DNA from: a bacterium | GTDB taxonomy: Bacteria; Bacteroidota; Ignavibacteria; SZUA-365 | Length of the DNA stretch: 64,000 nucleotides | NCBI GenBank assembly: GCA_020444325.1 | Contig: JAHLLD010000002.1 | Span: 124,001 to 188,000 of the forward strand | Direction: 5' to 3' | Part shown: one piece after another, positions 1 through 64,000 of the stretch | How positions within the stretch are numbered: the first letter of the stretch is position 1 | Layout: every line of letters starts with the position of its first letter | Program-made: the position numbers and the translations under genes | Notes under the pieces: generated by a model | Seen by the model: only the letters and a program-made list of their open reading frames with translations | Told to the model about the DNA's origin: nothing | Database searches by the model: none

Positions 1-1
1 C

Positions 2-865
2 CTGGTATTGGTGAACAAGGAGCTGATGGAAGAAAACTTCAGTGCCCAGTGGGCGGTGGATGCCTTTCGCGTCGAAGGCGCCCAGGTCATGGCGACGGTG
101 AAAGACAGCCTGCGCACGATGCCTGTCTCGCAGATGGTCAGTACGGATCCAGATGAGTTTTCCGGTACACGCACCTATCTGCTTGGGACGGACGGGTATG
201 GACGTGATATTCTGAGCCGCATTCTCTATGGCTCACGGGTTTCACTCAGTCTCGGATTTATCGCCGTTCTGCTTTCGGTATCCCTCGGCACATTCGTGGG
301 ACTGATGGCTGGATACTTCGGACGATACGCCGACAGCATTCTCATGCGTATCGTCGATATCCTTCTTGCCTTTCCGGCGCTCTTTCTGATTCTGATCATC
401 ATCTCCGCATTCGAGAGCATCGCTGTCCCACGTGTGGTACTCATTGTGCTGGTACTGGGTCTCACCTCGTGGATGGGGATTTCTCGCCTCGTTCGCGGTG
501 AAGTGTTATCGGTGAAGGAACGGGAATTTGTCATTGCCGCCAGAACGCTGGGACTCGGACATGCACGTATCCTCACGCGTCATATCCTGCCGAATATTCT
601 CACCCCCATCATTGTGAATGCGACACTACGGATTGGTGGCATCATTCTCGTCGAAGCTGCTCTCAGTTTTCTGAATATCGGCGTGCAGCCACCGACCGCG
701 AGCTGGGGGAATATTATTTTCGAAGGGAAAGATTATCTTTCCAATGCATGGTGGGTGTCCACACTGCCCGGTTTTGCCATCGTTGTCGTCGTCGTCTGTT
801 TCAACCTTATGGGTGATGGATTGCGCGACGCCTTCGATCCCATGCTCAACAATGAACGTCTCTGA
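2..865 (+). CDS. Oligopeptide/dipeptide ABC transporter permease (DppC/OppC family), 5' end cut by window
   Basis: Inner-membrane permease subunit of a peptide- or nickel-type ABC importer. The frame is open to the window edge, so the true start lies upstream and the first membrane helix is probably missing. The visible part has the family signature LGTDGYGRDILSR just before the first visible helix, at least four further hydrophobic helices, and the cytoplasmic EAA loop that docks the ATPase (EREFVIAARTLGLG followed by HILPN). The C-terminus, with GDGLRDAFDP, is the normal family ending. The partner permease, ATPase and binding protein would be expected upstream, outside the window. The substrate cannot be told from the permease alone. 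The family call is firm. Confidence 0.93.
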   Translation: MVLVNKELMEENFSAQWAVDAFRVEGAQVMATVKDSLRTMPVSQMVSTDPDEFSGTRTYLLGTDGYGRDILSRILYGSRVSLSLGFIAVLLSVSLGTFVGLMAGYFGRYADSILMRIVDILLAFPALFLILIIISAFESIAVPRVVLIVLVLGLTSWMGISRLVRGEVLSVKEREFVIAARTLGLGHARILTRHILPNILTPIIVNATLRIGGIILVEAALSFLNIGVQPPTASWGNIIFEGKDYLSNAWWVSTLPGFAIVVVVVCFNLMGDGLRDAFDPMLNNERL

Positions 866-879
866 TCTGGAGGAATGGC

Positions 880-1110
880 ATGACCAGTGTCGAACAGCAT
901 AAACTTATACGGGAGCTGAGGGACTACGAACAGCGCATGAACCGTGAGGAGCAGGAACGCTTCGATATGTACAGAAAGAGGGACAAGGACGACGAAGATC
1001 TTGACCGGCTCTCGAAGCAGAAACTGCAGGAAATGTACGACAAGTATGTAGTCGCCAACCGACCGAAAGGGAATCCCCTGGACGCCCTCTTCGGCGGAAA
1101 GCCGGAGTAG
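880..1110 (+). CDS. Small highly charged protein of unknown function
   Basis: A 76-residue protein made almost entirely of charged and polar residues (repeated E, R, K, D), predicted to be a long helix or coiled coil over roughly residues 5-60, ending in a short Gly/Pro-rich tail (GNPLDALFGGKPE). No signal peptide or membrane segment. A good ribosome site (GGAGG, about six bases before the ATG) and a 14-base gap after the permease suggest cotranscription with it. I recognise no family. The clean Shine-Dalgarno sequence and the position in a same-strand run support it as a real gene. Confidence 0.65.
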   Translation: MTSVEQHKLIRELRDYEQRMNREEQERFDMYRKRDKDDEDLDRLSKQKLQEMYDKYVVANRPKGNPLDALFGGKPE

Positions 1111-1193
1111 TCATTGCCCCGCGACGGTGGATTGCGTATTTTCTCGCGGGCATATTCTGCCCGTTTTCTTTAGCTCACTGACCGGATCCCTGT

Positions 1194-2090
1194 GTGAAAG
1201 AACAGCAGCGCAACGAAATCAAAGTAGGATTGACAGTCCTCGTCGGCATTATCATTCTGTTCCTCGGATTTTTCATCTTCAAGGACTGGAGTGTCGGGCG
1301 TGCGGAGTACCCTGTGCACATGCGCTTTCCCGTGTCCGCTGGTCTCGCGCTGGGCGATCAGGTTTCCGTAAACGGTGTGCGTTCCGGGAAGGTTGTGTCG
1401 GTGGAACTGTCTGATGCCGGCGTCGACGTCGTCGCTTCAATGCACAGTGAAGTGGTCGTACGCGAGAACGCGCTTCCGGTGATTCAGATGCTCGAGCTGA
1501 TGGGAGGCAAGAAAATTGAAATCCTCCAGGGAGCGGATGGTGCGCCACTCGGTCCGGATGATGTCCTCCATGGTGAGGTGGATCCGGATATCGCAGGTGC
1601 GCTCGGCATCGTCGGGGATATGGAAGGGAATGTCCGCACCATCGCCACGCAGGCGGATTCTCTGCTTCGTGGGGTCAACGCCATTGTCAATGACAGTGCA
1701 TTTACCCGGTCTCTCAAGGAGACGGTGACGAACCTGCACACGCTGACATCGGAATTACGCGGGTACTTGACACGCAACAGCAGAAATATCGACGATCTCA
1801 CGGTCAACATGACCAGGCTCACCGGCAAGGTGGACACGATGCTGACGGAACTGCATCCCGCCATAGCAGGCAGTCTTGAGAAAACGGGCCGCGTTCTCGA
1901 CGGAGCTGATACACTCATTACCGATGTGCGTGGGCTGGTCACTGAAATTCGTGACTCCCGTGGACTGCTGCATACTGCTATTCATGATACTGCGCTAGTC
2001 GGCAGGCTCGACCGCATGCTGCTTCGCCTCGATACCCTTACCTCCATCCTCATTCAGGGCGAATTCAACACCCATATCGATCTATTCTGA
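1194..2090 (+). CDS. MlaD-like MCE-domain lipid-transport protein
   Basis: Predicted periplasmic lipid-binding component of an MCE/Mla-type phospholipid transport system. The protein begins with a short cytoplasmic stretch (KEQQRNEIKVG), one membrane anchor at about residues 10-29, then an MCE domain at about 38-113 with the typical GLALGDQVSVNGVRSGKV pattern. The remaining ~180 residues look helical (runs of T, L, D, R), as in MCE proteins that form a tunnel or needle. The start is a GTG. No MlaE permease or MlaF ATPase is next to it; the upstream neighbours are a peptide permease and a small protein, so its partners must be elsewhere. Confidence 0.85.
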   Translation: MKEQQRNEIKVGLTVLVGIIILFLGFFIFKDWSVGRAEYPVHMRFPVSAGLALGDQVSVNGVRSGKVVSVELSDAGVDVVASMHSEVVVRENALPVIQMLELMGGKKIEILQGADGAPLGPDDVLHGEVDPDIAGALGIVGDMEGNVRTIATQADSLLRGVNAIVNDSAFTRSLKETVTNLHTLTSELRGYLTRNSRNIDDLTVNMTRLTGKVDTMLTELHPAIAGSLEKTGRVLDGADTLITDVRGLVTEIRDSRGLLHTAIHDTALVGRLDRMLLRLDTLTSILIQGEFNTHIDLF

Positions 2091-2172
2091 TTTTTACCCC
2101 CGCCCGTTGGATACTCCCATCGCAGTCCGTAACGGCGTTGCGACTCCGAATCTTCAGGCAGATGCCTGTGGA

Positions 2173-2200
2173 CTGGATTTGACTTTGTAGCCAAATCCAG
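2173..2200. repeat. 9-bp inverted repeat in intergenic spacer
   Basis: CTGGATTTG and CAAATCCAG face each other across a 10-base loop in the 219-base gap between the MCE gene and the YIP1 gene. There is no T-run after the stem, so it is a weak terminator candidate at best; it could equally be a protein-binding site. Confidence 0.4.
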
Positions 2201-2309
2201 CGAAATTCCTGTATTCAAACATTCTTGAGGGATATTCCCTTTCCCCGTCAGGGCGTTTCGGGGATTTTGGCCAGGAGTTTCTGTTACCATTCATATGTAC
2301 GGAGGTTGT

Positions 2310-2894
2310 ATGAGTCTTGTTGACCGAGCGAAAAACATTATCACGTCCCCGAAGACCGAGTGGGAGGTCATCGCCAATGAGCCGGCAGACATGGGAAGCA
2401 TTCTCACCGGGTATGTCATCCCGATGGCCCTCGTTCCCGCCATTGCATCGTTTATCGGGTATGGCTTTATCGGCTCTGGATTTGGCTCAGGGATTATGTG
2501 GGGAGTAGGATATGCATTGATCAGTCTGGTCTCCACCATTATTATCGTTCTCCTCACTGCGTTTGTTGTCAACCTGCTTGCGTCAGGTTTTGATTCTGAG
2601 AAAGACATGGGAAAAGCCATGCAGCTGGTGGCGTACTCGTATACACCTGCGTGGGTGGGTGGAATCCTGAGTATCATTCCCATGATAGGCTGGCTCGGGA
2701 CTCTGTTCGGTCTCTATGGCATCTACCTGATGTACCTGGGTTTTCCGCATATGATGAAAACGCCGCAGGAGAAGGTGGTGGTGTACATGATTGTCACCGT
2801 CGTCGTTCTCGTCGTTGTCTATATTATTATCTTCGGAATCCTCGGTACAATCATATTTTCCATTCTCGGCGTCTCGCTCATGTCGGCGATGTAA
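2310..2894 (+). CDS. YIP1-family integral membrane protein
   Basis: A 194-residue polytopic membrane protein with five or so hydrophobic segments. It begins SLVDRAKNIITSPKTEWEVI, the usual N-terminal motif of bacterial Yip1-domain proteins, and continues with the glycine-rich helices of that family. I place the start at the ATG preceded by GGAGG seven bases away, instead of an in-frame ATG five codons earlier that has no ribosome site. The function of bacterial Yip1 proteins is unknown. The gene faces the rhodanese/cytochrome operon and is closed by the shared terminator at 2959-2993. Confidence 0.85.
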   Translation: MSLVDRAKNIITSPKTEWEVIANEPADMGSILTGYVIPMALVPAIASFIGYGFIGSGFGSGIMWGVGYALISLVSTIIIVLLTAFVVNLLASGFDSEKDMGKAMQLVAYSYTPAWVGGILSIIPMIGWLGTLFGLYGIYLMYLGFPHMMKTPQEKVVVYMIVTVVVLVVVYIIIFGILGTIIFSILGVSLMSAM

Positions 2895-2958
2895 AGCATA
2901 ATTGCAATGTGATCCATGGTGCGCCGCACTTTCTGGCGCCGCAACATGAAACGAAAAG

Positions 2959-2993
2959 AAAAGGCCTCGTCCGGATGGACGAGGCCTTTTTTT
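2959..2993. terminator. Bidirectional rho-independent terminator
   Basis: A perfect 14-bp stem (AAAAGGCCTCGTCC with its complement, loop GGAT) followed by seven T on the plus strand and preceded by A-rich sequence that gives T on the minus strand. It sits between the convergent YIP1 and rhodanese genes and should stop both. Its core AGGCCTCGTCC recurs in the terminator at 33853. Confidence 0.93.
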
Positions 2994-3016
2994 GGAGCCA
3001 AATGGCTTCGAGGGTA

Positions 3017-4030
3017 TTACTTCTCGTAGTCAAAGCCCTTGCAGTCGGTAGTGACATCGTATGCAGTCTTACCGGCGGCCTTCATGGTCTGCCAGATCAT
3101 GCCCTGCGTACCATAGGAAACACTCTTGGCATCGTAACCGAGTACGCGGAGGATAACAGCGACGTTGGCGCTGGTCTGTCCGGTGTAGCAATACACGGCA
3201 ATGGTCTTGTCAGTCGGCAGGCTCTTGAGGAAGGTCTCAAGCTTCAGGTCTGCCTTCGGGGTGTACTGGTAGGCACCCGGGATGTGACCGATACCGGTAT
3301 AGTCAGCTTCGCCCCAGTAATTGACGACGAAATACTGATCGGGGTTCGAGAAAATTTCGGCGGCGCTGACGGCGGCTGCACCATAATCGTCACCATGAAT
3401 GGTTGCGACACGGGCTGCGAGAATCTCGGCACCCGTTGCCATACCGGTGTTGATCGTGGGGAGGTCACCGAGTGCCGGCTTGGCCGGAGCGGCATCCTTC
3501 ACGAATTGATTCACATAGTCGCTGCCGACTTTCGAGCTGATGCTGTCAAAGTCTTCGTTCCAGCTGGACATACCGAACTTCATGGAGTAGGCGTTGTTGT
3601 AGCCGCTCAGGCGAAGAAGGGCGGTGGACCATGCTGCCGACTGGCCGGAGTAGCAGATCACGACGATGCGTTCTTTCGACATGAGATTGTTGGCCTGTGC
3701 GTGCGTGAGGATGTCGGCACGTGCAACGTTAACGGCACCCGGGACGTGGCCACTTGCATATGCATCAGCCGAACGGATGTCGATGACGTACCAGGTCTTC
3801 GCGCCACTGACGTTCTCGTACACGGCTTCGGCCGTCACGATCGCGGGGCAATTCGTATTCAGATAGTCGCCGTTTGCGCCTTCGAGTTCCTGGATAAGAA
3901 GGGCGGACTCGGAGGTCGTCGGCGTTACCGGATCATCATCATCATCAGAGCAGGCCTGGGTAAAGACCAGCAAGGGGAGGATGAGGAGAAGAACCGCATA
4001 CTGTTTGAGGAGTTTTGTGTAGTTGCTCAT
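3017..4030 (-). CDS. Lipoprotein with two rhodanese domains
   Basis: Predicted sulfurtransferase anchored by lipid in the cell envelope. A signal peptide ends in the lipobox FTQAC (Cys27), followed by an acidic run. Two rhodanese domains follow, about residues 60-165 and 215-330. Both keep the active-site cysteine in a canonical loop, CYSGQS (Cys126) and CYTGQT (Cys281), so both may be active. The first domain keeps the usual VIDIRS entry motif; the second has VVNYWG instead. It lies 48 bases after the decaheme cytochrome gene on the same strand, with its own AGGAG ribosome site. The pairing suggests a role in oxidised sulfur or selenium chemistry coupled to electron transfer; that is inference. 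Confidence 0.9.
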   Translation of the reverse strand: MSNYTKLLKQYAVLLLILPLLVFTQACSDDDDDPVTPTTSESALLIQELEGANGDYLNTNCPAIVTAEAVYENVSGAKTWYVIDIRSADAYASGHVPGAVNVARADILTHAQANNLMSKERIVVICYSGQSAAWSTALLRLSGYNNAYSMKFGMSSWNEDFDSISSKVGSDYVNQFVKDAAPAKPALGDLPTINTGMATGAEILAARVATIHGDDYGAAAVSAAEIFSNPDQYFVVNYWGEADYTGIGHIPGAYQYTPKADLKLETFLKSLPTDKTIAVYCYTGQTSANVAVILRVLGYDAKSVSYGTQGMIWQTMKAAGKTAYDVTTDCKGFDYEK

Positions 4031-4078
4031 AGGTGCTCCTTGTGGGTAGGTGCAGGGATTGATGGTGGTGGTGAATGA

Positions 4079-5419
4079 TTATTTCCAACTCGAGGGAATG
4101 GCGTTGTCGACAACGACTCCGGCATTCGCGTCTTTTTCCCATTGCTCCATAAGGTCATCGGAGAACAGGAACCACTGCTTATTCACACCGTCCTTGATGT
4201 GACATGCTGCAGAACAGCTCTGACCGGCTTCGATTTCCGTTCTCGCCGTCCAGCGTTTGATGTTATGCGGCGTTGCATGCCTGAAGGTGGGTTCCGCGGT
4301 GAAGTTGCTCATGCTCGGGACACCGTAGTTGCTCCAGGTATCGGGAGCGGCCGGTGCGTTGCGCAGCACCACGTACTTGAAGCGCTTGACGCCGGGCAGG
4401 GGATTGAGTCCCATCTTGAAGCCCATATACGGTCCGTTGCGCACGCCGGTGTCGACATGGCAGCTGCCGCAATTCTGATAATCCTGGGAGTGACAGCTCT
4501 GACAGCTGATTGTATCCCAGTGCATCTGATGGTAGCTGTTGGCATCCTGCTTGTCGCCATGACAGTCTTCACATTTTGGCTGATTCGCAACGGAGTAGCG
4601 CTGCGTGTACTTTTCGCCGGTTCCGTGCATTTCATGCGAACTGTGGCAGTTCGTGCACTGTCCACCCGGAAGCTTCATGTAATGCACATCGGGACGCGAA
4701 CCTGCTGCTTCGCCGAAGTAGGCGTGTGCGACGCGGGCTGAGTGACAGGCGGTGCAGTTCAGACGCATGTCGGGGGATTTCTGGAAGTTGTGAGAGGCAA
4801 GGAAACCACCGCCGGCCTGACGGGGACGCATGACGTGACATTCGCCGCAGGATGCGTGGCACTTGCCGCAGTTCTTGTCGTATCCCTTCTTCAGGGATTC
4901 AGGGTAATTGTCGTAGCTCGGGAAGCCGCCACGCGTGGCGACCATGTGCTTCTGGCCGAATCCCTGCGTGTGCAGACTGTTCTTGTCCTTTCCGGCAATG
5001 GAAGGATGGCAGCCGCCGCAGTACTTGTCGGCATCCTTTGACGGACTCGATACGAAATCGCCGGTGTGTGCTTCATGCTTGTCCCGCGCAGGGGAGACGC
5101 CGCCATGACAGCTTTCACAGGCCAGTTTTCCGTGGGCCGACTCTTTGAACTTTGCGCCGTTCGTTCCGCCCACGTACACTTTCAGGTGTGGTTCCATTTC
5201 GGGAAGTTCGCCGCCGCAACCGCCCTCGCCAGGACCGGTGTCCTCGTTCGGTTCCGCGATTGCTTCCAGCGTTTCAAGATCACTGTGGCATCCGACGCAG
5301 GTGGACACATCAGCTGTGGGCTGCGTAGGATCGCCAGTCGTGTCGTCGTCCTCATCACAGGCAGTGAACATGAGCACTGCCGGGATTAACAGGACCATGA
5401 GGAATGACAAACGTTTCAT
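4079..5419 (-). CDS. Multiheme c-type cytochrome lipoprotein (10 CxxCH plus one CxxxCH)
   Basis: Electron-transfer protein of the cell envelope. The signal peptide ends in lipobox MFTAC (Cys21), followed by an Asp/Glu run. I count ten canonical heme c sites (CVGCH, CESCH, CGGCH, CGKCH, CGECH, CTACH, CTNCH, CEDCH, CQSCH, CGSCH) between residues 41 and 321, plus a non-canonical CSAACH at 402-407. Two sites nearly touch (CGKCHASCGECH), a spacing expected for stacked hemes. Many extra His could be distal ligands. It is first in an operon with the rhodanese lipoprotein and is driven by the promoter at 5508-5538, with a ~85-base leader and no clear Shine-Dalgarno. Substrate unknown; a terminal reductase or conduit is possible. 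Confidence 0.92.
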   Translation of the reverse strand: MKRLSFLMVLLIPAVLMFTACDEDDDTTGDPTQPTADVSTCVGCHSDLETLEAIAEPNEDTGPGEGGCGGELPEMEPHLKVYVGGTNGAKFKESAHGKLACESCHGGVSPARDKHEAHTGDFVSSPSKDADKYCGGCHPSIAGKDKNSLHTQGFGQKHMVATRGGFPSYDNYPESLKKGYDKNCGKCHASCGECHVMRPRQAGGGFLASHNFQKSPDMRLNCTACHSARVAHAYFGEAAGSRPDVHYMKLPGGQCTNCHSSHEMHGTGEKYTQRYSVANQPKCEDCHGDKQDANSYHQMHWDTISCQSCHSQDYQNCGSCHVDTGVRNGPYMGFKMGLNPLPGVKRFKYVVLRNAPAAPDTWSNYGVPSMSNFTAEPTFRHATPHNIKRWTARTEIEAGQSCSAACHIKDGVNKQWFLFSDDLMEQWEKDANAGVVVDNAIPSSWK

Positions 5420-5507
5420 AGGTGCAACTATTAATAGTTAGATGGAATGGGGTGAAGCAATATGTATGAAAAGAATAAACAGAGTTTTATATCGTAATAG
5501 CTCAGAC

Positions 5508-5538
5508 CAAATTTATAGGGGATCGTTGACAGAAGCAA
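5508..5538 (-). promoter_or_regulatory. Bacteroidota-type promoter for the cytochrome-rhodanese operon
   Basis: Read on the minus strand: TTG (5536-5538), exactly 20 bases, then TAAATTTG (5508-5515), a full match to the Bacteroidota -33/-7 consensus TTG...TAnnTTTG. Transcription would start near 5504, about 85 bases before the cytochrome ATG. Confidence 0.65.
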
Positions 5539-5600
5539 GTAAATTCGACAAAAAAATCGCGATACCTGAATCTTTTTTTTACAGTCGCGCATCAGAGCAT

Positions 5601-5676
5601 AATGCAAACTCGGAAGGAGCAGGGATTGCTTCCTTTCATGTGTCCCGGGGGCGGTGTTTCTTCCCGGAAGCAATCC
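5601..5676. repeat. REP-like palindromic unit, copy 1
   Basis: 76-bp unit identical to 5708-5783. Inside it, GGATTGCTTCC (5623-5633) is perfectly inverted as GGAAGCAATCC (5666-5676), giving an 11-bp stem around a G/C-rich loop containing CCCGGGGG. It lies in the 397-base gap between carB and the cytochrome gene, which otherwise holds only the promoter at 5508. Confidence 0.85.
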
Positions 5677-5707
5677 ATGAAAACAGATGGCAGATGACAA
5701 ATTGCAG

Positions 5708-5783
5708 AATGCAAACTCGGAAGGAGCAGGGATTGCTTCCTTTCATGTGTCCCGGGGGCGGTGTTTCTTCCCGGAAGCAATCC
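5708..5783. repeat. REP-like palindromic unit, copy 2
   Basis: Exact second copy of the 76-bp unit at 5601-5676, offset by 107 bases, with the same internal 11-bp inverted repeat (5730-5740 and 5773-5783). The 31 bases between copies read like partly degenerate repeat sequence (CAGATGGCAGATGACAAA). The copy ends 34 bases beyond the carB stop. Confidence 0.85.
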
Positions 5784-5816
5784 CTGATATTCGGGATGGA
5801 GGGGAGGGGAAGAGAA

Positions 5817-8800
5817 TCAGTCTCCGAAGATTTCCTGGAGGCTGCGGACGTCGAGGCGGCCTGTCAGCAAGCGCCGGATGCCGCGGATGGCGGCGCGGGC
5901 ACCTGAGAGGGTGGTGACGACAGGGACTTTGTGCCGGATGGCTGCACGACCGATCTCGTATTCATCCTCTCTCGCGGTTTCACCGAGTGGTGTATTGATC
6001 ACGAGGTGGATATTCCCGTTTTTCAGCACGTCGACAACATGGGGTCGACCTTCGACGACTTTGTTCAGTGCCTGGACCGGAATGCCGTTCGCGCGCAGCA
6101 CGGATGCCGTCCCGCGCGTGGCGAAGAGCTTGAAGGGGAGCTCGACGAAATCGCGCGCGATGGAAAGTATTTCTTCCTTGTCCCTGTCGTTGACGGAAAT
6201 GAAGACGTTCCCTTCCAGAGGGAGTTTGTTGCCCGCGCCGATCTCCGCCTTGGCGAAGGCTGCACCCCAGCCAGTGTCGAGCCCGATGACCTCTCCGGTG
6301 GATTTCATCTCGGGAGACAGGAAGACGCTTTGCCGGGGAAATTTGTTGAACGGGAACACCGGCTTTTTCACGGCAATAAGCCCGTGATCATCCGCGGTTT
6401 TGAGATCCAGCTCTGAGAGCCGTTTCCCTGAGGCGAGCTGGGCGGCATAACGCGCAAGTGGGGCGTCGATTACTTTCGAGACAAACGGGACGGTGCGGCT
6501 GGCCCTGGGGTTGACCTCGATGACGTAGACGGTGTTTCCGCGCATGGCGAACTGGATGTTGATGAGTCCCACTGTCCCGAGTGATGTGGCAAGCTGCCTG
6601 GTATATGATTCGATTGCTTCACGGGCTTCGGGAAGAAGATGGTAGGGTGGGATCGCGCAGGCGCTGTCGCCTGAATGGATACCGGCTTCTTCGATATGCT
6701 GCATGATGCCACCGATGTAGACGTCCTCGCCGTCACAGAGCGCGTCGACGTCGAACTCGAACGCATCCTCCAGGAATGCATCGATGAGGATAGGTTGATC
6801 AGCGGAAATCACCGCAGCCTGACGCACGTAGGTGACCAGCGCATCCGCGTTGTAGACGATCTCCATCCCACGTCCTCCGAGCACGTAGGAGGGACGCACG
6901 AGTACCGGATAGCCAATGCGTTCCGCAATGACCACGGCTTCACTCTCGGAGAAGGCTGTGCCGTAGTCAGGGCGGGGGATTTCAAGTTCATCGAGAATGT
7001 GGCCGAATTTCTCACGGTTTTCCGAGAGGTCGATCGCTTCCGGCGAAGTGCCCATAATGGGAACCCCGGCTTCCTTCAATCTCCCGGCGATATTGAGCGG
7101 TGTCTGACCGCCGAACTGCACGAGCACGCCGTCCGGTTTCTCGAAATCCACGATGTTCATGACGTGTTCAAATGTCAGCGGTTCGAAGTAAAGCCGGTCG
7201 GAAATGTCGAAGTCCGTTGATACGGTTTCAGGATTGCAGTTTACCATGATGGTGCGGTACCCGAGGTCGCGCAGACCGAACACCGCCTGCACGCAGCAGT
7301 AATCGAACTCGATTCCCTGACCAATGCGATTCGGTCCGCCCCCGAGTATCATTATCGTTTTACCTTCGAGCGGCTCTATTTCATTTTCACTGTCGTAGCT
7401 GCCGTAGCAGTACGCCGTCTGCGCTTCAAATTCGGCGGCACAGGTGTCGACTTCCTTGAACACGGGATGGATGCCGAGTTCATCGCGCAGATTGCGAATC
7501 TCCGCTTCCGTTTTCCCGAAGCGCATCGCAAGCTGCATGTCGGAGAAACCGTCACGTTTGAGCCGTCGCACCGTATCGGCATCGGGGGTGTCGGCCGGAC
7601 TCAGCGCCAGTGCCTGGATATGCCGCAGGAACCAGCGGTCGATGCGCGTAATTTCATGCAGTTCTTCGATGTCGGCACCAGACTCGAACGACTTCCACAC
7701 TTTCAACAGGCGGAATGCTGTGGCGAAACGCATTTTGCGCATGTCCAGGGGACGCCCGTCACCGGGTTTCGGTTCGAGCCCGTGCAACCCGACTTCCAGC
7801 GAACGGAAAGCTTTCTGCAGGCTCTCTGCGAAATTTCGTCCAATTGCCATGACTTCGCCGACACTTTGCATCTGCACGCCCAGCGTGCCTTCTGCGGACG
7901 GGAATTTTTCAAAGTCGAAGCGGGGAATTTTCGTGACCACATAATCGATACTGGGTTCGAAGGCTGCAACGGTGTTCCCGGTGATGTCGTTCGGCAGCTC
8001 ATCGAGCGTATACCCCACAGCAAGACGCGCGGCGACCTTCGCGATCGGGAAGCCGGTGGCCTTCGATGCGAGGGCAGAGCTGCGGCTGACGCGGGGGTTC
8101 ATCTCGATGATCACCATGCGTCCGGTCTCAGGGTTGACGGCGAACTGCACGTTGGAACCACCGGTATCGACCCCGATCGTGCGCAGGCAGATGAGCGACC
8201 AGTTGCGCATCTGCTGATACTCACGGTCGGTGAGTGTCTGCGCGGGCGCCACTGTAATGGAATCGCCGGTGTGGACGCCCATGGGATCGAGATTCTCGAT
8301 GGAGCAGACGATGATGGCGTTGTCGGCCTTATCGCGTACAACCTCCATTTCAAATTCTTTCCAGCCAAGCAGGGATTCTTCGATGAGGACTTCATGAATG
8401 GGACTGGCGTCGAGTCCTTTCTGCGCCAGTTCACGAAACTCGTCAATATTATATGCAGTAGCTCCGCCGGTACCGCCCAGAGTGAAAGAGGGACGAATGA
8501 TGGTGGGGAAACCGACGTTTTCGACCAGTTCGAGTGCCTGCTCCATGCTGCGCGCAAAATCGCCGCGTGCGGTGTCAATGCCGACGGCATCCATCTCTGC
8601 CTTGAATTTGCTGCGGTCTTCCGCCTTCCGTATGGCCTCGACATCGGCTCCGATCAGTTCCACGTTGAATTTCTCAAGCACACCCATATCGTGCAGGGCA
8701 ACAGCGGTGTCGAGCGCCGTCTGTCCCCCGACTGTCGGCAGCAGCGCATCAGGGCGCTCTTTTTCTATGATTGTCGCGACGATTTCAGGCGTCACCGGTT

Positions 8801-8999
8801 CGAGATATGTCGCATCTGCCAGTTGTCTGTCCGTCATGATGGTCGCGGGATTGGAGTTGACGAGAATGACGCGATAACCTTCGGCCCGCAGCGCCCGCAG
8901 CGCCTGCGTGCCGGAATAATCGAATTCGCAGGCCTGTCCTATGACGATAGGTCCCGCGCCTATGATGAGAATGGACTTGATATCACTACGCTTTGGCAT
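5817..8999 (-). CDS. carB: Carbamoyl-phosphate synthase large subunit
   Basis: Makes carbamoyl phosphate from bicarbonate, ammonia (from CarA) and two ATP, feeding pyrimidine and arginine synthesis. At 1060 residues it is full length. Both ATP-grasp halves are present: the first begins with [22 protein letters not shown], the second with [22 protein letters not shown], each with its ENLDPMG- or EVNPRASRT-type active-site motif, followed by the C-terminal allosteric domain. The ATG lies inside the end of carA (14-base overlap), so the two are translationally coupled. Confidence 0.98.
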
Positions 9000-10080
9000 G
9001 GGTATCCATCAGGGAATTGAATTGTTCGAAGAGGTAACGGGAGTCGTGCGGACCGGGTGAGGCCTCGGGGTGGTACTGCACTGAGAAGGCGTTGTGCTCT
9101 GATGCACGGAATCCTTCGAGTGTGTTGTCATTGAGATTCCAGTGTGTGATTTCGACGCCAGTCGGCAGTGAGTCTGGATCCACGGCGAAACCGTGATTCT
9201 GACTGGTGATCTCGACTTTTCCGCTTTTGAGATTCTTCACGGGATGATTTACACCCCGATGCCCGAATTTCATTTTGTACGTGCTTCCCCCGAGCGCGAG
9301 CGCAAGCAGCTGATGTCCGAGGCAGATGCCGAACATCGGTTTCTTCCCGAGCAGCTGCCGAACGGTTTCGATGCCGTATGCCACGGCATCCGGATCACCG
9401 GGACCGTTGCTGAGGAAAATCCCATCCGGATTCATGGCGAGTATTTCCTCGCTGCTGCTCTGTGCCGGTACGACGGTCACGTCGCAGCCATGCGACTCAA
9501 GCAGGCGCAGTATGTTGTGTTTTATCCCGAAATCCATCGCGACGACCCGGTATCGCTTCGGGTCGGACGACGGCCAGTGCCAGGCTTCCCCGCAGCTGAC
9601 GATGCGTGCGAGATCCTGTCCGGCCATCGATGGCAGTTCCTGCACACGTTTCAGCAGTTCCTCAACTGCGATGCCCGACGACGAAATGACCCCGTTCATG
9701 GCACCGTCGCTGCGCAGTTTGCGCGTGAGTGCACGCGTATCGATGCCCTGGATGCCGACGATGCCCTGGCGGTCGAGATATTCGGGCAGCGAGGACGTAG
9801 CGCGGTGATTCGAGGGTATGTCGCAGCCGTCGCGAACGACAAAGCCGGCAACCTGGATGCGCCCGCTTTCGACGTCATCCTCATTCACGCCGTAATTCCC
9901 GATATGGGGATATGTCATGGTCACAATCTGACCGCAGTAGGAGGGATCCGTGAGTATTTCCTGGTACCCTGTCATGCCGGTGTTGAAACACACTTCTCCC
10001 TGTGTTTCTCCCACATGACCGAAGGCTGTACCGTGATAGACCGTTCCGTCTTGAAGGACGAGGACAGCAGACTTCTTCAT
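8986..10080 (-). CDS. carA: Carbamoyl-phosphate synthase small subunit (glutaminase)
   Basis: Hydrolyses glutamine and channels ammonia to CarB. The N-terminal small-subunit domain starts [14 protein letters not shown]; the C-terminal class I glutamine amidotransferase domain has the nucleophile in FGICLGHQ and the His-Glu pair in [12 protein letters not shown] choose the ATG at 10080 (364 residues). An upstream in-frame ATG would add 35 residues encoded by a hairpin and a likely promoter, and these do not resemble the family N-terminus. The 3' end overlaps carB by 14 bases. Confidence 0.97.
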
Positions 10081-10119
10081 TGACCTGTGTATGTATGGGT
10101 GTGGAAAACGATAATCTCC

Positions 10120-10150
10120 CCAATATAAGAAAATCGTCTGTGCGTTCCGA
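10120..10150 (-). promoter_or_regulatory. Possible carAB promoter
   Basis: Minus strand: TCG (one mismatch to TTG), 20 bases, TATATTGG (one mismatch to TAnnTTTG). The spacing matches the better promoters in this window. Predicted start near 10116 gives a leader of about 36 bases to the carA ATG. Confidence 0.4.
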
Positions 10151-10166
10151 AAATTCTGTAGCGGAA

Positions 10167-10206
10167 GCCGGGGACGTTTCTCCATCTTGCGGAGAAACGC
10201 CCCGGC
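10167..10206 (-). terminator. Long hairpin after the DUF1800-DUF1501 operon
   Basis: A 16-bp stem with a single bulged base: GCCGGGG-A-CGTTTCTCC against GGAGAAACG-CCCCGGC, loop of seven. It begins 20 bases after the DUF1501 stop and precedes the carA promoter. There is no T-run on either strand, so it may be a weak terminator or an mRNA 3'-end stabiliser. Confidence 0.5.
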
Positions 10207-10225
10207 GGATTCCGGTCACTAATGG

Positions 10226-11815
10226 TTAACGAACCAGCACCATGCTGCGGGTTTCCACGGCGCGCGCGGATTCGAGCCGGTACAGGTATGTTCCGCTGCT
10301 GAGGGATGAGGGATTAAAGCGCACTTCATGCGTTCCGGGTGTCATGGATCCATCGACGAGCGTTTTCACCAGTTTCCCCTGGAGATTATACACGTTCAAT
10401 CGAGTCTGTCCCCCTGGTGTCGAAAAGCGAATCGAAGTGCCGGCGGAGCGGGTGAAAGGATTCGGGTAGTTCTGCTCGAGTGCGAAGCCCGCAGGCAGTC
10501 CATTATTGCTTACGCCAACGGGGGCCTGTGAGAAGAGGGGAAGTGTTTCCCACTCGCCCTTGAGAATCAGGGCGGTGCTCGACTCCATCACGCCGAACCA
10601 CTGCCGCAGCACGCTGGCGTACATCTGCTTGAAATCATACTGATGTTTGAGATCACCGTTCCTGTCGAGATCCGAGAGGTCGGGATTGTTTCCGTAGACA
10701 CCGCCGTTGACTTCCGGACCAACAAAGAACATGGGCTGGGCGGTACCATGGTCGGTCCCGGCAGTTCCGTTGGCTTCAACGCGGCGGCCGAATTCCGAGA
10801 TGGTCATGAGCATGACACGGTCGTCCATGCCGAATGCCTTCAGATCGTCGAAGAATGATTTGATCGCATCCGACATGCGTCCGAGCAGACCACTGTGCTT
10901 CGGCGTAGTCCCGCTGTCCTGCTGAGCATGCGTGTCGTATCCCCGCTGGGAAATGACATAGATCGGCGTATCGAGCCCGCCTGCGATCAGCCGCGCAATA
11001 ATCTTCAGCCGCTCGGCGACATCGTTGCCCGTGGTATAAACGTCATGGTTCTCCACCATGTTCGCCGCATCGCGCACGGGCTTGGCGTACTGGTTTGCCT
11101 CCAGTGCGATGTTGCGGATGTACTCGAGTTCGAGTCCTGCAGGCGTACTGGTGTCGGGAGGGTCCCCACCGGAAATATCCGTGCCCGAGATGATGCGGTA
11201 AAAAGTGTCGGGATCATAAATCGCCATGCTCATGCCGAGTTCTTCACCCTGCATCATCAATGAGGTCGTCGTGCCGATTTCGATGGCCAGCGGATGCTCG
11301 GGGGTCACCGCGGGGTCCGGGTACCCCGGATAGCGCAGGTCGAGATAGCGTCCCAGCCAGCCGTCTTCGAGATAGGTGTTTACATCGCTCGGTTTGTTGT
11401 TATTCGAGCCGGTAAACCAGATGTCGGTGGAACGGAAATGCGAGCGATTCGGATTGTCGTAGCCGACGTTCTGGACGACGGCGAGCATGCCGTCGTTGTT
11501 GAGGGATTCGAAGCCGGTCATGGACGGATGGAGTCCGAGCGTATCGCTGAGCGGGAGGGGATTCTGTATTGCCAGCGTGTCGCGAAGATTGTAATACAGG
11601 CTGTCTTCTTTCGGTACGACGGTGTTGAGTCCGTCATTTCCGCCGTCGAGCTGCAGCACCACCAGCACGCGTCCCGTACCTGCGTTCATCGCGGCACGGG
11701 CGAGTGAGGGTGCGTTGGCGTACGCCTTGACGGCGAAGGGCTCGAAAATGCCACCGATCGTCGATGCGGCGACGCCTGCCGCGACACTGGTCTTGACAAA
11801 GTCTCTACGTTTCAT
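10226..11815 (-). CDS. DUF1501 protein with Tat-like leader and T9SS sorting domain
   Basis: Exported protein of the DUF1501 family, related to the alkaline phosphatase/sulfatase fold. The N-terminus MKRRDFVKTSVAAGVAAS is a twin-arginine-type signal. The body holds family motifs LVVLQLDGGNDGLNTVVP, YDTHAQQD and EFGRRVEANGTAGTDHGTAQP. The last ~85 residues are a T9SS type A sorting domain starting FALEQNYPNPF and ending in a beta-rich segment. It follows the DUF1800 gene by 39 bases; the two families are very often paired. Enzymatic activity is unproven. The combination of a Tat-type leader with a T9SS tail is unusual. Confidence 0.92.
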   Translation of the reverse strand: MKRRDFVKTSVAAGVAASTIGGIFEPFAVKAYANAPSLARAAMNAGTGRVLVVLQLDGGNDGLNTVVPKEDSLYYNLRDTLAIQNPLPLSDTLGLHPSMTGFESLNNDGMLAVVQNVGYDNPNRSHFRSTDIWFTGSNNNKPSDVNTYLEDGWLGRYLDLRYPGYPDPAVTPEHPLAIEIGTTTSLMMQGEELGMSMAIYDPDTFYRIISGTDISGGDPPDTSTPAGLELEYIRNIALEANQYAKPVRDAANMVENHDVYTTGNDVAERLKIIARLIAGGLDTPIYVISQRGYDTHAQQDSGTTPKHSGLLGRMSDAIKSFFDDLKAFGMDDRVMLMTISEFGRRVEANGTAGTDHGTAQPMFFVGPEVNGGVYGNNPDLSDLDRNGDLKHQYDFKQMYASVLRQWFGVMESSTALILKGEWETLPLFSQAPVGVSNNGLPAGFALEQNYPNPFTRSAGTSIRFSTPGGQTRLNVYNLQGKLVKTLVDGSMTPGTHEVRFNPSSLSSGTYLYRLESARAVETRSMVLVR

Positions 11816-11854
11816 GTGTGTTTCCTGATGCTTTGTTGAGAAGTGTTCGATCGG

Positions 11855-13483
11855 TCAGCAGAGCTGAGATTCACTGAGGCGAAGGACGGCTTTGAGCAGA
11901 TCCTTCACATGTCCTTCGGCGCCTGGGAGATTGATATTCCACTCGTACTCCGGTGCACCTGCCAGCAGCTTGTCGAGAAGGATTTCAAACTGATTCGTGC
12001 TCAGTTTCAGTGGCACGGCATATTCGATGATGTCCTGGATCAGGGTGCGTGGATTATTGGGATCGGATACGCCTTTCGCGAACTCGATGGCATCAACGCT
12101 GTATTTCGGCGTGCTCTTCATGTTCCCGAGGATCAGTTCGTCCGCCACCGACCAGCGGCTCGCAAGGCGTGATGCGCTGATCCAGCTGCGATAGCCCGGC
12201 CAGCCCTTGACGTTGGGAGCCTCGAGCAGCTGGCAGCCCATGGCGCTGTTCACCTGGTAAATGTACTTGAAGTTGTCGGTGACGATGTCGAGCTGACGGA
12301 TGCTGCCGATGTAATATTCCATCGGAGAGGTGACATGCGCACCGATGTTGGAGGTGTCGAAGAAATGCTCACTGAGGAGGAGGGTGCGAAGCACAGGACG
12401 AATATCCCAGTTGTTCGTTCGCAACAGATCGGCGAGTTGACCGATAATCGTTTCATCGGCAATCTCATAGACGAATTCCCGGTACAGTTTCCGGCAGATG
12501 AAGGATGCGGCTTCAGCGGCATGCTCCTCGAATATGATATCGATGACATCTTCATAGCCCCAGTTGCCTGTGCGGCCCATGAACGTTTTCTCCGTATCGT
12601 CGAAACGGGAAGAGATGAATTCCGCTTCTTTCGGGTCATACGTGTTCGTACCGACGGAACTCGTACCGGTATTCTTCAGTGTCCATCCCGTGAGCGCACG
12701 CGCCGCTTCCTGGATGTCGTCTTCTGTATAGCCGTTTCCTTCCCCGAGGGTGTGGAGCTCCATAAGCTCACGCGCGTAGTTCTCGTTCGGGCGGCGTTTG
12801 GTGTTGTACCAGCCATCGAGATAGACCAACATGGCCGGCGAGATCGTGACATCCTTCACCATCTGTTTGAAATTCCCCAGGTAGTTGTTGCGGAAGAGGT
12901 CGATGAACCAGTAGTTGAAGTGGGGCTGGCGCACGGTAAGCGCTTCGGTGGCCCAGTGGTCATGCCAGAAAAATGTCATTTTCTCGCGAATGGAGAACTC
13001 CTGATTGAGCATAAGCCCTGTCCACCATTCGCGCATTTCCTGAAGACGATCACGATTCGTGCGGTCATTGTTGGTATTGTCGTACCAGTAATCCTCGTTG
13101 ATCCAGCTGCCGGGGGCTGCTGGCGGGGTTCCACTCATGAGCAGCATGTCGACGACCTCCGCCGGTGTCTTCTCCATTGCCATGTCGATATCCGCCCGTT
13201 TCGCACCGAACATGGTGCGTCGGATCAGATACCCGACACGCTGCTCGTCCCATGGTTTTTCCGGCGTGGGGGAATAGGGATCGAGTCCGGATGTCACAAG
13301 CCGCGGCAAAGCTGTCGGTTCAGGCAAACCCTTGAGGCTTGCTTCCCGTTCGGCGAGTACAGCCTGGTGTACGCGTGCAACGTCCGGCCGGGACGCTGCT
13401 CCGGCTGCGACTGCAGCTTCGCCCCCCGTTGTCCCGTTCGCGGTAGCCAGAACAGCGGGTGAGAGGAAGGATCGTCTATCCAT
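11855..13483 (-). CDS. DUF1800 family exported protein
   Basis: A 542-residue DUF1800 protein. The N-terminus MDRRSFLSPAVLATANG again looks like a Tat leader (RRSFL). The domain runs from about residue 80 (VGYLIRRTMFGAKRADID) to the end, with family motifs WWTGLMLNQEFSIREKMTFFWHDHW, NENYARELMELHTLGEGNGYTEDDIQEAARALTGW split over the middle, and NVKGWPGYRSWI near the C-terminus. It lacks the T9SS domain of its partner. First gene of a two-gene operon, driven by the promoter at 13534-13560. Biochemical role unknown; the pair is common in environmental bacteria. Confidence 0.92.
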   Translation of the reverse strand: MDRRSFLSPAVLATANGTTGGEAAVAAGAASRPDVARVHQAVLAEREASLKGLPEPTALPRLVTSGLDPYSPTPEKPWDEQRVGYLIRRTMFGAKRADIDMAMEKTPAEVVDMLLMSGTPPAAPGSWINEDYWYDNTNNDRTNRDRLQEMREWWTGLMLNQEFSIREKMTFFWHDHWATEALTVRQPHFNYWFIDLFRNNYLGNFKQMVKDVTISPAMLVYLDGWYNTKRRPNENYARELMELHTLGEGNGYTEDDIQEAARALTGWTLKNTGTSSVGTNTYDPKEAEFISSRFDDTEKTFMGRTGNWGYEDVIDIIFEEHAAEAASFICRKLYREFVYEIADETIIGQLADLLRTNNWDIRPVLRTLLLSEHFFDTSNIGAHVTSPMEYYIGSIRQLDIVTDNFKYIYQVNSAMGCQLLEAPNVKGWPGYRSWISASRLASRWSVADELILGNMKSTPKYSVDAIEFAKGVSDPNNPRTLIQDIIEYAVPLKLSTNQFEILLDKLLAGAPEYEWNINLPGAEGHVKDLLKAVLRLSESQLC

Positions 13484-13533
13484 AACCTTGTACCTGAGTG
13501 TGAAAGAATTGTCGTCTGACGGTAATACGACAT

Positions 13534-13560
13534 ATTATATCCAAAAAAGTTTCATGTCAA
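13534..13560 (-). promoter_or_regulatory. Sigma70-like promoter for the DUF1800-DUF1501 operon
   Basis: Minus strand: perfect TTGACA (13555-13560) and TATAAT (13534-13539), separated by 15 bases, with an in-register TAATAT giving a 17-base spacing. The predicted start lies about 44 bases before the DUF1800 ATG. This differs from the other promoters seen here. Confidence 0.5.
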
Positions 13561-13666
13561 GCGTAAGAAAGTGGCTGTCTGCATGGAACTGCCGATTCCA
13601 CGTGCTATTCTCACGCGCATCGTGTATGTTAGGCAAACACGTACACAACAACGCAGCGGTTGAGCA

Positions 13667-14839
13667 GTGGCGATAGCGATAGCGGCGGATAGCAACATCC
13701 CGTTCATCTCCGAGGCATGCGATGGTATCGGCGATGTGCGGCTCTATGATGTGCGCGACGAGGTGGAGACGCGTGAATGCGTGGCTTCTGCCGAAGTCCT
13801 GCTCTGCCGTTCGACGCTTCGTATAGATGAACAACTCCTCGAAGATACGCAGGTGCGCTTCGTAGCGACAGCGACCTCGGGAACGGATCATCTGGATCTT
13901 GCCTGGCTAGAAGCGCAGGGCATTCCATGGGCCTCCGCGGGGGGAAGCAACGCGCGTTCCGTCGCGGAGTGGCTGGCAGCTGTTCTGCTCGAACTGCATG
14001 TGCGTGAGAGGACCGATCTCGTCGCAGCTGATATCGGCATTGTGGGTGTGGGACATGTGGGAAGCCAGGTCGCGGATATCGCACGTGCACTCGGACTGCG
14101 CATGGTGCTGAACGATCCTCCACGTAGCGCGCGCGGCGAAAAACCTCTTCCATGGAGCGATATCCGGTTCTCTCCGCTGGACGAACTTCTGCATTGTGCC
14201 ATTCTGACGCTTCATACCCCGTTGACCTCCGCAGATCCCTTCCCGACGCGGCAGCTTATCGGTGAGCGACGCCTCTCGATGCTGCCACCTTCAGCAACGG
14301 TTATCAATGCTGCGCGCGGGGAAGTGCTGGATCCGGAAGCAGTGCCACGGTGGAGGCGCTGGGAGGGTGGTGCACTCGTTCTCGACGTGTACCCCGGCGA
14401 GCCGGGAATCGATCCAGCGCTGGTCGACGTGGCGGATATCGCGACACCGCATGTGGCCGGGCATTCCCTCGATGGAAAACTGCTGGGTACGCAGATGGTA
14501 CACGACGCCCTCTGCGACTGGCTGGATATCGAGCATCCCTGGAATTTTGAGCAATACCTTCCCGAATCCGGCGCCATCGTGCCGGCCGCGGGGACAAAAG
14601 CAGTCTCGCCGTTTGCAGAGGTGCATGAGGTCGTTCGCCAGGTGGTGCCGATCCAACGTGATGATGCGTCCCTGCGTGCAATTATGCAGAAAGTGCATAA
14701 AGAGCGCGGGGTGGCCTTCAAATCACTCAGGGCGGAATACCCGGTGCGCAGGGAATTCCGCAGAATTCCGCTCGAACGCAGCCAATTCTCCGGTGAAGCG
14801 GTGCTGATGCTCGAGGCGCTGGGCTTCCAACTCATGTGA
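13667..14839 (+). CDS. pdxB: Erythronate-4-phosphate dehydrogenase
   Basis: Second step of the DXP-dependent (PdxB/PdxA/PdxJ) pyridoxal phosphate pathway: oxidises 4-phosphoerythronate with NAD. The protein is a D-2-hydroxyacid dehydrogenase with the NAD fold IGIVGVGHVGSQVADIA, the substrate-side motif ATATSGTDHLD, NAARGEVLD and the PdxB-specific catalytic region DVYPGEPGIDPALVDVADIATPHVAGHS, followed by a C-terminal dimerisation extension of ~90 residues that separates PdxB from other family members. Start is GTG with no strong ribosome site. Stand-alone gene, divergent from the DUF1800 operon. Confidence 0.93.
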   Translation: MAIAIAADSNIPFISEACDGIGDVRLYDVRDEVETRECVASAEVLLCRSTLRIDEQLLEDTQVRFVATATSGTDHLDLAWLEAQGIPWASAGGSNARSVAEWLAAVLLELHVRERTDLVAADIGIVGVGHVGSQVADIARALGLRMVLNDPPRSARGEKPLPWSDIRFSPLDELLHCAILTLHTPLTSADPFPTRQLIGERRLSMLPPSATVINAARGEVLDPEAVPRWRRWEGGALVLDVYPGEPGIDPALVDVADIATPHVAGHSLDGKLLGTQMVHDALCDWLDIEHPWNFEQYLPESGAIVPAAGTKAVSPFAEVHEVVRQVVPIQRDDASLRAIMQKVHKERGVAFKSLRAEYPVRREFRRIPLERSQFSGEAVLMLEALGFQLM

Positions 14840-14930
14840 TGCGACCTTCATGGCCTGTTCTGCATCATACGAAAGGAACAGGCAGACACGGTTCAGATCT
14901 CCAAACTTCCATACCATTTTCGAGGTTACC

Positions 14931-15149
14931 ATGGATATCAGTCGCGAAAGCATCATCGAAGATCTCGTGGAAAAATATCCCGATGCGGTAACCTTTCTTA
15001 TGGAGAAAGGGATTCGCTGTCTGCGCTGTGGCGAGCCCATCTGGGGAACACTCGGTTCCGCAATGGATGAAAAGGATTTTCCCATTGACAGGCAGATGGT
15101 CATCGTCAAGGAACTGCGCAGCTTTCTCCAGGAGAAAGCTGTGTCCTGA
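14931..15149 (+). CDS. DUF1858 domain protein
   Basis: A 72-residue protein. It matches the DUF1858 pattern: an N-terminal helix (ESIIEDLVEKYPDAVTFLMEKGIRC) then a two-cysteine turn CLRCGEPIWGTLGSA. DUF1858 domains occur alone or fused to redox and hybrid-cluster proteins; a role in metal or redox binding is suspected but unproven. I use the ATG at 14931 because an earlier in-frame ATG adds residues unlike the family. A TlpA-like thioredoxin follows after 42 bases, so the two are probably cotranscribed. Confidence 0.8.
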   Translation: MDISRESIIEDLVEKYPDAVTFLMEKGIRCLRCGEPIWGTLGSAMDEKDFPIDRQMVIVKELRSFLQEKAVS

Positions 15150-15191
15150 ACAAGGCAATAAGGAATTTTTCATACGCAGCGTTGGAGTATT

Positions 15192-15797
15192 ATGAGCAAA
15201 GTCAGTAAAAAAAGCAGCGGTGGCAGCAAGCGGAAAGTGGAGAAGAAATCACTCAGTCCTTTCGCATGGGTTATCACCGCATTTGCCGTCGTCATCGTCG
15301 GCATTCTTCTGATCAACAAACTCAACGAGCCCGAGCCTTCGACCATGGTGCAGCAGGCGGCCGTGCAGAACGGCAGCGCCGGTGGCAGTGCCGCCCCTGG
15401 ATTTTCCCTCCCCGCAGTCTCCGGTGGCAGCAAGTCCCTCTCCGATTATCGCGGCAAGGTCGTCATGCTCAACTTCTGGGCAACCTGGTGTGGACCCTGT
15501 AAGCGTGAAATCCCCGATTTCATCGAGATGCAGGAAGCATTCAGGGATGACGGTTTCGAGATCGTTGGCGTGTCCCTCGATCAGCCCGGTGAAGAATCAA
15601 AGGTGGCCCAGTTCGTGAGCCAGGCCGGTATCAACTATGATATCCTTCACGGCAACGGAGAGATCGCGCAGGCCTACGGCGGCGTGCGCAGCATTCCCAC
15701 CACCTTCCTGCTCGACAGGGATGGGAACATCGTCTCCTCGAAGGTTGGATTGCAGCCGAAATCGGCCTGGGAGAGCCAGATCAAGGAACTGCTTTGA
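15192..15797 (+). CDS. Membrane-anchored TlpA/ResA-like thioredoxin
   Basis: Thiol-disulfide oxidoreductase facing the periplasm. A lysine-rich cytoplasmic tail (residues 1-24) precedes one uncleaved membrane helix (about 27-45), a Gly/Ser linker, and a thioredoxin fold with active site NFWATWCGPCKREIP and the cis-proline loop SIPTTFLLD. The family handles apocytochrome c or other extracytoplasmic cysteines; with multiheme cytochromes and DsbD encoded nearby, a role in cytochrome maturation is plausible but not shown. A probable bidirectional terminator follows within a repeat. Confidence 0.93.
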   Translation: MSKVSKKSSGGSKRKVEKKSLSPFAWVITAFAVVIVGILLINKLNEPEPSTMVQQAAVQNGSAGGSAAPGFSLPAVSGGSKSLSDYRGKVVMLNFWATWCGPCKREIPDFIEMQEAFRDDGFEIVGVSLDQPGEESKVAQFVSQAGINYDILHGNGEIAQAYGGVRSIPTTFLLDRDGNIVSSKVGLQPKSAWESQIKELL

Positions 15798-15809
15798 TAT
15801 CTGGTTGAG

Positions 15810-15936
15810 CACAAAGACTCGAAGACGCGAAGACGCGAAGACTCGAAGACGCGAAGGAAATTTTAAGCCCCCGTTGCCATGAGCGCGACGGGGGCTTCAA
15901 ATATTATTCGTCTCTTTGCGTCTTGCTGTCTTCGTG
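15810..15936. repeat. Degenerate 8-bp tandem repeat inside an imperfect long inverted repeat
   Basis: Five near-identical 8-bp units (ACTCGAAG/ACGCGAAG) occupy 15817-15856. Their flank CACAAAGAC...ACGCG (15810-15837) is inverted at 15909-15936 (CGTCTCTTTGCG...CTTCGTG), with 21 of 28 positions paired by my count. The terminator hairpin 15865-15897 sits in the loop. Confidence 0.75.
15865..15897. terminator. Terminator-like hairpin between convergent genes
   Basis: Perfect 10-bp stem AAGCCCCCGT/ACGGGGGCTT with a 13-base loop. AAAATTT follows it on the minus strand and CAAATATT on the plus strand, so T-runs are weak. Its position between the convergent TlpA-like and acyltransferase genes supports a bidirectional terminator. 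Confidence 0.7.
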
Positions 15937-15948
15937 ATCGGCAGGATC

Positions 15949-17127
15949 CTAAGCGAAGAGCAGGACGGTAGCGAGTACGACCATGGCCGCGTAAGGGAGA
16001 TAGCGGTACACGACGGTTTGCTGCCGCTTTTGTGTATGCATCCAGTAGGCTGTCAGTGTGGTCGCGAGGAGGAGGATGGTAATGATGCCCAGCACGGGTT
16101 CGAGCATAAGCGTTTTGCCGAAGGTCTGTCGGAGACCGGGCATCCAGGCTGAGCCGTAGAGTACGACAATGTGGGAGACGTAAATGAAAAGCGTATGCTG
16201 TCCGGCAACGGGAATGATGCGGGGAATCCGGTTCGTATGCTGAAGCATGTAGCCGATGATGGACCACAGCATGAGCACCCAGCCGAGGCGGCTGAAGCTC
16301 AACCATATGCTGGAGGATCCACCTTCAAACGTCAGCTGCCAGTGCAGCACTTCACGGGGGATGAAGAATGCAAGGAGCAACGCAGCGCCGGCGAGACCGT
16401 AATAGAGCGGCAGTTGCGCGGTGCGACCTTCTTCTTGCCAGCGCATGTACAGTGCGGCTGCCGCAGCGCCGAGGAACATGAATCCCGAGAATGGGAAAAT
16501 GGGGAACCAGGAACCTGTGGCGGTGCTCATCCATGCGGCGAACCACAACGGGGTGTGCGCTGCCCAGTCTACGGTGTACACGAGAGGTGCCACGAAAATG
16601 AAAAACAGTCCGATACCCAGGGCGGAAGCAAACAGCCGCTGCCTGTTGCTTGCAATCATGAAGAGGGAGAACATCCCCAGCAATGTGACGGCCATGAGCC
16701 GGAGCACATCGACATGGAAGAAGCGATACCAGCGTTCTGCCTGGAGGCTGAACATGTCGCTGAGTGAACCGGCTGGCAGGTGCATCAGCGAACCGATCAG
16801 GAAAAGCACTCCGATCCACCGCAGACGGCGGAAAATGACACTGCGGGGAAGCGTTCCCTCGTCCATCTTCCGGAAGGTGGCAATCACATAGGCAAAGCCG
16901 GAGCCAAATAGAAAAATCGGCGCGGTGAGCCCACGATTGAACTGCCAGATGTTGAACAGGAGGTTGTCGCTGTTGTAATAGGACTTCGTAAGCAGCGCGT
17001 CAATGGTGTGTCCCTGAATCATCATGAACACCGCCCAGGCGCGCATCACATCCAGCAGAATGATGCGTTTGTTGTTTTTCAGAGTATTATCCAAGGTCTT
17101 CAGATCGCAATCAGCTCTTATAAACAC
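15949..17127 (-). CDS. Polytopic membrane acyltransferase (heparan-alpha-glucosaminide N-acetyltransferase / DUF1624-like)
   Basis: Integral membrane protein with about ten hydrophobic helices. The first helix has the family signature RIILLDVMRAWAVFMMIQGHT, whose His is the proposed acyl-carrying residue in HGSNAT-type enzymes; LTAPIFLFGSGFAYV and a late helix VAGQHTLFIYVSHIVVLYG also fit. The likely job is acetylation of an envelope glycan or lipid. The start is uncertain: 17127 is a GTG without a ribosome site, and a TTG at 17094 would give an N-terminus closer to the family. A terminator-like hairpin lies just upstream (17160-17190). Confidence 0.75.
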   Translation of the reverse strand: MFIRADCDLKTLDNTLKNNKRIILLDVMRAWAVFMMIQGHTIDALLTKSYYNSDNLLFNIWQFNRGLTAPIFLFGSGFAYVIATFRKMDEGTLPRSVIFRRLRWIGVLFLIGSLMHLPAGSLSDMFSLQAERWYRFFHVDVLRLMAVTLLGMFSLFMIASNRQRLFASALGIGLFFIFVAPLVYTVDWAAHTPLWFAAWMSTATGSWFPIFPFSGFMFLGAAAAALYMRWQEEGRTAQLPLYYGLAGAALLLAFFIPREVLHWQLTFEGGSSSIWLSFSRLGWVLMLWSIIGYMLQHTNRIPRIIPVAGQHTLFIYVSHIVVLYGSAWMPGLRQTFGKTLMLEPVLGIITILLLATTLTAYWMHTQKRQQTVVYRYLPYAAMVVLATVLLFA

Positions 17128-17159
17128 ACAAATTACGGGAATACTTCGCCCTATTCAAG

Positions 17160-17190
17160 AAAAAAAGAGCTTCCTTGCAGCGGGCTCTTT
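17160..17190 (-). terminator. Rho-independent terminator-like hairpin upstream of the acyltransferase gene
   Basis: Minus strand: AAAAGAGC, 13-base loop, GCTCTTTT continuing into TTCTTG. No minus-strand gene ends here; the hairpin lies in the leader of the acyltransferase gene, between divergent genes. AAGAGCT at 17113-17119 (minus) could pair with the same arm instead. It may be an attenuator or chance. Confidence 0.45.
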
Positions 17191-17345
17191 TCCTCCTCTC
17201 AGGCCTATTTCTTATTTTACTGATTCGTCAATTTGCTGCCGGGTGTACGGGACCGCGGTGACATGCGGAATCTGATACCGCTGATACGCGATGTCCCAAC
17301 GCACGCAGCACGCTTGTCCATTTCATACAGGATACCGGAGTTTAC

Positions 17346-20135
17346 ATGTCCGATGACAGCACGCCCACCAACACCCTCGCCTCGGCCTATGATCCCGCAG
17401 CGGTCGAAGACCAGTGGTATCACTTTTGGGAGCAGGAGGGACTGTTTCACGCGGAAGCGGATCCCGATCGCAAACCGTTCACCATCGTGATTCCGCCGCC
17501 GAATATCACAGGTATGCTGACCATGGGACACGTTCTCAACAACTCCCTGCAGGATGTATTCCTGCGCTGGCACCGGCTCAAGGGCGAACATACGTGCTGG
17601 ATACCGGGAACGGACCACGCAGGGATTGCGACGCAGACTGTTGTCGAGAAGACGCTTAAGCGCGAGGAAGGGAAAAGCCGCCACGACCTCGGACGCGATG
17701 CATTTCTCGAACGCGTCTGGGAATGGCGCGAAAAATTTGGTGACATCATTTTCCGGCAGCTGCGCAAACTCGGTGTTGCCTGCGACTGGGACCGTACGGT
17801 GTTCACGATGGACGAATCGCTGTCACGTGCCGTGCGCGAAGTGTTCATCCGCCTCTACAAGAAGGACCTCATCTACCGCGGGAAGAGAATTATCAACTGG
17901 GATCCCGTCGCGCACACCGCCCTGTCGGACGAAGAGGTGGTATACAAGGAGCAGAACGGGAAACTCTGGCATATTCGCTACCCGATCATGACCGATGGCA
18001 AGCCATCGACGACGGACTTCCTCGTGGTTGCCACGACGCGGCCGGAAACCATGCTGGGCGATACCGCCATCGCGGTGCATCCGGAGGATGAGCGCTATGC
18101 GCAGCTGATCGGCAAAACGGTACTCCTGCCGTTGATGGATCGCGAAATCCCCATCGTCGGCGATACCTACGTGGAAAAAGATTTCGGGACGGGCGTCGTC
18201 AAAATCACTCCCGCCCATGACCCGAACGATTTTGAAGTGGGCGCACGTCACGATCTCGAGCAGATCAACGTCATGGACGTGGACGCCTCGATCAACGACA
18301 ACGGCGGGGCGTATGCCGGACTCGATCGCTATGAGGCACGCAAGCGCATTGTCGCCGATCTCGAGGCGAAGGGGTTGATGGAGAAGATCGAGGATTACAC
18401 GCACAGCGTCGGCTTCAGTGACCGTACCGATGTCGCCATTGAGCCGTACCTGTCCGACCAGTGGTTCCTCGCGATGAAAACACTCGCCGAACCGGCACTC
18501 GAAGTCGTGCGTGACGGTACGGTAAAGTTTTATCCTGAACGCTGGACTAAGACCTATGAGCACTGGATGACAAATATCCGCGACTGGACGATCAGTCGCC
18601 AGCTCTGGTGGGGCCATCGCATCCCGGTATTCTATTGCGATGCCTGCGGCTGGGAGGACGCCATGCAGGAAATGCCCGCGCAATGTCCCACCTGTGGTGC
18701 ATCGGATAAGCTCCGCCAGGATGAGGATGTGCTCGATACCTGGTTCTCTTCCTGGCTCTGGCCTTTCAGCGTTCACGGCTGGCCTGAAGACAGCGATGCA
18801 CTTCGCTATTTCTATCCCACCAGTGTACTCGTGACTGCGCCTGATATCATTTTCTTCTGGGTGGCGCGGATGATTATGGCCGGTCTCGAGTTCATGCCGG
18901 ACGTGCCATTGCCTGATGGTTCCCCACGAACCGACAAGAAAGACCTCGTGCCTTTCCACGCAGTGTACTTCACCAGTATCATCCGTGATGAGCAGGGGCG
19001 GAAGATGTCGAAATCGCTCGGCAATTCCCCGGATCCCCTCGATGTGATCGCCGAGTACGGTGCCGATGCGCTCCGCTTTACAGTCGCGTATCTCGCACCT
19101 CTTGGACAGGATGTCCTTTTCTCATCGCAGAAATGCGAAATCGGCCGCAACTTCGCCAACAAGGTGTGGAATGCCGGACGCTTCCTGCTGATGAACAAGG
19201 AGAAAATGGAGGCGAACGGGGAGTGGCGATTCCGTGAAGGACACTGGCATCAGAACGAGGCTGTGGTCAATCTCGCTGTCACCACACCACAGATGGAACT
19301 TGAAGACCGGTGGATATACAGCCGGCTCCACGAGACAATCCGCACGCTGCATGAAACGATGGATCGTTACCGGGTCAATGACATGTCGAAGACCATGTAC
19401 GAATTCGTCTGGCACGACTTCTGTGACTGGTATATCGAGCTTATCAAGGATCGGCTGTATTCTCCCGATGAAAAGCTGCGCCGTATCACCCTCGAGCGGG
19501 CGCTGTACGTGTACGATGCCATGCTCAAGCTGCTGCATCCCATCATGCCGTTCATCACCGAGGAAATCTGGCACAAAATGGAGTCCGGTCGTGAGGGACT
19601 CAGCATCATGGAGCAGAGTCTCCCTGAATTGAAGGAAGAGTACATCAACGACGATGCCGTGCAGCAGATGACCTTCCTGCAGTCCCTCGTCGATGGCGTC
19701 CGCACCATCCAGGGTGAGATGAACGTTCCTGCCGGGAAATCCTGCGATGTAGTCATCAATTGCCACGACGAAGCGCAGCAGAAGGCAATCGAGGAAAACA
19801 CGCATTTTCTCAAGCGGCTTGCGCGTATCAACGAGGTGACCGCGGGAAGCGGGCTCTCGCGTCCCGCGCTCTCGGCTACCACGGTGGTCGCAGGGGCGGA
19901 TGTGTATGTGCCGCTCGAGGGACTGATTGACGTCGCAGTCGAGCGCAAGCGGCTGGAGAAGGAGATCGGAAGGATTTCAGGGCTGTTGAAAGGTATTGAC
20001 TCGAAACTCGGAAATGCGAAGTTTCTGGACAATGCCCCGGCGGATGTCGTCGAGCGTGAACGTGACAAGCAAAACAACTTCCGTCGTATGCTAGAGCAAC
20101 TCGAATCAAATCTGAAAAGCCTTGAAAACGATTGA
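17346..20135 (+). CDS. valS: Valyl-tRNA synthetase
   Basis: Charges tRNA-Val. At 929 residues it is full length. Class I signatures are present: the HIGH-type motif as MGHVLNN (residues 60-66) and KMSKS at 553-557. The editing domain contains VATTRPETMLGDTA; a zinc-ribbon-like pair CDAC...CPTC precedes DVLDTWFSS. The anticodon-binding domain is followed by the C-terminal coiled-coil arm (VERKRLEKEIGRISGLLKG) typical of ValS and absent from IleRS. The last 14 bases overlap the next gene. Confidence 0.98.
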   Translation: MSDDSTPTNTLASAYDPAAVEDQWYHFWEQEGLFHAEADPDRKPFTIVIPPPNITGMLTMGHVLNNSLQDVFLRWHRLKGEHTCWIPGTDHAGIATQTVVEKTLKREEGKSRHDLGRDAFLERVWEWREKFGDIIFRQLRKLGVACDWDRTVFTMDESLSRAVREVFIRLYKKDLIYRGKRIINWDPVAHTALSDEEVVYKEQNGKLWHIRYPIMTDGKPSTTDFLVVATTRPETMLGDTAIAVHPEDERYAQLIGKTVLLPLMDREIPIVGDTYVEKDFGTGVVKITPAHDPNDFEVGARHDLEQINVMDVDASINDNGGAYAGLDRYEARKRIVADLEAKGLMEKIEDYTHSVGFSDRTDVAIEPYLSDQWFLAMKTLAEPALEVVRDGTVKFYPERWTKTYEHWMTNIRDWTISRQLWWGHRIPVFYCDACGWEDAMQEMPAQCPTCGASDKLRQDEDVLDTWFSSWLWPFSVHGWPEDSDALRYFYPTSVLVTAPDIIFFWVARMIMAGLEFMPDVPLPDGSPRTDKKDLVPFHAVYFTSIIRDEQGRKMSKSLGNSPDPLDVIAEYGADALRFTVAYLAPLGQDVLFSSQKCEIGRNFANKVWNAGRFLLMNKEKMEANGEWRFREGHWHQNEAVVNLAVTTPQMELEDRWIYSRLHETIRTLHETMDRYRVNDMSKTMYEFVWHDFCDWYIELIKDRLYSPDEKLRRITLERALYVYDAMLKLLHPIMPFITEEIWHKMESGREGLSIMEQSLPELKEEYINDDAVQQMTFLQSLVDGVRTIQGEMNVPAGKSCDVVINCHDEAQQKAIEENTHFLKRLARINEVTAGSGLSRPALSATTVVAGADVYVPLEGLIDVAVERKRLEKEIGRISGLLKGIDSKLGNAKFLDNAPADVVERERDKQNNFRRMLEQLESNLKSLEND

Positions 20136-20901
20136 CGCGCGCGGACGCTTCCGTGCACACGGCTCTCATGCGGTAACGCTGCTGCTCGCCATTCTGATCG
20201 CCAGCGGTACGGCATATGCACAGACCGAACCTGAGGCTCCGCGTGAACCGGAGAAACTGTATAACGGGTGGCAGTTCGCCCTGCTTGGCGGACTGAATCT
20301 CGGCTACATCAATGGTGAATACCATGGCGACTGCAACTGCGATTTTTATTCCGATGAGTACAGCGCCAATTCCTACTACGGAATGTCTCTGAATATCCCG
20401 CTCTTTTCCGATGCCTCGATCTATCTTCGTCTGGCGCGTAACCAATCGTCGACCTCCTGGGCTGTCGGGCGCACGGATTCGCTTTTTTCCACCGCGGGGA
20501 CGGGGACACTCATCAATGACCTCACGTTCAATTACGACCTTCTCCAGTTCGATGTACTCCTCCGCCTCTTTGGCCGCATTGACGGAGAGCGTGTGTATAT
20601 CGGTCCCAGCTTCGGTTTCGTGCAGAAGAAACGTATTCTGCTGACGGAGTCTGAAGTTGAAACCGGGGCTGTGCGCCTGATCGAGGATGGCCCCATCGCT
20701 GTCGAGCATGACCTGCGCATGTCTTTCGTCATCGGCGCTGAGTACGCGTTTGTCCCATTCCGCAATATCTATGTCATTCCTGCAATCGAGGTGGACTATG
20801 CATTTGACAAGCTGCTGCGGGACGAATCGACCGCGCCCGCATTCAGTTGGCGTCCGACATTCTACCGGGCCTATGTTACCGTCGCCTATCAGATGTTCTG
20901 A
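20122..20901 (+). CDS. Outer-membrane beta-barrel protein, family not recognised
   Basis: A 259-residue exported protein. A signal peptide ends at TAYAQ (around residue 34), then alternating hydrophobic strands run to a C-terminal aromatic (YVTVAYQMF), as in outer-membrane barrels of about ten strands. A short Cys-containing loop (GDCNCDFYSDEY) lies near residue 75. The start appears to be a TTG within the end of valS. No catalytic motif is visible. It is probably cotranscribed with the next gene, which begins three bases after its stop, so the two may work together at the cell surface. Confidence 0.7.
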   Translation: MKTIDARGRFRAHGSHAVTLLLAILIASGTAYAQTEPEAPREPEKLYNGWQFALLGGLNLGYINGEYHGDCNCDFYSDEYSANSYYGMSLNIPLFSDASIYLRLARNQSSTSWAVGRTDSLFSTAGTGTLINDLTFNYDLLQFDVLLRLFGRIDGERVYIGPSFGFVQKKRILLTESEVETGAVRLIEDGPIAVEHDLRMSFVIGAEYAFVPFRNIYVIPAIEVDYAFDKLLRDESTAPAFSWRPTFYRAYVTVAYQMF

Positions 20902-20904
20902 TGC

Positions 20905-23430
20905 ATGATGGTCTTGCGATCACTCGCTGCTTTGCTCCTCGCCGGAGTCGTGTCGTCGCTGCTGCTTTCCGGTGGCGGAAGGCCGGATTCGGGGAGATCA
21001 CCCGCTGAATATGACAGGCCTGATGCTGCTGCGAAGTATTTTTACGAGCAGCGTGCATGGCCAAACGGCATTCCCCCCCGTGCATACGAAAGTGCAGCGG
21101 CGCATGTCCGCAGTATGGACGCGCAGGGTCTGCGAAAATCCGCCCCTCAGTGGCGCTGGCTGAATCTTGGTCCCGTCAACATCGCTGGCCGTATCCGGTC
21201 CATGGCGATTGATCCGAAGGACCCCACTGTCATCTATGCCGGAAGCGCAGGGGGAGGCGTCTGGAAATCGACGAACAGTGGATTTGACTGGCGTGCGCTC
21301 GGTGATCTGCTTCCCAATCTCCGTATCGGTGCCATCGCGGTGGATCCGTTCGACAGTGATCGCATCCTTGCAGGATGTGGCGAGGGATATGTCGCATGGC
21401 AGGGTGCTGCTGCGTTCGGACAGGGGATTTATCTCAGCAGTGATGGGGGAGAGAGCTGGGAACTGCTGCCATCCACGCTCGGCAGGGATTTCTGGTATGT
21501 GTATGATGTGGATTTCGATCCGTATCAACCTGATGTCGTGCTCGCCTGCACCTGGCAGGGTGTCTATCGCAGCAGCGATGGCGGACAGAGCTGGCGCAAT
21601 ATCCTGTCTTCACAGGTCTCGGTGTTTTCTGCCATGGTGGCGTTTTCAGAAACCCAGGCAGGTGTGGTGTATGCCGGACTCGAAGCGATGGGCATATACC
21701 GCTCTACCGATCATGGGGAGCACTTTACCTCACTTGGCCAGGTTCTCGATACGCAGTATTCGCGCGTCGTGATCGCACCCGCTCCATCGGACGGCGATAT
21801 CATCTATGCGGCGTTCACCGATCATGTGGGCAAAACCTGTGCAGGGTTGATGAAGAGCAGCAACGGAGGCATGAGCTGGGAAGAGCTGCCCATTCCGTAC
21901 AGCCGGGTCAGCGGCGTGAATTACATGGGTGAGCAGGGGAGGTTCAACAGCACGCTCACTGTACATCCGGCCGACCCGAATACTGTCTGGGCGGGCGGAA
22001 TCGACCTGCATCGAAGTACGGATGGCGGTTTCAGCTGGCAGCAAATGACGAACTGGTATCCTTACAGGGACTACAGCTATGTGCATGCCGATCAGCACGT
22101 CCTCCTTTTCAATCCCGCGAACCCAGGAGAGATGCTGGCCGCGAGCGACGGCGGCATGTTCCGCTCGCTGGACGGTGGTGAAAACTTTGCAGAAATGACT
22201 TCCGGAATGGTGACTGTTCAGTTCCACAGCGGCGCACCGCATCCGCACAGCGACATGGTGCTCGGTGGTACGATCGACAACGGGAATCTTCGTGTTCTTG
22301 ATGGCGACCTGTGGACGGATGTCACCGGTGGCGATGGAGGCTACACGGCGATCGATCCCGACGAGCCCCGCTACATGTACGCCGAACTGTACTATCTGCA
22401 TTTCATGAAATCAACGGATTTTGGCCGCACCTTCTATCGTGCCATGAACGGTATCCCGAGAGCGCAGGATTTCGGAAGCAGTGACCCCGTGGGTTTCATT
22501 GCTCCATTCGAAATGTCTCCGCTTTCACCGAAGACACTGTATGCGGGTACCAACCGCGTCTATCGTACCACCAACGGTGCGGAATTATGGGAGCGCATCA
22601 GTGACGACCTCGCCGGAAACAATGCCTTTATTACGGCAATCGGACTCGCGGCCTCAGATCCGGATGTGATATACGTGGGCAGTTCACGTGGACGAGTCAG
22701 TGTAACGACGAATGGTGGGGATTCCTGGACGCGCATAGACCAGGGATTGTTTTCGTTTTTCATCACCGACTTTGCGGTGCATCCTGCCGATCCCCGCGAT
22801 GTGATTGTGACGCTCAGTGGTTTCGGGTCGCCCCATGCCTGGCGCAGCACGGATGCAGGGGGGAGCTGGACATCGATCGCAGGCGAAGGTGCGACAGCGC
22901 TGCCGGATATCCCGGCCAACACTGTCTTCAGGCATCCCGAACTGGATCGGGAGATCTACGTTGGAACAGATGTCGGCCTGTTTGTATCCACGGATAAAGG
23001 CCTGACCTGGGCAGTGGATAACGAAGGTATCGGCAATGTCATCATCGCCGATCTGCGCATGCGAGCTGACGGTGTGCTGTTTGCAGCAACACACGGACGC
23101 GGCATGTATCGATCCAGCCGCTCCATCTTCTCGGACGCTCCGGTGCCGGTTACCGTTGCGTGGCTGGGACAGAATTATCCCAACCCTGTCACCTCTGCCA
23201 CCGGTGCGGAGACCATCATCCCCTACAGCCTGGCCGGGGAAGGCGATGTTGCAATCCGGATTTCTGATATGGCCGGACGACGCATTCGGGAACGGCGCTT
23301 CAGATTTCAATCCTCCGGCGACTACCGTTTCCCCCTCGATATGCGTGGGATTTCAAGCGGTGCGTATTCCGTGCAGCTGTTTTTCAACGGTGCACTCTCC
23401 GGAGAACGCAGACTGCTGCGAGTGCGATGA
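20905..23430 (+). CDS. Secreted BNR/sortilin-like propeller protein with T9SS sorting domain
   Basis: A signal peptide (MMVLRSLAALLLAGVVSSLLLSG) is followed by ~650 residues of beta-propeller built from repeats of the type YAGSAGGGVWKSTNSGFDW and VYRSSDGGQSWRNI, the sortilin/BNR pattern of Ser/Thr-Asp-Gly-Gly-x-Ser-Trp. The last ~90 residues are a T9SS type A sorting domain (LGQNYPNPV, MAGRRIRERRF, ISSGAYSVQLFF). The protein should be exported by Sec, moved across the outer membrane by T9SS and attached to the surface. Ligand unknown. Some relatives are glycoside hydrolases acting on xyloglucan, but the key acidic residues cannot be assigned here. Confidence 0.88.
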   Translation: MMVLRSLAALLLAGVVSSLLLSGGGRPDSGRSPAEYDRPDAAAKYFYEQRAWPNGIPPRAYESAAAHVRSMDAQGLRKSAPQWRWLNLGPVNIAGRIRSMAIDPKDPTVIYAGSAGGGVWKSTNSGFDWRALGDLLPNLRIGAIAVDPFDSDRILAGCGEGYVAWQGAAAFGQGIYLSSDGGESWELLPSTLGRDFWYVYDVDFDPYQPDVVLACTWQGVYRSSDGGQSWRNILSSQVSVFSAMVAFSETQAGVVYAGLEAMGIYRSTDHGEHFTSLGQVLDTQYSRVVIAPAPSDGDIIYAAFTDHVGKTCAGLMKSSNGGMSWEELPIPYSRVSGVNYMGEQGRFNSTLTVHPADPNTVWAGGIDLHRSTDGGFSWQQMTNWYPYRDYSYVHADQHVLLFNPANPGEMLAASDGGMFRSLDGGENFAEMTSGMVTVQFHSGAPHPHSDMVLGGTIDNGNLRVLDGDLWTDVTGGDGGYTAIDPDEPRYMYAELYYLHFMKSTDFGRTFYRAMNGIPRAQDFGSSDPVGFIAPFEMSPLSPKTLYAGTNRVYRTTNGAELWERISDDLAGNNAFITAIGLAASDPDVIYVGSSRGRVSVTTNGGDSWTRIDQGLFSFFITDFAVHPADPRDVIVTLSGFGSPHAWRSTDAGGSWTSIAGEGATALPDIPANTVFRHPELDREIYVGTDVGLFVSTDKGLTWAVDNEGIGNVIIADLRMRADGVLFAATHGRGMYRSSRSIFSDAPVPVTVAWLGQNYPNPVTSATGAETIIPYSLAGEGDVAIRISDMAGRRIRERRFRFQSSGDYRFPLDMRGISSGAYSVQLFFNGALSGERRLLRVR

Positions 23431-23485
23431 GGGACTGCCGCTGTCTTTTCATGAGAATTCGAGGGCCCGATACCTTCATTGCGAC

Positions 23486-24490
23486 TCAGTACATTTCCTG
23501 CATGATACGAGCTGCAACTCTGGGACGATAGTGTGACAGTTCGTAGTAATTCCGGTAATCTTCAGTGATATCGTTGACCCCCGAGTAATTCGCCACGCAA
23601 CTTTCGCCGAAAATTTCCCGCAGACTCTGCACATCCTTCGGATTCAGGGGACGCTGATTGTAGAGCGGACTGATGACGATTCGCAGTTCGGTGCTGTCCG
23701 CGGCGAATACCTCCTGCATTTCCTTCAACATGTGGCGTTGCGAAGCTCCGAGGCAGGGCGGGGAAGGGGGCGGAACGGATGATCGCCTGCGAAATCTTTC
23801 CCTCTTCGCGGCATCGTAGAATGACCCCTCGGCTATCGCTTCCTCGAATTGCGGATAACTGATTTCATTCGTCACGCGATCGTAATGCATGGGCTCGGCG
23901 TTCAGGACATTGTGATCGCGCATGTAATCGCGAAATTGACCGGTGAGCATAAAATCGTAGTACGCGAGCAGGAAGTGGGGATCGAGATAGGCAAGGAGAA
24001 AACTGCCATGGAAGGCCGCGATATTGCTGTATCCGACAAGGCGCGGCGGAGTGATGAGCAGATGTGCCCCACGCTCTTCGGCACGATAAAACAGGCTGTA
24101 GTCCGCCACGATAATCGCATGTGCAATGTCGACATCGTTGGCTCCCAGATACATCACTTTTTTATGCAGGTTGTACAGAGATTCGTCTGAGCCGTCGAAA
24201 TGGAACGGCGAGGCCGCCTGCGGCAGGTGACGCTTCCAGTCTGACACACGCCAGAATATTGAGCGGGAGTTTCCGAAGATGAAGGCATTGTACTGCTGTC
24301 TGTCATATTGCTGTGCAAAGGTCTCTGTGCTGACATAGCCGCGGTTCAGTACCACGTAATCCGGTTGGCCAGACCGGTAGTAGACATCATGACTGAAGAC
24401 GACCTTGAACGGATCCATGGGGATGTACAGCGCAAGCAGGAGCAGCAGCGGAGAGAAGAAAAGTAATATCTGACGCAGATAGCGCTTCAT
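23486..24490 (-). CDS. SGNH-like companion protein of the MBOAT acyltransferase
   Basis: A 334-residue protein with one N-terminal membrane anchor (residues 5-25) and an extracytoplasmic domain. NAFIFGNSRS resembles the SGNH hydrolase block I seen in AlgJ/AlgX/DltD-type partners, and YYELSHYRPRVA near the C-terminus has the histidine expected of block V. The usual catalytic Asp before His is not obvious. It starts 12 bases after the MBOAT gene on the same strand. By analogy it would receive the acyl group from the MBOAT protein and place it on an exported polymer. The fold assignment is tentative; the operon context is clear. Confidence 0.65.
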   Translation of the reverse strand: MKRYLRQILLFFSPLLLLLALYIPMDPFKVVFSHDVYYRSGQPDYVVLNRGYVSTETFAQQYDRQQYNAFIFGNSRSIFWRVSDWKRHLPQAASPFHFDGSDESLYNLHKKVMYLGANDVDIAHAIIVADYSLFYRAEERGAHLLITPPRLVGYSNIAAFHGSFLLAYLDPHFLLAYYDFMLTGQFRDYMRDHNVLNAEPMHYDRVTNEISYPQFEEAIAEGSFYDAAKRERFRRRSSVPPPSPPCLGASQRHMLKEMQEVFAADSTELRIVISPLYNQRPLNPKDVQSLREIFGESCVANYSGVNDITEDYRNYYELSHYRPRVAARIMQEMY

Positions 24491-24502
24491 GCGTTTGAGG
24501 TC

Positions 24503-25939
24503 TCAGAACTGGAAATAGATAAACGTTTGCGGTTCCCCGCCGTAGTAGAAGATGAGTGCTGCGATCCCGTAGTACAGCGTCCATCGCAACGGCGCAGGCA
24601 TTCGCTTCCCGCTCAGCTGAAGGACGTGTTCCCGGTCGCGCTGCAGCCACTCGGCAGCAAGAAAGAGTAGTGCTACAAGGGGGAAATATCCGAACGCAAG
24701 GGTCGGCGGCGTGAAGAGGGTAGCAGAAAATATATTCCCAATATAAGTGAGTGCATCGCCGACTGTGGCTGCGCGGAAAAATACCCAGGCCAGACAGGTG
24801 AGTGCGAAGGTGACAGCCATCTGAAAAGTTTCACGGATCCCCGGCAGTATGCGTCCCTCTGCCACCGTGTTCGTATGCGACCTGTTGCGATCACGCAGGA
24901 GCAGTGGAAGGAAGTACAGCGCGTTTAGCGCTCCCCACACGATGAAGGTCCAGTTCGCCCCGTGCCAGAATCCGCTGACCACGAAAATGATGAGCACGTT
25001 GCGAATCTGCTTCCACCTGTTGCCACGACTGCCGCCAAGGGGAATGTAGACGTAATCTCGGAACCAGGTGGAAAGGGAAATATGCCATCTGCGCCAGAAC
25101 TCTGCGATGTCGCGCGAGAAATACGGGAAGGCGAAGTTGCGCATGAGATCGAAACCGAAAAGACGCGCTGTCCCGATGGCGATATCGGAATATCCTGAGA
25201 AATCCCCGTAAATCTGCAATGCGAAAAACACGGCCCCGAGCACAAGCGTACTGCCCGGCAGTTCCGCGGAGTGGTTGAAAATGTGATCGGCGAATACCGC
25301 TGCATTGTCGGCGATGACGATTTTCTTGAAGAGGCCCCAGAGAATCTGTCGCGATCCATCGAGTGCGCTGTCATACGAGAATACGCGGGGACGCTGGAAT
25401 TGCGGGAGCAGATTGCTTGCGCGTTCGATGGGACCCGCCACCAGTTGCGGGAAAAAGGCAACGAATGCAAAGAACGAAATGATATCCTTCGACGCCTCCA
25501 TGTTCCCCCGATACACATCGATGGAATAACTGAGTGTCTGGAATGTGTAAAAGCTGATGCCGACGGGGAGAATAATGTAGAGCCGTGCGGGGTCGATGTG
25601 ATGCCCGAACAGGGTGAAGGCGTCGGAGAAGCTCTGCGCGAAGAAATTGAAATACTTGAAGAAACCCAGCAGTCCGAGATTCACTCCGAGACTGAGGCCG
25701 AGGAGCAGGCGCCGCATGCTGCGCGCCCGCACCTCCGCCAGACCGAGTCCAACGAGAAAATCGACCATGGAGCTGAGCAGGATCAGCGAGAGAAAGCGCC
25801 AGTCCCACCATCCATAGAATAAATAGCTTGCTGCAAGAAGCAGGAGATTCTGCAGCCCCGTTTTCCGGGCGGCAGCAAACCAGTAGAGAACAAATACCAG
25901 CGGCAGGAATACCGCGAATTCTATGGAATTGAATAGCAC
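24503..25939 (-). CDS. MBOAT family O-acyltransferase (AlgI/DltB type)
   Basis: Integral membrane protein of 478 residues that moves an acyl group from the cytoplasm onto an exported glycan or teichoic-like polymer. It starts with the family N-terminus LFNSIEFAVFLPLVFVLYWF and has FFKYFNF, LPVGISFYTFQTLSYSIDVYRG, DIAEFWRRWHISLSTWFRDYVYIPLGG and the catalytic histidine in VSGFWHGANWTFIVWG. About eleven membrane segments are expected. Its neighbour is an SGNH-like partner, as in AlgI-AlgJ and DltB-DltD systems. The acceptor polymer is unknown, since no polysaccharide synthase is nearby. Confidence 0.92.
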   Translation of the reverse strand: MLFNSIEFAVFLPLVFVLYWFAAARKTGLQNLLLLAASYLFYGWWDWRFLSLILLSSMVDFLVGLGLAEVRARSMRRLLLGLSLGVNLGLLGFFKYFNFFAQSFSDAFTLFGHHIDPARLYIILPVGISFYTFQTLSYSIDVYRGNMEASKDIISFFAFVAFFPQLVAGPIERASNLLPQFQRPRVFSYDSALDGSRQILWGLFKKIVIADNAAVFADHIFNHSAELPGSTLVLGAVFFALQIYGDFSGYSDIAIGTARLFGFDLMRNFAFPYFSRDIAEFWRRWHISLSTWFRDYVYIPLGGSRGNRWKQIRNVLIIFVVSGFWHGANWTFIVWGALNALYFLPLLLRDRNRSHTNTVAEGRILPGIRETFQMAVTFALTCLAWVFFRAATVGDALTYIGNIFSATLFTPPTLAFGYFPLVALLFLAAEWLQRDREHVLQLSGKRMPAPLRWTLYYGIAALIFYYGGEPQTFIYFQF

Positions 25940-25972
25940 TGGCGCTCTTCAGGCTGTCAGGGGTACTGAGGC

Positions 25973-27133
25973 TTACAGTCCGAGCTTCTTGCGAAGAGCG
26001 GACGGAATGGCATCCTTGTGCAGCATGATCGACAGCGTTTTGCATCTTACGAATGCAGACGACGCATAGAAATGTCCATCGAATTTGCTGCGGTCAACGC
26101 CCCAGGAATTTTTCACGTAATAATACTTCGTCCCATCCTGATCTTTGGCGCTGCCGATGATATGCATGCCGTGGTCGTCAGTGGTGCTGTAGTTGTCAAA
26201 CGCTTTCTGCCGCATCTCCTGTGTGACGACCTTCTGGGGAACAGGGGTCACGAAAACTGAGTCGGCCTCGGTTTTGCGCATGTCATCCCAGTCCTTCGCC
26301 GGAAGGACAGCGAGTCCCTTGCGGTAATCGAATCCCTTTTCACTGACATCGCTTGCCCACGCAACGGTATAGCCATTATCGAGTGCGTTGTCAATGGTTT
26401 CCATCAACTCGTCGAGTGGAAGATTGTACACGAGGCCATAATCCCAGTTGTCCGGTACTTCAAGAATGAAAGGCCTGTAGAAAGGATGATGCGTGAAGGA
26501 ACTCAGCAGCACATAATCGTCGGCATTGAGCCCGAGCACATTGTCAGCGAAGCTCCGCGGGGTGTAGGATGATCCTTCATATGCGAAGTTTGCAGGATAA
26601 TCACCGAGGTAGGCGTCAAGAATGCCATCGAGACCTTTCTCCCAGACCGGTGTCAGTTTACGGTTTTGATTCTTGATCACGGCGTCAACGTAGCCTTTGA
26701 TGACAGCGTCGAGCTCTCCGTGAATGTGTTTTTCCTCGTCATACTCGAGACCGGGGTACGCTGCGTCAGGGACCATGCCACGGTTCTTCAGGACGGTGAG
26801 CACGTCATTGAACGCGCCGCCTGCGGCGAGCTGGGCGTTGCCGTGTAATCGGACATACTTCACAGCCTTACTGTGGTAGGTGTTGCGTACGACGAACATT
26901 TCCGACAGATCGAAGTTGCCTTTTCCCATTCGCAGGAGTTCCGATTCGAGCAGGGAGATGCCGGAGAAGCTCCAGCAGGTGCTCGATCTGTACTGGTTTT
27001 TAACCGGCGTGGCGGGGAGGTTGGTAATGGTGGTGAACTGATACCCGAACGATGCCGTGTCGGCGTCATCCTGCGCATGGCAGAACGTCGAGACGGAGAG
27101 GAGGATAAGCAGTGCAAACGTCGAGGTTTTCAT
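25973..27133 (-). CDS. Secreted C1 family cysteine peptidase (bleomycin hydrolase-like)
   Basis: A signal peptide (cleavage near FCHAQ) precedes a papain-fold peptidase. The catalytic set is complete: Gln in KNQYR, Cys in SSTCWSFSG six residues later as in papain (Gln19/Cys25), His in DDHGMHIIG and Asn in VKNSWG. The large insertion between Cys and His and the overall length fit family C1B (bleomycin hydrolase/aminopeptidase C). Most C1B enzymes are cytoplasmic hexamers; the signal peptide makes this an envelope or secreted version, as seen in other Bacteroidota. It precedes the MBOAT pair by 33 bases and may belong to that transcription unit. Confidence 0.88.
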   Translation of the reverse strand: MKTSTFALLILLSVSTFCHAQDDADTASFGYQFTTITNLPATPVKNQYRSSTCWSFSGISLLESELLRMGKGNFDLSEMFVVRNTYHSKAVKYVRLHGNAQLAAGGAFNDVLTVLKNRGMVPDAAYPGLEYDEEKHIHGELDAVIKGYVDAVIKNQNRKLTPVWEKGLDGILDAYLGDYPANFAYEGSSYTPRSFADNVLGLNADDYVLLSSFTHHPFYRPFILEVPDNWDYGLVYNLPLDELMETIDNALDNGYTVAWASDVSEKGFDYRKGLAVLPAKDWDDMRKTEADSVFVTPVPQKVVTQEMRQKAFDNYSTTDDHGMHIIGSAKDQDGTKYYYVKNSWGVDRSKFDGHFYASSAFVRCKTLSIMLHKDAIPSALRKKLGL

Positions 27134-27162
27134 GATAATGCCTGTGATAGAACAAGGGATAC

Positions 27163-28569
27163 TTACGCCCGGTCAAACACCGAACCGCTGCCAGGCTGAA
27201 ACAGCCGGTTGTACGTACGTTCGGCAAAGGTGTCGGTCATGCCGGCGATATAATCTGAGAGAACCCGAAGGCGTTGTTTCTCGTCCTGCGCCTCGCGGAG
27301 CAGGTGTCCATGCTTACCTCCGAGCAGCTCCGGGGATTCATGGTATGCTGCGAAAATCTTCTGGATGATGATGCCGCCGCGGTATTCGAGGCTCTGTACT
27401 GCGGGACCATTGATCACTATTTCATACACGGCGTTTTTCAGTGCGTCGAGTACGCGCCGCTCATCGGCAGGGAGCGTGATGGTCCATCGCAGGCGCGGAT
27501 GCTCAAATCTTTCGTCCTCCTCCAGCACGGCTGCGGTAATCAGGCGGCTGACCAGTTCCGATCCGGCCTCTTTCTTTTCATGAACCGCATCCCGGGGAGA
27601 TGCACCTGCGCCTTTGCCCATCCGCTGAATCAGGGCAGCGAACACGTCATGAATGGTAGGATCGTCGAAACTGCTGCGCGGCATGTACGAGATGATTGCT
27701 TCCGGTGAGATGAGGCGGGAAAAGAAGGCGTCCTCCACATCATGTGTCCCGTACGCGATGTCATCCGCGAGTTCCACCACGCTCGCTTCGAGCGTTTTGT
27801 GGAGTGTGCTTGCATGTTTGCCGTCTCGGGTTTCCAAGGAGCGCAGACGCAGCCTGTCCGCTTCCGGGAACGGGGCCAGCAGCCACTCGAGCAGAGGTGC
27901 TTCTTCGTTATGAATGCACTTCGGCGGAGCCCAGGGCTTGAAGGGGGGACTGACGGCGGGATCGGGATAGCGTTCCGGGCGAAGCAGTTCGGAATACATC
28001 GCCGGGTATTTCAACACCGCCTGCAGGGTAGCACGGGTGAGATTGAGTCCATGCCGTTCGCCGTGCACCTCGAGCGTATCATTGGTGAGCAGGCGCAAGG
28101 TCTGTCCGTTTCCTTCAAAACCGTTGTCCTTCCCCGGCCAGCGCGTCCATACGCAATGGTTGAGCGCTTCTTCGCCGCGATGTCCAAACGGTGGATGCCC
28201 GAGATCATGCGCCAGGCAGGCCGCCTCAATCAGGCTGGTGTCAATTGGTCCCCCGAGCGCCTCAAATTGTTCGTTCACGCTGCCGAGCGGATATCCCGGC
28301 CAGATGAGGTTGTTCGCGACTGCGGCCAGTGCACGGCCGATATTGCTGACTTCCAGCGTGTGCGTCAGTCGTGTGCGGAGAAAAGAAGATTCTCCCAGCG
28401 CGAAAATCTGTGTTTTCGATTGCAGACGGCGGAAGGCGAAGCTGTGAATGATGCGCGCACGATCGCGTTCGAACGGATCGCGATGGTCGCCGATGCGGGC
28501 AACCGAGCCGCTCAGCCGTTCGCTGTCGTCTGCATGATAAAGAGGGGAAATATGGTAGAATGGATGCAT
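27163..28569 (-). CDS. dgt: dGTPase-like deoxynucleotide triphosphohydrolase
   Basis: HD-superfamily enzyme that removes triphosphate from dNTPs, trimming the nucleotide pool. The metal-binding His of RLTHTLEVSNIGR and the HD pair in LAHDLGHPPFGHRGE are present, with the preceding family motif ARIIHSFAFRRLQSKTQIF and the later ELADDIAYGTHDVEDAF. I set the start at the ATG giving MHPFYHISPLYH, because upstream residues are not family-like. About 469 residues, normal for the long dGTPase subgroup. The exact nucleotide preference cannot be told. Some members defend against phage, but nothing nearby supports that here. Confidence 0.92.
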   Translation of the reverse strand: MHPFYHISPLYHADDSERLSGSVARIGDHRDPFERDRARIIHSFAFRRLQSKTQIFALGESSFLRTRLTHTLEVSNIGRALAAVANNLIWPGYPLGSVNEQFEALGGPIDTSLIEAACLAHDLGHPPFGHRGEEALNHCVWTRWPGKDNGFEGNGQTLRLLTNDTLEVHGERHGLNLTRATLQAVLKYPAMYSELLRPERYPDPAVSPPFKPWAPPKCIHNEEAPLLEWLLAPFPEADRLRLRSLETRDGKHASTLHKTLEASVVELADDIAYGTHDVEDAFFSRLISPEAIISYMPRSSFDDPTIHDVFAALIQRMGKGAGASPRDAVHEKKEAGSELVSRLITAAVLEEDERFEHPRLRWTITLPADERRVLDALKNAVYEIVINGPAVQSLEYRGGIIIQKIFAAYHESPELLGGKHGHLLREAQDEKQRLRVLSDYIAGMTDTFAERTYNRLFQPGSGSVFDRA

Positions 28570-28666
28570 ACTGCCGTTGGTCAATGTCCTTTCGCAAAGG
28601 ACTGAGGAAAATGTACGCAATTTGACCGGAGAAATCCGAATGCTGTCACTGCCACGATATCGGGGA

Positions 28667-28697
28667 ATGTAGAATGCAGGTGGTTTTCGTACCTTTG
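28667..28697 (+). promoter_or_regulatory. Likely lptD promoter
   Basis: ATG (one mismatch to TTG) at 28667-28669, 20 bases, then TACCTTTG (28690-28697), a full match to TAnnTTTG. Predicted start near 28701 gives a 62-base leader containing the hairpin at 28711-28737. Confidence 0.55.
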
Positions 28698-28710
28698 TCA
28701 GATGTCATTT

Positions 28711-28741
28711 TCTGCGGTTCACCACGGGAACCGCAGATTTT
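28711..28741 (+). terminator. Hairpin plus T-run in the lptD leader (possible attenuator)
   Basis: TCTGCGGTTC and GAACCGCAGA form a perfect 10-bp stem with a 7-base loop, followed at once by TTTT. The structure has the form of a short intrinsic terminator but lies between the lptD promoter and its GTG start, 21 bases before the start codon. It may attenuate transcription or affect translation. Confidence 0.5.
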
Positions 28742-28762
28742 CCCCAATCGTACACCTTTGTT

Positions 28763-31492
28763 GTGAAAGCCGTCGGCGCCGCCATATTCCTGAGCTTTTT
28801 ATTTCTTCCCGTCCTGCTTCATGCGCAGGTGACGGATGAAAATGCTGCGTCCCTTACGCGTGACAGCCTGCGTATCATGGAGGACAGCCTGCGGACGAAG
28901 CAGGACAGCCTGCGGGCGGAGGCCGATTCACTCATGGCAATGGCTATAGATTCCATGCGGGTCGCGCAGGACAGTGTCTACGTTTTTCCGGTGTCTAACG
29001 AGGTCGACACCATCATCGTCTACAAGGCTGCAGATTCCGCGCTGTATCGCATGGACGAAAAAACCATGACGATGTACCGGGATGCGGACATCGACTACGG
29101 TACGACTAAAATCAAGGCAGCCCGCATCACGATCAACTGGGATCAATCCACCATCGCCGCCACGGGCATCCCCGATACAAGCAGGGAAGGGAAATTCACC
29201 GACACGCCGGTGTTCAGTGAAGGGGGAGAACAGTACGAGGGAGAGGAAATGACCTACAACTTCAAGACGAAGAAAGGGGTCATCACACGAGGAGAAACAG
29301 CAATCGATGACGGATTCTACCTCGGCGAACGTATCAAACGTGTCTCAGAAAGCGAGTACTTCATCGGTGGGGGACGCTATACCACCTGCGACAATCCCGA
29401 TCACAAGCACTATTACTTCGGTTCCGCGGAAATGAAATTCGTGCCGAACGAGGTTGTCGTCGCACGGCCAATCACCTTCTACGTTGAAGATATCCCCCTG
29501 CTCTGGCTGCCTTTTGCCGTGATACCGAGCAGCGGGGGACGCTCGAGTGGCATCATTTTCCCCGCCTTCGGCTTTGACCAGAGCCGTGGACGCTACCTGA
29601 TCAATGGCGGGTATTACCTGGCCGCGAGCGATTACTGGGATCTTTCACTGACAGGGGACTGGTACTCAAAAGGCGGCTGGCTGGCGCGTGGTGAAGTGCG
29701 CTATTCCCTTCGTTACAATTTCTCTGGAAGCGTCACTGCCAGTTACGGAAGGCAGCGTTTCAACATCGGTAATATTTATCAGGCCGATGACGAGTATTCA
29801 ACGGACTGGAGTCTGAAAATCACGCACAACCAGGAAATCGACCCAACCTCACGTATCACGGCGGATGTCAACATCCTGACAAATTCATACATCAGCAACT
29901 TCAGTAATAACCTCAATCAGCAGCTGCAGACCTCGGTGCGCTCAAGTGCCCTTTACTCGAAGTCATGGGAAGGAACCAACCGGTCGATATCCGTCGGTGT
30001 GCAGCGTGAGCAGAAACTCGATGATGGGACATCCGTCACCACGCTCCCGGATATCACCTTCAATCAGTCCCAGATCTATCCCTTCCGCGGTGAGAACAGT
30101 TTCGGCGATCAGGCCTGGTACGAGATGATCGGTTTCAGCTATACCGGGCAGGCGAAGAATCGCATCCAGGTAAAAGAAGTGCGACGCATCGCAATGTCCG
30201 ACACGACGGTAGGGAACGAGCAGTTTGACAGGCGGGGCGTGCAGCACCGGCTCAGTCTGATATCGACACCGAAATTCGGATTTTTCACGATATCCCCGAG
30301 TTTCAGCTACACCGAGCGCTGGTATGATCATCGCACCGAGCGTTACTACAACGCCGCGGACTCCACGGTGGACTTCAGGGATGTGAGTGGGTTTTTCGCG
30401 GTGCGTACGTTCAATGCCGGACTCTCAGCCAGCACGAAGTTGTACGGCATGCTCGAACCCAATATGCTTGGCGTGATAGGCTTCCGGCACACTCTGCAGC
30501 CCACGATCAGCTACAACTGGAATCCGGATTTTTCCAAAGACAGCTGGGGATATTACCAGTCCTATGTCGATTCCACCGGCGAGGATATTCGCTACGATCC
30601 CTATACCGGGTATTCTTACAATCCTTCCGAGGTGTTCGGCGGAGTCGGTTCCGGGGAGTCACAGACGATCAGCGCGAGGCTTTCGAATATCTTCGAGATG
30701 AAACTCGCTCCACGGGAAGACGACAGCACGCAGACTGCCCGGAAATTCCAGTTGCTTACCTTTGATGCATCGACCAATTACAATCTCGTAAAAGACAGCA
30801 TGAAGCTGGGGAATGTGAACCTCAACTACCGCACCAGCATACAGAATCTCATCGAACTCCGTGGCGGCGCCACGCTTTCGCCCTATGTGTGGGAGAACGA
30901 ACGTGTCGTTTCAAATCCAGACGGCACGGAGACCAGAATTCCCGGTCATGAAGTTGACACCTATCTCTGGGAAGCGGGACAGGGCTTCGCCCGGCTTACC
31001 AGTTTCAATATTTCGCTCAACACGTCCCTGTCGAACAACACCTTTGCAGGGAAGAAGGAAATACAAAAAAACAAGGAAGAGGAGGAGGCCATCGATGAGG
31101 AGGAAGAGGAAGAGCGACCCAAAACCCTCGACCTCAACGCGCCGTATAATTTCAGCATTCCCTGGAACCTGTCCCTCGGTTACGACTATCGCGTCAATCG
31201 CAGCAATCCCACACGCGAAACACGCAACTCGAATCTTCGAGCCAACCTCACATTCAGTCTCACACCAACCTGGCATTTCACTCTCAGCGGTTACTACGAC
31301 ATCTTCAACAAGGAGCTCGGTGCCCCACAGATCAACATCCGCAAAGATTTGCACTGCTGGGAGATGAATTTCCAGTGGCAGCCCGCCGGACCTTATCGCA
31401 GCTTCTATTTCGTCCTTCGCCTCAAAGCGCCGCAGCTCCAGGACATCAAACTCGAAAAACGCGGCTCCGACAGCGGCCGCCTCCGGTATTGA
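28763..31492 (+). CDS. lptD: LPS-assembly outer-membrane protein, LptD family
   Basis: Predicted to insert lipopolysaccharide in the outer leaflet of the outer membrane. After a signal peptide (cleaved near LLHAQ) there is a heptad-like run of DSLR motifs, then the periplasmic OstA/LptD domain at about residues 70-250 (RDADIDYGTTKIKAARITINW, TYNFKTKKGVITRGETAI), whose border to the barrel carries the characteristic RPITFYVEDIPLLWLPFAVIP. A long beta-barrel of about 600 residues follows. An acidic loop (KNKEEEEAIDEEEEEERP) around residue 780 should be surface-exposed. Length fits the Bacteroidota form (~900 residues). GTG start. Confidence 0.9.
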   Translation: MKAVGAAIFLSFLFLPVLLHAQVTDENAASLTRDSLRIMEDSLRTKQDSLRAEADSLMAMAIDSMRVAQDSVYVFPVSNEVDTIIVYKAADSALYRMDEKTMTMYRDADIDYGTTKIKAARITINWDQSTIAATGIPDTSREGKFTDTPVFSEGGEQYEGEEMTYNFKTKKGVITRGETAIDDGFYLGERIKRVSESEYFIGGGRYTTCDNPDHKHYYFGSAEMKFVPNEVVVARPITFYVEDIPLLWLPFAVIPSSGGRSSGIIFPAFGFDQSRGRYLINGGYYLAASDYWDLSLTGDWYSKGGWLARGEVRYSLRYNFSGSVTASYGRQRFNIGNIYQADDEYSTDWSLKITHNQEIDPTSRITADVNILTNSYISNFSNNLNQQLQTSVRSSALYSKSWEGTNRSISVGVQREQKLDDGTSVTTLPDITFNQSQIYPFRGENSFGDQAWYEMIGFSYTGQAKNRIQVKEVRRIAMSDTTVGNEQFDRRGVQHRLSLISTPKFGFFTISPSFSYTERWYDHRTERYYNAADSTVDFRDVSGFFAVRTFNAGLSASTKLYGMLEPNMLGVIGFRHTLQPTISYNWNPDFSKDSWGYYQSYVDSTGEDIRYDPYTGYSYNPSEVFGGVGSGESQTISARLSNIFEMKLAPREDDSTQTARKFQLLTFDASTNYNLVKDSMKLGNVNLNYRTSIQNLIELRGGATLSPYVWENERVVSNPDGTETRIPGHEVDTYLWEAGQGFARLTSFNISLNTSLSNNTFAGKKEIQKNKEEEEAIDEEEEEERPKTLDLNAPYNFSIPWNLSLGYDYRVNRSNPTRETRNSNLRANLTFSLTPTWHFTLSGYYDIFNKELGAPQINIRKDLHCWEMNFQWQPAGPYRSFYFVLRLKAPQLQDIKLEKRGSDSGRLRY

Positions 31493-31524
31493 GAAAATAG
31501 ACGCAGATTAGTGCAGACTTAAAA

Positions 31525-31625
31525 GGACCGCAGATTTTCGCAAATTTTACGCAGATTTTCGCCGGGAAACCTTGAAAAATCATTTTTGCGAAAATCTGCG
31601 TATGCTCTGCGAGAATCTGCGTTCC
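31525..31625. repeat. Imperfect 38-bp inverted repeat of CGCAGATTTTCGC words
   Basis: Left arm 31525-31562 and right arm 31588-31625 pair at 32 of 38 positions by my count, with a perfect inner 14 bp (ACGCAGATTTTCGC/GCGAAAATCTGCGT) and a 25-base A/T-rich loop. Further degenerate copies of the word precede it from 31500. The element fills most of the 262-base gap between lptD and dsbD. Confidence 0.8.
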
Positions 31626-31694
31626 TCTTCTTTCCTTTAAATTTGAATCATTTGCCCCGCATCGGCATCTTACCGGAGGTGACAGGGTTTTTCA

Positions 31695-31725
31695 TTGTCG
31701 CTGGCAGTGGAACTTCGTATTTTCC
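31695..31725 (+). promoter_or_regulatory. Likely dsbD promoter
   Basis: TTG at 31695-31697, 20 bases, TATTTTCC at 31718-31725 (matches TAnnTT, last two bases differ). Predicted start near 31729, about 26 bases before the first candidate ATG. Confidence 0.45.
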
Positions 31726-31754
31726 TTGATTGAGAAACTGTAGCCATTTAATAG

Positions 31755-33827
31755 ATGCGATCTACCATGAGACATTTTACCAGCCTTTTTCTGCTTCTTC
31801 TGCTCATTCTCCCGCTGTCGCTTTCCCAGGCCCAGGATGCTGCAAAATGGTCTGCAAAGCCCACGAGCGCGACGGTCAAGGCGGGGGGGACTGTGGAAGT
31901 CAAGCTGACTGCCAAACTCAATGACAAGTGGCATGTCTATTCCGTGACCCCGATGGAAGAGGGGCCTGTCGCGACGGAGATCGTGTTCAGCGAAGATTCT
32001 CCACTGCAGAAGAGCGGTAAGGTGCGACAGCCCAGGCCGGTGGTGAAATACGATGAGAATTTCGGTGTAAACACCGAGTATTTCGAAGACGACGTCACCT
32101 TCACCGTCACCGGGAAAGTGAAATCCGGTGCAAAGCTCGGGAAACAGAAAGCAGTGATCGAGGTGACGTTCATGGCCTGCAACGACCGCATGTGCCTGCC
32201 GCCGACTACGGTTGAGGTTCCGTTTGAGATTACGATTGCTGAAGCGGAAATGGCGCAGGCCGCAGATGAAATTGCCGGCGAGTCCGCCATGGCAGATGCC
32301 GGTGATGAGATGCAGGATGAAAATGTGGCAGAAGAAGTCGAGGAGGCAGAACCTGCCGCAATGGCGGCCGAGGCTGATAAAAACGAGGCAGTCGAAGAGG
32401 AATCGCTCGGGTATGGCGACGAAAGCGATGTCGAGAAGGCCAAGGAGGAAGGACTCTGGGCATACATCGGACTCGCAATGTCGGTCGGTGCACTGGCACT
32501 GCTCACACCCTGCGTATTCCCCATGATCCCGATCACGGTGAGTTTTTTCACCAAGCGTGAGGCCGCGACCCGTTATCAGTCCGTGCGCGACGCGCTCATT
32601 TATTCCTTCGGTATCATCTTTACATTCACCGGACTGGGGATATTACTGGCCTTGATATTCGGGGCTTCAGGGATAAACCAGTTCGCTGCGAATCCCTGGA
32701 TGAACATTCTGATCGCCACGGTGTTCCTTGTCTTCGCTCTGAATCTGTTCGGACTGTTCGAGATTGTGGTTCCTTCGGGCATTCTTACAAAGCTGACGGT
32801 GGCTTCGGGCAGTGGACAGGGAATTGCCAGCCTGCTGCTTATGGGACTCACGTTTACGCTCACCAGCTTTACCTGTACGGTGCCTTTCGTCGGGACGGTC
32901 ATGGTCGCAGCTGCGAAGGGTGAAATCTGGTGGTCCATCGTTGGCATGCTCGCATTTTCCAGTGTGTTTGCCCTTCCGTTTTTCCTCCTGGCCCTGTTCC
33001 CGTCATGGCTCAAGTCGATGCCAAAGAGTGGTGGCTGGCTGAATTCGGTCAAGGTGGTCATGGGCTTCCTTGAGATGGCGGCGGCGATGAAATTCATGTC
33101 CAATGTCGACCTCATCTGGGGTATGGGCATCCTCAGCCGTGACCTCTTCCTGAGCTTCTGGGTCGGTATCGGCATCCTGATCACGATCTATCTCCTCGGA
33201 AAGGTGCAGCTTCCGCATGACAGCCCCGTGGAAAAAGTTGGCGTTGTTCGCATGATCTGGTCGGTGTTCTTTCTCGGTATCTCGGTATACCTGTATACCG
33301 GTTTGAACGATAAACCCCTGGGAGAACTCGATGCCTTCCTGCCACCGATGAATTATCAGGAAACGATACAGGCTGCGTCCCTTGGCGCGATGACCGGTGG
33401 TGCGAGTATGCAAAGCGGGGAAGCCGCCGAAGGGAAGGAGCAGTGGTACTCAGACTACGCACTGGCAATGGCCGCAGCAAAAGAGCAGGCAAAACCCATT
33501 TTCATTGATTTCACGGGTTTCGCGTGCACGAATTGCCGCTGGATGGAATCGAACATTTTCCCACGCAGTGACGTGCGGGGACTGTTTGAAGATTATATCC
33601 TCGTCCGTCTCTACACTGACGGACAGGGTGAGGTGTATGACAATAACCGGGAATTCCAGGAATCCACCTTCGGCACAGTGGCGCTGCCGCTGTATGTGAC
33701 GCTGACACCGGATGGTGAGAAGATCAACAGTTTCCCGGGACTGACACGTAATCCGCAGGAATTTGTTCGTTTCCTCAAAGACGGACTTTCGAAATTCCAG
33801 GAGAGCAAAGCCGTCGCCATGCGCTGA
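31755..33827 (+). CDS. dsbD: Thiol:disulfide interchange protein DsbD
   Basis: Carries electrons from cytoplasmic thioredoxin across the inner membrane to periplasmic thiols. Order: signal peptide (about 1-26); N-terminal DsbD-alpha domain with cysteines in ACNDRMC (142, 147); an unusual 70-residue Glu/Ala/Met-rich acidic linker (162-232); eight-helix CcdA-like membrane domain with the redox cysteines in LTPCVFPMIP (253) and SFTCTVPF (374); C-terminal thioredoxin domain with FACTNC (591, 594). All three cysteine pairs are intact. An alternative ATG lies four codons in. Probably monocistronic, ending at the terminator at 33853. It could supply reductant for cytochrome c maturation. Confidence 0.95.
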   Translation: MRSTMRHFTSLFLLLLLILPLSLSQAQDAAKWSAKPTSATVKAGGTVEVKLTAKLNDKWHVYSVTPMEEGPVATEIVFSEDSPLQKSGKVRQPRPVVKYDENFGVNTEYFEDDVTFTVTGKVKSGAKLGKQKAVIEVTFMACNDRMCLPPTTVEVPFEITIAEAEMAQAADEIAGESAMADAGDEMQDENVAEEVEEAEPAAMAAEADKNEAVEEESLGYGDESDVEKAKEEGLWAYIGLAMSVGALALLTPCVFPMIPITVSFFTKREAATRYQSVRDALIYSFGIIFTFTGLGILLALIFGASGINQFAANPWMNILIATVFLVFALNLFGLFEIVVPSGILTKLTVASGSGQGIASLLLMGLTFTLTSFTCTVPFVGTVMVAAAKGEIWWSIVGMLAFSSVFALPFFLLALFPSWLKSMPKSGGWLNSVKVVMGFLEMAAAMKFMSNVDLIWGMGILSRDLFLSFWVGIGILITIYLLGKVQLPHDSPVEKVGVVRMIWSVFFLGISVYLYTGLNDKPLGELDAFLPPMNYQETIQAASLGAMTGGASMQSGEAAEGKEQWYSDYALAMAAAKEQAKPIFIDFTGFACTNCRWMESNIFPRSDVRGLFEDYILVRLYTDGQGEVYDNNREFQESTFGTVALPLYVTLTPDGEKINSFPGLTRNPQEFVRFLKDGLSKFQESKAVAMR

Positions 33828-33852
33828 CCGCTGCGCCGCTCCGAGATTTTCC

Positions 33853-33887
33853 AGGCCTCGTCCCGTGACATGGGACGAGGCCTTTTT
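33853..33887 (+). terminator. Rho-independent terminator of dsbD
   Basis: Perfect 12-bp stem AGGCCTCGTCCC/GGGACGAGGCCT, loop GTGACAT, then five T. Located 26 bases after the dsbD stop. The 11-base core matches the terminator at 2959. Confidence 0.95.
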
Positions 33888-34020
33888 GCTTCCAACCGTG
33901 CGCCTGTGCGCTCCGCGATATGTGATCTCACACAATTCTTTTGTACTTTAAACGACCATAAAACACTTACTTCCCGCATCCCTGCAGGAAGCCCGCGAGC
34001 CTTTTCGGAGCATCCAGTTC

Positions 34021-35055
34021 ATGTCCCAGACGTCATCCCGCAAAAAAGACCACGTCGACCTCGCCGTGAACGAGCAGGTTGCGTTTCGCAGGAAGAGCAA
34101 TGGCCTGGATCAGTGGGATTTCGCGCACAATGCCCTTCCGGAGTTGGATCTCACGGATATCGACACATCAGTCGAATTTCTCGGGTCAGAACTTTCATAT
34201 CCGTTGATGATCAGTGGCATGACCGGCGGGTATGAGGAAGCGGAGCGAATCAACGGTCAGCTGGCAGAGGCTGCCGAAGACCTGCGGCTGGCCATCGGTG
34301 CCGGCAGCATGCGGCAGGCGCTCGAAAACGACAGCTTTCACGAATCGTATCGCGTTTTGCGCCGCAATGCGCCATCCATCCCCATCCTCGCCAATATCGG
34401 TGCGGTCGAAGTCGCTGCGATGGAAGATGTGCGTCCCGCCCGATACCTGATTGATCTTATTGAAGCTGACGCGCTCGTGGTGCACACCAATCCGCTGCAG
34501 GAATTCCTGCAGCCGGAAGGCGAGGTGCGATTCCGGGGTGTGCTCGATGGTATTCGCCAACTGGTCGCCGGACTCGATATCCCCGTGATACTCAAAGAGG
34601 TCGGCGCCGGGATTTCCCGCGAAGCCGCAATGCGAGCACACGAAGTGGGAGTGCAGTGGGTGGACATCGCCGGCGCGGGCGGCACGAGTTGGGCGGGCGT
34701 GGAAATTCTCCGGCGCACGGACGGCTGCGAAGTCTCGCCATCATTCTGGGACTGGGGTATCCCGACCGCTGATATTCTCGAAGAGCTTCGCGTTAATCGT
34801 CCCGCCGACCTCCGTATCATCGCTTCAGGCGGCATCACCGACGGCGTTATGATCGCCAAGTGTATCGCACTGGGCGCGGATATGGCCGCCTCCGCACGTC
34901 CCCTGCTCAGCGCCCTGATGACAGGCGGCGCTGACGCGCTGCGCAGCCGCCTCTGCGGCTGGAAGCGCGATCTGCAGGGAGTCATGCTCCTTACCGGCGC
35001 GCAGGATATCAGTGAGCTGCGCTGCCGTCCAATTACAAAACGCAACAGTCATTAA
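34021..35055 (+). CDS. fni: Type 2 isopentenyl-diphosphate delta-isomerase (FMN-dependent)
   Basis: Interconverts IPP and DMAPP using reduced FMN. The TIM-barrel protein starts with the family N-terminus SRKKDHVDLAVNEQVAF and has GMTGG, the GAGSMRQALE segment, LKEVGAGIS and the phosphate-binding IIASGGITDG. 344 residues, as expected. It heads an isoprenoid pair with the polyprenyl synthase three bases downstream. With ispH at 55.5 kb this indicates a MEP pathway that also carries an isomerase. Confidence 0.96.
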   Translation: MSQTSSRKKDHVDLAVNEQVAFRRKSNGLDQWDFAHNALPELDLTDIDTSVEFLGSELSYPLMISGMTGGYEEAERINGQLAEAAEDLRLAIGAGSMRQALENDSFHESYRVLRRNAPSIPILANIGAVEVAAMEDVRPARYLIDLIEADALVVHTNPLQEFLQPEGEVRFRGVLDGIRQLVAGLDIPVILKEVGAGISREAAMRAHEVGVQWVDIAGAGGTSWAGVEILRRTDGCEVSPSFWDWGIPTADILEELRVNRPADLRIIASGGITDGVMIAKCIALGADMAASARPLLSALMTGGADALRSRLCGWKRDLQGVMLLTGAQDISELRCRPITKRNSH

Positions 35056-35058
35056 CGT

Positions 35059-36039
35059 ATGAACGACTTTCTTCAGCGCTACAACAAGTACCGGGAAATA
35101 ATCGATCACCGCGTGGCTACTGTCATTGACAGGGATGAGCCTGTCACGATGTATGAACCCGCGCGTTACGTACTGAGCGGAGGAGGCAAGCGCATTCGTC
35201 CCGTGCTCGTCATGCTCGCCTGCCAGGCCGTGGGAGGAGACCCGATGGACGCGGTGGACGCTGGTGTCGCCGTTGAAATCCTCCACAACTTCACCCTCGT
35301 GCACGACGATATCATGGATCGCGCCGATACGCGCCGGGGACGCGAGACGGTCCATCGGAAGTGGGATGAGAACATCGCGATCCTGGTCGGAGACGAACTG
35401 ATGGGCATCGCGTACAAAACCCTGCTGAACACTGAGAAAGGGGATGTACGCATGATGACACGCGTCTTCACCGACGGTGTGATTGAAGTGTGTGAGGGGC
35501 AGAGTTATGACAAGGAATTTGAAAACCTGCCGTCCGTCACCGAAGAGCAGTACCTGATGATGATCGGGAAGAAAACCGGCTGGCTCGTTGCCATTTCCGC
35601 AGAAATCGGGGCAATTATTGGTGGCGCGCACGAGAAGGAGCGTGCTGCGTTGCTCGAGTACGCACGTTGCGTCGGACGCGCTTTCCAGGTACAGGACGAC
35701 TTGCTCGATATCGTTGCTGACGAGCGCACGCTTGGCAAACCCATCGGCGGCGACATCATCGAAGGAAAGAAAACCTGGCTGCTGGTCAACGCACTGCAGC
35801 GGGCGGAAGGTGACGACCTTGCACTGCTCCAGAGTGTCGCGACGCGGCAGGCGACGCATGAAGGGCTGGTACACCGGGTCAAGAGCATATATGAACGTAT
35901 CGGTGTGCTTGACAGCGCGCGGGAAAAAATTGCGCATGATACCGCAGCCGCCGCAGCCGCACTGCAGGAACTTGAAGACAACGAAGGCCGGAGCATGCTC
36001 GGCTGGCTCGCACAGATGCTGCTCGAACGCAAACACTGA
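35059..36039 (+). CDS. Polyprenyl (farnesyl/geranylgeranyl-type) diphosphate synthase
   Basis: Trans-isoprenyl diphosphate synthase of 326 residues that condenses IPP onto an allylic primer. Both aspartate-rich motifs are present: FARM as HDDIMD (Asp83, 84, 87) and SARM as QDDLLD, with the substrate loops GGGKRIRP and QSYDKEF. A Phe sits five residues before FARM, which usually limits chain length, but the product cannot be set from this alone. The gene starts three bases after fni and is followed by ptsH after five bases, so the run is one operon. Confidence 0.93.
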   Translation: MNDFLQRYNKYREIIDHRVATVIDRDEPVTMYEPARYVLSGGGKRIRPVLVMLACQAVGGDPMDAVDAGVAVEILHNFTLVHDDIMDRADTRRGRETVHRKWDENIAILVGDELMGIAYKTLLNTEKGDVRMMTRVFTDGVIEVCEGQSYDKEFENLPSVTEEQYLMMIGKKTGWLVAISAEIGAIIGGAHEKERAALLEYARCVGRAFQVQDDLLDIVADERTLGKPIGGDIIEGKKTWLLVNALQRAEGDDLALLQSVATRQATHEGLVHRVKSIYERIGVLDSAREKIAHDTAAAAAALQELEDNEGRSMLGWLAQMLLERKH

Positions 36040-36044
36040 ATTCC

Positions 36045-36311
36045 ATGATCGAACGCGAAATAACCATAAAGAACCGCACGGGACTGCATACGCGTCCCGC
36101 CGCTACGCTGGTGAAAACCGCGGCACGCTTCGCGTCGGAATTCTACATCAAGAAGGACGACTTTGAGATCAACGGGAAAAGCATCATCGGTGTCATGACA
36201 CTTGCGGCCGAACAGGGATCCACCCTGCGGCTCACGTTTGAAGGTGCGGATGAGGACGAAATGGCTGATGCGGTCACGGAGCTTTTTGAGAACGGCTTCG
36301 GCGAACTCTGA
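36045..36311 (+). CDS. ptsH: Phosphocarrier protein HPr
   Basis: Phosphorelay protein of the PTS, 88 residues. The phosphorylated His is exactly residue 15 in GLHTRPAA, and the regulatory serine is residue 46 in GKSIIGVM, so control by an HPr kinase is possible. Directly followed by enzyme I. No enzyme II gene lies in the window, so the pair may serve a regulatory PTS or a distant transporter. Confidence 0.96.
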   Translation: MIEREITIKNRTGLHTRPAATLVKTAARFASEFYIKKDDFEINGKSIIGVMTLAAEQGSTLRLTFEGADEDEMADAVTELFENGFGEL

Positions 36312-36333
36312 GCGCTAACACAGGGAAGCAATC

Positions 36334-38124
36334 TTGAATACGGAAGCAAAGGAAATCATTCTCAAGGGACTGCCATCATCCGGCGGCATCGCCATGGGTC
36401 CCGCCTATGTGTACGAGAGGGAAGAGGTGTACGTCACCGAGCGCATCCTCTCGGAAAGCGAATTGCTGCTCGAAGGGAAACTGCTCGAAGATGCACTCGA
36501 GCGTTCCCGTCAAGAGGTACAGAAAATCATTCGTTTCGCGCGGGAAAAACTCAACGAGGAAGCGGCCAGCATTTTCGAAGCGCAGCTCGCGATGCTCGAT
36601 GACCCGGTTATGCTCTCGGCGCTGCAATCACGACTGCGTGAGGAAAAAAAGAACGCAGACTTCCTCATCTATGATGAACTGAAGAAATACAAGTCCATGC
36701 TGGGTGATGCCGACGACGAGCTGCTGCGTGATCGCGTGACAGACCTCGACGAAGTCGGCCAGCGTATCATGCGCAATCTGCAGAAGAAGCGCCTGCATTC
36801 CACCGTCGAGGGCGAGCATGTCATCATCGCCTCTCAGCTCACCCCGTCGGATACCATTCTGTTCAGCAGGAATGACGTCCTTGGCTATGCCACCGATCTG
36901 GGTGGAATCACCTCGCACGCAGCCATTCTCGCTCGCTCATTGAAAATTCCGGCCGTCACCGCTCTGCAGCAGAGCATGGAACTTATACGCACCGGCGATG
37001 AAGTGATACTTGATGGTCAGCGGGGACTCGTCATTGTCAATCCTTCCGAGGAGCATCGGGAAGAGTATCGTCTCAAACTCGAGAACATCGCGCAATTCGA
37101 AGCAGACTTGAAAGGTCTCGGAGATCTGCCCTGCGAGACGCAGGACGGACACAAGGTCGAACTTTCCGCCAATGCGGAATTCATCAATGAACTCGAATAC
37201 GTTGTCACGCAGGGGTCAAAGGGAATCGGACTCTATCGCACGGAGCATCTGTACATCGAAAAAGGTGATTTCCCTTCCGAACAGGAACAGTACGTCGAGT
37301 ACAGCGAAATTGCACATATGATGTACCCGCAGCCAGTAATCTTCCGGACATTCGATATCGGGGGAGACAAGCTGCTGGACTCTGACGTTGCCGAATCGAA
37401 CCCATTCCTCGGGTGGCGAGGTATTCGGATGATGCTCGACAAACCCGTCATCTTCCGGCAGCAGCTTCGCGCGCTGCTGCGCGCCTCGACGATGAAAAAC
37501 ATCAAGATCATGTTTCCCATGATTTCCGGTGTCACCGAAATCGAAGAAGTGCTGGAGATGCTTGAGGATGTGAAAACGGAACTGCGGGGTGAAGGCGTTG
37601 CGTTTGACGAGCATATGGAACTCGGTCTGATGATCGAGGTCCCTTCCGCCGTGTTCGTCGCCGATGAACTTGCGAAGCACGTCAGTTTCTTCAGCATCGG
37701 CACCAACGATCTCGTGCAATATCTGATGGCAGTTGACCGCAACAATGAGCTGATCGCCGATCTGTATCAGGAGTTTCATCCCGCAGTGCTGCGCGCGATT
37801 CGCACGACCGTGGAAACCGGACATGCCAACGGACTCTGGGTGGGAATGTGCGGAGAAATGGCCGGGAATCCCCTGGCGACACCGCTGCTGCTGGGACTCG
37901 GACTCGATGAGTTTTCCATGGTGCCGTCAGTGATCCCCGAAGTGAAGACCATCATTCGCTCAACCAGCTACAAGGAAGCACGCAAGGTCGCGGCGGAGGC
38001 TCTGCGGAAAAGCAGCGCACGCGATGTACGCAGCTACCTGAGTGCCTACATGCATCAGCGTTTCCCGGAACTCTTCGCCACCATGGTCAACGGTCTCGGC
38101 AGGCATGAGGAGCATGGCGCATGA
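36334..38124 (+). CDS. ptsI: Phosphoenolpyruvate-protein phosphotransferase (enzyme I)
   Basis: Transfers phosphate from PEP to HPr. 596 residues, full length. The N-terminal HPr-binding and swivelling domain carries the active His195 in GGITSHAAILAR; the C-terminal PEP-binding barrel has GIGLYRTEHLY, FRTFDIGGDK, MFPMISG, FSIGTNDLVQY and the conserved cysteine in GMCGEMAG. The start is a TTG preceded by GGGAAG, 22 bases after ptsH. All expected motifs are in place. Confidence 0.97.
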   Translation: MNTEAKEIILKGLPSSGGIAMGPAYVYEREEVYVTERILSESELLLEGKLLEDALERSRQEVQKIIRFAREKLNEEAASIFEAQLAMLDDPVMLSALQSRLREEKKNADFLIYDELKKYKSMLGDADDELLRDRVTDLDEVGQRIMRNLQKKRLHSTVEGEHVIIASQLTPSDTILFSRNDVLGYATDLGGITSHAAILARSLKIPAVTALQQSMELIRTGDEVILDGQRGLVIVNPSEEHREEYRLKLENIAQFEADLKGLGDLPCETQDGHKVELSANAEFINELEYVVTQGSKGIGLYRTEHLYIEKGDFPSEQEQYVEYSEIAHMMYPQPVIFRTFDIGGDKLLDSDVAESNPFLGWRGIRMMLDKPVIFRQQLRALLRASTMKNIKIMFPMISGVTEIEEVLEMLEDVKTELRGEGVAFDEHMELGLMIEVPSAVFVADELAKHVSFFSIGTNDLVQYLMAVDRNNELIADLYQEFHPAVLRAIRTTVETGHANGLWVGMCGEMAGNPLATPLLLGLGLDEFSMVPSVIPEVKTIIRSTSYKEARKVAAEALRKSSARDVRSYLSAYMHQRFPELFATMVNGLGRHEEHGA

Positions 38125-38190
38125 CAGTTGCGGGTTTGAATACTGCAGAAGCTGTTGTCGCGCTGAGGAATATTGTGAGGAACGGAACGT

Positions 38191-39540
38191 ATGGAGAACG
38201 TTATGAGTGAACTGATTCGCATTGATGATACAAATTGCAGGGACAGCCTGAGCGCCGCGCAGTGGGACGCCTCACGGGAACGGATCACGTCAGCCGCCGA
38301 TACGCTGCATGGGAAAAATGGGGCGGGCAGTGATTTCCTGGGATGGATGACCTTGCCCGGGGAAGCGCGTGAACAGCTTCAGCGGCTCGAGAATACGGCC
38401 GCAGCAATGCGTGCGCAGTCTGATGTCATCGTTGTCATCGGCATCGGCGGTTCCTATCTCGGCGCGCGGGCAGTGATCGAATCGCTTCGCCAGCCATTCG
38501 GGAACGAAGGACCGGAGATCGTCTACGCCGGGAATCACATCGATGGCGCATATCTGCAAAGCCTGCTCCGCTACCTCGAAAATCGCAGCGTCAGTATCAA
38601 TGTGATTTCAAAATCGGGTACAACGACCGAACCTGCACTGGCTTTTCGCGTGCTTCGTCAGATGATGGAGGAGCGCTATGGACATGAGGAAGCCGCACGA
38701 CGTATAGTCGCAACAACGGATGCCTCACGCGGAGCACTGCGGAAGGTTGCGGATGAACAGGGCTACCAGTCCTTCATCATCCCGGATGATGTTGGAGGAC
38801 GTTTCTCGGTTTTTACGCCGGTGGGGTTGCTTCCCATCGCCGCTGCCGGTATGGATATCCGCGCACTTCTCGACGGTGCCGCGACCATGCAGGAAACCGC
38901 AGCTACCATGCGCGGGGAGGAGCACCCGGCCTTTCACTATGCGTTGCTTCGCGATGCCATGTATCGCAGCGACCATTACGTTGAAGTGCTCGCGTCATTC
39001 CACCCCGCCTTGCAATATGTCACCGAATGGTGGAAGCAGCTCTTTGGAGAGAGTGAAGGCAAGGACGGGAAGGGGATATTCCCCGCGGCAGTGACGAATA
39101 CAACAGATCTGCATTCCATGGGACAGTACATCCAGGATGGACGGCGCATGCTGTTCGAGACCTTCCTGTTCAGCACGGAAGAGCATGATGGGTTACGTGT
39201 GCCTGAGGATGCGGACAACACCGACGGACTCAACTACCTGGCGGGAAGCAGCTTCGCGGAAGTCAACCGCAACGCCATGCAGGGGACGGCGCTCGCGCAT
39301 CGTTCCGGTGGCGTTCCCAATGCAAGCATCCTGATGGATGGTATTACATCCAGAAGCATTGGCGCCCTGCTGTATTTCTTTGAATACACGGTCGCGCTCA
39401 GCGGCTATGCGCTCGATGTCAATCCCTTTGACCAGCCGGGCGTGGAAGAGTACAAGCGCAACATGTTCGCGCTGCTCAACAAACCCGGCTTTGAAGAACT
39501 GCGCACGCAGTTGCTGAGCAAACTCAAAAGCACGAACTGA
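38191..39540 (+). CDS. pgi: Glucose-6-phosphate isomerase
   Basis: Interconverts glucose-6-phosphate and fructose-6-phosphate. Classical SIS-type Pgi of the short bacterial form (449 residues). Motifs: VVIGIGGSYLGARAV, VISKSGTTTEPALAFR, DDVGGRFSVFTPVGLLP and the C-terminal QPGVEEYKRNMFALL. Two ATGs four codons apart (38191, 38203) both have purine-rich sequences upstream; 38203 has a clearer GGAG. A second, unrelated-subfamily PGI follows immediately, so this sugar phosphate step is doubly encoded. Confidence 0.95.
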   Translation: MENVMSELIRIDDTNCRDSLSAAQWDASRERITSAADTLHGKNGAGSDFLGWMTLPGEAREQLQRLENTAAAMRAQSDVIVVIGIGGSYLGARAVIESLRQPFGNEGPEIVYAGNHIDGAYLQSLLRYLENRSVSINVISKSGTTTEPALAFRVLRQMMEERYGHEEAARRIVATTDASRGALRKVADEQGYQSFIIPDDVGGRFSVFTPVGLLPIAAAGMDIRALLDGAATMQETAATMRGEEHPAFHYALLRDAMYRSDHYVEVLASFHPALQYVTEWWKQLFGESEGKDGKGIFPAAVTNTTDLHSMGQYIQDGRRMLFETFLFSTEEHDGLRVPEDADNTDGLNYLAGSSFAEVNRNAMQGTALAHRSGGVPNASILMDGITSRSIGALLYFFEYTVALSGYALDVNPFDQPGVEEYKRNMFALLNKPGFEELRTQLLSKLKSTN

Positions 39541-39605
39541 GTGTTTTGTTTCGCTACGGGACGCATTTTCGATCTCGCAAACACAACCATGAATAACAGA
39601 ACAGC

Positions 39606-40670
39606 ATGACCACTACCGATTTTTCCCAGCGTATCCGCGAACTCGATTCCCATGACATGTACAGCGTGCTCTGCGACCTCCCGCAGCAGGCGAAGACGGG
39701 AATCGATATTGGTAATTCCGTAAATCTCAGCAGTATTCGCACAGAGAGGATTCGCAATCTGATCGTCTGCGGCATGGGCGGTTCCGCAATCGGAGGTGAT
39801 GTACTGCGCGTCTATGCGGAGCATGAAGCGCGCATTCCAATCACCGTCAACCGTGGATATCTGCTTCCAGCTTTCGTGAATGAAGAGACGCTTGTGGTCG
39901 TCGTCAGCTATTCGGGTGGAACAGAGGAATCGTTGTCCGCTTACGCTGAAGCGGTCAATCGCGGCGCACAGATCGTCGTCGTGACCTCGGGCGGGAAACT
40001 GCTCGATGAGGCAGAAGCGGCAGGCATTCCTTCGGCGGTCATTCCTGGCGGACTCGCTCCCCGCGCCGCGCTGGGCTACCTGTTCTTCCCGCTGCTGATG
40101 ATCGCCGCCCGGCTGGATATTCTCGACCTGCAGCAGTCCGTTCTTGCTGAAACGCAGCAGGTGCTGGAGAATGCGACGAAGCAGTACGCTGATTTTCTCA
40201 GTGATCGCAATCCCGCCATCCTGGTTGCAGGAAAACTGCAGGGCAAACTGCCTGTGCTGTATGCGGCGCAGGTCGGACTCGAGGCGGTGCTGACGCGCTG
40301 GCGCTGCCAGATCGAGGAAAACGCAAAAATGCTCTCGTACACCAACGTGTTTCCTGAGATGAACCACAACGAAATCGTGGGTTGGGAACAGAATCCCGAA
40401 CTGTTAAAGCGCATTGGCGTTGTTGTTCTGCATGACAGGGACGATCTGCCGCAGATTCGCAAGCGCATCGCTGTGACGATGGAACTTCTGCGTCCCTACG
40501 CGGCAGAGGTGGTGGAGATTTATGCCAAGGAAGAGGCACGGCTCGCCCGCGTTTTGGGATTGATTTGCCTTGGAGACTGGGTTAGTTTTTATCTCGCCAT
40601 TCAAAACGGTGTGGATCCTTATCCGATTGAAAAGATCAATCGTCTCAAGGAAGAACTGGGAAAGCTGTAG
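39606..40670 (+). CDS. Bifunctional phosphoglucose/phosphomannose isomerase
   Basis: 354-residue SIS protein of the PGI/PMI family found in archaea and some bacteria. The first SIS domain contains LIVCGMGGSAIGGDVLR and VVVSYSGGTEESLSAY; the second half has TNVFPEMNHNEIVGWEQ, the family's catalytic Glu/His region, and the ending DPYPIEKINRLKEEL. It should act on both glucose-6- and mannose-6-phosphate, and the mannose activity would supply GDP-mannose for glycans, which may explain keeping it beside pgi. It is unlike pgi in sequence, so this is not a tandem duplication. Confidence 0.92.
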   Translation: MTTTDFSQRIRELDSHDMYSVLCDLPQQAKTGIDIGNSVNLSSIRTERIRNLIVCGMGGSAIGGDVLRVYAEHEARIPITVNRGYLLPAFVNEETLVVVVSYSGGTEESLSAYAEAVNRGAQIVVVTSGGKLLDEAEAAGIPSAVIPGGLAPRAALGYLFFPLLMIAARLDILDLQQSVLAETQQVLENATKQYADFLSDRNPAILVAGKLQGKLPVLYAAQVGLEAVLTRWRCQIEENAKMLSYTNVFPEMNHNEIVGWEQNPELLKRIGVVVLHDRDDLPQIRKRIAVTMELLRPYAAEVVEIYAKEEARLARVLGLICLGDWVSFYLAIQNGVDPYPIEKINRLKEELGKL

Positions 40671-40697
40671 GCTTCCCCTCAGACTCTTCCGGAACGC

Positions 40698-43577
40698 ATG
40701 GCGCAATGTATGAAAGACGCTACGATGCACATATCGCCTCCGCCGTCGTTTCCGGGATTCCGGTACCGCACGCTGCGCTTCGTCATGCTCTGCCTGCTAC
40801 TTGGGGCAATCGCAGTCCCTCAGGTGCAGGCACAATTCCTCCCGTTCGGACGCAACAAAATCACGCATAAGGATTTTGACTGGCAGATCCTGAAGACCGA
40901 GCATTTCGACATCTACTACTATCCCGAGATGACGGAACTCGCCGGCAAGGGCGCCTACTTCGCGGAGAGCAGCTACCGCAAGCTCGAGCGTGTGTTCAAC
41001 TTCACGATGCGCCATCGCATCCCCCTCATTTTTTACAGCTCTCCGCTGCACTTCCAGCAGACGAATGTGACGCCCGGCTTCATCCCGGACGGCGTCGGCG
41101 GTTTTTTTGAGTTCATGAAGGGACGCGTCGTTATTCCCAGTCAGGGTTCGATGGAGCAGTTTCGCCATGTCATCAACCATGAACTCGTGCATGTGTTCAT
41201 GCACAACAAGCTGGCGCATACGATGACAAAACATGGCCAGCGTCCGGACCGCTACCTGCCCCTGTGGTTCGTTGAAGGACTGGCGGAATACTATTCTACG
41301 GATTGGGACAGCCAGGCGGAGATGGTGTTGCGTGACGCTGTGCTCAGCGGTTACTTCGCACCGCTTTCGAACATCTGGGCCATCAATGGAAGCTTCCTGA
41401 TGTACAAGGAAGGGCAGGACGCCCTGGGCTTTATCGCCCGAACATACGGGGAAGAGAAAATCGTGGCCATGATAGACAATTTCTGGGTGTCGGAAGAATT
41501 CAGTGAGGTGTTCCGTTACACGCTTGGACTCTCATATGAGCAGTTCGATCGTGCGTGGGTACGGGATCTGCAGCTGCGGTACTATCCGCTCGTAGAGACG
41601 CATGACAGGCCCTCGGATGTTGCGCAGAGCATTGTGCCATCCGGATTCAACTCCAAACCGGTGTACTATCAGAAGGGTGATTCTTCCTACGTCATTTTCA
41701 TGGCGAACAATACCGGGTACAGTGGGGTGTATAAGAAGTCCCTCACCGGGGGCGAAACCATTGAACTCATCCAGGGAGAAAAAACGGATCGCTTCGAAGC
41801 TTTCCATCTGCTCGGGGGACGCATGGATATCAGCAGGGATGGGGTGCTTGCCTTTGTTACCAAGAGTGGCGCAAGCGACGTGATGCATCTGTACGATGTC
41901 GATGCTGAGAGGCTGCTCGGCACGCTGCGATTCGACGACCTCGTCATGATCAATTCTCCTTCATGGTCTCCGGATGGAAAGCGGGTGTTGTTTGCGGGAC
42001 TCAGTACAGCGGGGCAGTATGACCTGTATGTGGCCGATCCCGCCCGGGGCAGTCTTGATCGACTTACGGACGATTTTTATGATGACCGTGATCCGGCGTG
42101 GTCTCCTGATGGTGATCGCGTGGTGTTCACATCCGACCGGGGTCCCGAAGGACGCCGTGGTGCGAGAGATCTTTACCTGCTCGACATGGATGGCGGAGGC
42201 ATTCAATACCTGACACAGGACAGCATTTCGTACGCGTCGCCTTCCTGGTCCGCCGACGGCACCCTCATTGCCTGTACATCCGACAGGGATGGAACGCAGA
42301 ATGTCCATGTCCTCAACGTGTCGGATGCACGAAGTGTGCTTCCACCCGTCAGGCAGATCACGAAGTTCACCACAGCGGCGTTTGATCCGGTGTGGACGAA
42401 GAAGGGTGGACTGCTGTTCTCCGCATACGATGGCTTCAGCTTCAAAATCCTCGAAATGCCAGATATCGCTTCCCGTATTGATTCATTTTCGCTGGCATAT
42501 CCTGAGCGCATGCCCGCGGAGGTTGCGCCATGGACGACGCCGTCGGTCTCGGGTGAAACGGTGTCTTCACGTCTCGCGTACAGGAAAGAGTACGAAGTCG
42601 ATGTCGCACAGAGTGCCATTTCCACCGATCCGGTGTTCGGAACGCTGGGCGGCGCTGTGCTCAGCATGAGTGATGTACTCGGAGACGATCGCTATTTCTT
42701 TACCGTGTACAACACGGCGCAGACATCCGGTGAATTCCTGTCGAGTTTCAATTTTGCCGTCTCGCGAATGTCGCTCGGGCGAAAGACCCCGTACAGTTAC
42801 GGTGTGTTTCATTACGCGGGTCGGCGTTACGACCTTCTCGATCCTGACCTGTACTTTTACGAACGCGCGTACGGAGGATACTTCGCCGCTGCCTACCCGA
42901 TCTCGAAATTCCGGCGCATTGAGGGCTCTGTCAGTTTCAGCAACTCCGACAAGGAAGCCATTGCCGAGATCCGGCAAAGGAAGGCCCTGCTGCTCACCAA
43001 CTCCGTCAGCTATGTCAGGGACAACGCGCTGTATTATTGGACAGGTCCGATCGACGGCAGCCGCTTCAACGTGACGCTTTCGTATACTACCGATCTGCGA
43101 TATTCCAACGTCAACTACTATTCCGTCATGCTCGATTATCGGCGGTATCTTCGGCTTGCACTGCGCTCCGCTTACGCCATGCGCTACGAGTTCCTGTACA
43201 ATCACGGGAAGGAAGCGCGGAGGTATTTCCTGGGCGGCAGCTGGGATTTGCGCGGATGGCCGCGATGGTCGATTCGCGGTACCAAGCGCTGGCTGACAAG
43301 TCACGAACTGCGCTTCCCCGTGCTCGATCGTGTCGGATTCGATTTCCCCTTCGGCAGCATCAACCTGGGTATTCTCCGCGGCGCACTGTTTTTCGATGCC
43401 GGAAATTCATGGGACAGCGAGTACGGGCAGACACTCGGTGCTGTCGGCGCTGGATTGCGTTTCAGCCTGTTCGGGGTGTTTGTGCTGCGCTATGATTTCG
43501 GGAAACGCATTGAAGACAACTTCACGCACATCCAGAGCGATGTGTTCCACCAGTTCTTTTTCGGTTGGGATTTCTGA
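40698..43577 (+). CDS. Fusion of HExxH metallopeptidase, TolB-type propeller and Omp85-like outer-membrane barrel
   Basis: A 959-residue envelope protein with three recognisable parts. After a signal peptide (ends near QVQAQ, residue 46), residues 60-300 resemble the peptidase MA family: zinc motif HELVH (161-165) and WFVEGLAEYY (Glu193 or Glu197 as third ligand). Residues ~320-600 form a TolB/PD40 propeller with repeats such as SPSWSPDGKRVLF, DPAWSPDGDRVVFTSDR and SPSWSADGTLIACTSDR. The last ~320 residues read as an Omp85 surface-antigen barrel: GGSWDLRGW (compare the RGF/RGY lid-loop motif), LRGALFFDAGNSWD and terminal FHQFFFGWDF. POTRA domains are not evident. The downstream BamB-like gene overlaps its stop. 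Role unknown; membrane protein assembly, secretion or surface proteolysis are candidates. Alternative starts at 40710 and 40725. Confidence 0.82.
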   Translation: MAQCMKDATMHISPPPSFPGFRYRTLRFVMLCLLLGAIAVPQVQAQFLPFGRNKITHKDFDWQILKTEHFDIYYYPEMTELAGKGAYFAESSYRKLERVFNFTMRHRIPLIFYSSPLHFQQTNVTPGFIPDGVGGFFEFMKGRVVIPSQGSMEQFRHVINHELVHVFMHNKLAHTMTKHGQRPDRYLPLWFVEGLAEYYSTDWDSQAEMVLRDAVLSGYFAPLSNIWAINGSFLMYKEGQDALGFIARTYGEEKIVAMIDNFWVSEEFSEVFRYTLGLSYEQFDRAWVRDLQLRYYPLVETHDRPSDVAQSIVPSGFNSKPVYYQKGDSSYVIFMANNTGYSGVYKKSLTGGETIELIQGEKTDRFEAFHLLGGRMDISRDGVLAFVTKSGASDVMHLYDVDAERLLGTLRFDDLVMINSPSWSPDGKRVLFAGLSTAGQYDLYVADPARGSLDRLTDDFYDDRDPAWSPDGDRVVFTSDRGPEGRRGARDLYLLDMDGGGIQYLTQDSISYASPSWSADGTLIACTSDRDGTQNVHVLNVSDARSVLPPVRQITKFTTAAFDPVWTKKGGLLFSAYDGFSFKILEMPDIASRIDSFSLAYPERMPAEVAPWTTPSVSGETVSSRLAYRKEYEVDVAQSAISTDPVFGTLGGAVLSMSDVLGDDRYFFTVYNTAQTSGEFLSSFNFAVSRMSLGRKTPYSYGVFHYAGRRYDLLDPDLYFYERAYGGYFAAAYPISKFRRIEGSVSFSNSDKEAIAEIRQRKALLLTNSVSYVRDNALYYWTGPIDGSRFNVTLSYTTDLRYSNVNYYSVMLDYRRYLRLALRSAYAMRYEFLYNHGKEARRYFLGGSWDLRGWPRWSIRGTKRWLTSHELRFPVLDRVGFDFPFGSINLGILRGALFFDAGNSWDSEYGQTLGAVGAGLRFSLFGVFVLRYDFGKRIEDNFTHIQSDVFHQFFFGWDF

Positions 43578-44791
43578 TGCAGCACAGAGATGATACGACC
43601 GGGGTCCGTCTTGAACAGCACATCGTGCTGCGCCTCCTCGTGTTCTCCGCCGCTGCGCTGCTTCTATCCGGTTGCGGCGCATCCTCCTGGCTCGATGCGC
43701 CATTGCAGGGCGGTGTGGCAGACTGGATGCAGGAGGGAGGGAACGCACAGCGTACGCATACATACGCCTCGGCGCCGGGTGCCGGTGTCGCTGCGTGGGA
43801 ATTTTCCATGGACGCAGCTGCGGGACGTGCGGAAATGCTGCTTCGCGGCGAGACGGTGCTTTTTCCGTCTATTACCATGATTCTGGAAACCGCTCGGCTC
43901 AGCGACGGAGAACAGAACGGCGCATTTCCCGTGGAGGGCATTATCGCGGCGACGCCTGCCATTCTGAACGACAAGCTTTACATCGCGACCGATGGTGGGA
44001 ACGCACATCTCTACTGCTACTCCCTTGAGAATGCAGCGCTGCAATGGAAGCGGCGCACCGGTGCTGTGCAGGCCGGATTGTGCGCGTTTGACGATGCGGT
44101 ATTCGCCGCAACCGTCGGTGGACTCGTCTACCGTTTCTCGGAGGAAGACTCGCTTCCACAGTGGACGCGTGAATTGAAGTCCCCTGTCTATGGTGCGCCG
44201 GCAGCCGCAGACAGCATCCTGGTCGTCGGTACCGCCGCTGGTGATGTGTACGGACTTTCCGTGAACACAGGTGAAACAATGTGGCGCGAGCCGACCTTCG
44301 CCGCAGTGCAGGCCGGTCCGGTAATACAGGGCCCACGGGTTTTCGCCGCGAATCATGAGGGGCGCGTGGTCGCTATTGATCTTCACAGTGGACAGAAACT
44401 CTGGGAACTGGAAACGGGCGTACCGGTATACTATCCAGCGGCCGTGACCTCCGCACGCCTTGTTCTTGCGCTCTCAGACGGAACCCTGCTCGTCGTTGAT
44501 CCACAGAGTGGCACCATCCTGCAGAGCACGGAGATCGGCGAATTGCCCGGTGCGGCGCCCCTGCTGCTGGGCAACACCGTGTACCAGCTTCTCAGAAAAG
44601 GAATACTGCTGCGCATCGACCTCGAAAGCGGGGCGATTGCCGTCTGTGAGACGCTCCCCCTGCGCAGTGAAACCGCCCCGCTGCTCACACCGCGCGGCAT
44701 CGTGCTTGCAGATGAGGATGGAGAAGCCGTCATGAGCGGATGCGATAAAGCTATCGAGGACGTCGGAGCGAAGGCGACAGGTAATCGATGA
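43577..44791 (+). CDS. BamB-like PQQ-propeller lipoprotein
   Basis: A 404-residue lipoprotein: lipobox LLLSGC near residue 32, then a beta-propeller of PQQ-type repeats (GDVYGLSVNTGETMWREP, GRVVAIDLHSGQKLWELETG, GTLLVVDPQSGTILQS). This is the architecture of BamB, the propeller lipoprotein of the outer-membrane protein assembly machine, though many other lipoproteins share it. The ATG overlaps the stop of the Omp85-like gene by one base (TGATG), so the two are translationally coupled, and the next gene overlaps by four bases. Pairing with an Omp85-like protein makes a BamB-type role attractive; that is inference. Confidence 0.8.
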   Translation: MQHRDDTTGVRLEQHIVLRLLVFSAAALLLSGCGASSWLDAPLQGGVADWMQEGGNAQRTHTYASAPGAGVAAWEFSMDAAAGRAEMLLRGETVLFPSITMILETARLSDGEQNGAFPVEGIIAATPAILNDKLYIATDGGNAHLYCYSLENAALQWKRRTGAVQAGLCAFDDAVFAATVGGLVYRFSEEDSLPQWTRELKSPVYGAPAAADSILVVGTAAGDVYGLSVNTGETMWREPTFAAVQAGPVIQGPRVFAANHEGRVVAIDLHSGQKLWELETGVPVYYPAAVTSARLVLALSDGTLLVVDPQSGTILQSTEIGELPGAAPLLLGNTVYQLLRKGILLRIDLESGAIAVCETLPLRSETAPLLTPRGIVLADEDGEAVMSGCDKAIEDVGAKATGNR

Positions 44792-45546
44792 AATATCTCA
44801 TTCCCATATTGCTCACCCTTTGCATTCCCATGCTGACGCATGGACAGGATATCGATCCACCACAGAGCGGATACATCTCGCTGCAGTCGGAACCCTGCGG
44901 CGCGGATGTTTTTTTGGGCGATTCTTTGCTCGGGCACACACCGCTTCGCATCGACCGCAGATATGGGGATTCCGTGCGGGTGTATTTCCCCTCGCGCAGT
45001 GCCTGGAATGCACAGGTGCAGCGCCTTCCGAACGCGCCGCTTCATGCAGGTGAAGGCGTGGTTCTGCTGCGATTCAAGAATACGTTTCAGCTGCGCAGCC
45101 TGCCGCATGGCGCTGCGGTATACCGCGGAGATTCGCTGCTCGGCAGAACACCGCTGGATGTGGACAGGCAGGCAGGTACCCTGCGTCTCGAAGCTGTCGG
45201 CTATCTGGGCGTTGATTTTGATCCCAGGAGCACAACACGTGCAAGCGCCCTGGTCATGTTGCAGCCCCTGCAGGAGAAAGCGATGCATGGTGAGGTGCAG
45301 AGGAACGGAAGCGGATTCCATCTTCCCGCTGCAGACATTCTCGTTCCTGCCGGAGTAGGTCTGCTTGCTGGTGTTGCCGCGGTGATGCTTAAACAGGAAG
45401 CCGATGCGAAATACGATTCCTACCTCTCGACAGGAGACGAGGAACTACTATCTCAAACGAAAAAGTACGATATTTACGCTGGCATCTCCCTGGCGCTCCT
45501 GCAGCTGGGACTGGGATATTTCATCTATCGTCTTTTTGATGAATGA
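44788..45546 (+). CDS. PEGA-domain membrane protein
   Basis: 252 residues: signal peptide (ends near LTHGQ), two PEGA-like repeats (about 28-62 and 92-140, sharing GDSLLGHTPLRIDR and GDSLLGRTPLDVDR), then two hydrophobic segments near the C-terminus (about 185-205 and 230-250) with the sequence AKYDSYLSTGDEELLSQTKKYDIYAGISLALLQLG split between them, reminiscent of DUF5683-type membrane proteins. PEGA domains are found on surface-layer and envelope proteins. The ATG overlaps the previous stop (ATGA). Third member of a tightly coupled envelope operon; precise role unknown. Confidence 0.75.
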   Translation: MKYLIPILLTLCIPMLTHGQDIDPPQSGYISLQSEPCGADVFLGDSLLGHTPLRIDRRYGDSVRVYFPSRSAWNAQVQRLPNAPLHAGEGVVLLRFKNTFQLRSLPHGAAVYRGDSLLGRTPLDVDRQAGTLRLEAVGYLGVDFDPRSTTRASALVMLQPLQEKAMHGEVQRNGSGFHLPAADILVPAGVGLLAGVAAVMLKQEADAKYDSYLSTGDEELLSQTKKYDIYAGISLALLQLGLGYFIYRLFDE

Positions 45547-45591
45547 AATTCTGTCCTTGATCCGCGATCCCTTTCACCTGTTCCCTGAGTC

Positions 45592-46419
45592 ATGACAGGA
45601 AAAGTCGACTTGCATACGCATACCTACTACTCCGACGGCGCATTGTCGCCGAAGGAGCTGGTGACCCGTGCGCACGAAGTCGGCATTGAAGTACTCAGCA
45701 TCACCGATCACGACAACATCGACGGCATCGCGGAGGCCGTACATTCAGCGAAGGATTTTGGGATTGAAGTGATTCCGGGCGTGGAGTTAAGTTCCACTCT
45801 CGGAACCAAGGATATTCACATTCTCGGGTATATGTTCGATCCCGACAACAGACAGCTTCGAGACACGCTCGAGTTCCTTCGCAAGGAACGGTTCATCCGC
45901 GCCGAGCGCATCGTGCGCAAGCTCAATGATATGGATCTTCCGCTGGACTTCGATATTGTGCTCGAACATGCGGGACACGGAGCGGTCGGACGGCCGCATA
46001 TTGCGGCGGCGCTGCTCGATGAAGGACTCACCAACGAATATGCAGAGGCGTTTGAGCAGTATATCGGCGATCGCGGTCCCGCCTTCGAACCCAAGTACAA
46101 GATTTCTCCCGAGGATGCAGTCGAAATCATCGCCAATGCGGGCGGCATATCAACTGTCGCGCATCCCGGGTGGTATATCGGCGAACAGGATCTCTCCTAC
46201 CTCATTCGAGCGGGAATTGACGGCATCGAAGTGGTGCATCCCGCCCACGACGCCAACAGGGAACGGTACTTCCGCGGCATCGCGTCGACGTACTTCCTGC
46301 TGGAAAGCGGTGGGTCGGATTTCCACGGCGGTAAACGCAACGACTATCAGAACTTCGGGACCTACACCGTTGGCGCTGATATCGTGCAGGCCATGAAACG
46401 CAGACTCTTTATTCAATAG
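45592..46419 (+). CDS. PHP-domain phosphoesterase (RNase AM / YciV type)
   Basis: 275-residue PHP protein. Metal-site motifs are clear: DLHTHTYYSDG at residues 6-16, SITDHDN, PGVELS, GHGAVGRPHIA, STVAHPG and GGSDFHGG. Relatives include E. coli RNase AM/TrpH (YciV), which removes nucleotides from RNA 5' ends and hydrolyses 3',5'-bisphosphonucleotides. The substrate of this one is not provable from sequence. Followed 14 bases later by ribH. Confidence 0.88.
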   Translation: MTGKVDLHTHTYYSDGALSPKELVTRAHEVGIEVLSITDHDNIDGIAEAVHSAKDFGIEVIPGVELSSTLGTKDIHILGYMFDPDNRQLRDTLEFLRKERFIRAERIVRKLNDMDLPLDFDIVLEHAGHGAVGRPHIAAALLDEGLTNEYAEAFEQYIGDRGPAFEPKYKISPEDAVEIIANAGGISTVAHPGWYIGEQDLSYLIRAGIDGIEVVHPAHDANRERYFRGIASTYFLLESGGSDFHGGKRNDYQNFGTYTVGADIVQAMKRRLFIQ

Positions 46420-46433
46420 TACACGAGGATTCC

Positions 46434-46907
46434 ATGTTCACACCCATTCAGGGCGACCTCAAGGCGGGAGCGTTCAAGTTCGCACTCGTTGCCAGCAGGT
46501 TCAACGACGTCATCACACGTCGGCTCGTTGACGGTGCGATCGACTGTTTGACGCGGCATGGTGCCGAAGAGCAGCAAATCGATGTTCTCTACTGTCCGGG
46601 ATCGTTTGAGTTGCCGCTTGTCGCACGCAAGCTCGTCGACAGCGAGAAGTACGATGCGATTATCTGCCTGGGAGCAGTGATACGGGGCGCGACTCCCCAT
46701 TTCGATTATATCGCTGCTGAAGTGACCAAGGGCATTGCGAACCTCTCGATGGAGAGCCGCATTCCCATCGCATTCGGGGTGCTGACAACGGACACGACCG
46801 AGCAGGCACTCGAGCGTGCCGGATTGAAACAGGGCAATAAGGGCTGGGAAGCAGCCCTGACTTCGATGGAAATGCTGAACCTGTTTGCAGCTATCGACGG
46901 ACAGTAA
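46434..46907 (+). CDS. ribH: 6,7-dimethyl-8-ribityllumazine synthase
   Basis: Penultimate step of riboflavin synthesis. 157 residues, full length. Family motifs: FALVASRFNDVITRRL, CPGSFELPLVARKL, CLGAVIRGATPHFDYIAAE and PIAFGVLTTDTTEQALERAG, with a C-terminal NKGWEAALTSMEM. The other rib genes are not in the window, so ribH is detached from a rib operon. Confidence 0.97.
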   Translation: MFTPIQGDLKAGAFKFALVASRFNDVITRRLVDGAIDCLTRHGAEEQQIDVLYCPGSFELPLVARKLVDSEKYDAIICLGAVIRGATPHFDYIAAEVTKGIANLSMESRIPIAFGVLTTDTTEQALERAGLKQGNKGWEAALTSMEMLNLFAAIDGQ

Positions 46908-46929
46908 TCTTCATTTATACAGGACACGT

Positions 46930-49185
46930 ATGAAGCGCGCAGTATTGCTGCTTCTCCTCCTGTCCACAAGCGCTGCTGCGCAGGTGGGGACGTGGCACAC
47001 CTATACGGATATGAAGAATGTCCGTGACTTTGTCATCGGGGACGATGGACTCTGGGCCGCGTCAAGTGGCGGTGTATTTCTTGAAACAGACGGAACGTAT
47101 ACCCGTTTCACCAATGTGGACGGGCTTTCCGCCATCGATTACATGGCAATCTCGCGAACCGCGGATGGTGCCATCATCGCCGGCGCCAGCAATGGTATGA
47201 TCAATGTGCGTGAAGCGTCCGGCGATTGGTATGAAATCTCCGATATTCAACGTGCAACGGAGTATCCCAGTCGTGGTGTGACTTCCATTACAATGCATGA
47301 CGGACTCGCGTATATCGGGACGGAGTTCGGTGTGGCGGTGTTCGATCATGTGAAAAGGGAATTTGGCGATACCTGGCAGAAGTTCGGGAGTCTGCGTGCG
47401 CAGTTGCCGATCGTCGGCATGTATTTTTCAGGACAGAAACTCTGGGTCGCGACACACGAAGGAGTTGCGGTTGGTGACCTCAACAACATCAATCTGAAAG
47501 ATCCCGCGAACTGGACGGTCTATACCGGAACGGGCAGCGGAGATTTTGGCGAGATAACGGCTCTGTCTGCAATCGGTGGAACGCCGTTGCTCGCAACGAA
47601 GTCGAAACTGTACAGATTTGACGGGCGTCAGTGGGTTGAATTTGTGGGCGCACTGCCCGGAGGTGAAGTGGTTCGCCTCAGGGAGGATGGTGACGAAGCG
47701 CTCTTGCTGATGAATTACAGCCTGTACCGGGTTCGTCAGGATGGCGGTGTTGTGCCGATTGGCGAAAGCGTCAACCTGCCGCATTATCCCACGGGGACGT
47801 TGCTTACTGATGTGCGTATGGACAGCGGCGATATCGTACTCGCGTCCAATCATGGGATTGCCCGCTACGCAGAAGGCAGCGCCTGGGATTTCCGCAGACC
47901 GGACGGCCCGAACTCGAATTTCATTCAGGCGATGGCGGTCGACAGAAATGATGGGATGCTGTGGGTTGCATCCGGTACGGCTGGTGGCGGCAATGGCATC
48001 TACCGTTTCGACGGTACTGACTGGACAAATTATTCCACCGATTCACATCCGGAAATGAAAACGAATGCGGTCACAGATGTTGCTGCCGGAGTGAACGGCA
48101 CGATGTGGTTCGCTACCTGGGGAGAAGGGGTACTCGAACTGAATCCAAACGGAGTGTTCACGGCTTACGACCACAGCAGCGTTCCTGGTTTCCCCGGTAT
48201 CGATACAGATCCGGAATTCGAAGCGGTGCGATCGGTGCGGGTAGACAACAGTGGGGGAGTCTGGACACTGCATTTCATTTCTCCCACATACCTTCTCGGA
48301 TATCGTTCGCCGCAGGGTGCCTGGAGCTTCGTCTCGAACACCGTCATACCCACCCCACTTGCCGTGACAGCGCTGACCATCGATCAGTTCGATCAGAAAT
48401 GGGTACTCGTCGACGATCCCGTTTTCACCGGAGTGTACCTTCTCAATGACAACTATACACCGACGGTGATCGCCGACGATACGTGGACCAAACTGCGTGC
48501 CAATGATGCCAACGCCATCAACGCGGATGCTGATGTTACCGCGGTTGCGGTGGATCTGTTGGGGGATGTATGGATAGGTACGGACCGGGGACTGCGCACG
48601 GTGTTTGATCCAACACAGCCGGATCGTGTTTCCACGACCTGTTTCAACACGCGTTGTAATATCGAGGGACAGTATGTCACCAGCATTGCCATTGATCCGG
48701 TCAACAACAAGTGGATAGGTACGAAAGAAGGTGTGTTCGTGCTTTCCGCTGACGGAAGCGATATCCTCGCACAGTATGATGTGGACAACAGTCCGCTGCT
48801 GGATAATGATATTCAGACCATCTGCATTCACCCGCAAACCGGGGTGGCATATATCGCCACGGCACGCGGACTCTCCAGCGTCGTGACACCGTACGTGCAG
48901 CCGGTTGCCGGATTCACCGATCTGGTTGTTTCTCCGAACCCATTCAAACCCGGTCTCGATGACCGCGTGATGATCGATGGGCTCGTCGAAGGCGCTGTTA
49001 TCAAGATTCTTTCCGTTTCAGGAAATCTCGTGGCAGAACTTACCTCGCCTGGTGGACGTGTGGGATTCTGGGATGGCAGGACAACAAATGGCGAATATGC
49101 CGCATCCGGTGTGTACTTCGTCGTTGCTGCCTCTCCCAATGGTGCTGAAACTGCGACAGCAAAGCTTGCCGTGGTCAAACCTTAG
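46930..49185 (+). CDS. Secreted two-component-regulator-type propeller protein with T9SS sorting domain
   Basis: 751 residues from the ATG at 46930, chosen because it opens a clean signal peptide (MKRAVLLLLLLSTSAAAQ); an upstream in-frame ATG inside ribH adds non-signal residues. The body is a beta-propeller of the 'two-component regulator propeller' type, with repeats like GLWAASSGGVFLE, GMLWVASGTAGGGNGIYRFDG, GTMWFATWGEGVLELN and DVWIGTDRGLRTVF. The last ~80 residues form a T9SS type A domain (DLVVSPNPFKPG, GRVGFWDGRTTNGEYAASGVYFVVA). Predicted to be a surface-anchored or released protein of unknown ligand. Followed by a strong terminator. Confidence 0.88.
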   Translation: MKRAVLLLLLLSTSAAAQVGTWHTYTDMKNVRDFVIGDDGLWAASSGGVFLETDGTYTRFTNVDGLSAIDYMAISRTADGAIIAGASNGMINVREASGDWYEISDIQRATEYPSRGVTSITMHDGLAYIGTEFGVAVFDHVKREFGDTWQKFGSLRAQLPIVGMYFSGQKLWVATHEGVAVGDLNNINLKDPANWTVYTGTGSGDFGEITALSAIGGTPLLATKSKLYRFDGRQWVEFVGALPGGEVVRLREDGDEALLLMNYSLYRVRQDGGVVPIGESVNLPHYPTGTLLTDVRMDSGDIVLASNHGIARYAEGSAWDFRRPDGPNSNFIQAMAVDRNDGMLWVASGTAGGGNGIYRFDGTDWTNYSTDSHPEMKTNAVTDVAAGVNGTMWFATWGEGVLELNPNGVFTAYDHSSVPGFPGIDTDPEFEAVRSVRVDNSGGVWTLHFISPTYLLGYRSPQGAWSFVSNTVIPTPLAVTALTIDQFDQKWVLVDDPVFTGVYLLNDNYTPTVIADDTWTKLRANDANAINADADVTAVAVDLLGDVWIGTDRGLRTVFDPTQPDRVSTTCFNTRCNIEGQYVTSIAIDPVNNKWIGTKEGVFVLSADGSDILAQYDVDNSPLLDNDIQTICIHPQTGVAYIATARGLSSVVTPYVQPVAGFTDLVVSPNPFKPGLDDRVMIDGLVEGAVIKILSVSGNLVAELTSPGGRVGFWDGRTTNGEYAASGVYFVVAASPNGAETATAKLAVVKP

Positions 49186-49209
49186 GCAGTCCATTAGTTG
49201 TGAATACAG

Positions 49210-49236
49210 AACGGCTCCCCGAGGGGAGCCGTTTGC
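49210..49236. terminator. Rho-independent terminator
   Basis: AACGGCTCCCC and GGGGAGCCGTT form an 11-bp stem with the two-base spacer GA, so the top base pairs must open; TTTGCGTTT follows. It lies 24 bases after the propeller gene and 30 bases from the end of the opposing giant gene. Confidence 0.85.
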
Positions 49237-49265
49237 GTTTATGTGTGCGGTGATGTTCTGTCAGG

Positions 49266-52200
49266 TTACTGCAGGTGAAGCAGTTCCTGCTTCTGCCAGG
49301 TTCCGGAAACAAGTCGCAGGATGTAGCTGCCTGGTGGAAGCTGACCGTAGTTGAGCTGCAGCAAAGCAGTACCGGTCTCCACATGCTCAGCGGGGAAGGT
49401 TTTTCTGAGTCGCCCGAGCATGTCGTAGAGAGCGGGGATGACTTTCGCATTGTTTTCGCTGTGCAGCATTACATGCACGAGCCCACCCCTTGCCGGTTGC
49501 GGCCACAGTCCTATGATATGAAATCCCTGCTCATCCGGGAGCATGTCGATACCTGTGCCAAGATCAATGGTGCGGAAGCGCCACGGAGTATTGTAATCGC
49601 TTGTGCCGCGTCCCGTCGTCACATTGAGTCTCCACCAGTAAAATGTGTAGCTCTTGAGATTGCGCACATACACCGCGGTGCCACGAATGTTTGTACTGTC
49701 GAACACGATGTTGGCGAAGCTGTTGTCGATCGCCACCTGCAGGTGGTAGGCACGGGCCCCATCTGTCGGATACCATTGCAGCAGAGCATTGACCGGGATG
49801 TCCGGGAGTCCGTCAAACGGGGTGAGCTGACGGGGTGGTGGCGGAGCGGTACTGAACTTCCATGGACGAGACCAGTCGGAATAAGCAGCAGATCCGGTGT
49901 TGCCCGAACGCAGCCGCCACCAGTAATCGTCTTCGTGTGAGAGTCCGGCCACCGTGTAGGAGAGTCCCGTCAGTCCACTTTCATTGAGGACGAGATCCGT
50001 AAACTGCTCGTCGCGTGCGACCTGCAGTTGATACCCGCTTGCATTCTCGGCGGCGTACCAGGAGAGGCTGGTCGTCTCGAACTGGCCAAGTGCGCCGTCA
50101 GGAGGTGCCTCGTGCACCGGCGCTGCAAGCGTTGAACCGCTTGTACGGAAACTCCACACCACCGACCATTCACTCTCTGTCGCATCAGCACGCATTGCTT
50201 TTACGCGCCAGTAGTACCGGGTATTGCGGTCGAGCTCAGGTGACTGGAAGCTGGAGACACCCACAACCTGTTCATCGAGCGTCCAGAAAGACATTGCCGG
50301 GTCGCTCGTAACCTGCAGCCGGTAGCTGACTGCTCCGGCGAAGGGAATCCAGCGGAACCGCGGGATTGTGGAAACGCCTTCAGATGCATCCGTCGGGGCG
50401 TAGAGCGTCGGACGCGTGAGCGATTCACTGATTGCGAATGGTTGGGCCGAGACGTCGACACGCGTGCTGTCGTATGTATCACGCACTCGGATGCGGCAGT
50501 GCTCAGAGGGCTCAACGGGAACGATCCAGGAATACCGGTGTAATCCGCCTTCAATATTGACTGCGACGGTTTTCCAGAATGCCCCGTTGTCTGTGCTGTA
50601 TTCGATGTCGATCGAGGAAATGCCTGCGCTTTCCCACAGAATGAGCTTCGTCGTCCCGATCTCCCAACGCTCACCGCCGTCCGGTTTGACCAGGTTGAGG
50701 TATGGCTCCGGGGTGATGGAAAATGCACCATCACTCTCATCAGAGATGCCAGGTACGTCCAGCGCCTCGATGCGCAGCATGCAGAGGTCGGAAATGCGAT
50801 CGGGCACGCTCCAGTCGTATTCGGCGACAACCGCCGTTGTACGGCCGATCTCTTCCCACGCCGTCCCAAGGCTGTCGCTGAAGAGCAGGCGCACGCTGTC
50901 AATTCCCGCACTCTGCCAGCGAATCCGCTGTACGGTGCGGATCTGCCACTGCTCGCCCCCATTGGGGGATATCACTTCGACGGCGGGGATCGGTGTGATA
51001 CGAAATGTCGTTGCACTGCGGTCGAAGATGGACGGATCGTCATGACTTGCGGCGCGCAGCAGGCAGTGGTCCGAAGGCGTCAGGGGGACGCGCCAGGCGT
51101 ATTCGCGCATCGCCGCCTGCACACCACTTTCGATGGGCAGCCAGGTGTTGCCATTGTCCGTTGAATAGGCAAGGTCGAGCGCAGAGACGCCAATACTTTC
51201 CCAGCGAATCCTGTGTTCAGTATCCACGCGCCATTCTTCTCCGCCATCCGGTGCCACAACCTGCACAACGGGCTGCTCGTAGATTGTGAAATCTTCGGGA
51301 CTCTCGTCGGTCAACGCCGGATTACCTGCTGCGCGCACACGCACGCGGCAATGCGTCGAGGTCAGCGCCGGCAGTGTCCACTGCCATGCACCGGCATCGA
51401 CGGCGAGCGGACCCGCAATCTGTGACCAGGAGGCACCGCTGTCGGTGGAGAGATCGATGAAAATCTCGGTGGGACGCTCACCCTGCCAGCGCACGGGAAG
51501 CACCGTGCCGGATTGCCGCACTTCGCCACCGAGTGGGGAAAGCAGTTCAAGCGATGGTGCGAGCGGGAGCGGAAGCATGGCGTCGCGTCGGATCGCGCAA
51601 CTGCTGGACTGCGCGTCATAGTAGGCTTCAAAGTGATAAGTGCCGGCGCGCGGGAGCGTGAGACCGGCCGTGAAGACACCATCATCGGCCAGTGTATCAG
51701 GTGCGGTACCGTCGTCCCGAAGAGGAAGCGGTGTGCGCGTATCCGCACTGTCGACGAGCACCAGTGTCGCGTTCTGCTGCGTAAGTGCCGGGCCACCTTC
51801 GAGCGCGACACTGACGACAGCGGATTCACGAGACAGTGCATCCCGCGGCTGCAGACGTATATGCAGATTCTGCATATTGTCGTGCTCAACGGCGGCCCGC
51901 ACGCCCTGGGGAAGCATGGCGACACCGTCGATCAGGAGCAGCCAGCTGCCCGACTGCGGTGCGATGACTGTCAGCGCTTTCATTTTCAATGCGGCGGATT
52001 CCGTCGCGAATACCGACGTGTCATTGGCCATGGCGGGTGTAACCATGCTGGCGTCGGGTGCGAGCAGTGCGATGCCGGGATCCCCCGTACTCCCGCTGTA
52101 ATCGATAATTACACTCAGTGCCTGCGTCATGCAATCGGTTTCGATTTCCAGGAGTGATGAAATCGCGTCAGGCTCCAGCGCCTGCAGGGGATGGCGCGTA

Positions 52201-54494
52201 TCGAGCAGCATACTTTCATGCGTGGAGATCTGCAGCGTATTGCGGCGCTCGCGCGACCAGAGCATGACGATGTCTCCTGCGGGACGCGCCAGATCAAATC
52301 GCCGCCCGAGGTTGTCCATGCGACTGAGTACGGGATCGGGCAGGATGCTCTGCTGCTGTACCGGGAGCTGCCAGCCATATCCGCTGAGGGTGAGCGCACC
52401 GCCGCGGAAGGGATGCTCCGCTCCTGCGCGGGAAACCGGTATGAAGGTCGTCGCACCGGTGCCAGCCTGCTGCGTCACAGGGTCGCTGCCGAAATACATG
52501 GTGGATGGATAGAGAAACAGTCCGGCGTCACTCAGCGCTTCATAGTGCGAAAGATCCTCCGCGAACAGACGATTGCCTGCGCTCACATCGAGACGGAGAC
52601 GCATGGTCCCATTCACCGGCCAGTTCCCGCCGGAATGCAACTGCAGCGTGACCGAAGGAATCCCTACATCGGTATGCAGTGACAGCGCGAACGGCGGCTG
52701 GTAGAGAGCAGAAGAGAAGCGCAGCGTATCGGGCGCATTGTACACGAGGAATTCACCGATCTGATCTGCAAGGGTGCTGTCGCTGAGCGTAAAGCCGTAG
52801 AGCAGACCAGGCAGCAGATCAGGATCCGGTGCTGCAAGTCGACCTGTCGCATCGTCCGGTGTCTGCAGTGCTTCTGACGCCATACCCGCGAGTATGCCGT
52901 TGGCAGTGCGCGCTGCGGGGAGCATGGCCGAGGAGAGCGCGGTGCTGCCGTCGTCATGCAGGGCGGATTCAACAGGGAGTGGGGGATTGACGGCTGGTGC
53001 ACTGCCTGCGATATTCAAAGCTTCGACACCTGCAGGAAATGACGACGGTGAGAGACGCTGTAGCGCATCGCGTCCCGGCATCAGCTCACGCAGTGCCGGC
53101 GCGTAGCGGTCCATGATATTCGGGAACTGCATTTCCTCAGGTGCTGCGTATGCGAGTCCCGCCCTCAACTGTCCCGCATGCGGGGTGCCGAGAAAGACAA
53201 CTTTGTAGATATCATTCCGGAATGAAACCGGTGCAGTTTCAGCCTGGAAGTACGTCCAATTGCGTGCGGTACCTTCGAGGTAGGAGCGGAGAACGAGTCC
53301 CCCCATACCCTGCGCCGCTGCGGTAGCCACCGTGGTGTCATACATTGACAGCAGCAGCTCAAGATCGCGCGCGAAAAGGAAACCGCTTTCCTCCCAGTTC
53401 TGGTCCGGGGGATAGCAGTACTGCCACACGTCGAAACGGTCGGCATGATTGTGGTCACGTCGCTGCAGGCGCGCGGGATACGAAGTGTATGCGTAGTCAC
53501 GTTTGCCGTTGAAATCTGCATCCAAAGTGTCGGAGGGAAAGATGATATCCTCATCGGCACCCCAGGCGGGATCCGTTCGTCCTCGTCCATGCAACAGTAC
53601 GAAAGGAACCCGATCATGGCGAATATTGTCCGTGCGAAACTGTTCCGCCCCTGCCGCACCACTGTCAGCAGAAAGAGGGGGAAGCAGCATGGTTGTCTGA
53701 TACAGCGGATATTGCACCGCATCCCCGCTCATCGCGAGCGTATGCAGATCGGCGCCGTATTGCCAGGGGAATCTGAGATAGCGTGGAAATACCCATTGCG
53801 AAGATGCGGAGGTCTCGCGTGGATGATCCTGGTACGAGACCAGGTCGCGATGGAGTATCACATAAGCATCTTTTCTTCGTCCGCGAATGAAATCCTTGAG
53901 CGGATACCAGAAACCGATTTTCCCGAGGACGTGCATATCTGCATCCAGCAGCAGCAGGTCGGTCATGTTCTGGGAAAGCACATTGAGGAATTTTCCCTTG
54001 TAGAAGTTGGCAATGCCATTCGTGTCCACCGGCATACGGAGGGAGACGGGGGATTGCGGTGTAGGCGAAGCGCTGCCTGCATATCCCCAGAGTTCGACGA
54101 ATTTCACAATAGGCGTGTTCTTTTCCACCACGTGAATACTCACGGCGATGTCAGTTTCCTCTACGGGAGCAACCTCCACGAAATCCACATATCGCGCAGT
54201 ATCGTATCCGCTGCTGTCCTGCACCACGAGGGTGACGGACTTGCGTCCCGGAGTCTCATACGTGAAGAACGGATTCTTCTCCTGCGAATCGGCAATGCCG
54301 TCGTCATCGAGATCCCAGCCGCGCCAGATCACGGAATCCGACGGGGTGGACTGGTCGAAAAACTGCACACTGAGCGGCGCAGCCCCCGAATCCACATCAA
54401 CCGTGAACGCCGCATGCACCTGCGCATGCAGAGGAACGGAAAGCGTGAAAAACATCAAACATGTGAGAGTGGATCGAATCTGCCGCAGACTCAT
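49266..54494 (-). CDS. Giant T9SS-secreted multidomain protein with PKD, degenerate lipase, Ig-like and fibronectin-type repeats
   Basis: 1742 residues from the ATG that opens a signal peptide (SLRQIRSTLTCLMFFTLSVPLHAQ). Order: a PKD domain (AAPLSVQFFDQST...WDLDDDGIADS); an alpha/beta-hydrolase lipase-like region with PFVLLHGRG and nucleophile elbow AAQGMGGLVLRSYL, where the usual GHSMGG serine is Gly; a beta-rich middle; four tandem ~95-residue Ig-like repeats (each P.GGE.W..T..IRW...G); three fibronectin III-like repeats with YYWRV/WWRL; and a C-terminal T9SS-type sorting domain (GLWPQPARGG, YDMLGRLRKTFPAEHV, LPPGSYILRLVSG). Probably a surface adhesin or binding protein. No partner gene adjoins it on the same strand. 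Confidence 0.85.
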   Translation of the reverse strand: MSLRQIRSTLTCLMFFTLSVPLHAQVHAAFTVDVDSGAAPLSVQFFDQSTPSDSVIWRGWDLDDDGIADSQEKNPFFTYETPGRKSVTLVVQDSSGYDTARYVDFVEVAPVEETDIAVSIHVVEKNTPIVKFVELWGYAGSASPTPQSPVSLRMPVDTNGIANFYKGKFLNVLSQNMTDLLLLDADMHVLGKIGFWYPLKDFIRGRRKDAYVILHRDLVSYQDHPRETSASSQWVFPRYLRFPWQYGADLHTLAMSGDAVQYPLYQTTMLLPPLSADSGAAGAEQFRTDNIRHDRVPFVLLHGRGRTDPAWGADEDIIFPSDTLDADFNGKRDYAYTSYPARLQRRDHNHADRFDVWQYCYPPDQNWEESGFLFARDLELLLSMYDTTVATAAAQGMGGLVLRSYLEGTARNWTYFQAETAPVSFRNDIYKVVFLGTPHAGQLRAGLAYAAPEEMQFPNIMDRYAPALRELMPGRDALQRLSPSSFPAGVEALNIAGSAPAVNPPLPVESALHDDGSTALSSAMLPAARTANGILAGMASEALQTPDDATGRLAAPDPDLLPGLLYGFTLSDSTLADQIGEFLVYNAPDTLRFSSALYQPPFALSLHTDVGIPSVTLQLHSGGNWPVNGTMRLRLDVSAGNRLFAEDLSHYEALSDAGLFLYPSTMYFGSDPVTQQAGTGATTFIPVSRAGAEHPFRGGALTLSGYGWQLPVQQQSILPDPVLSRMDNLGRRFDLARPAGDIVMLWSRERRNTLQISTHESMLLDTRHPLQALEPDAISSLLEIETDCMTQALSVIIDYSGSTGDPGIALLAPDASMVTPAMANDTSVFATESAALKMKALTVIAPQSGSWLLLIDGVAMLPQGVRAAVEHDNMQNLHIRLQPRDALSRESAVVSVALEGGPALTQQNATLVLVDSADTRTPLPLRDDGTAPDTLADDGVFTAGLTLPRAGTYHFEAYYDAQSSSCAIRRDAMLPLPLAPSLELLSPLGGEVRQSGTVLPVRWQGERPTEIFIDLSTDSGASWSQIAGPLAVDAGAWQWTLPALTSTHCRVRVRAAGNPALTDESPEDFTIYEQPVVQVVAPDGGEEWRVDTEHRIRWESIGVSALDLAYSTDNGNTWLPIESGVQAAMREYAWRVPLTPSDHCLLRAASHDDPSIFDRSATTFRITPIPAVEVISPNGGEQWQIRTVQRIRWQSAGIDSVRLLFSDSLGTAWEEIGRTTAVVAEYDWSVPDRISDLCMLRIEALDVPGISDESDGAFSITPEPYLNLVKPDGGERWEIGTTKLILWESAGISSIDIEYSTDNGAFWKTVAVNIEGGLHRYSWIVPVEPSEHCRIRVRDTYDSTRVDVSAQPFAISESLTRPTLYAPTDASEGVSTIPRFRWIPFAGAVSYRLQVTSDPAMSFWTLDEQVVGVSSFQSPELDRNTRYYWRVKAMRADATESEWSVVWSFRTSGSTLAAPVHEAPPDGALGQFETTSLSWYAAENASGYQLQVARDEQFTDLVLNESGLTGLSYTVAGLSHEDDYWWRLRSGNTGSAAYSDWSRPWKFSTAPPPPRQLTPFDGLPDIPVNALLQWYPTDGARAYHLQVAIDNSFANIVFDSTNIRGTAVYVRNLKSYTFYWWRLNVTTGRGTSDYNTPWRFRTIDLGTGIDMLPDEQGFHIIGLWPQPARGGLVHVMLHSENNAKVIPALYDMLGRLRKTFPAEHVETGTALLQLNYGQLPPGSYILRLVSGTWQKQELLHLQ

Positions 54495-54606
54495 CGTCAG
54501 CTCCGCGTCCGTTGCGAAAAGGCGAGCAAAATAGTTGTAATTAAGCACATTACACCATTTGCCTGAAGTTAAACATAAAACGCAACCCGATCAACTCCTT
54601 CAATGG

Positions 54607-54778
54607 GAACACGAACAAAGCGGATGAAGCGGATCAGGGCAGAACACGGGTTACACAGATTTTCACGAATTTTCACGGAGGTTGTAAAAAGTGCTTTCCC
54701 CTATCTCCGTGAAAATCCGTTTACATCGGTGTGATCTGTGTTCTGTCCTGATCCGTCTAATCCGTTTTGTCTGTGTTC
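54607..54778. repeat. Imperfect 74-bp inverted repeat between the giant gene and cmk
   Basis: Left arm 54607-54680 and right arm 54705-54778 pair without gaps at 59 of 74 positions by my count, around a 24-base loop (GTTGTAAAAAGTGCTTTCCC plus CTAT). The arms are built of words like CGGATCAGG, CAGAACAC and ATTTTCACGGAG. Most mismatches are transitions. It fills most of the 331-base gap, ending ten bases before the cmk promoter. Confidence 0.85.
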
Positions 54779-54787
54779 CCTCCCCGA

Positions 54788-54818
54788 TTGCTCAGGACTA
54801 CCGGAAGTTGTATATTTA
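54788..54818 (+). promoter_or_regulatory. Bacteroidota-type promoter of the cmk-ispH operon, very close to the start codon
   Basis: TTG (54788-54790), 20 bases, TATATTTA (54811-54818; one mismatch to TAnnTTTG). Using the usual geometry, transcription starts near 54822, only about four bases before the cmk ATG, so the mRNA may be essentially leaderless. No Shine-Dalgarno precedes the ATG. Confidence 0.55.
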
Positions 54819-54825
54819 TGGTCTT

Positions 54826-55539
54826 ATGGAGAATTGGACTGAAAATCTCCCGTTTATTATCGCCATCGATGGTCCCGCGGGCAGTGGGAAGACGACGACG
54901 GCGAAGGCGCTGGCAAGCGAGCTGGGGTTCATTTATGTGGATACCGGAGCGATGTATCGTGCGGTTGCACTGTATGCCAGGCAGCGGGGTGTGTCCATTT
55001 CCGATACCGATGCCATTTGCGCATTACTTCCCGAGGTGGATATCCGTCTCGAGCGCAAGGGCGGGGAGCAGCACACGCTGCTCAACGGTGAGAACGTCGA
55101 AGCGCATATTCGTACGCAGGAAATGAGCAAGGCGGCCAGTGATATTTCCGCCATTCCGTGCGTTCGGGAGGCGATGGTTGAGCTGCAGCGCAAGGCGGCC
55201 GAAGGCGGTGCCGGTGCAATTCTCGAGGGACGCGATATTGGCACTGTGGTGTTTCCGCATTCTCCCTGCAAGATTTACCTGGTGGCGGATGCTGCAACCC
55301 GGGCCGAAAGGCGCAAACTGCAATTGGAGGAGAAGGGGATTTCCGGTGATCTCGATACGATTCGCCGTGAAATTGAAGAACGTGATCGTAATGACGCCGC
55401 GCGCGAACATTCCCCGCTGCGCAAGGCAGATGATGCGATAGAGGTAGAGACGACGAATACGAGCATCGATGAACAGGTTTTGATGATTCTGAGTTTGGTT
55501 AAGAAACGTCTCGATCTCTACCGGAAAGGAAACGACTGA
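54826..55539 (+). CDS. cmk: Cytidylate kinase
   Basis: Phosphorylates CMP and dCMP. 237 residues from the chosen ATG. P-loop IAIDGPAGSGKTTTAKALA at residues 12-30, DTGAMYRAVAL, LEGRDIGTVVFP and the lid RDRNDAAREHSPLRKADDAIEV are all present. Upstream in-frame codons run through the inverted repeat and promoter and do not look like the family, so they are excluded. First gene of the conserved order cmk-ispH-rpsA; its stop overlaps ispH by one base. Confidence 0.96.
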   Translation: MENWTENLPFIIAIDGPAGSGKTTTAKALASELGFIYVDTGAMYRAVALYARQRGVSISDTDAICALLPEVDIRLERKGGEQHTLLNGENVEAHIRTQEMSKAASDISAIPCVREAMVELQRKAAEGGAGAILEGRDIGTVVFPHSPCKIYLVADAATRAERRKLQLEEKGISGDLDTIRREIEERDRNDAAREHSPLRKADDAIEVETTNTSIDEQVLMILSLVKKRLDLYRKGND

Positions 55540-56432
55540 TGGAAGTGCATATTGACCCGACCGCCGGCTTCTGCTGGGGTGTGGTTCGAACGATAGACAT
55601 AGCTGAAGAGGAGCTCCGCGAAGGAGCGCAGCTCGTATCCCTCGGTGACATCATTCACAATCCGAAGGAAATTGAACGACTCGATGCGCTGGGCATGCGT
55701 ACGATCGATCATGCGCAGATTGAGGAGTTGCCTGACGGCACGAAGGTGCTGATCCGCGCGCACGGTGAACCGGCCGCGACGTACCGGAAAGCGCGTGAGC
55801 GCGGCATTGAACTGGTGGACGCTACCTGTCCGATCGTCACCAAGCTGCAGGAGCGCATCCGGAAGTACTACGATGAAGGGTGGCAGATCGTGATTTTCGG
55901 AAAGCGCGAACATGCGGAAGTGATCGGGTTGCGCGGTGTGACCAACGACCAGTGCGTTGTGATCAAGTCGCTCGACGAAGCACGCAGCCTGGTGAATCTC
56001 GACCGTCGGACGGTGTTATTCTCGCAGACGACGATGGACAAGCAGTCCTTCAGTGATATTCGCGCCTACCTGCGCGAGCGTGTCGCCGAGTTTGCTGAAG
56101 GCAGCATGGAGGAAATCGCGACGGACTTTCATGCGAAGGACACGATTTGCGGACAGGTTTCTGGCCGTGACAAAAAGCTGCGGGAATTCGCGGCAGCGAA
56201 TGATGTGATGATTTTCGTGGCGGGTCGCAAAAGCTCGAACGGCAAGGTGCTGTTCAATATCAGCAAGGAAGCGAACCCGCATACGTATTTCATTGAAGAC
56301 GTGAGTGAAATTGACCCGGCGTGGTTTGAAGGCGCCGAATCCGTGGGCATCAGCGGCGCGACGAGTACGCCGCACTGGCTCATGCAGAATGTGAAAGAAG
56401 TGATCGAAACAAGATTTGTCCCGTCCAGCTGA
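55539..56432 (+). CDS. ispH: 4-hydroxy-3-methylbut-2-enyl diphosphate reductase
   Basis: Last step of the MEP isoprenoid pathway: reduces HMBPP to IPP and DMAPP with a 4Fe-4S cluster. 297 residues. The three cluster cysteines appear in AGFCWGVVRT, DATCPIVTK and DTICGQVSGR; other motifs are IRAHGEP, GKREHAEVIGL, FSQTTMD and SVGISGATSTPHW. The ATG shares one base with the cmk stop (TGATG), so translation is coupled. Confidence 0.97.
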   Translation: MEVHIDPTAGFCWGVVRTIDIAEEELREGAQLVSLGDIIHNPKEIERLDALGMRTIDHAQIEELPDGTKVLIRAHGEPAATYRKARERGIELVDATCPIVTKLQERIRKYYDEGWQIVIFGKREHAEVIGLRGVTNDQCVVIKSLDEARSLVNLDRRTVLFSQTTMDKQSFSDIRAYLRERVAEFAEGSMEEIATDFHAKDTICGQVSGRDKKLREFAAANDVMIFVAGRKSSNGKVLFNISKEANPHTYFIEDVSEIDPAWFEGAESVGISGATSTPHWLMQNVKEVIETRFVPSS

Positions 56433-56621
56433 CCCTGATTCAAGGAATGCAGCGGACAACAGAAGGCGCGATTGCGCCACGCGCAGCTGCGCCGAACGAG
56501 ACCGCCACCATAAACTCATTACTGTTGAACAAAAGAATAATTCACGCTTCCCGCGATGCTGCTTCCCCTGGTGGCACGGAAGACAGGACACGGCGAAGTG
56601 ATTCTCGAACCAAGGAGACTT
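56433..56621 (+). other. Leader region before rpsA
   Basis: 189 bases between ispH and rpsA with no convincing gene. A strong ribosome site AAGGAG sits seven bases before the rpsA ATG. I see no match to the TTG-N20-TAnnTTT promoter and no clear hairpin, so it may be a cotranscribed leader; S1 leaders are often autoregulated, but nothing here proves it. Confidence 0.4.
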
Positions 56622-58430
56622 ATGTCAGAAGAAACCCAGAACACTGCTGAAGAGACGACCACGGCCGCCGCGCCCGCGTCGCAGCAGGAGACCGCCCAGG
56701 ACGATGTGATCGTCAAAACCGTCGGTACTGTCGTCGAAGACAGCGAGTACGGAAAGAAAGAATTTGACGAGATGCGTTCGATGTACGAAGGCACGTTGAC
56801 CTCGCTCAAGCAGGGTGAGATCATCGAAGGTCGCATCGTGCATCTTACCAAGGATTATGTCACGATCGATATCGGCTTCAAGTCCGAGGGCATTGTAGAC
56901 ACCGACGAATTCTCGAACGCCTCCGAACTCAATGTCGGCGACACCGTGGAAGTGTTCCTCGAGTCCGTCGAGAACAAGGACGGGAACGTCATTCTCTCCC
57001 GTAAGCGCGCAGACTTTGTGCGTATCTGGGAGCGTATTCAGAAAGCCTACGATGGCGACGAAATCCTGCAGGGCCGCTGCATCCGTCGTATCAAGGGCGG
57101 TATTGTCATGGACCTCATGGGCGTCGACGCCTTCCTTCCCGGATCGCAGATCGACATTCGTCCCGTGCGCGACTTCGACGCCTATCTCGGCAAAACCCTC
57201 GATGTCCGCGTGGTCAAGATCAATCAGCCGGCAGAAAACATCGTTGTCAGCCGCAAGGCCATCATCGAAGAGCAGATCGCCGGTCAGCGCAAAGCCATTC
57301 TCGACAGTCTCGAGAAGGGGCAGATCCTCGAAGGTATTGTCAAGGCCATCGCAGACTTCGGTGTGTTCATCGATCTCGGCGGTGTGGATGGACTGGTGCA
57401 TATCACCGATCTCTCCTGGGGCCGCGTCAATCACCCGACCGAAATCGTCAAGCTCGACCAGACGGTCAACGTCGTCGTGCTCGATTTCGACGAGGAGAAG
57501 AAGCGCATTTCTCTCGGTATGAAGCAGCTTCAGCCGCATCCGTGGGAAAACATCGATCAGAAGTATCCCTCCGGCACACAGGTGCGCGGAAAGGTCGTTT
57601 CCCTCGCCGACTACGGTGCATTCATCGAGATCGAAAAGGGCATCGAAGGCCTCATCCATATTTCCGAAATGAGCTGGACGCAGCATATCAAGCATCCTTC
57701 CCAGGTTGTGAGTATGGGACAGATGGTTGATGCCGTCATCCTCAACCTCGATGTGGAGAACAAGAAGATCTCCCTCGGTATGAAGCAGCTCGAGCCGGAT
57801 CCCTGGTCCAATCTCATCGCGAAATACCCCGTCGGTACCCAGCATACCGGTACGGTCCGCAACCTCACCAACTTCGGCGTCTTTGTCGAGCTGGAGCCGG
57901 GCGTGGACGGACTCGTGCATATCAGTGACCTGTCGTGGACGAAGAAAATCCGCCACCCGGGAGAACTGGTCAAGAAGGGCGACAAGATCGACGTCGTCAT
58001 TCTCGGTATCGATACCGATCAGCGCCGCATCTCGCTTGGTCACAAGCAGGTGCAGGACAATCCCTGGGATAACTTCGAGACCCTCTTCGCTGTCAGCACC
58101 GACACCGAAGGCAAAATCGTGCGCCTCATCGAGAAGGGCGTCATCGTCGAACTGCCCGCAGGCGTCGATGGCTTCGTTCCCAGCTCGCAGCTGGCCACCA
58201 AGCAGGTCAAGAACATCCCCGAGAACTTCAAGGAAGGCGACAGCCTCCCGCTCCGCGTGATCGAATTCGACAAGGAGAACAAGAAGATTGTCCTCTCCGT
58301 CGTCGAGTATTTCAAGGACAAGGATACCGAGGCCCTCGAAGCCTACCTTGCCTCACACGGACTGCTCAACGCCGCTGACGCTGAGAGCACGGACGTTCGT
58401 CCGGAAGATCTCAACTTCGACGACATGTAA
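56622..58430 (+). CDS. rpsA: 30S ribosomal protein S1
   Basis: 602 residues with six S1 RNA-binding (OB-fold) domains from about residue 45 to 550. Domains 3-5 show the typical [29 protein letters not shown] pattern split over strands, each followed by [10 protein letters not shown] or [10 protein letters not shown]. The N-terminus ([22 protein letters not shown]) is a low-complexity acidic/Thr-Ala tail before the first domain. S1 helps load mRNA on the ribosome. The ATG at 56622 has AAGGAG; an upstream ATG in the same frame has none. A strong terminator follows. Confidence 0.97.
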
Positions 58431-58451
58431 TCATCTCGTCGCGGAACTCGC

Positions 58452-58492
58452 GAAAAAGCCGTCCACTCCACCTCGGAATGGACGGCTTTTTC
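58452..58492. terminator. Rho-independent terminator of rpsA
   Basis: Perfect 14-bp stem GAAAAAGCCGTCCA/TGGACGGCTTTTTC with a 13-base loop; the T-run is the 3' end of the stem (TTTTT). It begins 22 bases after the rpsA stop and insulates the DUF2239 promoter. Confidence 0.93.
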
Positions 58493-58513
58493 ATTATCCT
58501 GCAGACATATTTA

Positions 58514-58557
58514 TACCCGGGTAATATTGCATTTGTAATTTTACCCGGGTATATTTG
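58514..58557 (+). promoter_or_regulatory. Promoter with two TACCCGGGTA operator palindromes
   Basis: Two perfect 10-bp palindromes TACCCGGGTA at 58514-58523 and 58542-58551, centres 28 bp apart. Between and overlapping them is a full Bacteroidota promoter: TTG (58527-58529), 20 bases, TATATTTG (58550-58557). The downstream palindrome covers the spacer and the start of the -7 element, so a bound protein should block polymerase. Start predicted near 58561; the leader carries AAAGGAGACGA before the ATG. Confidence 0.72.
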
Positions 58558-58584
58558 TGTATCATATTGAATTAAAGGAGACGA

Positions 58585-59250
58585 ATGATGTATACGCAGA
58601 TTGCAGAACGCTGCATGGTGTTTGCAGAAGACCGCTGTATCGCGAGGGGAGAGACGCTGCAGGTTGCGCGGGAGATGAAGGAATACACCGATCGCAACCC
58701 GGATGCCTCGATCATGATACTCGATGAGGCGGATGCACGTATCGTGGAAATCGATTTCCGAGGGGATATTGAAGATGTGCTTGCGAGACTCGAAGAGCGT
58801 GCCGCGGAGGCGAATATGCAGAAACTGCATAATGGTGGGGAAGAAAATATGCAGAAAGTGCATAATACCGGTGCCGAGAATATGCAGAAAGTGCATCAAA
58901 CGACGCAGCGTGGCCCCGGCAGGCCGAAACTTGGCGTTGTTTCCCGCGAAGTGACGCTGCTGCCGCGGCACTGGGAATGGTTGTCTTCCCAGCCGGGAGG
59001 AGCTTCCGTTACTCTGCGAAAGCTGGTCGAGGCGGCACGAAAGGACAACAGCGGACGTGATCGCATGCGACGCGCACAGGATATCACCTACCGCTTCATG
59101 AATGCGTTGGGCGGCGACCTGTCCGGCTATGAGGAGGCGCTGCGGGCACTGTACGCCGATGACAGGGAGCGTTTCGCGGAATACATCGCCGACTGGCCCG
59201 CAGATATTCGTGAGCATTCTTTGCGCTTCTCGGCTGCGGCGTTTTCCTGA
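58585..59250 (+). CDS. DUF2239 family protein with an 11-residue tandem repeat
   Basis: 221 residues, soluble. The C-terminal half matches my memory of DUF2239: GRPKLGVVSREVTLLPRHWEWLSSQPGGASVTLRKLVEAAR (in two blocks), then DLSGYEEALRALYADD. Residues 77-109 are three tandem copies of an NMQK(L/V)H-containing unit that is not expected in the family. Function unknown; the name reflects similarity only. Two ATGs in a row start the gene, with AGGAG upstream. It has its own operator-controlled promoter and terminator, making a self-contained unit between rpsA and a thioesterase, possibly acquired by transfer. Confidence 0.78.
   Translation: MMYTQIAERCMVFAEDRCIARGETLQVAREMKEYTDRNPDASIMILDEADARIVEIDFRGDIEDVLARLEERAAEANMQKLHNGGEENMQKVHNTGAENMQKVHQTTQRGPGRPKLGVVSREVTLLPRHWEWLSSQPGGASVTLRKLVEAARKDNSGRDRMRRAQDITYRFMNALGGDLSGYEEALRALYADDRERFAEYIADWPADIREHSLRFSAAAFS
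58813..58911 (+). repeat. Three in-frame 33-bp repeats inside the DUF2239 gene
   Basis: AATATGCAGAAA starts at 58813, 58846 and 58879, a constant 33-base period that keeps frame. The encoded units are NMQKLHNGGEE, NMQKVHNTGAE and NMQKVHQTTQR. They lie in the hinge between the N- and C-terminal halves. Confidence 0.9.
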
Positions 59251-59269
59251 AAGCAATCGATTCAAATTG

Positions 59270-59303
59270 CACGGCGATCCGGCATGAGGGATCGCCGTGT
59301 TTT
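59270..59303 (+). terminator. Terminator of the DUF2239 gene
   Basis: Perfect 11-bp stem CACGGCGATCC/GGATCGCCGTG with an 8-base loop, then TTTT. It begins 20 bases after the stop codon. Confidence 0.8.
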
Positions 59304-59335
59304 GTATATTACCCGAAAAAACAACTGGAGACGGG

Positions 59336-59758
59336 ATGGACGCACGTCCACTTTGCGTAACGACAGATTTTCTGATCAAACTCTATGACGTTGACGGCAT
59401 GGGGTATGTCAGCAATATTACCTATGTGCGCTGGCTCGAGGACCTCAGAACGCTGTTCCTTGAGAAATATGCACCGCTGGCGGGACTCCTCGCGCGCGAC
59501 ATTTCACCGGTGATGGCGCAGACGCACATCGATTACCTGCGTCCCCTGACCATGCAGGACAGTGCGCACGGCGAGGCCTGGATACTCGAGGCTGGACGCA
59601 CCAAATGGACGATGGCCTTTGAAATCACACAGGGCAACATCGTACACTGCCGCGCACAGCAGAAAGGGTATTTCATTAATCTGAAATCCGGTCGTCCCGC
59701 ACCCATGCCTGACGAAATCACCACCGCGTACGCGACAGAGCACCTCGATGATACCTGA
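59336..59758 (+). CDS. Hotdog-fold acyl thioesterase (4HBT type)
   Basis: 140 residues from the ATG at 59336, which has CTGGAGACGGG upstream; an in-frame ATG 13 codons earlier sits in the preceding terminator and promoter zone. The fold signature is YDVDGMGYVSNITYVRWLEDLR, where the Asp of the usual YxxTDxxGHVNN motif is kept and His-Val is replaced by Tyr-Val, then DYLRPLTMQDSAHGEAWI and MAFEI. It probably hydrolyses an acyl-CoA or acyl-ACP; substrate unknown. The stop is 18 bases before a small membrane protein gene. Confidence 0.82.
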   Translation: MDARPLCVTTDFLIKLYDVDGMGYVSNITYVRWLEDLRTLFLEKYAPLAGLLARDISPVMAQTHIDYLRPLTMQDSAHGEAWILEAGRTKWTMAFEITQGNIVHCRAQQKGYFINLKSGRPAPMPDEITTAYATEHLDDT

Positions 59759-59776
59759 AGTTATTACGTATTCACG

Positions 59777-60184
59777 GTGGCAGCACTGATGCCGCCGCCT
59801 CCCGTCATCGAACTCGCAGCGTGGACGGCATTGCTGCTCTTCTCCGCTTTGGCTGTCTTCCAGTCCTTGCTCGCCCTGGGGCTGCCATTCGGCCACCTCG
59901 CCTGGGGAGGTGAATACGTACGTCTCCCGTGGACACTGCGCATCGGTAGTGTCGCAGCCGTGATCATTTATCTGTACGGTATTCTGTGCGTGCTGGAGCG
60001 TGCCGGGATGTATGAGAGCTTTCGTAACGAGCAACTGATTTCGATTTCGTTCTGGGTGTTTGCCGGCATCTTTCTTTTGAGCGTTGCGGGAAATCTCGCT
60101 TCCCGAAGCATCTGGGAAAAACGCATCATGACGCCGGTCGCTCTCCTGCTCGCGGCGAGCAGTGCCGTGCTGGCGATGGCATAA
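59777..60184 (+). CDS. Small four-helix membrane protein of unknown function
   Basis: 135 residues with four hydrophobic segments at about 10-32, 55-75, 88-108 and 118-135, joined by short charged loops (RLPWTLR, ERAGMYESFRNEQ, ASRSIWEKR). The pattern is a plain four-helix integral membrane protein; I do not recognise a family. The start is a GTG at 59777, or an ATG at 59789 preceded by GGTGG. Likely cotranscribed with the thioesterase. Confidence 0.65.
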   Translation: MAALMPPPPVIELAAWTALLLFSALAVFQSLLALGLPFGHLAWGGEYVRLPWTLRIGSVAAVIIYLYGILCVLERAGMYESFRNEQLISISFWVFAGIFLLSVAGNLASRSIWEKRIMTPVALLLAASSAVLAMA

Positions 60185-60276
60185 CCGTGCCGACCGGTTT
60201 GGCAGAGTGGTGTTCGGGGTGCGAAGGATGGACGAATGCGTGTCCGAGGAATATTCATATATCGGAAGGAGAAAAC

Positions 60277-61026
60277 ATGAAAGCGTACATCCTGATACTT
60301 GCTCTGCTGCTGGCTGCCTCTGCTGCGACAGCTCAGGGGAGCATGGGAAATGACGATTACCGACAGATCAACGTAAGTGGTGACGCGGTGGTGAACGTGG
60401 TGCCTGATGAAATTATCATCACACTTGGCATTGAAACCTCGGATATGGATATCACCACTGCCAAGGAGAAAAACAACGACATCCTTGAGGATGCCATCGA
60501 CGCGGCACGCAGGGAAGGGGTGGAGGATACTGATATCCAGACGGATCATCTCAGTATAGAACCGCGCTACAGGGATGGATATCGCAAGGAGAATTTCCTC
60601 GGGTATTTCGTGCGCAACACCGTGGCACTCACCGTGCGTCGCGTGGAAACTGTCGAAAACGTGATCACACGCGTTCTGGAAGCGGGTGTCAACTACATCC
60701 ACGGTATCGATTTTCAGACTACCGAATTCAAAAAACACAGGGAAAAAGCACGCGAACTGGCATTGCTGGCAGCAAAGGAGAAAGCAGAAAAGATGGCGAC
60801 TGTGATGGGACAGCAGCTAGGCTCACCATTGCGCATCGACGAAACCTACAGCGGTTCTCCGGTCACATACTGGAACAGCTGGGGCCATGGCCGGGCAAGG
60901 GGCATGTCGCAGAACGTGATGCAGAACATCACCAGCGGTGAGAGCGGTGTGCAGGAAAGTATCGCCCTCGGGAAAATTGCCATCCGCGCTCGGGTGAACG
61001 TTTCCTTCATGATCTCGGAGCGCTAA
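60277..61026 (+). CDS. SIMPL-domain (DUF541) periplasmic protein
   Basis: 249 residues: signal peptide (KAYILILALLLAASAATAQ) and a SIMPL/DUF541 domain with INVSGDAVVNVVPDEIIITLGIET at its start and the helix EKARELALLAAKEKAEKMATVMG later. The family includes BP26 of Brucella and E. coli YggE, linked to oxidative or surface stress; mechanism unclear. The ATG at 60277 has AAGGAG upstream and opens the signal peptide. Confidence 0.88.
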   Translation: MKAYILILALLLAASAATAQGSMGNDDYRQINVSGDAVVNVVPDEIIITLGIETSDMDITTAKEKNNDILEDAIDAARREGVEDTDIQTDHLSIEPRYRDGYRKENFLGYFVRNTVALTVRRVETVENVITRVLEAGVNYIHGIDFQTTEFKKHREKARELALLAAKEKAEKMATVMGQQLGSPLRIDETYSGSPVTYWNSWGHGRARGMSQNVMQNITSGESGVQESIALGKIAIRARVNVSFMISER

Positions 61027-61208
61027 CTGACGCAGTGCGCGTCAGTCGACACCCGTTGCGTAGACCGATGTTGTTTCTCACCGGTTCAGGGGCTATCCTT
61101 TACGACAGTATTCATAGTACCTGAAAGGGCCTCGGGAAACCACGCATACCTTATGACGCTCCATGCAGAGCGGTATACGGGTGTGTTGGTGACCGGAATC
61201 GACACAGT

Positions 61209-62321
61209 ATGCCAATTTTTATGGATCGCCACGATGTACCCGGTGCGACAGCAGCGGATGTGGCACATGCGCACCAGAAAGATCTGGACATCCAGGACCG
61301 CTACAATTGCAGAGCCATAACCTACTGGTTCGATGAAGCCCGTGGGACAGCGTTCTGTCTGATAGAGGCGCCGGATGCGCAGGCGGTGCAGGCCATGCAC
61401 GACAGCGCGCATGGCCTGATTCCACATCTGATTCTCCAGGTAGAGAGTGATACGATCGAGGCATTCCTCGGAAGAATACAGGATCCCGAGACGCCAGCAG
61501 GCACAGAACCCGTGACAACGGAGATCATCGAACCTGCACTTCGCACCATTCTCAGCCTCGATACGCGCAGCCCGTCTCAGCTTAAGATGTCGGCAGACCA
61601 GGCATCCCGAAGTATGGCTGCAAAAGGACGAATTTCTGATATTGTGACCCGGCATGGTGGCAGGGAGGTCGAACATGCGGGAAATAAATTCATTGCATCG
61701 TTTTCGCTCCTGGCGGAGGCGATCACCTGTGCAATGGAAATCCGGCACTTCTTTTCTGCCGATTCTGAAGGGATCGCCATCGGTGCGGTGCCTCGCATCG
61801 GTCTCAGCGCAGGAGTCCCGGTGACGGAGAGTTCGGAATTATTCGGCGATGCGGTACGCAGTGCGTCCCTGCTCAGCGATCATGCCAGGAAAGGTGAAGT
61901 GCTGCTCGCCCCATCCGTCTACGAATATGCCGGGAGCGAGGCGCTGGGACTTCCTGCCGGCATGCGTGTGCTCAACGATACTGAGCAGCAGTTTCTCATC
62001 GCACTAACGGAGGTCGCTGCACGCGTCTGGACTGAACCGAAGCTGCAGAACGCCGAGATCGCGAAGGAACTTGGTTTGAGTACGTCTCAACTGTATCGCC
62101 AATCCATCGCAGTCACCGGACGCGCGCCGAGTCGATTCATGCAGGATTACCGCCTCGAGAAAGCGGCCTGCTCCATCGAAAGACGTGAAGGGACGCTGAG
62201 TGAAATCGCGTTCGCTTCCGGTTTCTGCAGTCTTTCCTATTTCTCGAAATGCTTTAAAAAGAAGTACGGCCTGCTCCCATCACATTACGCCGCACAGCTC
62301 GCGCATATCTCGACTGTCTGA
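61209..62321 (+). CDS. DUF4242 / degenerate cyclase-like / AraC-type regulator fusion
   Basis: 370 residues in three parts. Residues 1-90 resemble DUF4242 (SCO4226-like, nickel-binding): MPIFMDRHDVPGATAADVAHAH and FCLIEAPDAQAVQAMHDSAHG, with several His. Residues ~110-255 look like the second half of a class III nucleotide cyclase (HGGREVEHAGNKFIASF, RIGLSAGVPVTESSELFGDAVRSASLL), but the FxDIxGFT metal motif is absent and GDG is GNK, so it should be inactive and may bind a ligand. Residues ~265-365 are an AraC-type DNA-binding domain (EIAKELGLSTSQLYRQ, LSEIAFASGFCSLSYFSKCFKKKYG). Likely a transcription factor sensing a metal or small molecule. Target genes unknown; the truncated haemoglobin gene lies just downstream. 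Confidence 0.8.
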   Translation: MPIFMDRHDVPGATAADVAHAHQKDLDIQDRYNCRAITYWFDEARGTAFCLIEAPDAQAVQAMHDSAHGLIPHLILQVESDTIEAFLGRIQDPETPAGTEPVTTEIIEPALRTILSLDTRSPSQLKMSADQASRSMAAKGRISDIVTRHGGREVEHAGNKFIASFSLLAEAITCAMEIRHFFSADSEGIAIGAVPRIGLSAGVPVTESSELFGDAVRSASLLSDHARKGEVLLAPSVYEYAGSEALGLPAGMRVLNDTEQQFLIALTEVAARVWTEPKLQNAEIAKELGLSTSQLYRQSIAVTGRAPSRFMQDYRLEKAACSIERREGTLSEIAFASGFCSLSYFSKCFKKKYGLLPSHYAAQLAHISTV

Positions 62322-62527
62322 CGCTGCCGAAATGTCCCGTCCCATCGTATTGATCGAATAGTACAAACATCTGGTTCAATCGTTGTAGCGCGATTACGCC
62401 AGTGCGGTTAGATTTGAGGTCAACGCAGCATCATTCTCCATGCGCAATGAGGAAGCAACGTTCGCGGACCGTGATCGTGTTCCATGCTGCTGTGACATTC
62501 AGTTCAACAGACATCGAGGAGTACGCA

Positions 62528-62914
62528 ATGGAAAATAGAGCACAGGATACGCTGTACGCGCGCCTGGGTGGCACAGAGGGAATTACCGCGCTCGTCGACG
62601 ATATTGTCGACCAGCATATGAGCAATCCAGCAGTCTCCGCGCGCTTTCTTCCCTATAAGGAGAAGCCGGAACTCCTTTCCCAGATAAAAAAACACACCGT
62701 TGATTTTTTTAGTATGGGCAGTGGGGGACCGGCAGCGTACAAGGGACGGGACATGGAAACGACGCATCGCGGTATGAATATCAGCGAGGCGGAGTACATG
62801 CACGTCGTCGACGACATCATGGCCGTCTGCGAAAGACGTGAAATCGACGATCAGAGTAAGAGCGAAGTCCTTTCTATCGCATGGTCGCTGAAAGAACAGA
62901 TCATGCATAAGTAG
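62528..62914 (+). CDS. Group 1 truncated haemoglobin
   Basis: 128 residues. Truncated-globin motifs: YARLGGTEGITALVDDIV, the Gly-Gly stretch SMGSGGPAAYKGRDM and the proximal heme ligand His80 in TTHRGMNIS. The distal B10 position, usually Tyr in FYxR, appears replaced (DDIVDQHM), so ligand chemistry may differ from NO-detoxifying relatives. I use the ATG at 62528 because GAGGAG lies nine bases before it and the upstream residues are not globin-like. It follows the AraC fusion by 206 bases on the same strand and could be its target. Confidence 0.88.
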   Translation: MENRAQDTLYARLGGTEGITALVDDIVDQHMSNPAVSARFLPYKEKPELLSQIKKHTVDFFSMGSGGPAAYKGRDMETTHRGMNISEAEYMHVVDDIMAVCERREIDDQSKSEVLSIAWSLKEQIMHK

Positions 62915-62936
62915 CAACGGCGAACACGGAGAATGG

Positions 62937-62967
62937 AAGGCAGGGCGTTCGTCCTGCCTTTCTATTT
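62937..62967 (+). terminator. Terminator after the truncated haemoglobin gene
   Basis: 8-bp stem AAGGCAGG/CCTGCCTT with an 8-base loop followed by TCTATTT. It begins 22 bases after the stop codon and precedes mtaB. Confidence 0.75.
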
Positions 62968-62995
62968 CCGCGAAATTTTCCTTTTTTACAGGCTT

Positions 62996-64000
62996 ATGAA
63001 ACGCGTAAGCATGCATACACTGGGCTGCAAGCTCAACTACACCGAGACCGTGACGCTGCGTGAGCAGTTTACAGGTGCGGGATTCGACGTTGTTGATTTC
63101 AAGGACAGCAGTGACGTCGTCCTGATCAACACCTGCTCGGTGACGTCGAAGGCGGATGCTGAAGCGCGCAAGCTGGTGCGGCAGGCACTCAGGCGTTCAC
63201 CCGATGCCTATGTGATTGTGGTCGGCTGCTACGCACAGCTGCGTCCCGAGGAGATTGCTTCCATTGAGGGCGTGGATCTCGTGCTTGGCTCGAAAGAGAA
63301 ATTCCATGTGATGGACTACCTCAATCCGGCACTGGAGAAACAGGGTCCGCGCATCATCGTCGATGATGTGGATGACGTCACCGAGTTTGGTCCCTCCGCG
63401 GCAGCGGACGCAGACGAACGCACTCGCGCTTTCCTGAAGGTGCAGGATGGCTGCGACTACAGCTGTTCGTTCTGCACCATCCCCATGGCCCGGGGCGGCA
63501 GCCGAAGCGACAGCATTGCCCGTACTGTCGATCACGCGCGACACATTCTTGGCCAGGGCTTCCGGGAAATCGTGCTGAGCGGTGTGAACGTCGGAGACTT
63601 CGGAAGCGGCACCGATGAGGATCTCTACCAGTTGCTGCTTGCGCTCAATGAGCTGGACGGCGATTTTCGCCTGCGCATCAGCAGCATCGAACCCAATCTG
63701 CTCACCGACGACATCATCCGGCTGACCGCGGAGTCTGACCGCATGTGCAATCACTTCCACATCCCGCTGCAATCGGGAAGCGATGATGTGCTGCGCCTCA
63801 TGCGCCGGCGTTACAACACCCGCCGTTTCCGCGAGCGTATCGATGCGATACTCACCGCCGTGCCCGACTGCGGCATCGGCATCGACGTCATCGTCGGCGC
63901 TCCGGGAGAAACCGACGAACGCTTCGAGGAGGGATATCGATTTCTGACGGACATCCCACTCGAATACCTGCACGTGTTCACGTACTCGGAGCGTCCCGGA
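62996..64000 (+). CDS. mtaB: tRNA t6A37 methylthiotransferase MtaB, 3' end cut by window
   Basis: Radical SAM enzyme that converts t6A to ms2t6A at tRNA position 37. The frame is open from the ATG at 62996 to the window edge (335 codons of an expected ~430). The N-terminal UPF0004 domain carries three cluster cysteines (TLGCKLNYTET, INTCSVTSKAD, VVGCYAQLRPEE); GCKLN in place of GCQMN and the TCSVTSKAD form favour MtaB over MiaB or RimO. The radical SAM cluster is DGCDYSCSFCTIP. The C-terminal TRAM domain lies beyond the window. No clear Shine-Dalgarno precedes the ATG. Confidence 0.94.
   Translation, partial: MKRVSMHTLGCKLNYTETVTLREQFTGAGFDVVDFKDSSDVVLINTCSVTSKADAEARKLVRQALRRSPDAYVIVVGCYAQLRPEEIASIEGVDLVLGSKEKFHVMDYLNPALEKQGPRIIVDDVDDVTEFGPSAAADADERTRAFLKVQDGCDYSCSFCTIPMARGGSRSDSIARTVDHARHILGQGFREIVLSGVNVGDFGSGTDEDLYQLLLALNELDGDFRLRISSIEPNLLTDDIIRLTAESDRMCNHFHIPLQSGSDDVLRLMRRRYNTRRFRERIDAILTAVPDCGIGIDVIVGAPGETDERFEEGYRFLTDIPLEYLHVFTYSERPG

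What the first reader, a model, noticed from the sequence alone, without database searches (positions are those of the whole stretch)
40698..45546. Envelope operon joining a peptidase-propeller-Omp85 fusion, a BamB-like lipoprotein and a PEGA membrane protein
One protein appears to carry an intact HExxH...E metallopeptidase site, a TolB/PD40 propeller and a C-terminal Omp85-like barrel with an RGW lid motif, in place of POTRA domains. Its stop overlaps a BamB-type propeller lipoprotein, which overlaps a PEGA protein. The strict coupling suggests one machine that could insert, secrete or cleave outer-membrane proteins. Each domain family is known; I do not know a described system with this set.
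Basis: partly seen in the sequence, partly recalled or inferred. Interest (0 to 1): 0.68.

Follow-up and report, generated by a model that had tools for sequence, protein, structure and literature searches.

The report
Conserved outer-membrane peptidase-barrel operon
Three neighbouring genes encode an outer-membrane protein that fuses a zinc-peptidase, a beta-propeller and a BamA-type barrel, together with two partner proteins; the set has been inherited together across a large bacterial group, yet I found no description of what the set does.

Summary
Gene A (40698-43577) encodes a signal peptide, a gluzincin zinc-peptidase domain, a TolB-like propeller and a 16-strand Omp85 barrel, with no POTRA found. 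Gene B is a BamB-like propeller lipoprotein; gene C is a PEGA protein with two C-terminal membrane helices. Stops and starts overlap (TGATG, ATGA). Structure prediction matches TolB (Z 26.8), BamA (Z about 22) and, for the first third alone, M9 collagenase (Z 17). The catalytic HExxH plus Glu is present in all 49 A-type orthologues examined. A-B-C order recurs across the class, in other families of the phylum and in Neomarinimicrobiota. In 119 genomes of the class, A and B occur together in 75 and are both absent in 44, with no discordant genome, even though they are unlinked in 23. LpxC and PorZ do not follow this pattern. The propeller-barrel fusion is a known, uncharacterised kind ("WD40-Omp85", 2014), and a paralogue with the same three parts is widespread. 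What appears undescribed is the conserved peptidase site and the obligate A-B(-C) partnership. Best guess: a peptidase-coupled outer-membrane assembly or quality-control machine. That function is inferred, not shown. It is not BamA and B is not BamB; the genome has a separate BamA.

The parts
40698..43577 (+). Gene A, 959 aa: signal peptide, gluzincin-type peptidase domain, TolB-like six-bladed propeller, Omp85 16-strand barrel
   Evidence: Pfam/NCBIfam, AlphaFold model pLDDT 79, pTM 0.76, fold search, orthologue alignment A1
40698..40832 (+). N-terminal region and signal peptide of A, probable cleavage A45|Q46 (Gln invariant in 29 orthologues)
   Evidence: Hydrophobic segment 25-43, Q46 invariant; Gln after signal-peptidase-I sites is common in this kind of bacterium (PMC5837995). 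True start codon not settled
40875..41603 (+). Peptidase domain of A, about residues 60-302, with H161-E162-x-x-H165 and E193
   Evidence: Separate AlphaFold model pLDDT 86, pTM 0.85; M9 collagenase Z 17.0; motif in 49 of 49 A-type proteins
41604..42512 (+). TolB-like propeller of A, about residues 303-605
   Evidence: PD40, TolB matches in PDB by sequence and by fold Z 26.8
42585..43574 (+). Omp85 barrel of A, about residues 630-959, with R852-G853 lid motif, E870-x-R872 and D900-x-G902
   Evidence: PF01103 over cut-off, 16 strands in the model, BamA barrels Z about 22-24, invariant motif residues
43577..44791 (+). Gene B, 404 aa: lipoprotein (LLLSGC lipobox) with PQQ_2/BamB-like propeller
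   Evidence: PQQ_2, lipobox Cys C33 invariant in 27 orthologues, strict co-occurrence with A
44788..45546 (+). Gene C, 252 aa: PEGA repeats and a C-terminal pair of hydrophobic helices
   Evidence: PEGA; hydrophobic segments 183-201 and 229-247, two such segments in 19 of 21 orthologues; alignment A3

Best explanation
A is an outer-membrane protein of the propeller-Omp85 kind that carries, on the periplasmic side, an active zinc endopeptidase and a TolB-like propeller. B is its lipoprotein partner, anchored in the inner leaflet of the outer membrane, where its propeller serves as docking or client-receiving subunit. C sits in the inner membrane with periplasmic PEGA repeats and probably tethers or signals to the complex. 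The likely job is assembly and quality control at the outer membrane: clients are bound by the two propellers, passed to the Omp85 barrel for insertion or passage, and cut by the built-in peptidase if they need processing or stall. In effect this joins in one chain what BAM and the soluble peptidase BepA do apart in E. coli. Shown: sequences, predicted folds, conserved catalytic residues, operon, co-inheritance of A and B. Inferred: topology, zinc and catalysis, A-B contact, clients, function.
For: Intact HExxH plus Glu in 49 of 49 A-type proteins, and the peptidase domain as conserved as the barrel (mean pairwise identity 0.60 and 0.60; propeller 0.40; B and C 0.26). The Glu strand aligns with the matching stretch of a collagenase and of glutamyl aminopeptidase. 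Omp85 fold with lid motif. A and B co-occur 75/0/0/44 in the class, including at least five families where some members lack both. A-B-C adjacency in 19 of 20 loci outside the class, the other cut by a contig end, and in a Neomarinimicrobiota locus. BepA precedent: a periplasmic zinc peptidase that promotes or degrades LptD on the BAM complex (PMC8423444). [quoted passage not shown]
Against: No client, no interaction data and no phenotype. The genome has its own BamA with POTRA domains, so general outer-membrane protein insertion does not need A. 44 of 119 class genomes lack A and B, so the job is not essential to the class. The peptidase could cut something unrelated to barrel assembly.
Confidence: 0.42

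Rival explanations
1. A is a dedicated export device for one or a few clients, working like PlpD or two-partner secretion: the barrel passes a client (or the peptidase domain itself) to the surface, with the peptidase trimming the client on the way and B recruiting it.
For: Patatin-Omp85 proteins such as PlpD are proposed to secrete their enzyme domain (PMC4104836), and the same genome has a patatin-Omp85 protein. The patchy distribution of A-B (75 of 119 genomes) fits a specialised function.
Against: No client gene follows the operon consistently: the genes after A-B-C change between families while A-B-C stay. The TolB-like propeller lies between peptidase and barrel, which suggests a periplasmic position.
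Confidence: 0.22
2. A-B-C is a structural, Tol-Pal-like bridge between outer and inner membrane; the peptidase fold is only a binding module, or its cutting is incidental.
For: TolB-like propeller in A, a lipoprotein propeller in B, and an inner-membrane PEGA protein C. PEGA repeats are commonly regarded as surface-layer or scaffold-like (own knowledge).
Against: All three zinc-site residues are kept in 49 of 49 proteins and in 14 of 14 paralogues, which is not expected of a degenerate scaffold. C is not always present: family f9 has B without C.
Confidence: 0.2
3. The link to type IX secretion is real: A-B-C is an accessory of that system, since porZ lies three genes downstream in the window and in many relatives.
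For: PorZ is encoded at 46933-49185 and the order A-B-C-PHP-ribH-porZ is shared by many relatives.
Against: PorZ occurs in 39 of 41 relatives, with or without A; outside the class the neighbours differ; the intervening genes are riboflavin synthesis and a PHP phosphoesterase.
Confidence: 0.06
4. Adjacency is only shared ancestry and the proteins do not work together.
For: Neighbouring housekeeping genes (PPS, ptsI, the phosphoglucose/phosphomannose isomerase gene) are also partly conserved in order.
Against: A-B-C stay together where neighbours have changed, and A and B are gained or lost together even when unlinked in 23 genomes.
Confidence: 0.05

Closest known systems
WD40-Omp85 subfamily (Heinz and Lithgow 2014, PMC4104836)
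   Same: N-terminal TolB-like propeller joined to an Omp85 barrel, no POTRA; function unknown
   Different: The main text of that paper mentions no peptidase domain in this subfamily, no lipoprotein partner and no PEGA partner; its supplements could not be read
Paralogue in the same genome and widely in the phylum (G000:C2:375939-378650, about 1067 aa)
   Same: Same order: peptidase with HExxH plus Glu, PD40 propeller, barrel; 28% identical
   Different: No B or C beside it; present in nearly all relatives, including those that lack A
BamA and BamB of the BAM complex
   Same: Omp85 barrel with lid motif; propeller lipoprotein
   Different: A has no POTRA, to which BamB binds; a separate BamA is encoded; B scores 96 bits against a BamB cut-off of 285
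BepA (M48 peptidase acting on LptD at the BAM complex)
   Same: Periplasmic zinc peptidase tied to outer-membrane barrel assembly (function assumed for A)
   Different: Separate soluble protein of another peptidase family; A's domain resembles M9/M1 and is fused to the barrel
PlpD (patatin-Omp85)
   Same: Enzyme domain fused to an Omp85 barrel
   Different: Lipase, with POTRA; no propeller
TolB of Tol-Pal
   Same: Propeller fold, Z about 26
   Different: TolB is a free periplasmic protein; A lacks its N-terminal domain and scores 135 bits against a cut-off of 343

Membership tests
Omp85 superfamily | C-terminal 16-strand barrel related to BamA | tested here: met
   PF01103 43.5 bits over cut-off 24; 16 strands; BamA barrels Z about 22-24
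Omp85 superfamily | Lid-loop RG(F/Y/W) motif | tested here: met
   R852-G853 invariant in 29 orthologues
WD40-Omp85 subfamily | TolB-like propeller in front of the barrel | tested here: met
   PD40 1.2e-18; TolB Z 26.8
WD40-Omp85 subfamily | No POTRA domain | tested here: met
   No POTRA match at E<=1; the part before the propeller is a peptidase fold
WD40-Omp85 subfamily | Clustering of the barrel sequence with the 2014 set | not testable with these tools
   The 2014 sequence list is in supplements that could not be opened
BamA | POTRA domains plus barrel, equivalog score | tested here: not met
   TIGR03303 26.6 bits against cut-off 297 and no POTRA; the true BamA is elsewhere (346 bits)
BamB | Equivalog score of TIGR03300 | tested here: not met
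   96 bits against cut-off 285
BamB | Lipoprotein with PQQ-type propeller | tested here: met
   Lipobox Cys invariant in 27 orthologues; PQQ_2
BamB | Binds BamA POTRA3 | not testable with these tools
   Needs a binding experiment; the neighbour A has no POTRA
Gluzincin metallopeptidases (clan MA, Peptidase_MA_2) | HExxH plus downstream Glu zinc ligand | tested here: met
   49 of 49 A-type and 14 of 14 paralogues
Gluzincin metallopeptidases (clan MA, Peptidase_MA_2) | Fold | tested here: met
   M9 collagenase Z 17.0, 228 residues, 3.4 A; M1 Z about 13-14
Gluzincin metallopeptidases (clan MA, Peptidase_MA_2) | Curated Pfam score | tested here: inconclusive
   Window protein 27.2 bits against cut-off 32.4; 29 of 29 orthologues match at E<=0.01, best 2.6e-11
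Gluzincin metallopeptidases (clan MA, Peptidase_MA_2) | Zinc binding and proteolysis | not testable with these tools
   Needs biochemistry
TolB | Equivalog score and free periplasmic form | tested here: not met
   135 bits against cut-off 343, and fused to a barrel
PEGA proteins (C) | PEGA domain over cut-off | tested here: met
   36.7 bits against cut-off 20.8; 20 of 21 orthologues

The most novel reading that the evidence does not exclude
A-B(-C) is a second, optional outer-membrane machine of the Bacteroidota and relatives, in which a zinc endopeptidase is built into an Omp85 barrel protein and works with its own lipoprotein and an inner-membrane partner: a peptidase-coupled insertase or translocon spanning the envelope.
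Probability: 0.35. Interest if true: 0.8.

Novelty: new variant of a known kind. Interest (0 to 1): 0.55.

Why it matters
The propeller-Omp85 proteins have been a named group of unknown function since 2014. This work gives them a testable handle: a conserved peptidase site, a fixed lipoprotein partner and a likely inner-membrane partner, with a clear presence/absence pattern over genomes. If the built-in peptidase acts during barrel-dependent assembly or export, it would be a new way of coupling proteolysis to the outer membrane, in a phylum whose BAM complex is already known to differ from that of E. coli (PMC12611786).

Tried and rejected
Link to type IX secretion through the nearby porZ: rejected as a main explanation, because PorZ is present in 39 of 41 relatives, with or without A. 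Link to lipopolysaccharide synthesis, suggested by B lying beside what look like lipid A acyltransferase and heptosyltransferase genes in family f9 (named by eye, not scanned): not supported, because LpxC is present in 40 of 41 relatives. A as the genome's BamA, and B as BamB: rejected by curated scores and a separate BamA. A as unique fusion: rejected, paralogues share it. First Fisher test gave two genomes with A and no B; both turned out to be contig ends with a partial B directly after A. The p-value of 1e-30 is not corrected for relatedness and should not be quoted as a probability. In the fold list of the whole model, propeller and barrel crowd out the peptidase, so it was folded alone. 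Paper searches for peptidase, propeller and Omp85 together, or PEGA with BamB, found no description; the library holds only open-licence papers. Promoter scan uninformative.

Full report
What is there. The window holds three overlapping genes on the + strand: A 40698-43577, B 43577-44791, C 44788-45546. A's stop TGA shares its last base with B's ATG, and B's stop overlaps C's ATG as ATGA. Upstream lie a polyprenyl synthase, ptsI, and two sugar-phosphate isomerase genes; downstream a PHP phosphoesterase, ribH and porZ. Names of the upstream polyprenyl synthase, ptsI and first isomerase genes rest on reading their translations, not on a family scan.

Domains of A. Pfam gives Peptidase_MA_2 (108-288, 4e-6, below its cut-off), PD40 (1.2e-18) and Omp85 (739-939, 3.8e-11, above cut-off); over 29 orthologues PD40 and Peptidase_MA_2 match all and Omp85 matches 22. 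No POTRA is matched. An AlphaFold model from 29 orthologues has pLDDT 79 and pTM 0.76 and shows 16 strands from residue 633. Its closest solved folds are TolB for 303-596 (Z 26.8) and BamA/Sam50-type barrels for 632-959 (Z about 22-24). The first third, folded alone from 42 sequences (pLDDT 86), matches M9 collagenases (Z 17.0) and M1 aminopeptidases (Z about 13-14). By profile, the stretch around E193 aligns with the corresponding stretch of a collagenase (WWSEGIAEY) and of glutamyl aminopeptidase (LWLNEGFA).

Active site. H161-E162-x-x-H165 and E193 are invariant in the 29 aligned orthologues, and the motif is complete in 49 of 49 A-type proteins and 14 of 14 paralogues. Peptidase and barrel are equally conserved (mean pairwise identity 0.60 each), more than the propeller (0.40) or B and C (0.26). 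This argues for real catalysis but does not prove it.

Topology, inferred. A has a hydrophobic signal segment (25-43) and an invariant Gln after the probable cleavage site, as is common for signal-peptidase-I substrates in Bacteroidetes; Ignavibacterium album has a Q-value of 77% (PMC5837995). B has a lipobox whose Cys is invariant in 27 orthologues and no run of acidic residues after it (read from the sequence), so I place it on the periplasmic side. C has PEGA repeats and two hydrophobic C-terminal segments, in 19 of 21 orthologues.

Gene order elsewhere. Within the class A-B-C recurs in most loci examined, also where the following genes differ. Outside the class I fetched 20 A-type loci from other families of the phylum: B and C follow A in 19, and in the last the contig ends after B. 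One Neomarinimicrobiota locus (L035) has A, B and a short C without PEGA; another (L036) has A, a C-like protein and only a weak B trace. In families f7, f9 and f15 of the class A is not next to B; there B mostly keeps C beside it, except in f9.

Co-inheritance. In 119 genomes of the class (90% complete or more), 75 hold an A-type protein (profile score 897 bits or more) and 73 of these a full-length B; the two exceptions are contig ends with a partial B directly after A, so 75 of 75. None of the 44 genomes without A has B at E<=1e-60. A and B lie side by side in 50 of 73, or 52 of 75 with the two truncated ones, and are unlinked in 23. At least five families (f4, f7, f9, f11, f19) contain both genomes with the pair and genomes without it, so the pattern is not one event. 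As negative controls LpxC and PorZ are almost universal. The Fisher value (about 1e-30) ignores relatedness.

Paralogues. The genome encodes a second protein with the same order (1067 aa, 28% identical, HELVH kept) and a third more distant one with peptidase and propeller matches (C18, 1033 aa). The second kind is found in nearly all relatives and in many families of the phylum that have no A-type. So the fusion itself is common here, and it is the A-type with its partners that is restricted. The genome also has a true BamA, a TamL-like protein and a patatin-Omp85.

Known or not. Heinz and Lithgow (PMC4104836) defined ten Omp85/TpsB subfamilies, including WD40-Omp85, whose propeller is closest to TolB, and proposed a BamA-BamB-like role. 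The word peptidase does not occur in the main text; their 'Metallo' group bears PF00149, a different domain. The 2025 structure paper of a Bacteroidota BAM complex mentions neither propeller nor peptidase nor BamB (PMC12611786). I found no paper on A-B-C in the open library.

Function. Best guess: a peptidase-coupled assembly or quality-control machine at the outer membrane, by comparison with BepA, which promotes or degrades LptD on the BAM complex (PMC8423444). Confidence 0.42. Rivals are client-specific export, a structural bridge, and a type IX accessory. What is shown is the anatomy and the partnership over evolution; clients, contacts and activity are not shown.

Noticed in passing
46933-49185: PorZ of type IX secretion (NF052228, 358 bits, over cut-off), three genes after C; near-universal in relatives and not tied to A.
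   Followed up: yes
28763-31492: LptD-like protein (PF19838, 3e-128) about 9 kb upstream of A.
   Followed up: no
49266-54548 (- strand): 1760-aa protein with PKD and Ig-like repeats; its sequence also suggests a lipase-like stretch and a C-terminal sorting signal, which Pfam did not report.
   Followed up: partly
20905-23430: 841-aa protein with Sortilin/BNR repeats, possibly secreted.
   Followed up: no
G000:C10:57500-62000 (L110): Patatin-POTRA-Omp85 protein (PlpD-like) elsewhere in the same genome, one of about eleven Omp85 proteins over the Pfam cut-off.
   Followed up: partly
L081, L082, L085: In family f9 B lacks C and sits beside genes that look like a lipid A acyltransferase and a heptosyltransferase (named by eye from the sequence).
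   Followed up: partly

Follow-up and report, generated by a model that had tools for sequence, protein, structure and literature searches.

Twin palindromes at the DUF2239 promoter

Within the 64,000-nucleotide stretch of DNA analysed here (the window), a gene encoding a DUF2239 protein is preceded by a promoter that carries two exact copies of TACCCGGGTA, with a start-to-start distance of 28 bp (Table 1). The gene product matches the whole PF09998 domain (residues 10–214; 239.4 bits against a cut-off of 25), and DUF2239 is present as a single copy in the window's genome. An earlier note on this DNA had described the palindromes, the consensus promoter, and the controlled gene in these terms, and all three descriptions hold; the same note took 28 bp for nearly three helical turns, when it is about 2.7. 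The sigma-70-like promoter is absent from the output of a simple promoter scan. The inverted repeat upstream is likewise absent from the output of that scan, whose limits are exceeded by its loop of 13; as a terminator, it likely separates the DUF2239 unit from the S1-domain gene upstream.

Table 1. Features of the DUF2239 locus, in window positions.
Feature	Position	Strand	Remarks
Likely terminator, inverted repeat and T-run	58452..58492	+	Read from sequence; 3' of S1-domain (rpsA-like) gene
Box 1 (O1), TACCCGGGTA	58514..58523	.	Ends three bases before the -35; kept in homologues
-35 element TTGCAT	58527..58532	+	Read from sequence; mostly TTGAC in homologues; ATATTGAC conserved in promoter alignment A4
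Box 2 (O2), TACCCGGGTA	58542..58551	.	Within the spacer, overlaps the -10; kept in homologues
-10 element TATATT	58550..58555	+	Shares TA with O2; 17-bp spacer; read from sequence
Ribosome-binding site AAAGGAG	58574..58580	+	Read from sequence
DUF2239 gene, 221 aa; proposed autoregulator	58585..59250	+	PF09998, E 3.2e-71
Invariant core, residues 109–164; proposed DNA-binding segment	58909..59076	+	Alignments A1 and A3; structure model mf5197c30dc58

Allowing at most one mismatch to TACCCGGGTA, the window holds three matches (shuffle mean 0.50; three of 100 shuffles reach three). The genome-wide search that had been proposed returns only four exact sites in 4,646,367 bases, two of which are the window pair; the other two (L021, L022) are singles located, by eye, inside protein-coding sequence. 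Apart from the DUF2239 promoter, this genome yielded no strong box site, so DUF2239 may regulate little besides itself here.

Conservation of the box at DUF2239 loci

We examined the upstream regions of 93 DUF2239 genes, 18 of them from named contigs. The window's phylum supplied 22 loci besides the window (DUF2239 occurs in 22 of 395 genomes, including the window's, and one genome has two copies); the remainder came from a Pseudomonadota sample (43/398 genomes) and the phylum of one Acidobacteria MAG (9/199), with extra loci added. The window's own sites and gene (L019, L020, L023), two loci duplicating L008 and L009 (L072, L083), and the two other genomic boxes (L021, L022) were excluded before the count. 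The pattern TAYCCGGRTA was derived from the first loci and then counted in a region comprising 250 bp upstream plus 30 bp. It occurs exactly at 56 of the 93 loci (shuffle mean 0.1) and with at most one mismatch at 74 (shuffle mean 2.36, with no more than 5 in any of 50 shuffles), and 44 loci have two or more boxes at the latter threshold (shuffle mean 0.08). Within these loci, boxes are 36 times denser upstream of DUF2239 than in the flanking DNA. Frequent pairs inside genes, which the earlier note would have counted against its reading, are not seen: the 26 kb of upstream regions contain 33 pairs 26–30 bp apart, the remaining 316 kb only two.

The usual layout consists of an AT-rich flank, box 1, ATATTGAC containing the TTGAC -35, about 12 mostly AT-rich bases, and box 2 running into the -10 (promoter alignment A4, built from 39 of 42 eligible promoters, with L012, L028, and L035 left out). 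The box itself has a GC core and AT-rich flanks. A qualifying pair is found in 57 of the 93 loci, spaced by 27–29 bp in 38 of these and more rarely by 19 bp (n = 5), 24–26 bp (n = 5), or 53–55 bp (n = 9). The earlier note saw in this geometry a repressor that binds two sites cooperatively. The conserved boxes strongly support the operator part of that proposal; the cooperative part is not supported by the spacings, with their minorities at 19 and 53–55 bp that do not all fall on one helical face. Many of the 36 loci lacking a qualifying pair have one good box and some have none; in three (L068, L087, L097), the box precedes a gene for a GIY-YIG-like protein that sits before DUF2239 in one unit, and at some DUF2239 genes (e.g., L070 and L091) no recognisable box is present.

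Held-out plasmids and whole-genome searches

Model R1 describes the promoter layout from sequence only and was built from 39 promoters. We applied it to a held-out set of plasmid DUF2239 genes, which comprises 16 of the 24 records found (the other eight are two from A. brasilense, one from Novosphingobium, and five from Acinetobacter). All 16 genes are matched within about 100 bp upstream, and all 35 R1 matches lie just upstream of DUF2239, with none elsewhere in 64,659 bases. Records labelled 'Acinetobacter phage' (MD-2021a; L264) have DUF2239 beside cysN and look like bacterial chromosome contigs; the held-out set does not include them. The held-out genes include representatives of Bacillota (Paenibacillus) and Deinococcota (Deinococcus). 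Judged by record names, several of which denote MAGs, box carriers span at least eight phyla, among them also Ignavibacteria, Myxococcota (Citreicoccus), Melainabacteria, Planctomycetes, Acidobacteria, and Pseudomonadota. Conservation upstream of related genes in other bacteria, a check that had been called for, thus extends across many phyla. A further record name among the box carriers, Slackia, may be a binning error.

Whole genomes were searched for 79 of the 90 known DUF2239 genomes. At E ≤ 0.05, R1 matches 70 of the 79, in part by construction where the match is a genome's own DUF2239 promoter, vs. four of 80 genomes without DUF2239, where all four matches are weak and partial (best E 0.0033). 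Since such promoters went into the building of R1, a fair comparison has to be confined to sites elsewhere in the genome: 17 of these reach E ≤ 1e-3, in 14 of 79 genomes, vs. none in 80 genomes without DUF2239 (Fisher 3e-5, a value that overstates independence among related genomes, with a DUF2239-free set unmatched by clade or composition). An exact paired-site pattern matched 80 of 90 DUF2239 genomes but was not specific enough, since in many genomes its reversed control had about as many matches; the counts were for this reason made with R1 instead.

Other genes preceded by the box

Besides DUF2239, the box most often precedes a gene for a protein of the GIY-YIG fold that lacks the catalytic residues. 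In the Pseudomonadota sample, this family (profile A5) occurs in 24 of 398 genomes, 23 of which are among the 43 that carry DUF2239 (Fisher 1.7e-24, inflated by relatedness). Eleven of these 23 genes are divergent from DUF2239 and have the upstream region in common with it, three precede it in one unit, and nine are unlinked. A box with at most one mismatch lies upstream of 20 of the 23, among them all nine unlinked genes, where it is 54–83 bp upstream of the match; each of the other three is preceded by two boxes that both deviate at two positions. In the only DUF2239-free Pseudomonadota genome with this family, the GIY-YIG gene has no box upstream. Outside this sample, the family is present in 10 of 47 DUF2239 genomes. 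All six genes of the Acidobacteriota set lie directly downstream of DUF2239, and two Phenylobacterium genes have one exact box and one two-mismatch box, respectively. Distant relatives in the window's genome (L216, C6:163809-164120) and in Citreicoccus (L217) have no box upstream.

The family resembles the GIY-YIG nuclease domain of I-TevI (PDB 1ln0, 1mk0), with E 1.5e-9 against 1ln0, although single sequences mostly fall below Pfam detection (5/27 match PF01541 at E ≤ 0.1). Unlike in that domain, the catalytic residues, whose columns were picked from the alignment to I-TevI, are mostly missing: the Arg is kept in two and the Glu in three of 27 sequences (alignment A7), so the partner is probably not a nuclease.

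Less common targets include MATE transporters (L126, L167, and L171 by Pfam; L169 by eye), APH-type phosphotransferases (L119, L164), an SDR (L118), an alpha/beta hydrolase (L166), and a SnoaL-like protein (L168). Two genomes from the Pseudomonadota sample also have weaker boxes (E about 0.01) between the methionyl-tRNA synthetase gene and a divergent frame (L179, L180).

The DUF2239 protein as candidate binder

In DUF2239, a variable linker joins the N-terminal domain to a core under strong conservation (GRPxLGVxxxExTLLPxxWxWLxxQxGGxS), after which come helices. In the window's protein, the core runs in the order GRP-L-G-V, ExTLL, short helix, GGAS, and long helix. The GRP is invariant in 78 of 78 sequences and the ExTLL-helix-GG-S-helix part nearly so (alignment A1, which omits 15 of the 93: L014, L034, L041, L044, L047, L049, L052, L067, L068, L069, L075, L086, L087, L097, and L098). 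A nearly invariant core is as expected for a protein that would read a nearly constant box. Predicted structures place helices at 127–135 and 139–175, after a poorly resolved stretch at 116–126. A GRP core among basic residues is the signature of the AT-hook motif; the GRP of DUF2239 is AT-hook-like, and the rest of the core can be read as a strand-helix-turn-helix. The AT-rich flanks and GC core of the box would suit both elements.

Comparisons with known folds returned little. Foldseek gave no match at E ≤ 0.001 for either the whole model or the core alone, neither A1 nor A3 retrieved a relevant PDB sequence, DUF2239 has no convincing Pfam DNA-binding family in common, and NCBIfam offers no convincing family for it. 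Ribbon-helix-helix repressors of the MetJ, Arc, and CopG type bind short palindromic boxes. The likeness to them lies in tandem short palindromes at a promoter, a small regulator, proposed autoregulation, and a strand-helix-helix order that is readable in the DUF2239 core; unlike them, DUF2239 also has an N-terminal domain, the GRP motif, and C-terminal helices, and no profile or fold similarity to them was found. None of 66 DUF2239 members is matched by ribbon-helix-helix models, and hhalign of A3 against 23 RHH_1 fragments (4 of 27 left out) gave a probability of 0.6%, no better than controls. Profile comparison lends no support to membership in this family.

Two divergent cases fit the idea that this core reads the box. 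L098, a diverged DUF2239 paralogue, lacks the GRP and has no good box. In a single Acinetobacter locus (L263, 1282-1330), an altered box, TACCCTGATA, occurs twice, 19 bp apart, and the protein has changes in GGAS and directly behind ExTL, possibly reflecting a change in specificity. The linker of the window's protein (58813–58899) contains three near-identical repeats, NMQK(L/V)H(N/Q), unseen in the homologues of the alignment shown.

Proposed mechanism and alternatives

The twin palindromes quite probably serve as operator for a transcription factor that controls its own gene, namely the DUF2239 protein. We infer from sequence that DUF2239 is the protein that binds the box and that it represses its own promoter until some signal relieves the repression. 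As in an autoregulatory repressor, conserved operator-like boxes overlap the promoter of its own gene. A DUF2239 dimer would sit on each TAYCCGGRTA box. O1 borders the -35, and O2 occupies the spacer and reaches into the -10, so that bound dimers would keep RNA polymerase off the promoter, and negative autoregulation would follow. As DUF2239 levels drop, transcription would resume, holding the level constant, or else a signal would free the promoter, perhaps via the N-terminal domain. Elsewhere, the same box would bring further genes under DUF2239, mostly those for GIY-YIG-like proteins and sometimes MATE, APH-type, and other genes. The earlier note saw no adjacent regulator; this is probably mistaken, since the strongest candidate for binding the boxes is the protein that DUF2239 itself encodes. 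The operator placement relative to the promoter is that of a general kind of autoregulated repressor, whose operators lie on either side of the -35 and extend into the -10; unlike those, the candidate binder comes from a family without assigned function, and one near-constant box serves it across many phyla.

A variant of this reading, which we consider a possibility but an unlikely one, is that DUF2239 represses its own promoter through O1 and O2 and activates promoters that have O1 alone, centred near -43. The unlinked GIY-YIG promoters of the Pseudomonadota sample mostly have O1 alone, just upstream of a TTGAC -35, near the positions used by class II activators, and from there O1 could also activate; however, with -35 elements this close to consensus, the need for an activator is not obvious. 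It is more doubtful still that DUF2239 is merely a target, with another, unlinked regulator binding TAYCCGGRTA and controlling DUF2239 together with the GIY-YIG gene and the other targets. No known DNA-binding fold is recognised in DUF2239, and another regulator with a like distribution would produce the same co-occurrence of box and gene; against this, DUF2239 and the box travel together on plasmids and through many phyla amid very different neighbours, no DNA-binding regulator recurs beside DUF2239 in annotated plasmid loci, and the GIY-YIG box accompanies DUF2239 (at most one mismatch in 20/23 genes of such genomes) and is absent in the one genome without it.

The adjacency or divergence of the two genes in many genomes might also suggest a toxin–antitoxin-like pair, with DUF2239 as the autorepressing antitoxin. 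This is very improbable: the partner is missing from 20 of the 43 Pseudomonadota DUF2239 genomes and from 37 of 47 others, nine of 23 partners are unlinked, the catalytic Arg and Glu are mostly missing, and in the Pseudomonadota sample the two genes do not form the obligate two-gene operon by which type II systems are recognised. That the palindromes arose by chance might be entertained from the window alone, where their count is modestly unusual, but it is already refuted by their cross-phylum conservation and constant position and spacing.

With DUF2239 as the autoregulator, a widespread family without a known role gains a likely function, a predicted binding site, and a first regulon; if its fold is not ribbon-helix-helix, it would represent a new DNA-binding domain. 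Its link to an inactive GIY-YIG protein also poses a new question, namely what that protein senses or binds. More speculatively, DUF2239 might be a new transcription-factor family with an undescribed DNA-binding fold and a near-constant box in at least eight phyla, forming with the dead GIY-YIG protein a two-part sensing and control module in many bacteria; we hold this broader picture only tentatively.

No paper on DUF2239, PF09998, or COG3644 was found in open-licence full texts, and among the matches listed for the box sequences in the open literature, nothing was related by title. A link to SOS/LexA, considered through one paper (PMC8565304), was rejected, as its motifs differ. Plasmid neighbourhoods offer two minor observations. 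GIY-YIG, DUF2239, and MATE genes adjoin on a Phyllobacterium plasmid, and a DUF1330 gene lies directly 3' of DUF2239 on Rhizobium, Paenibacillus, and Eleftheria plasmids (L248, L249, L253), hinting at a recurring partner.
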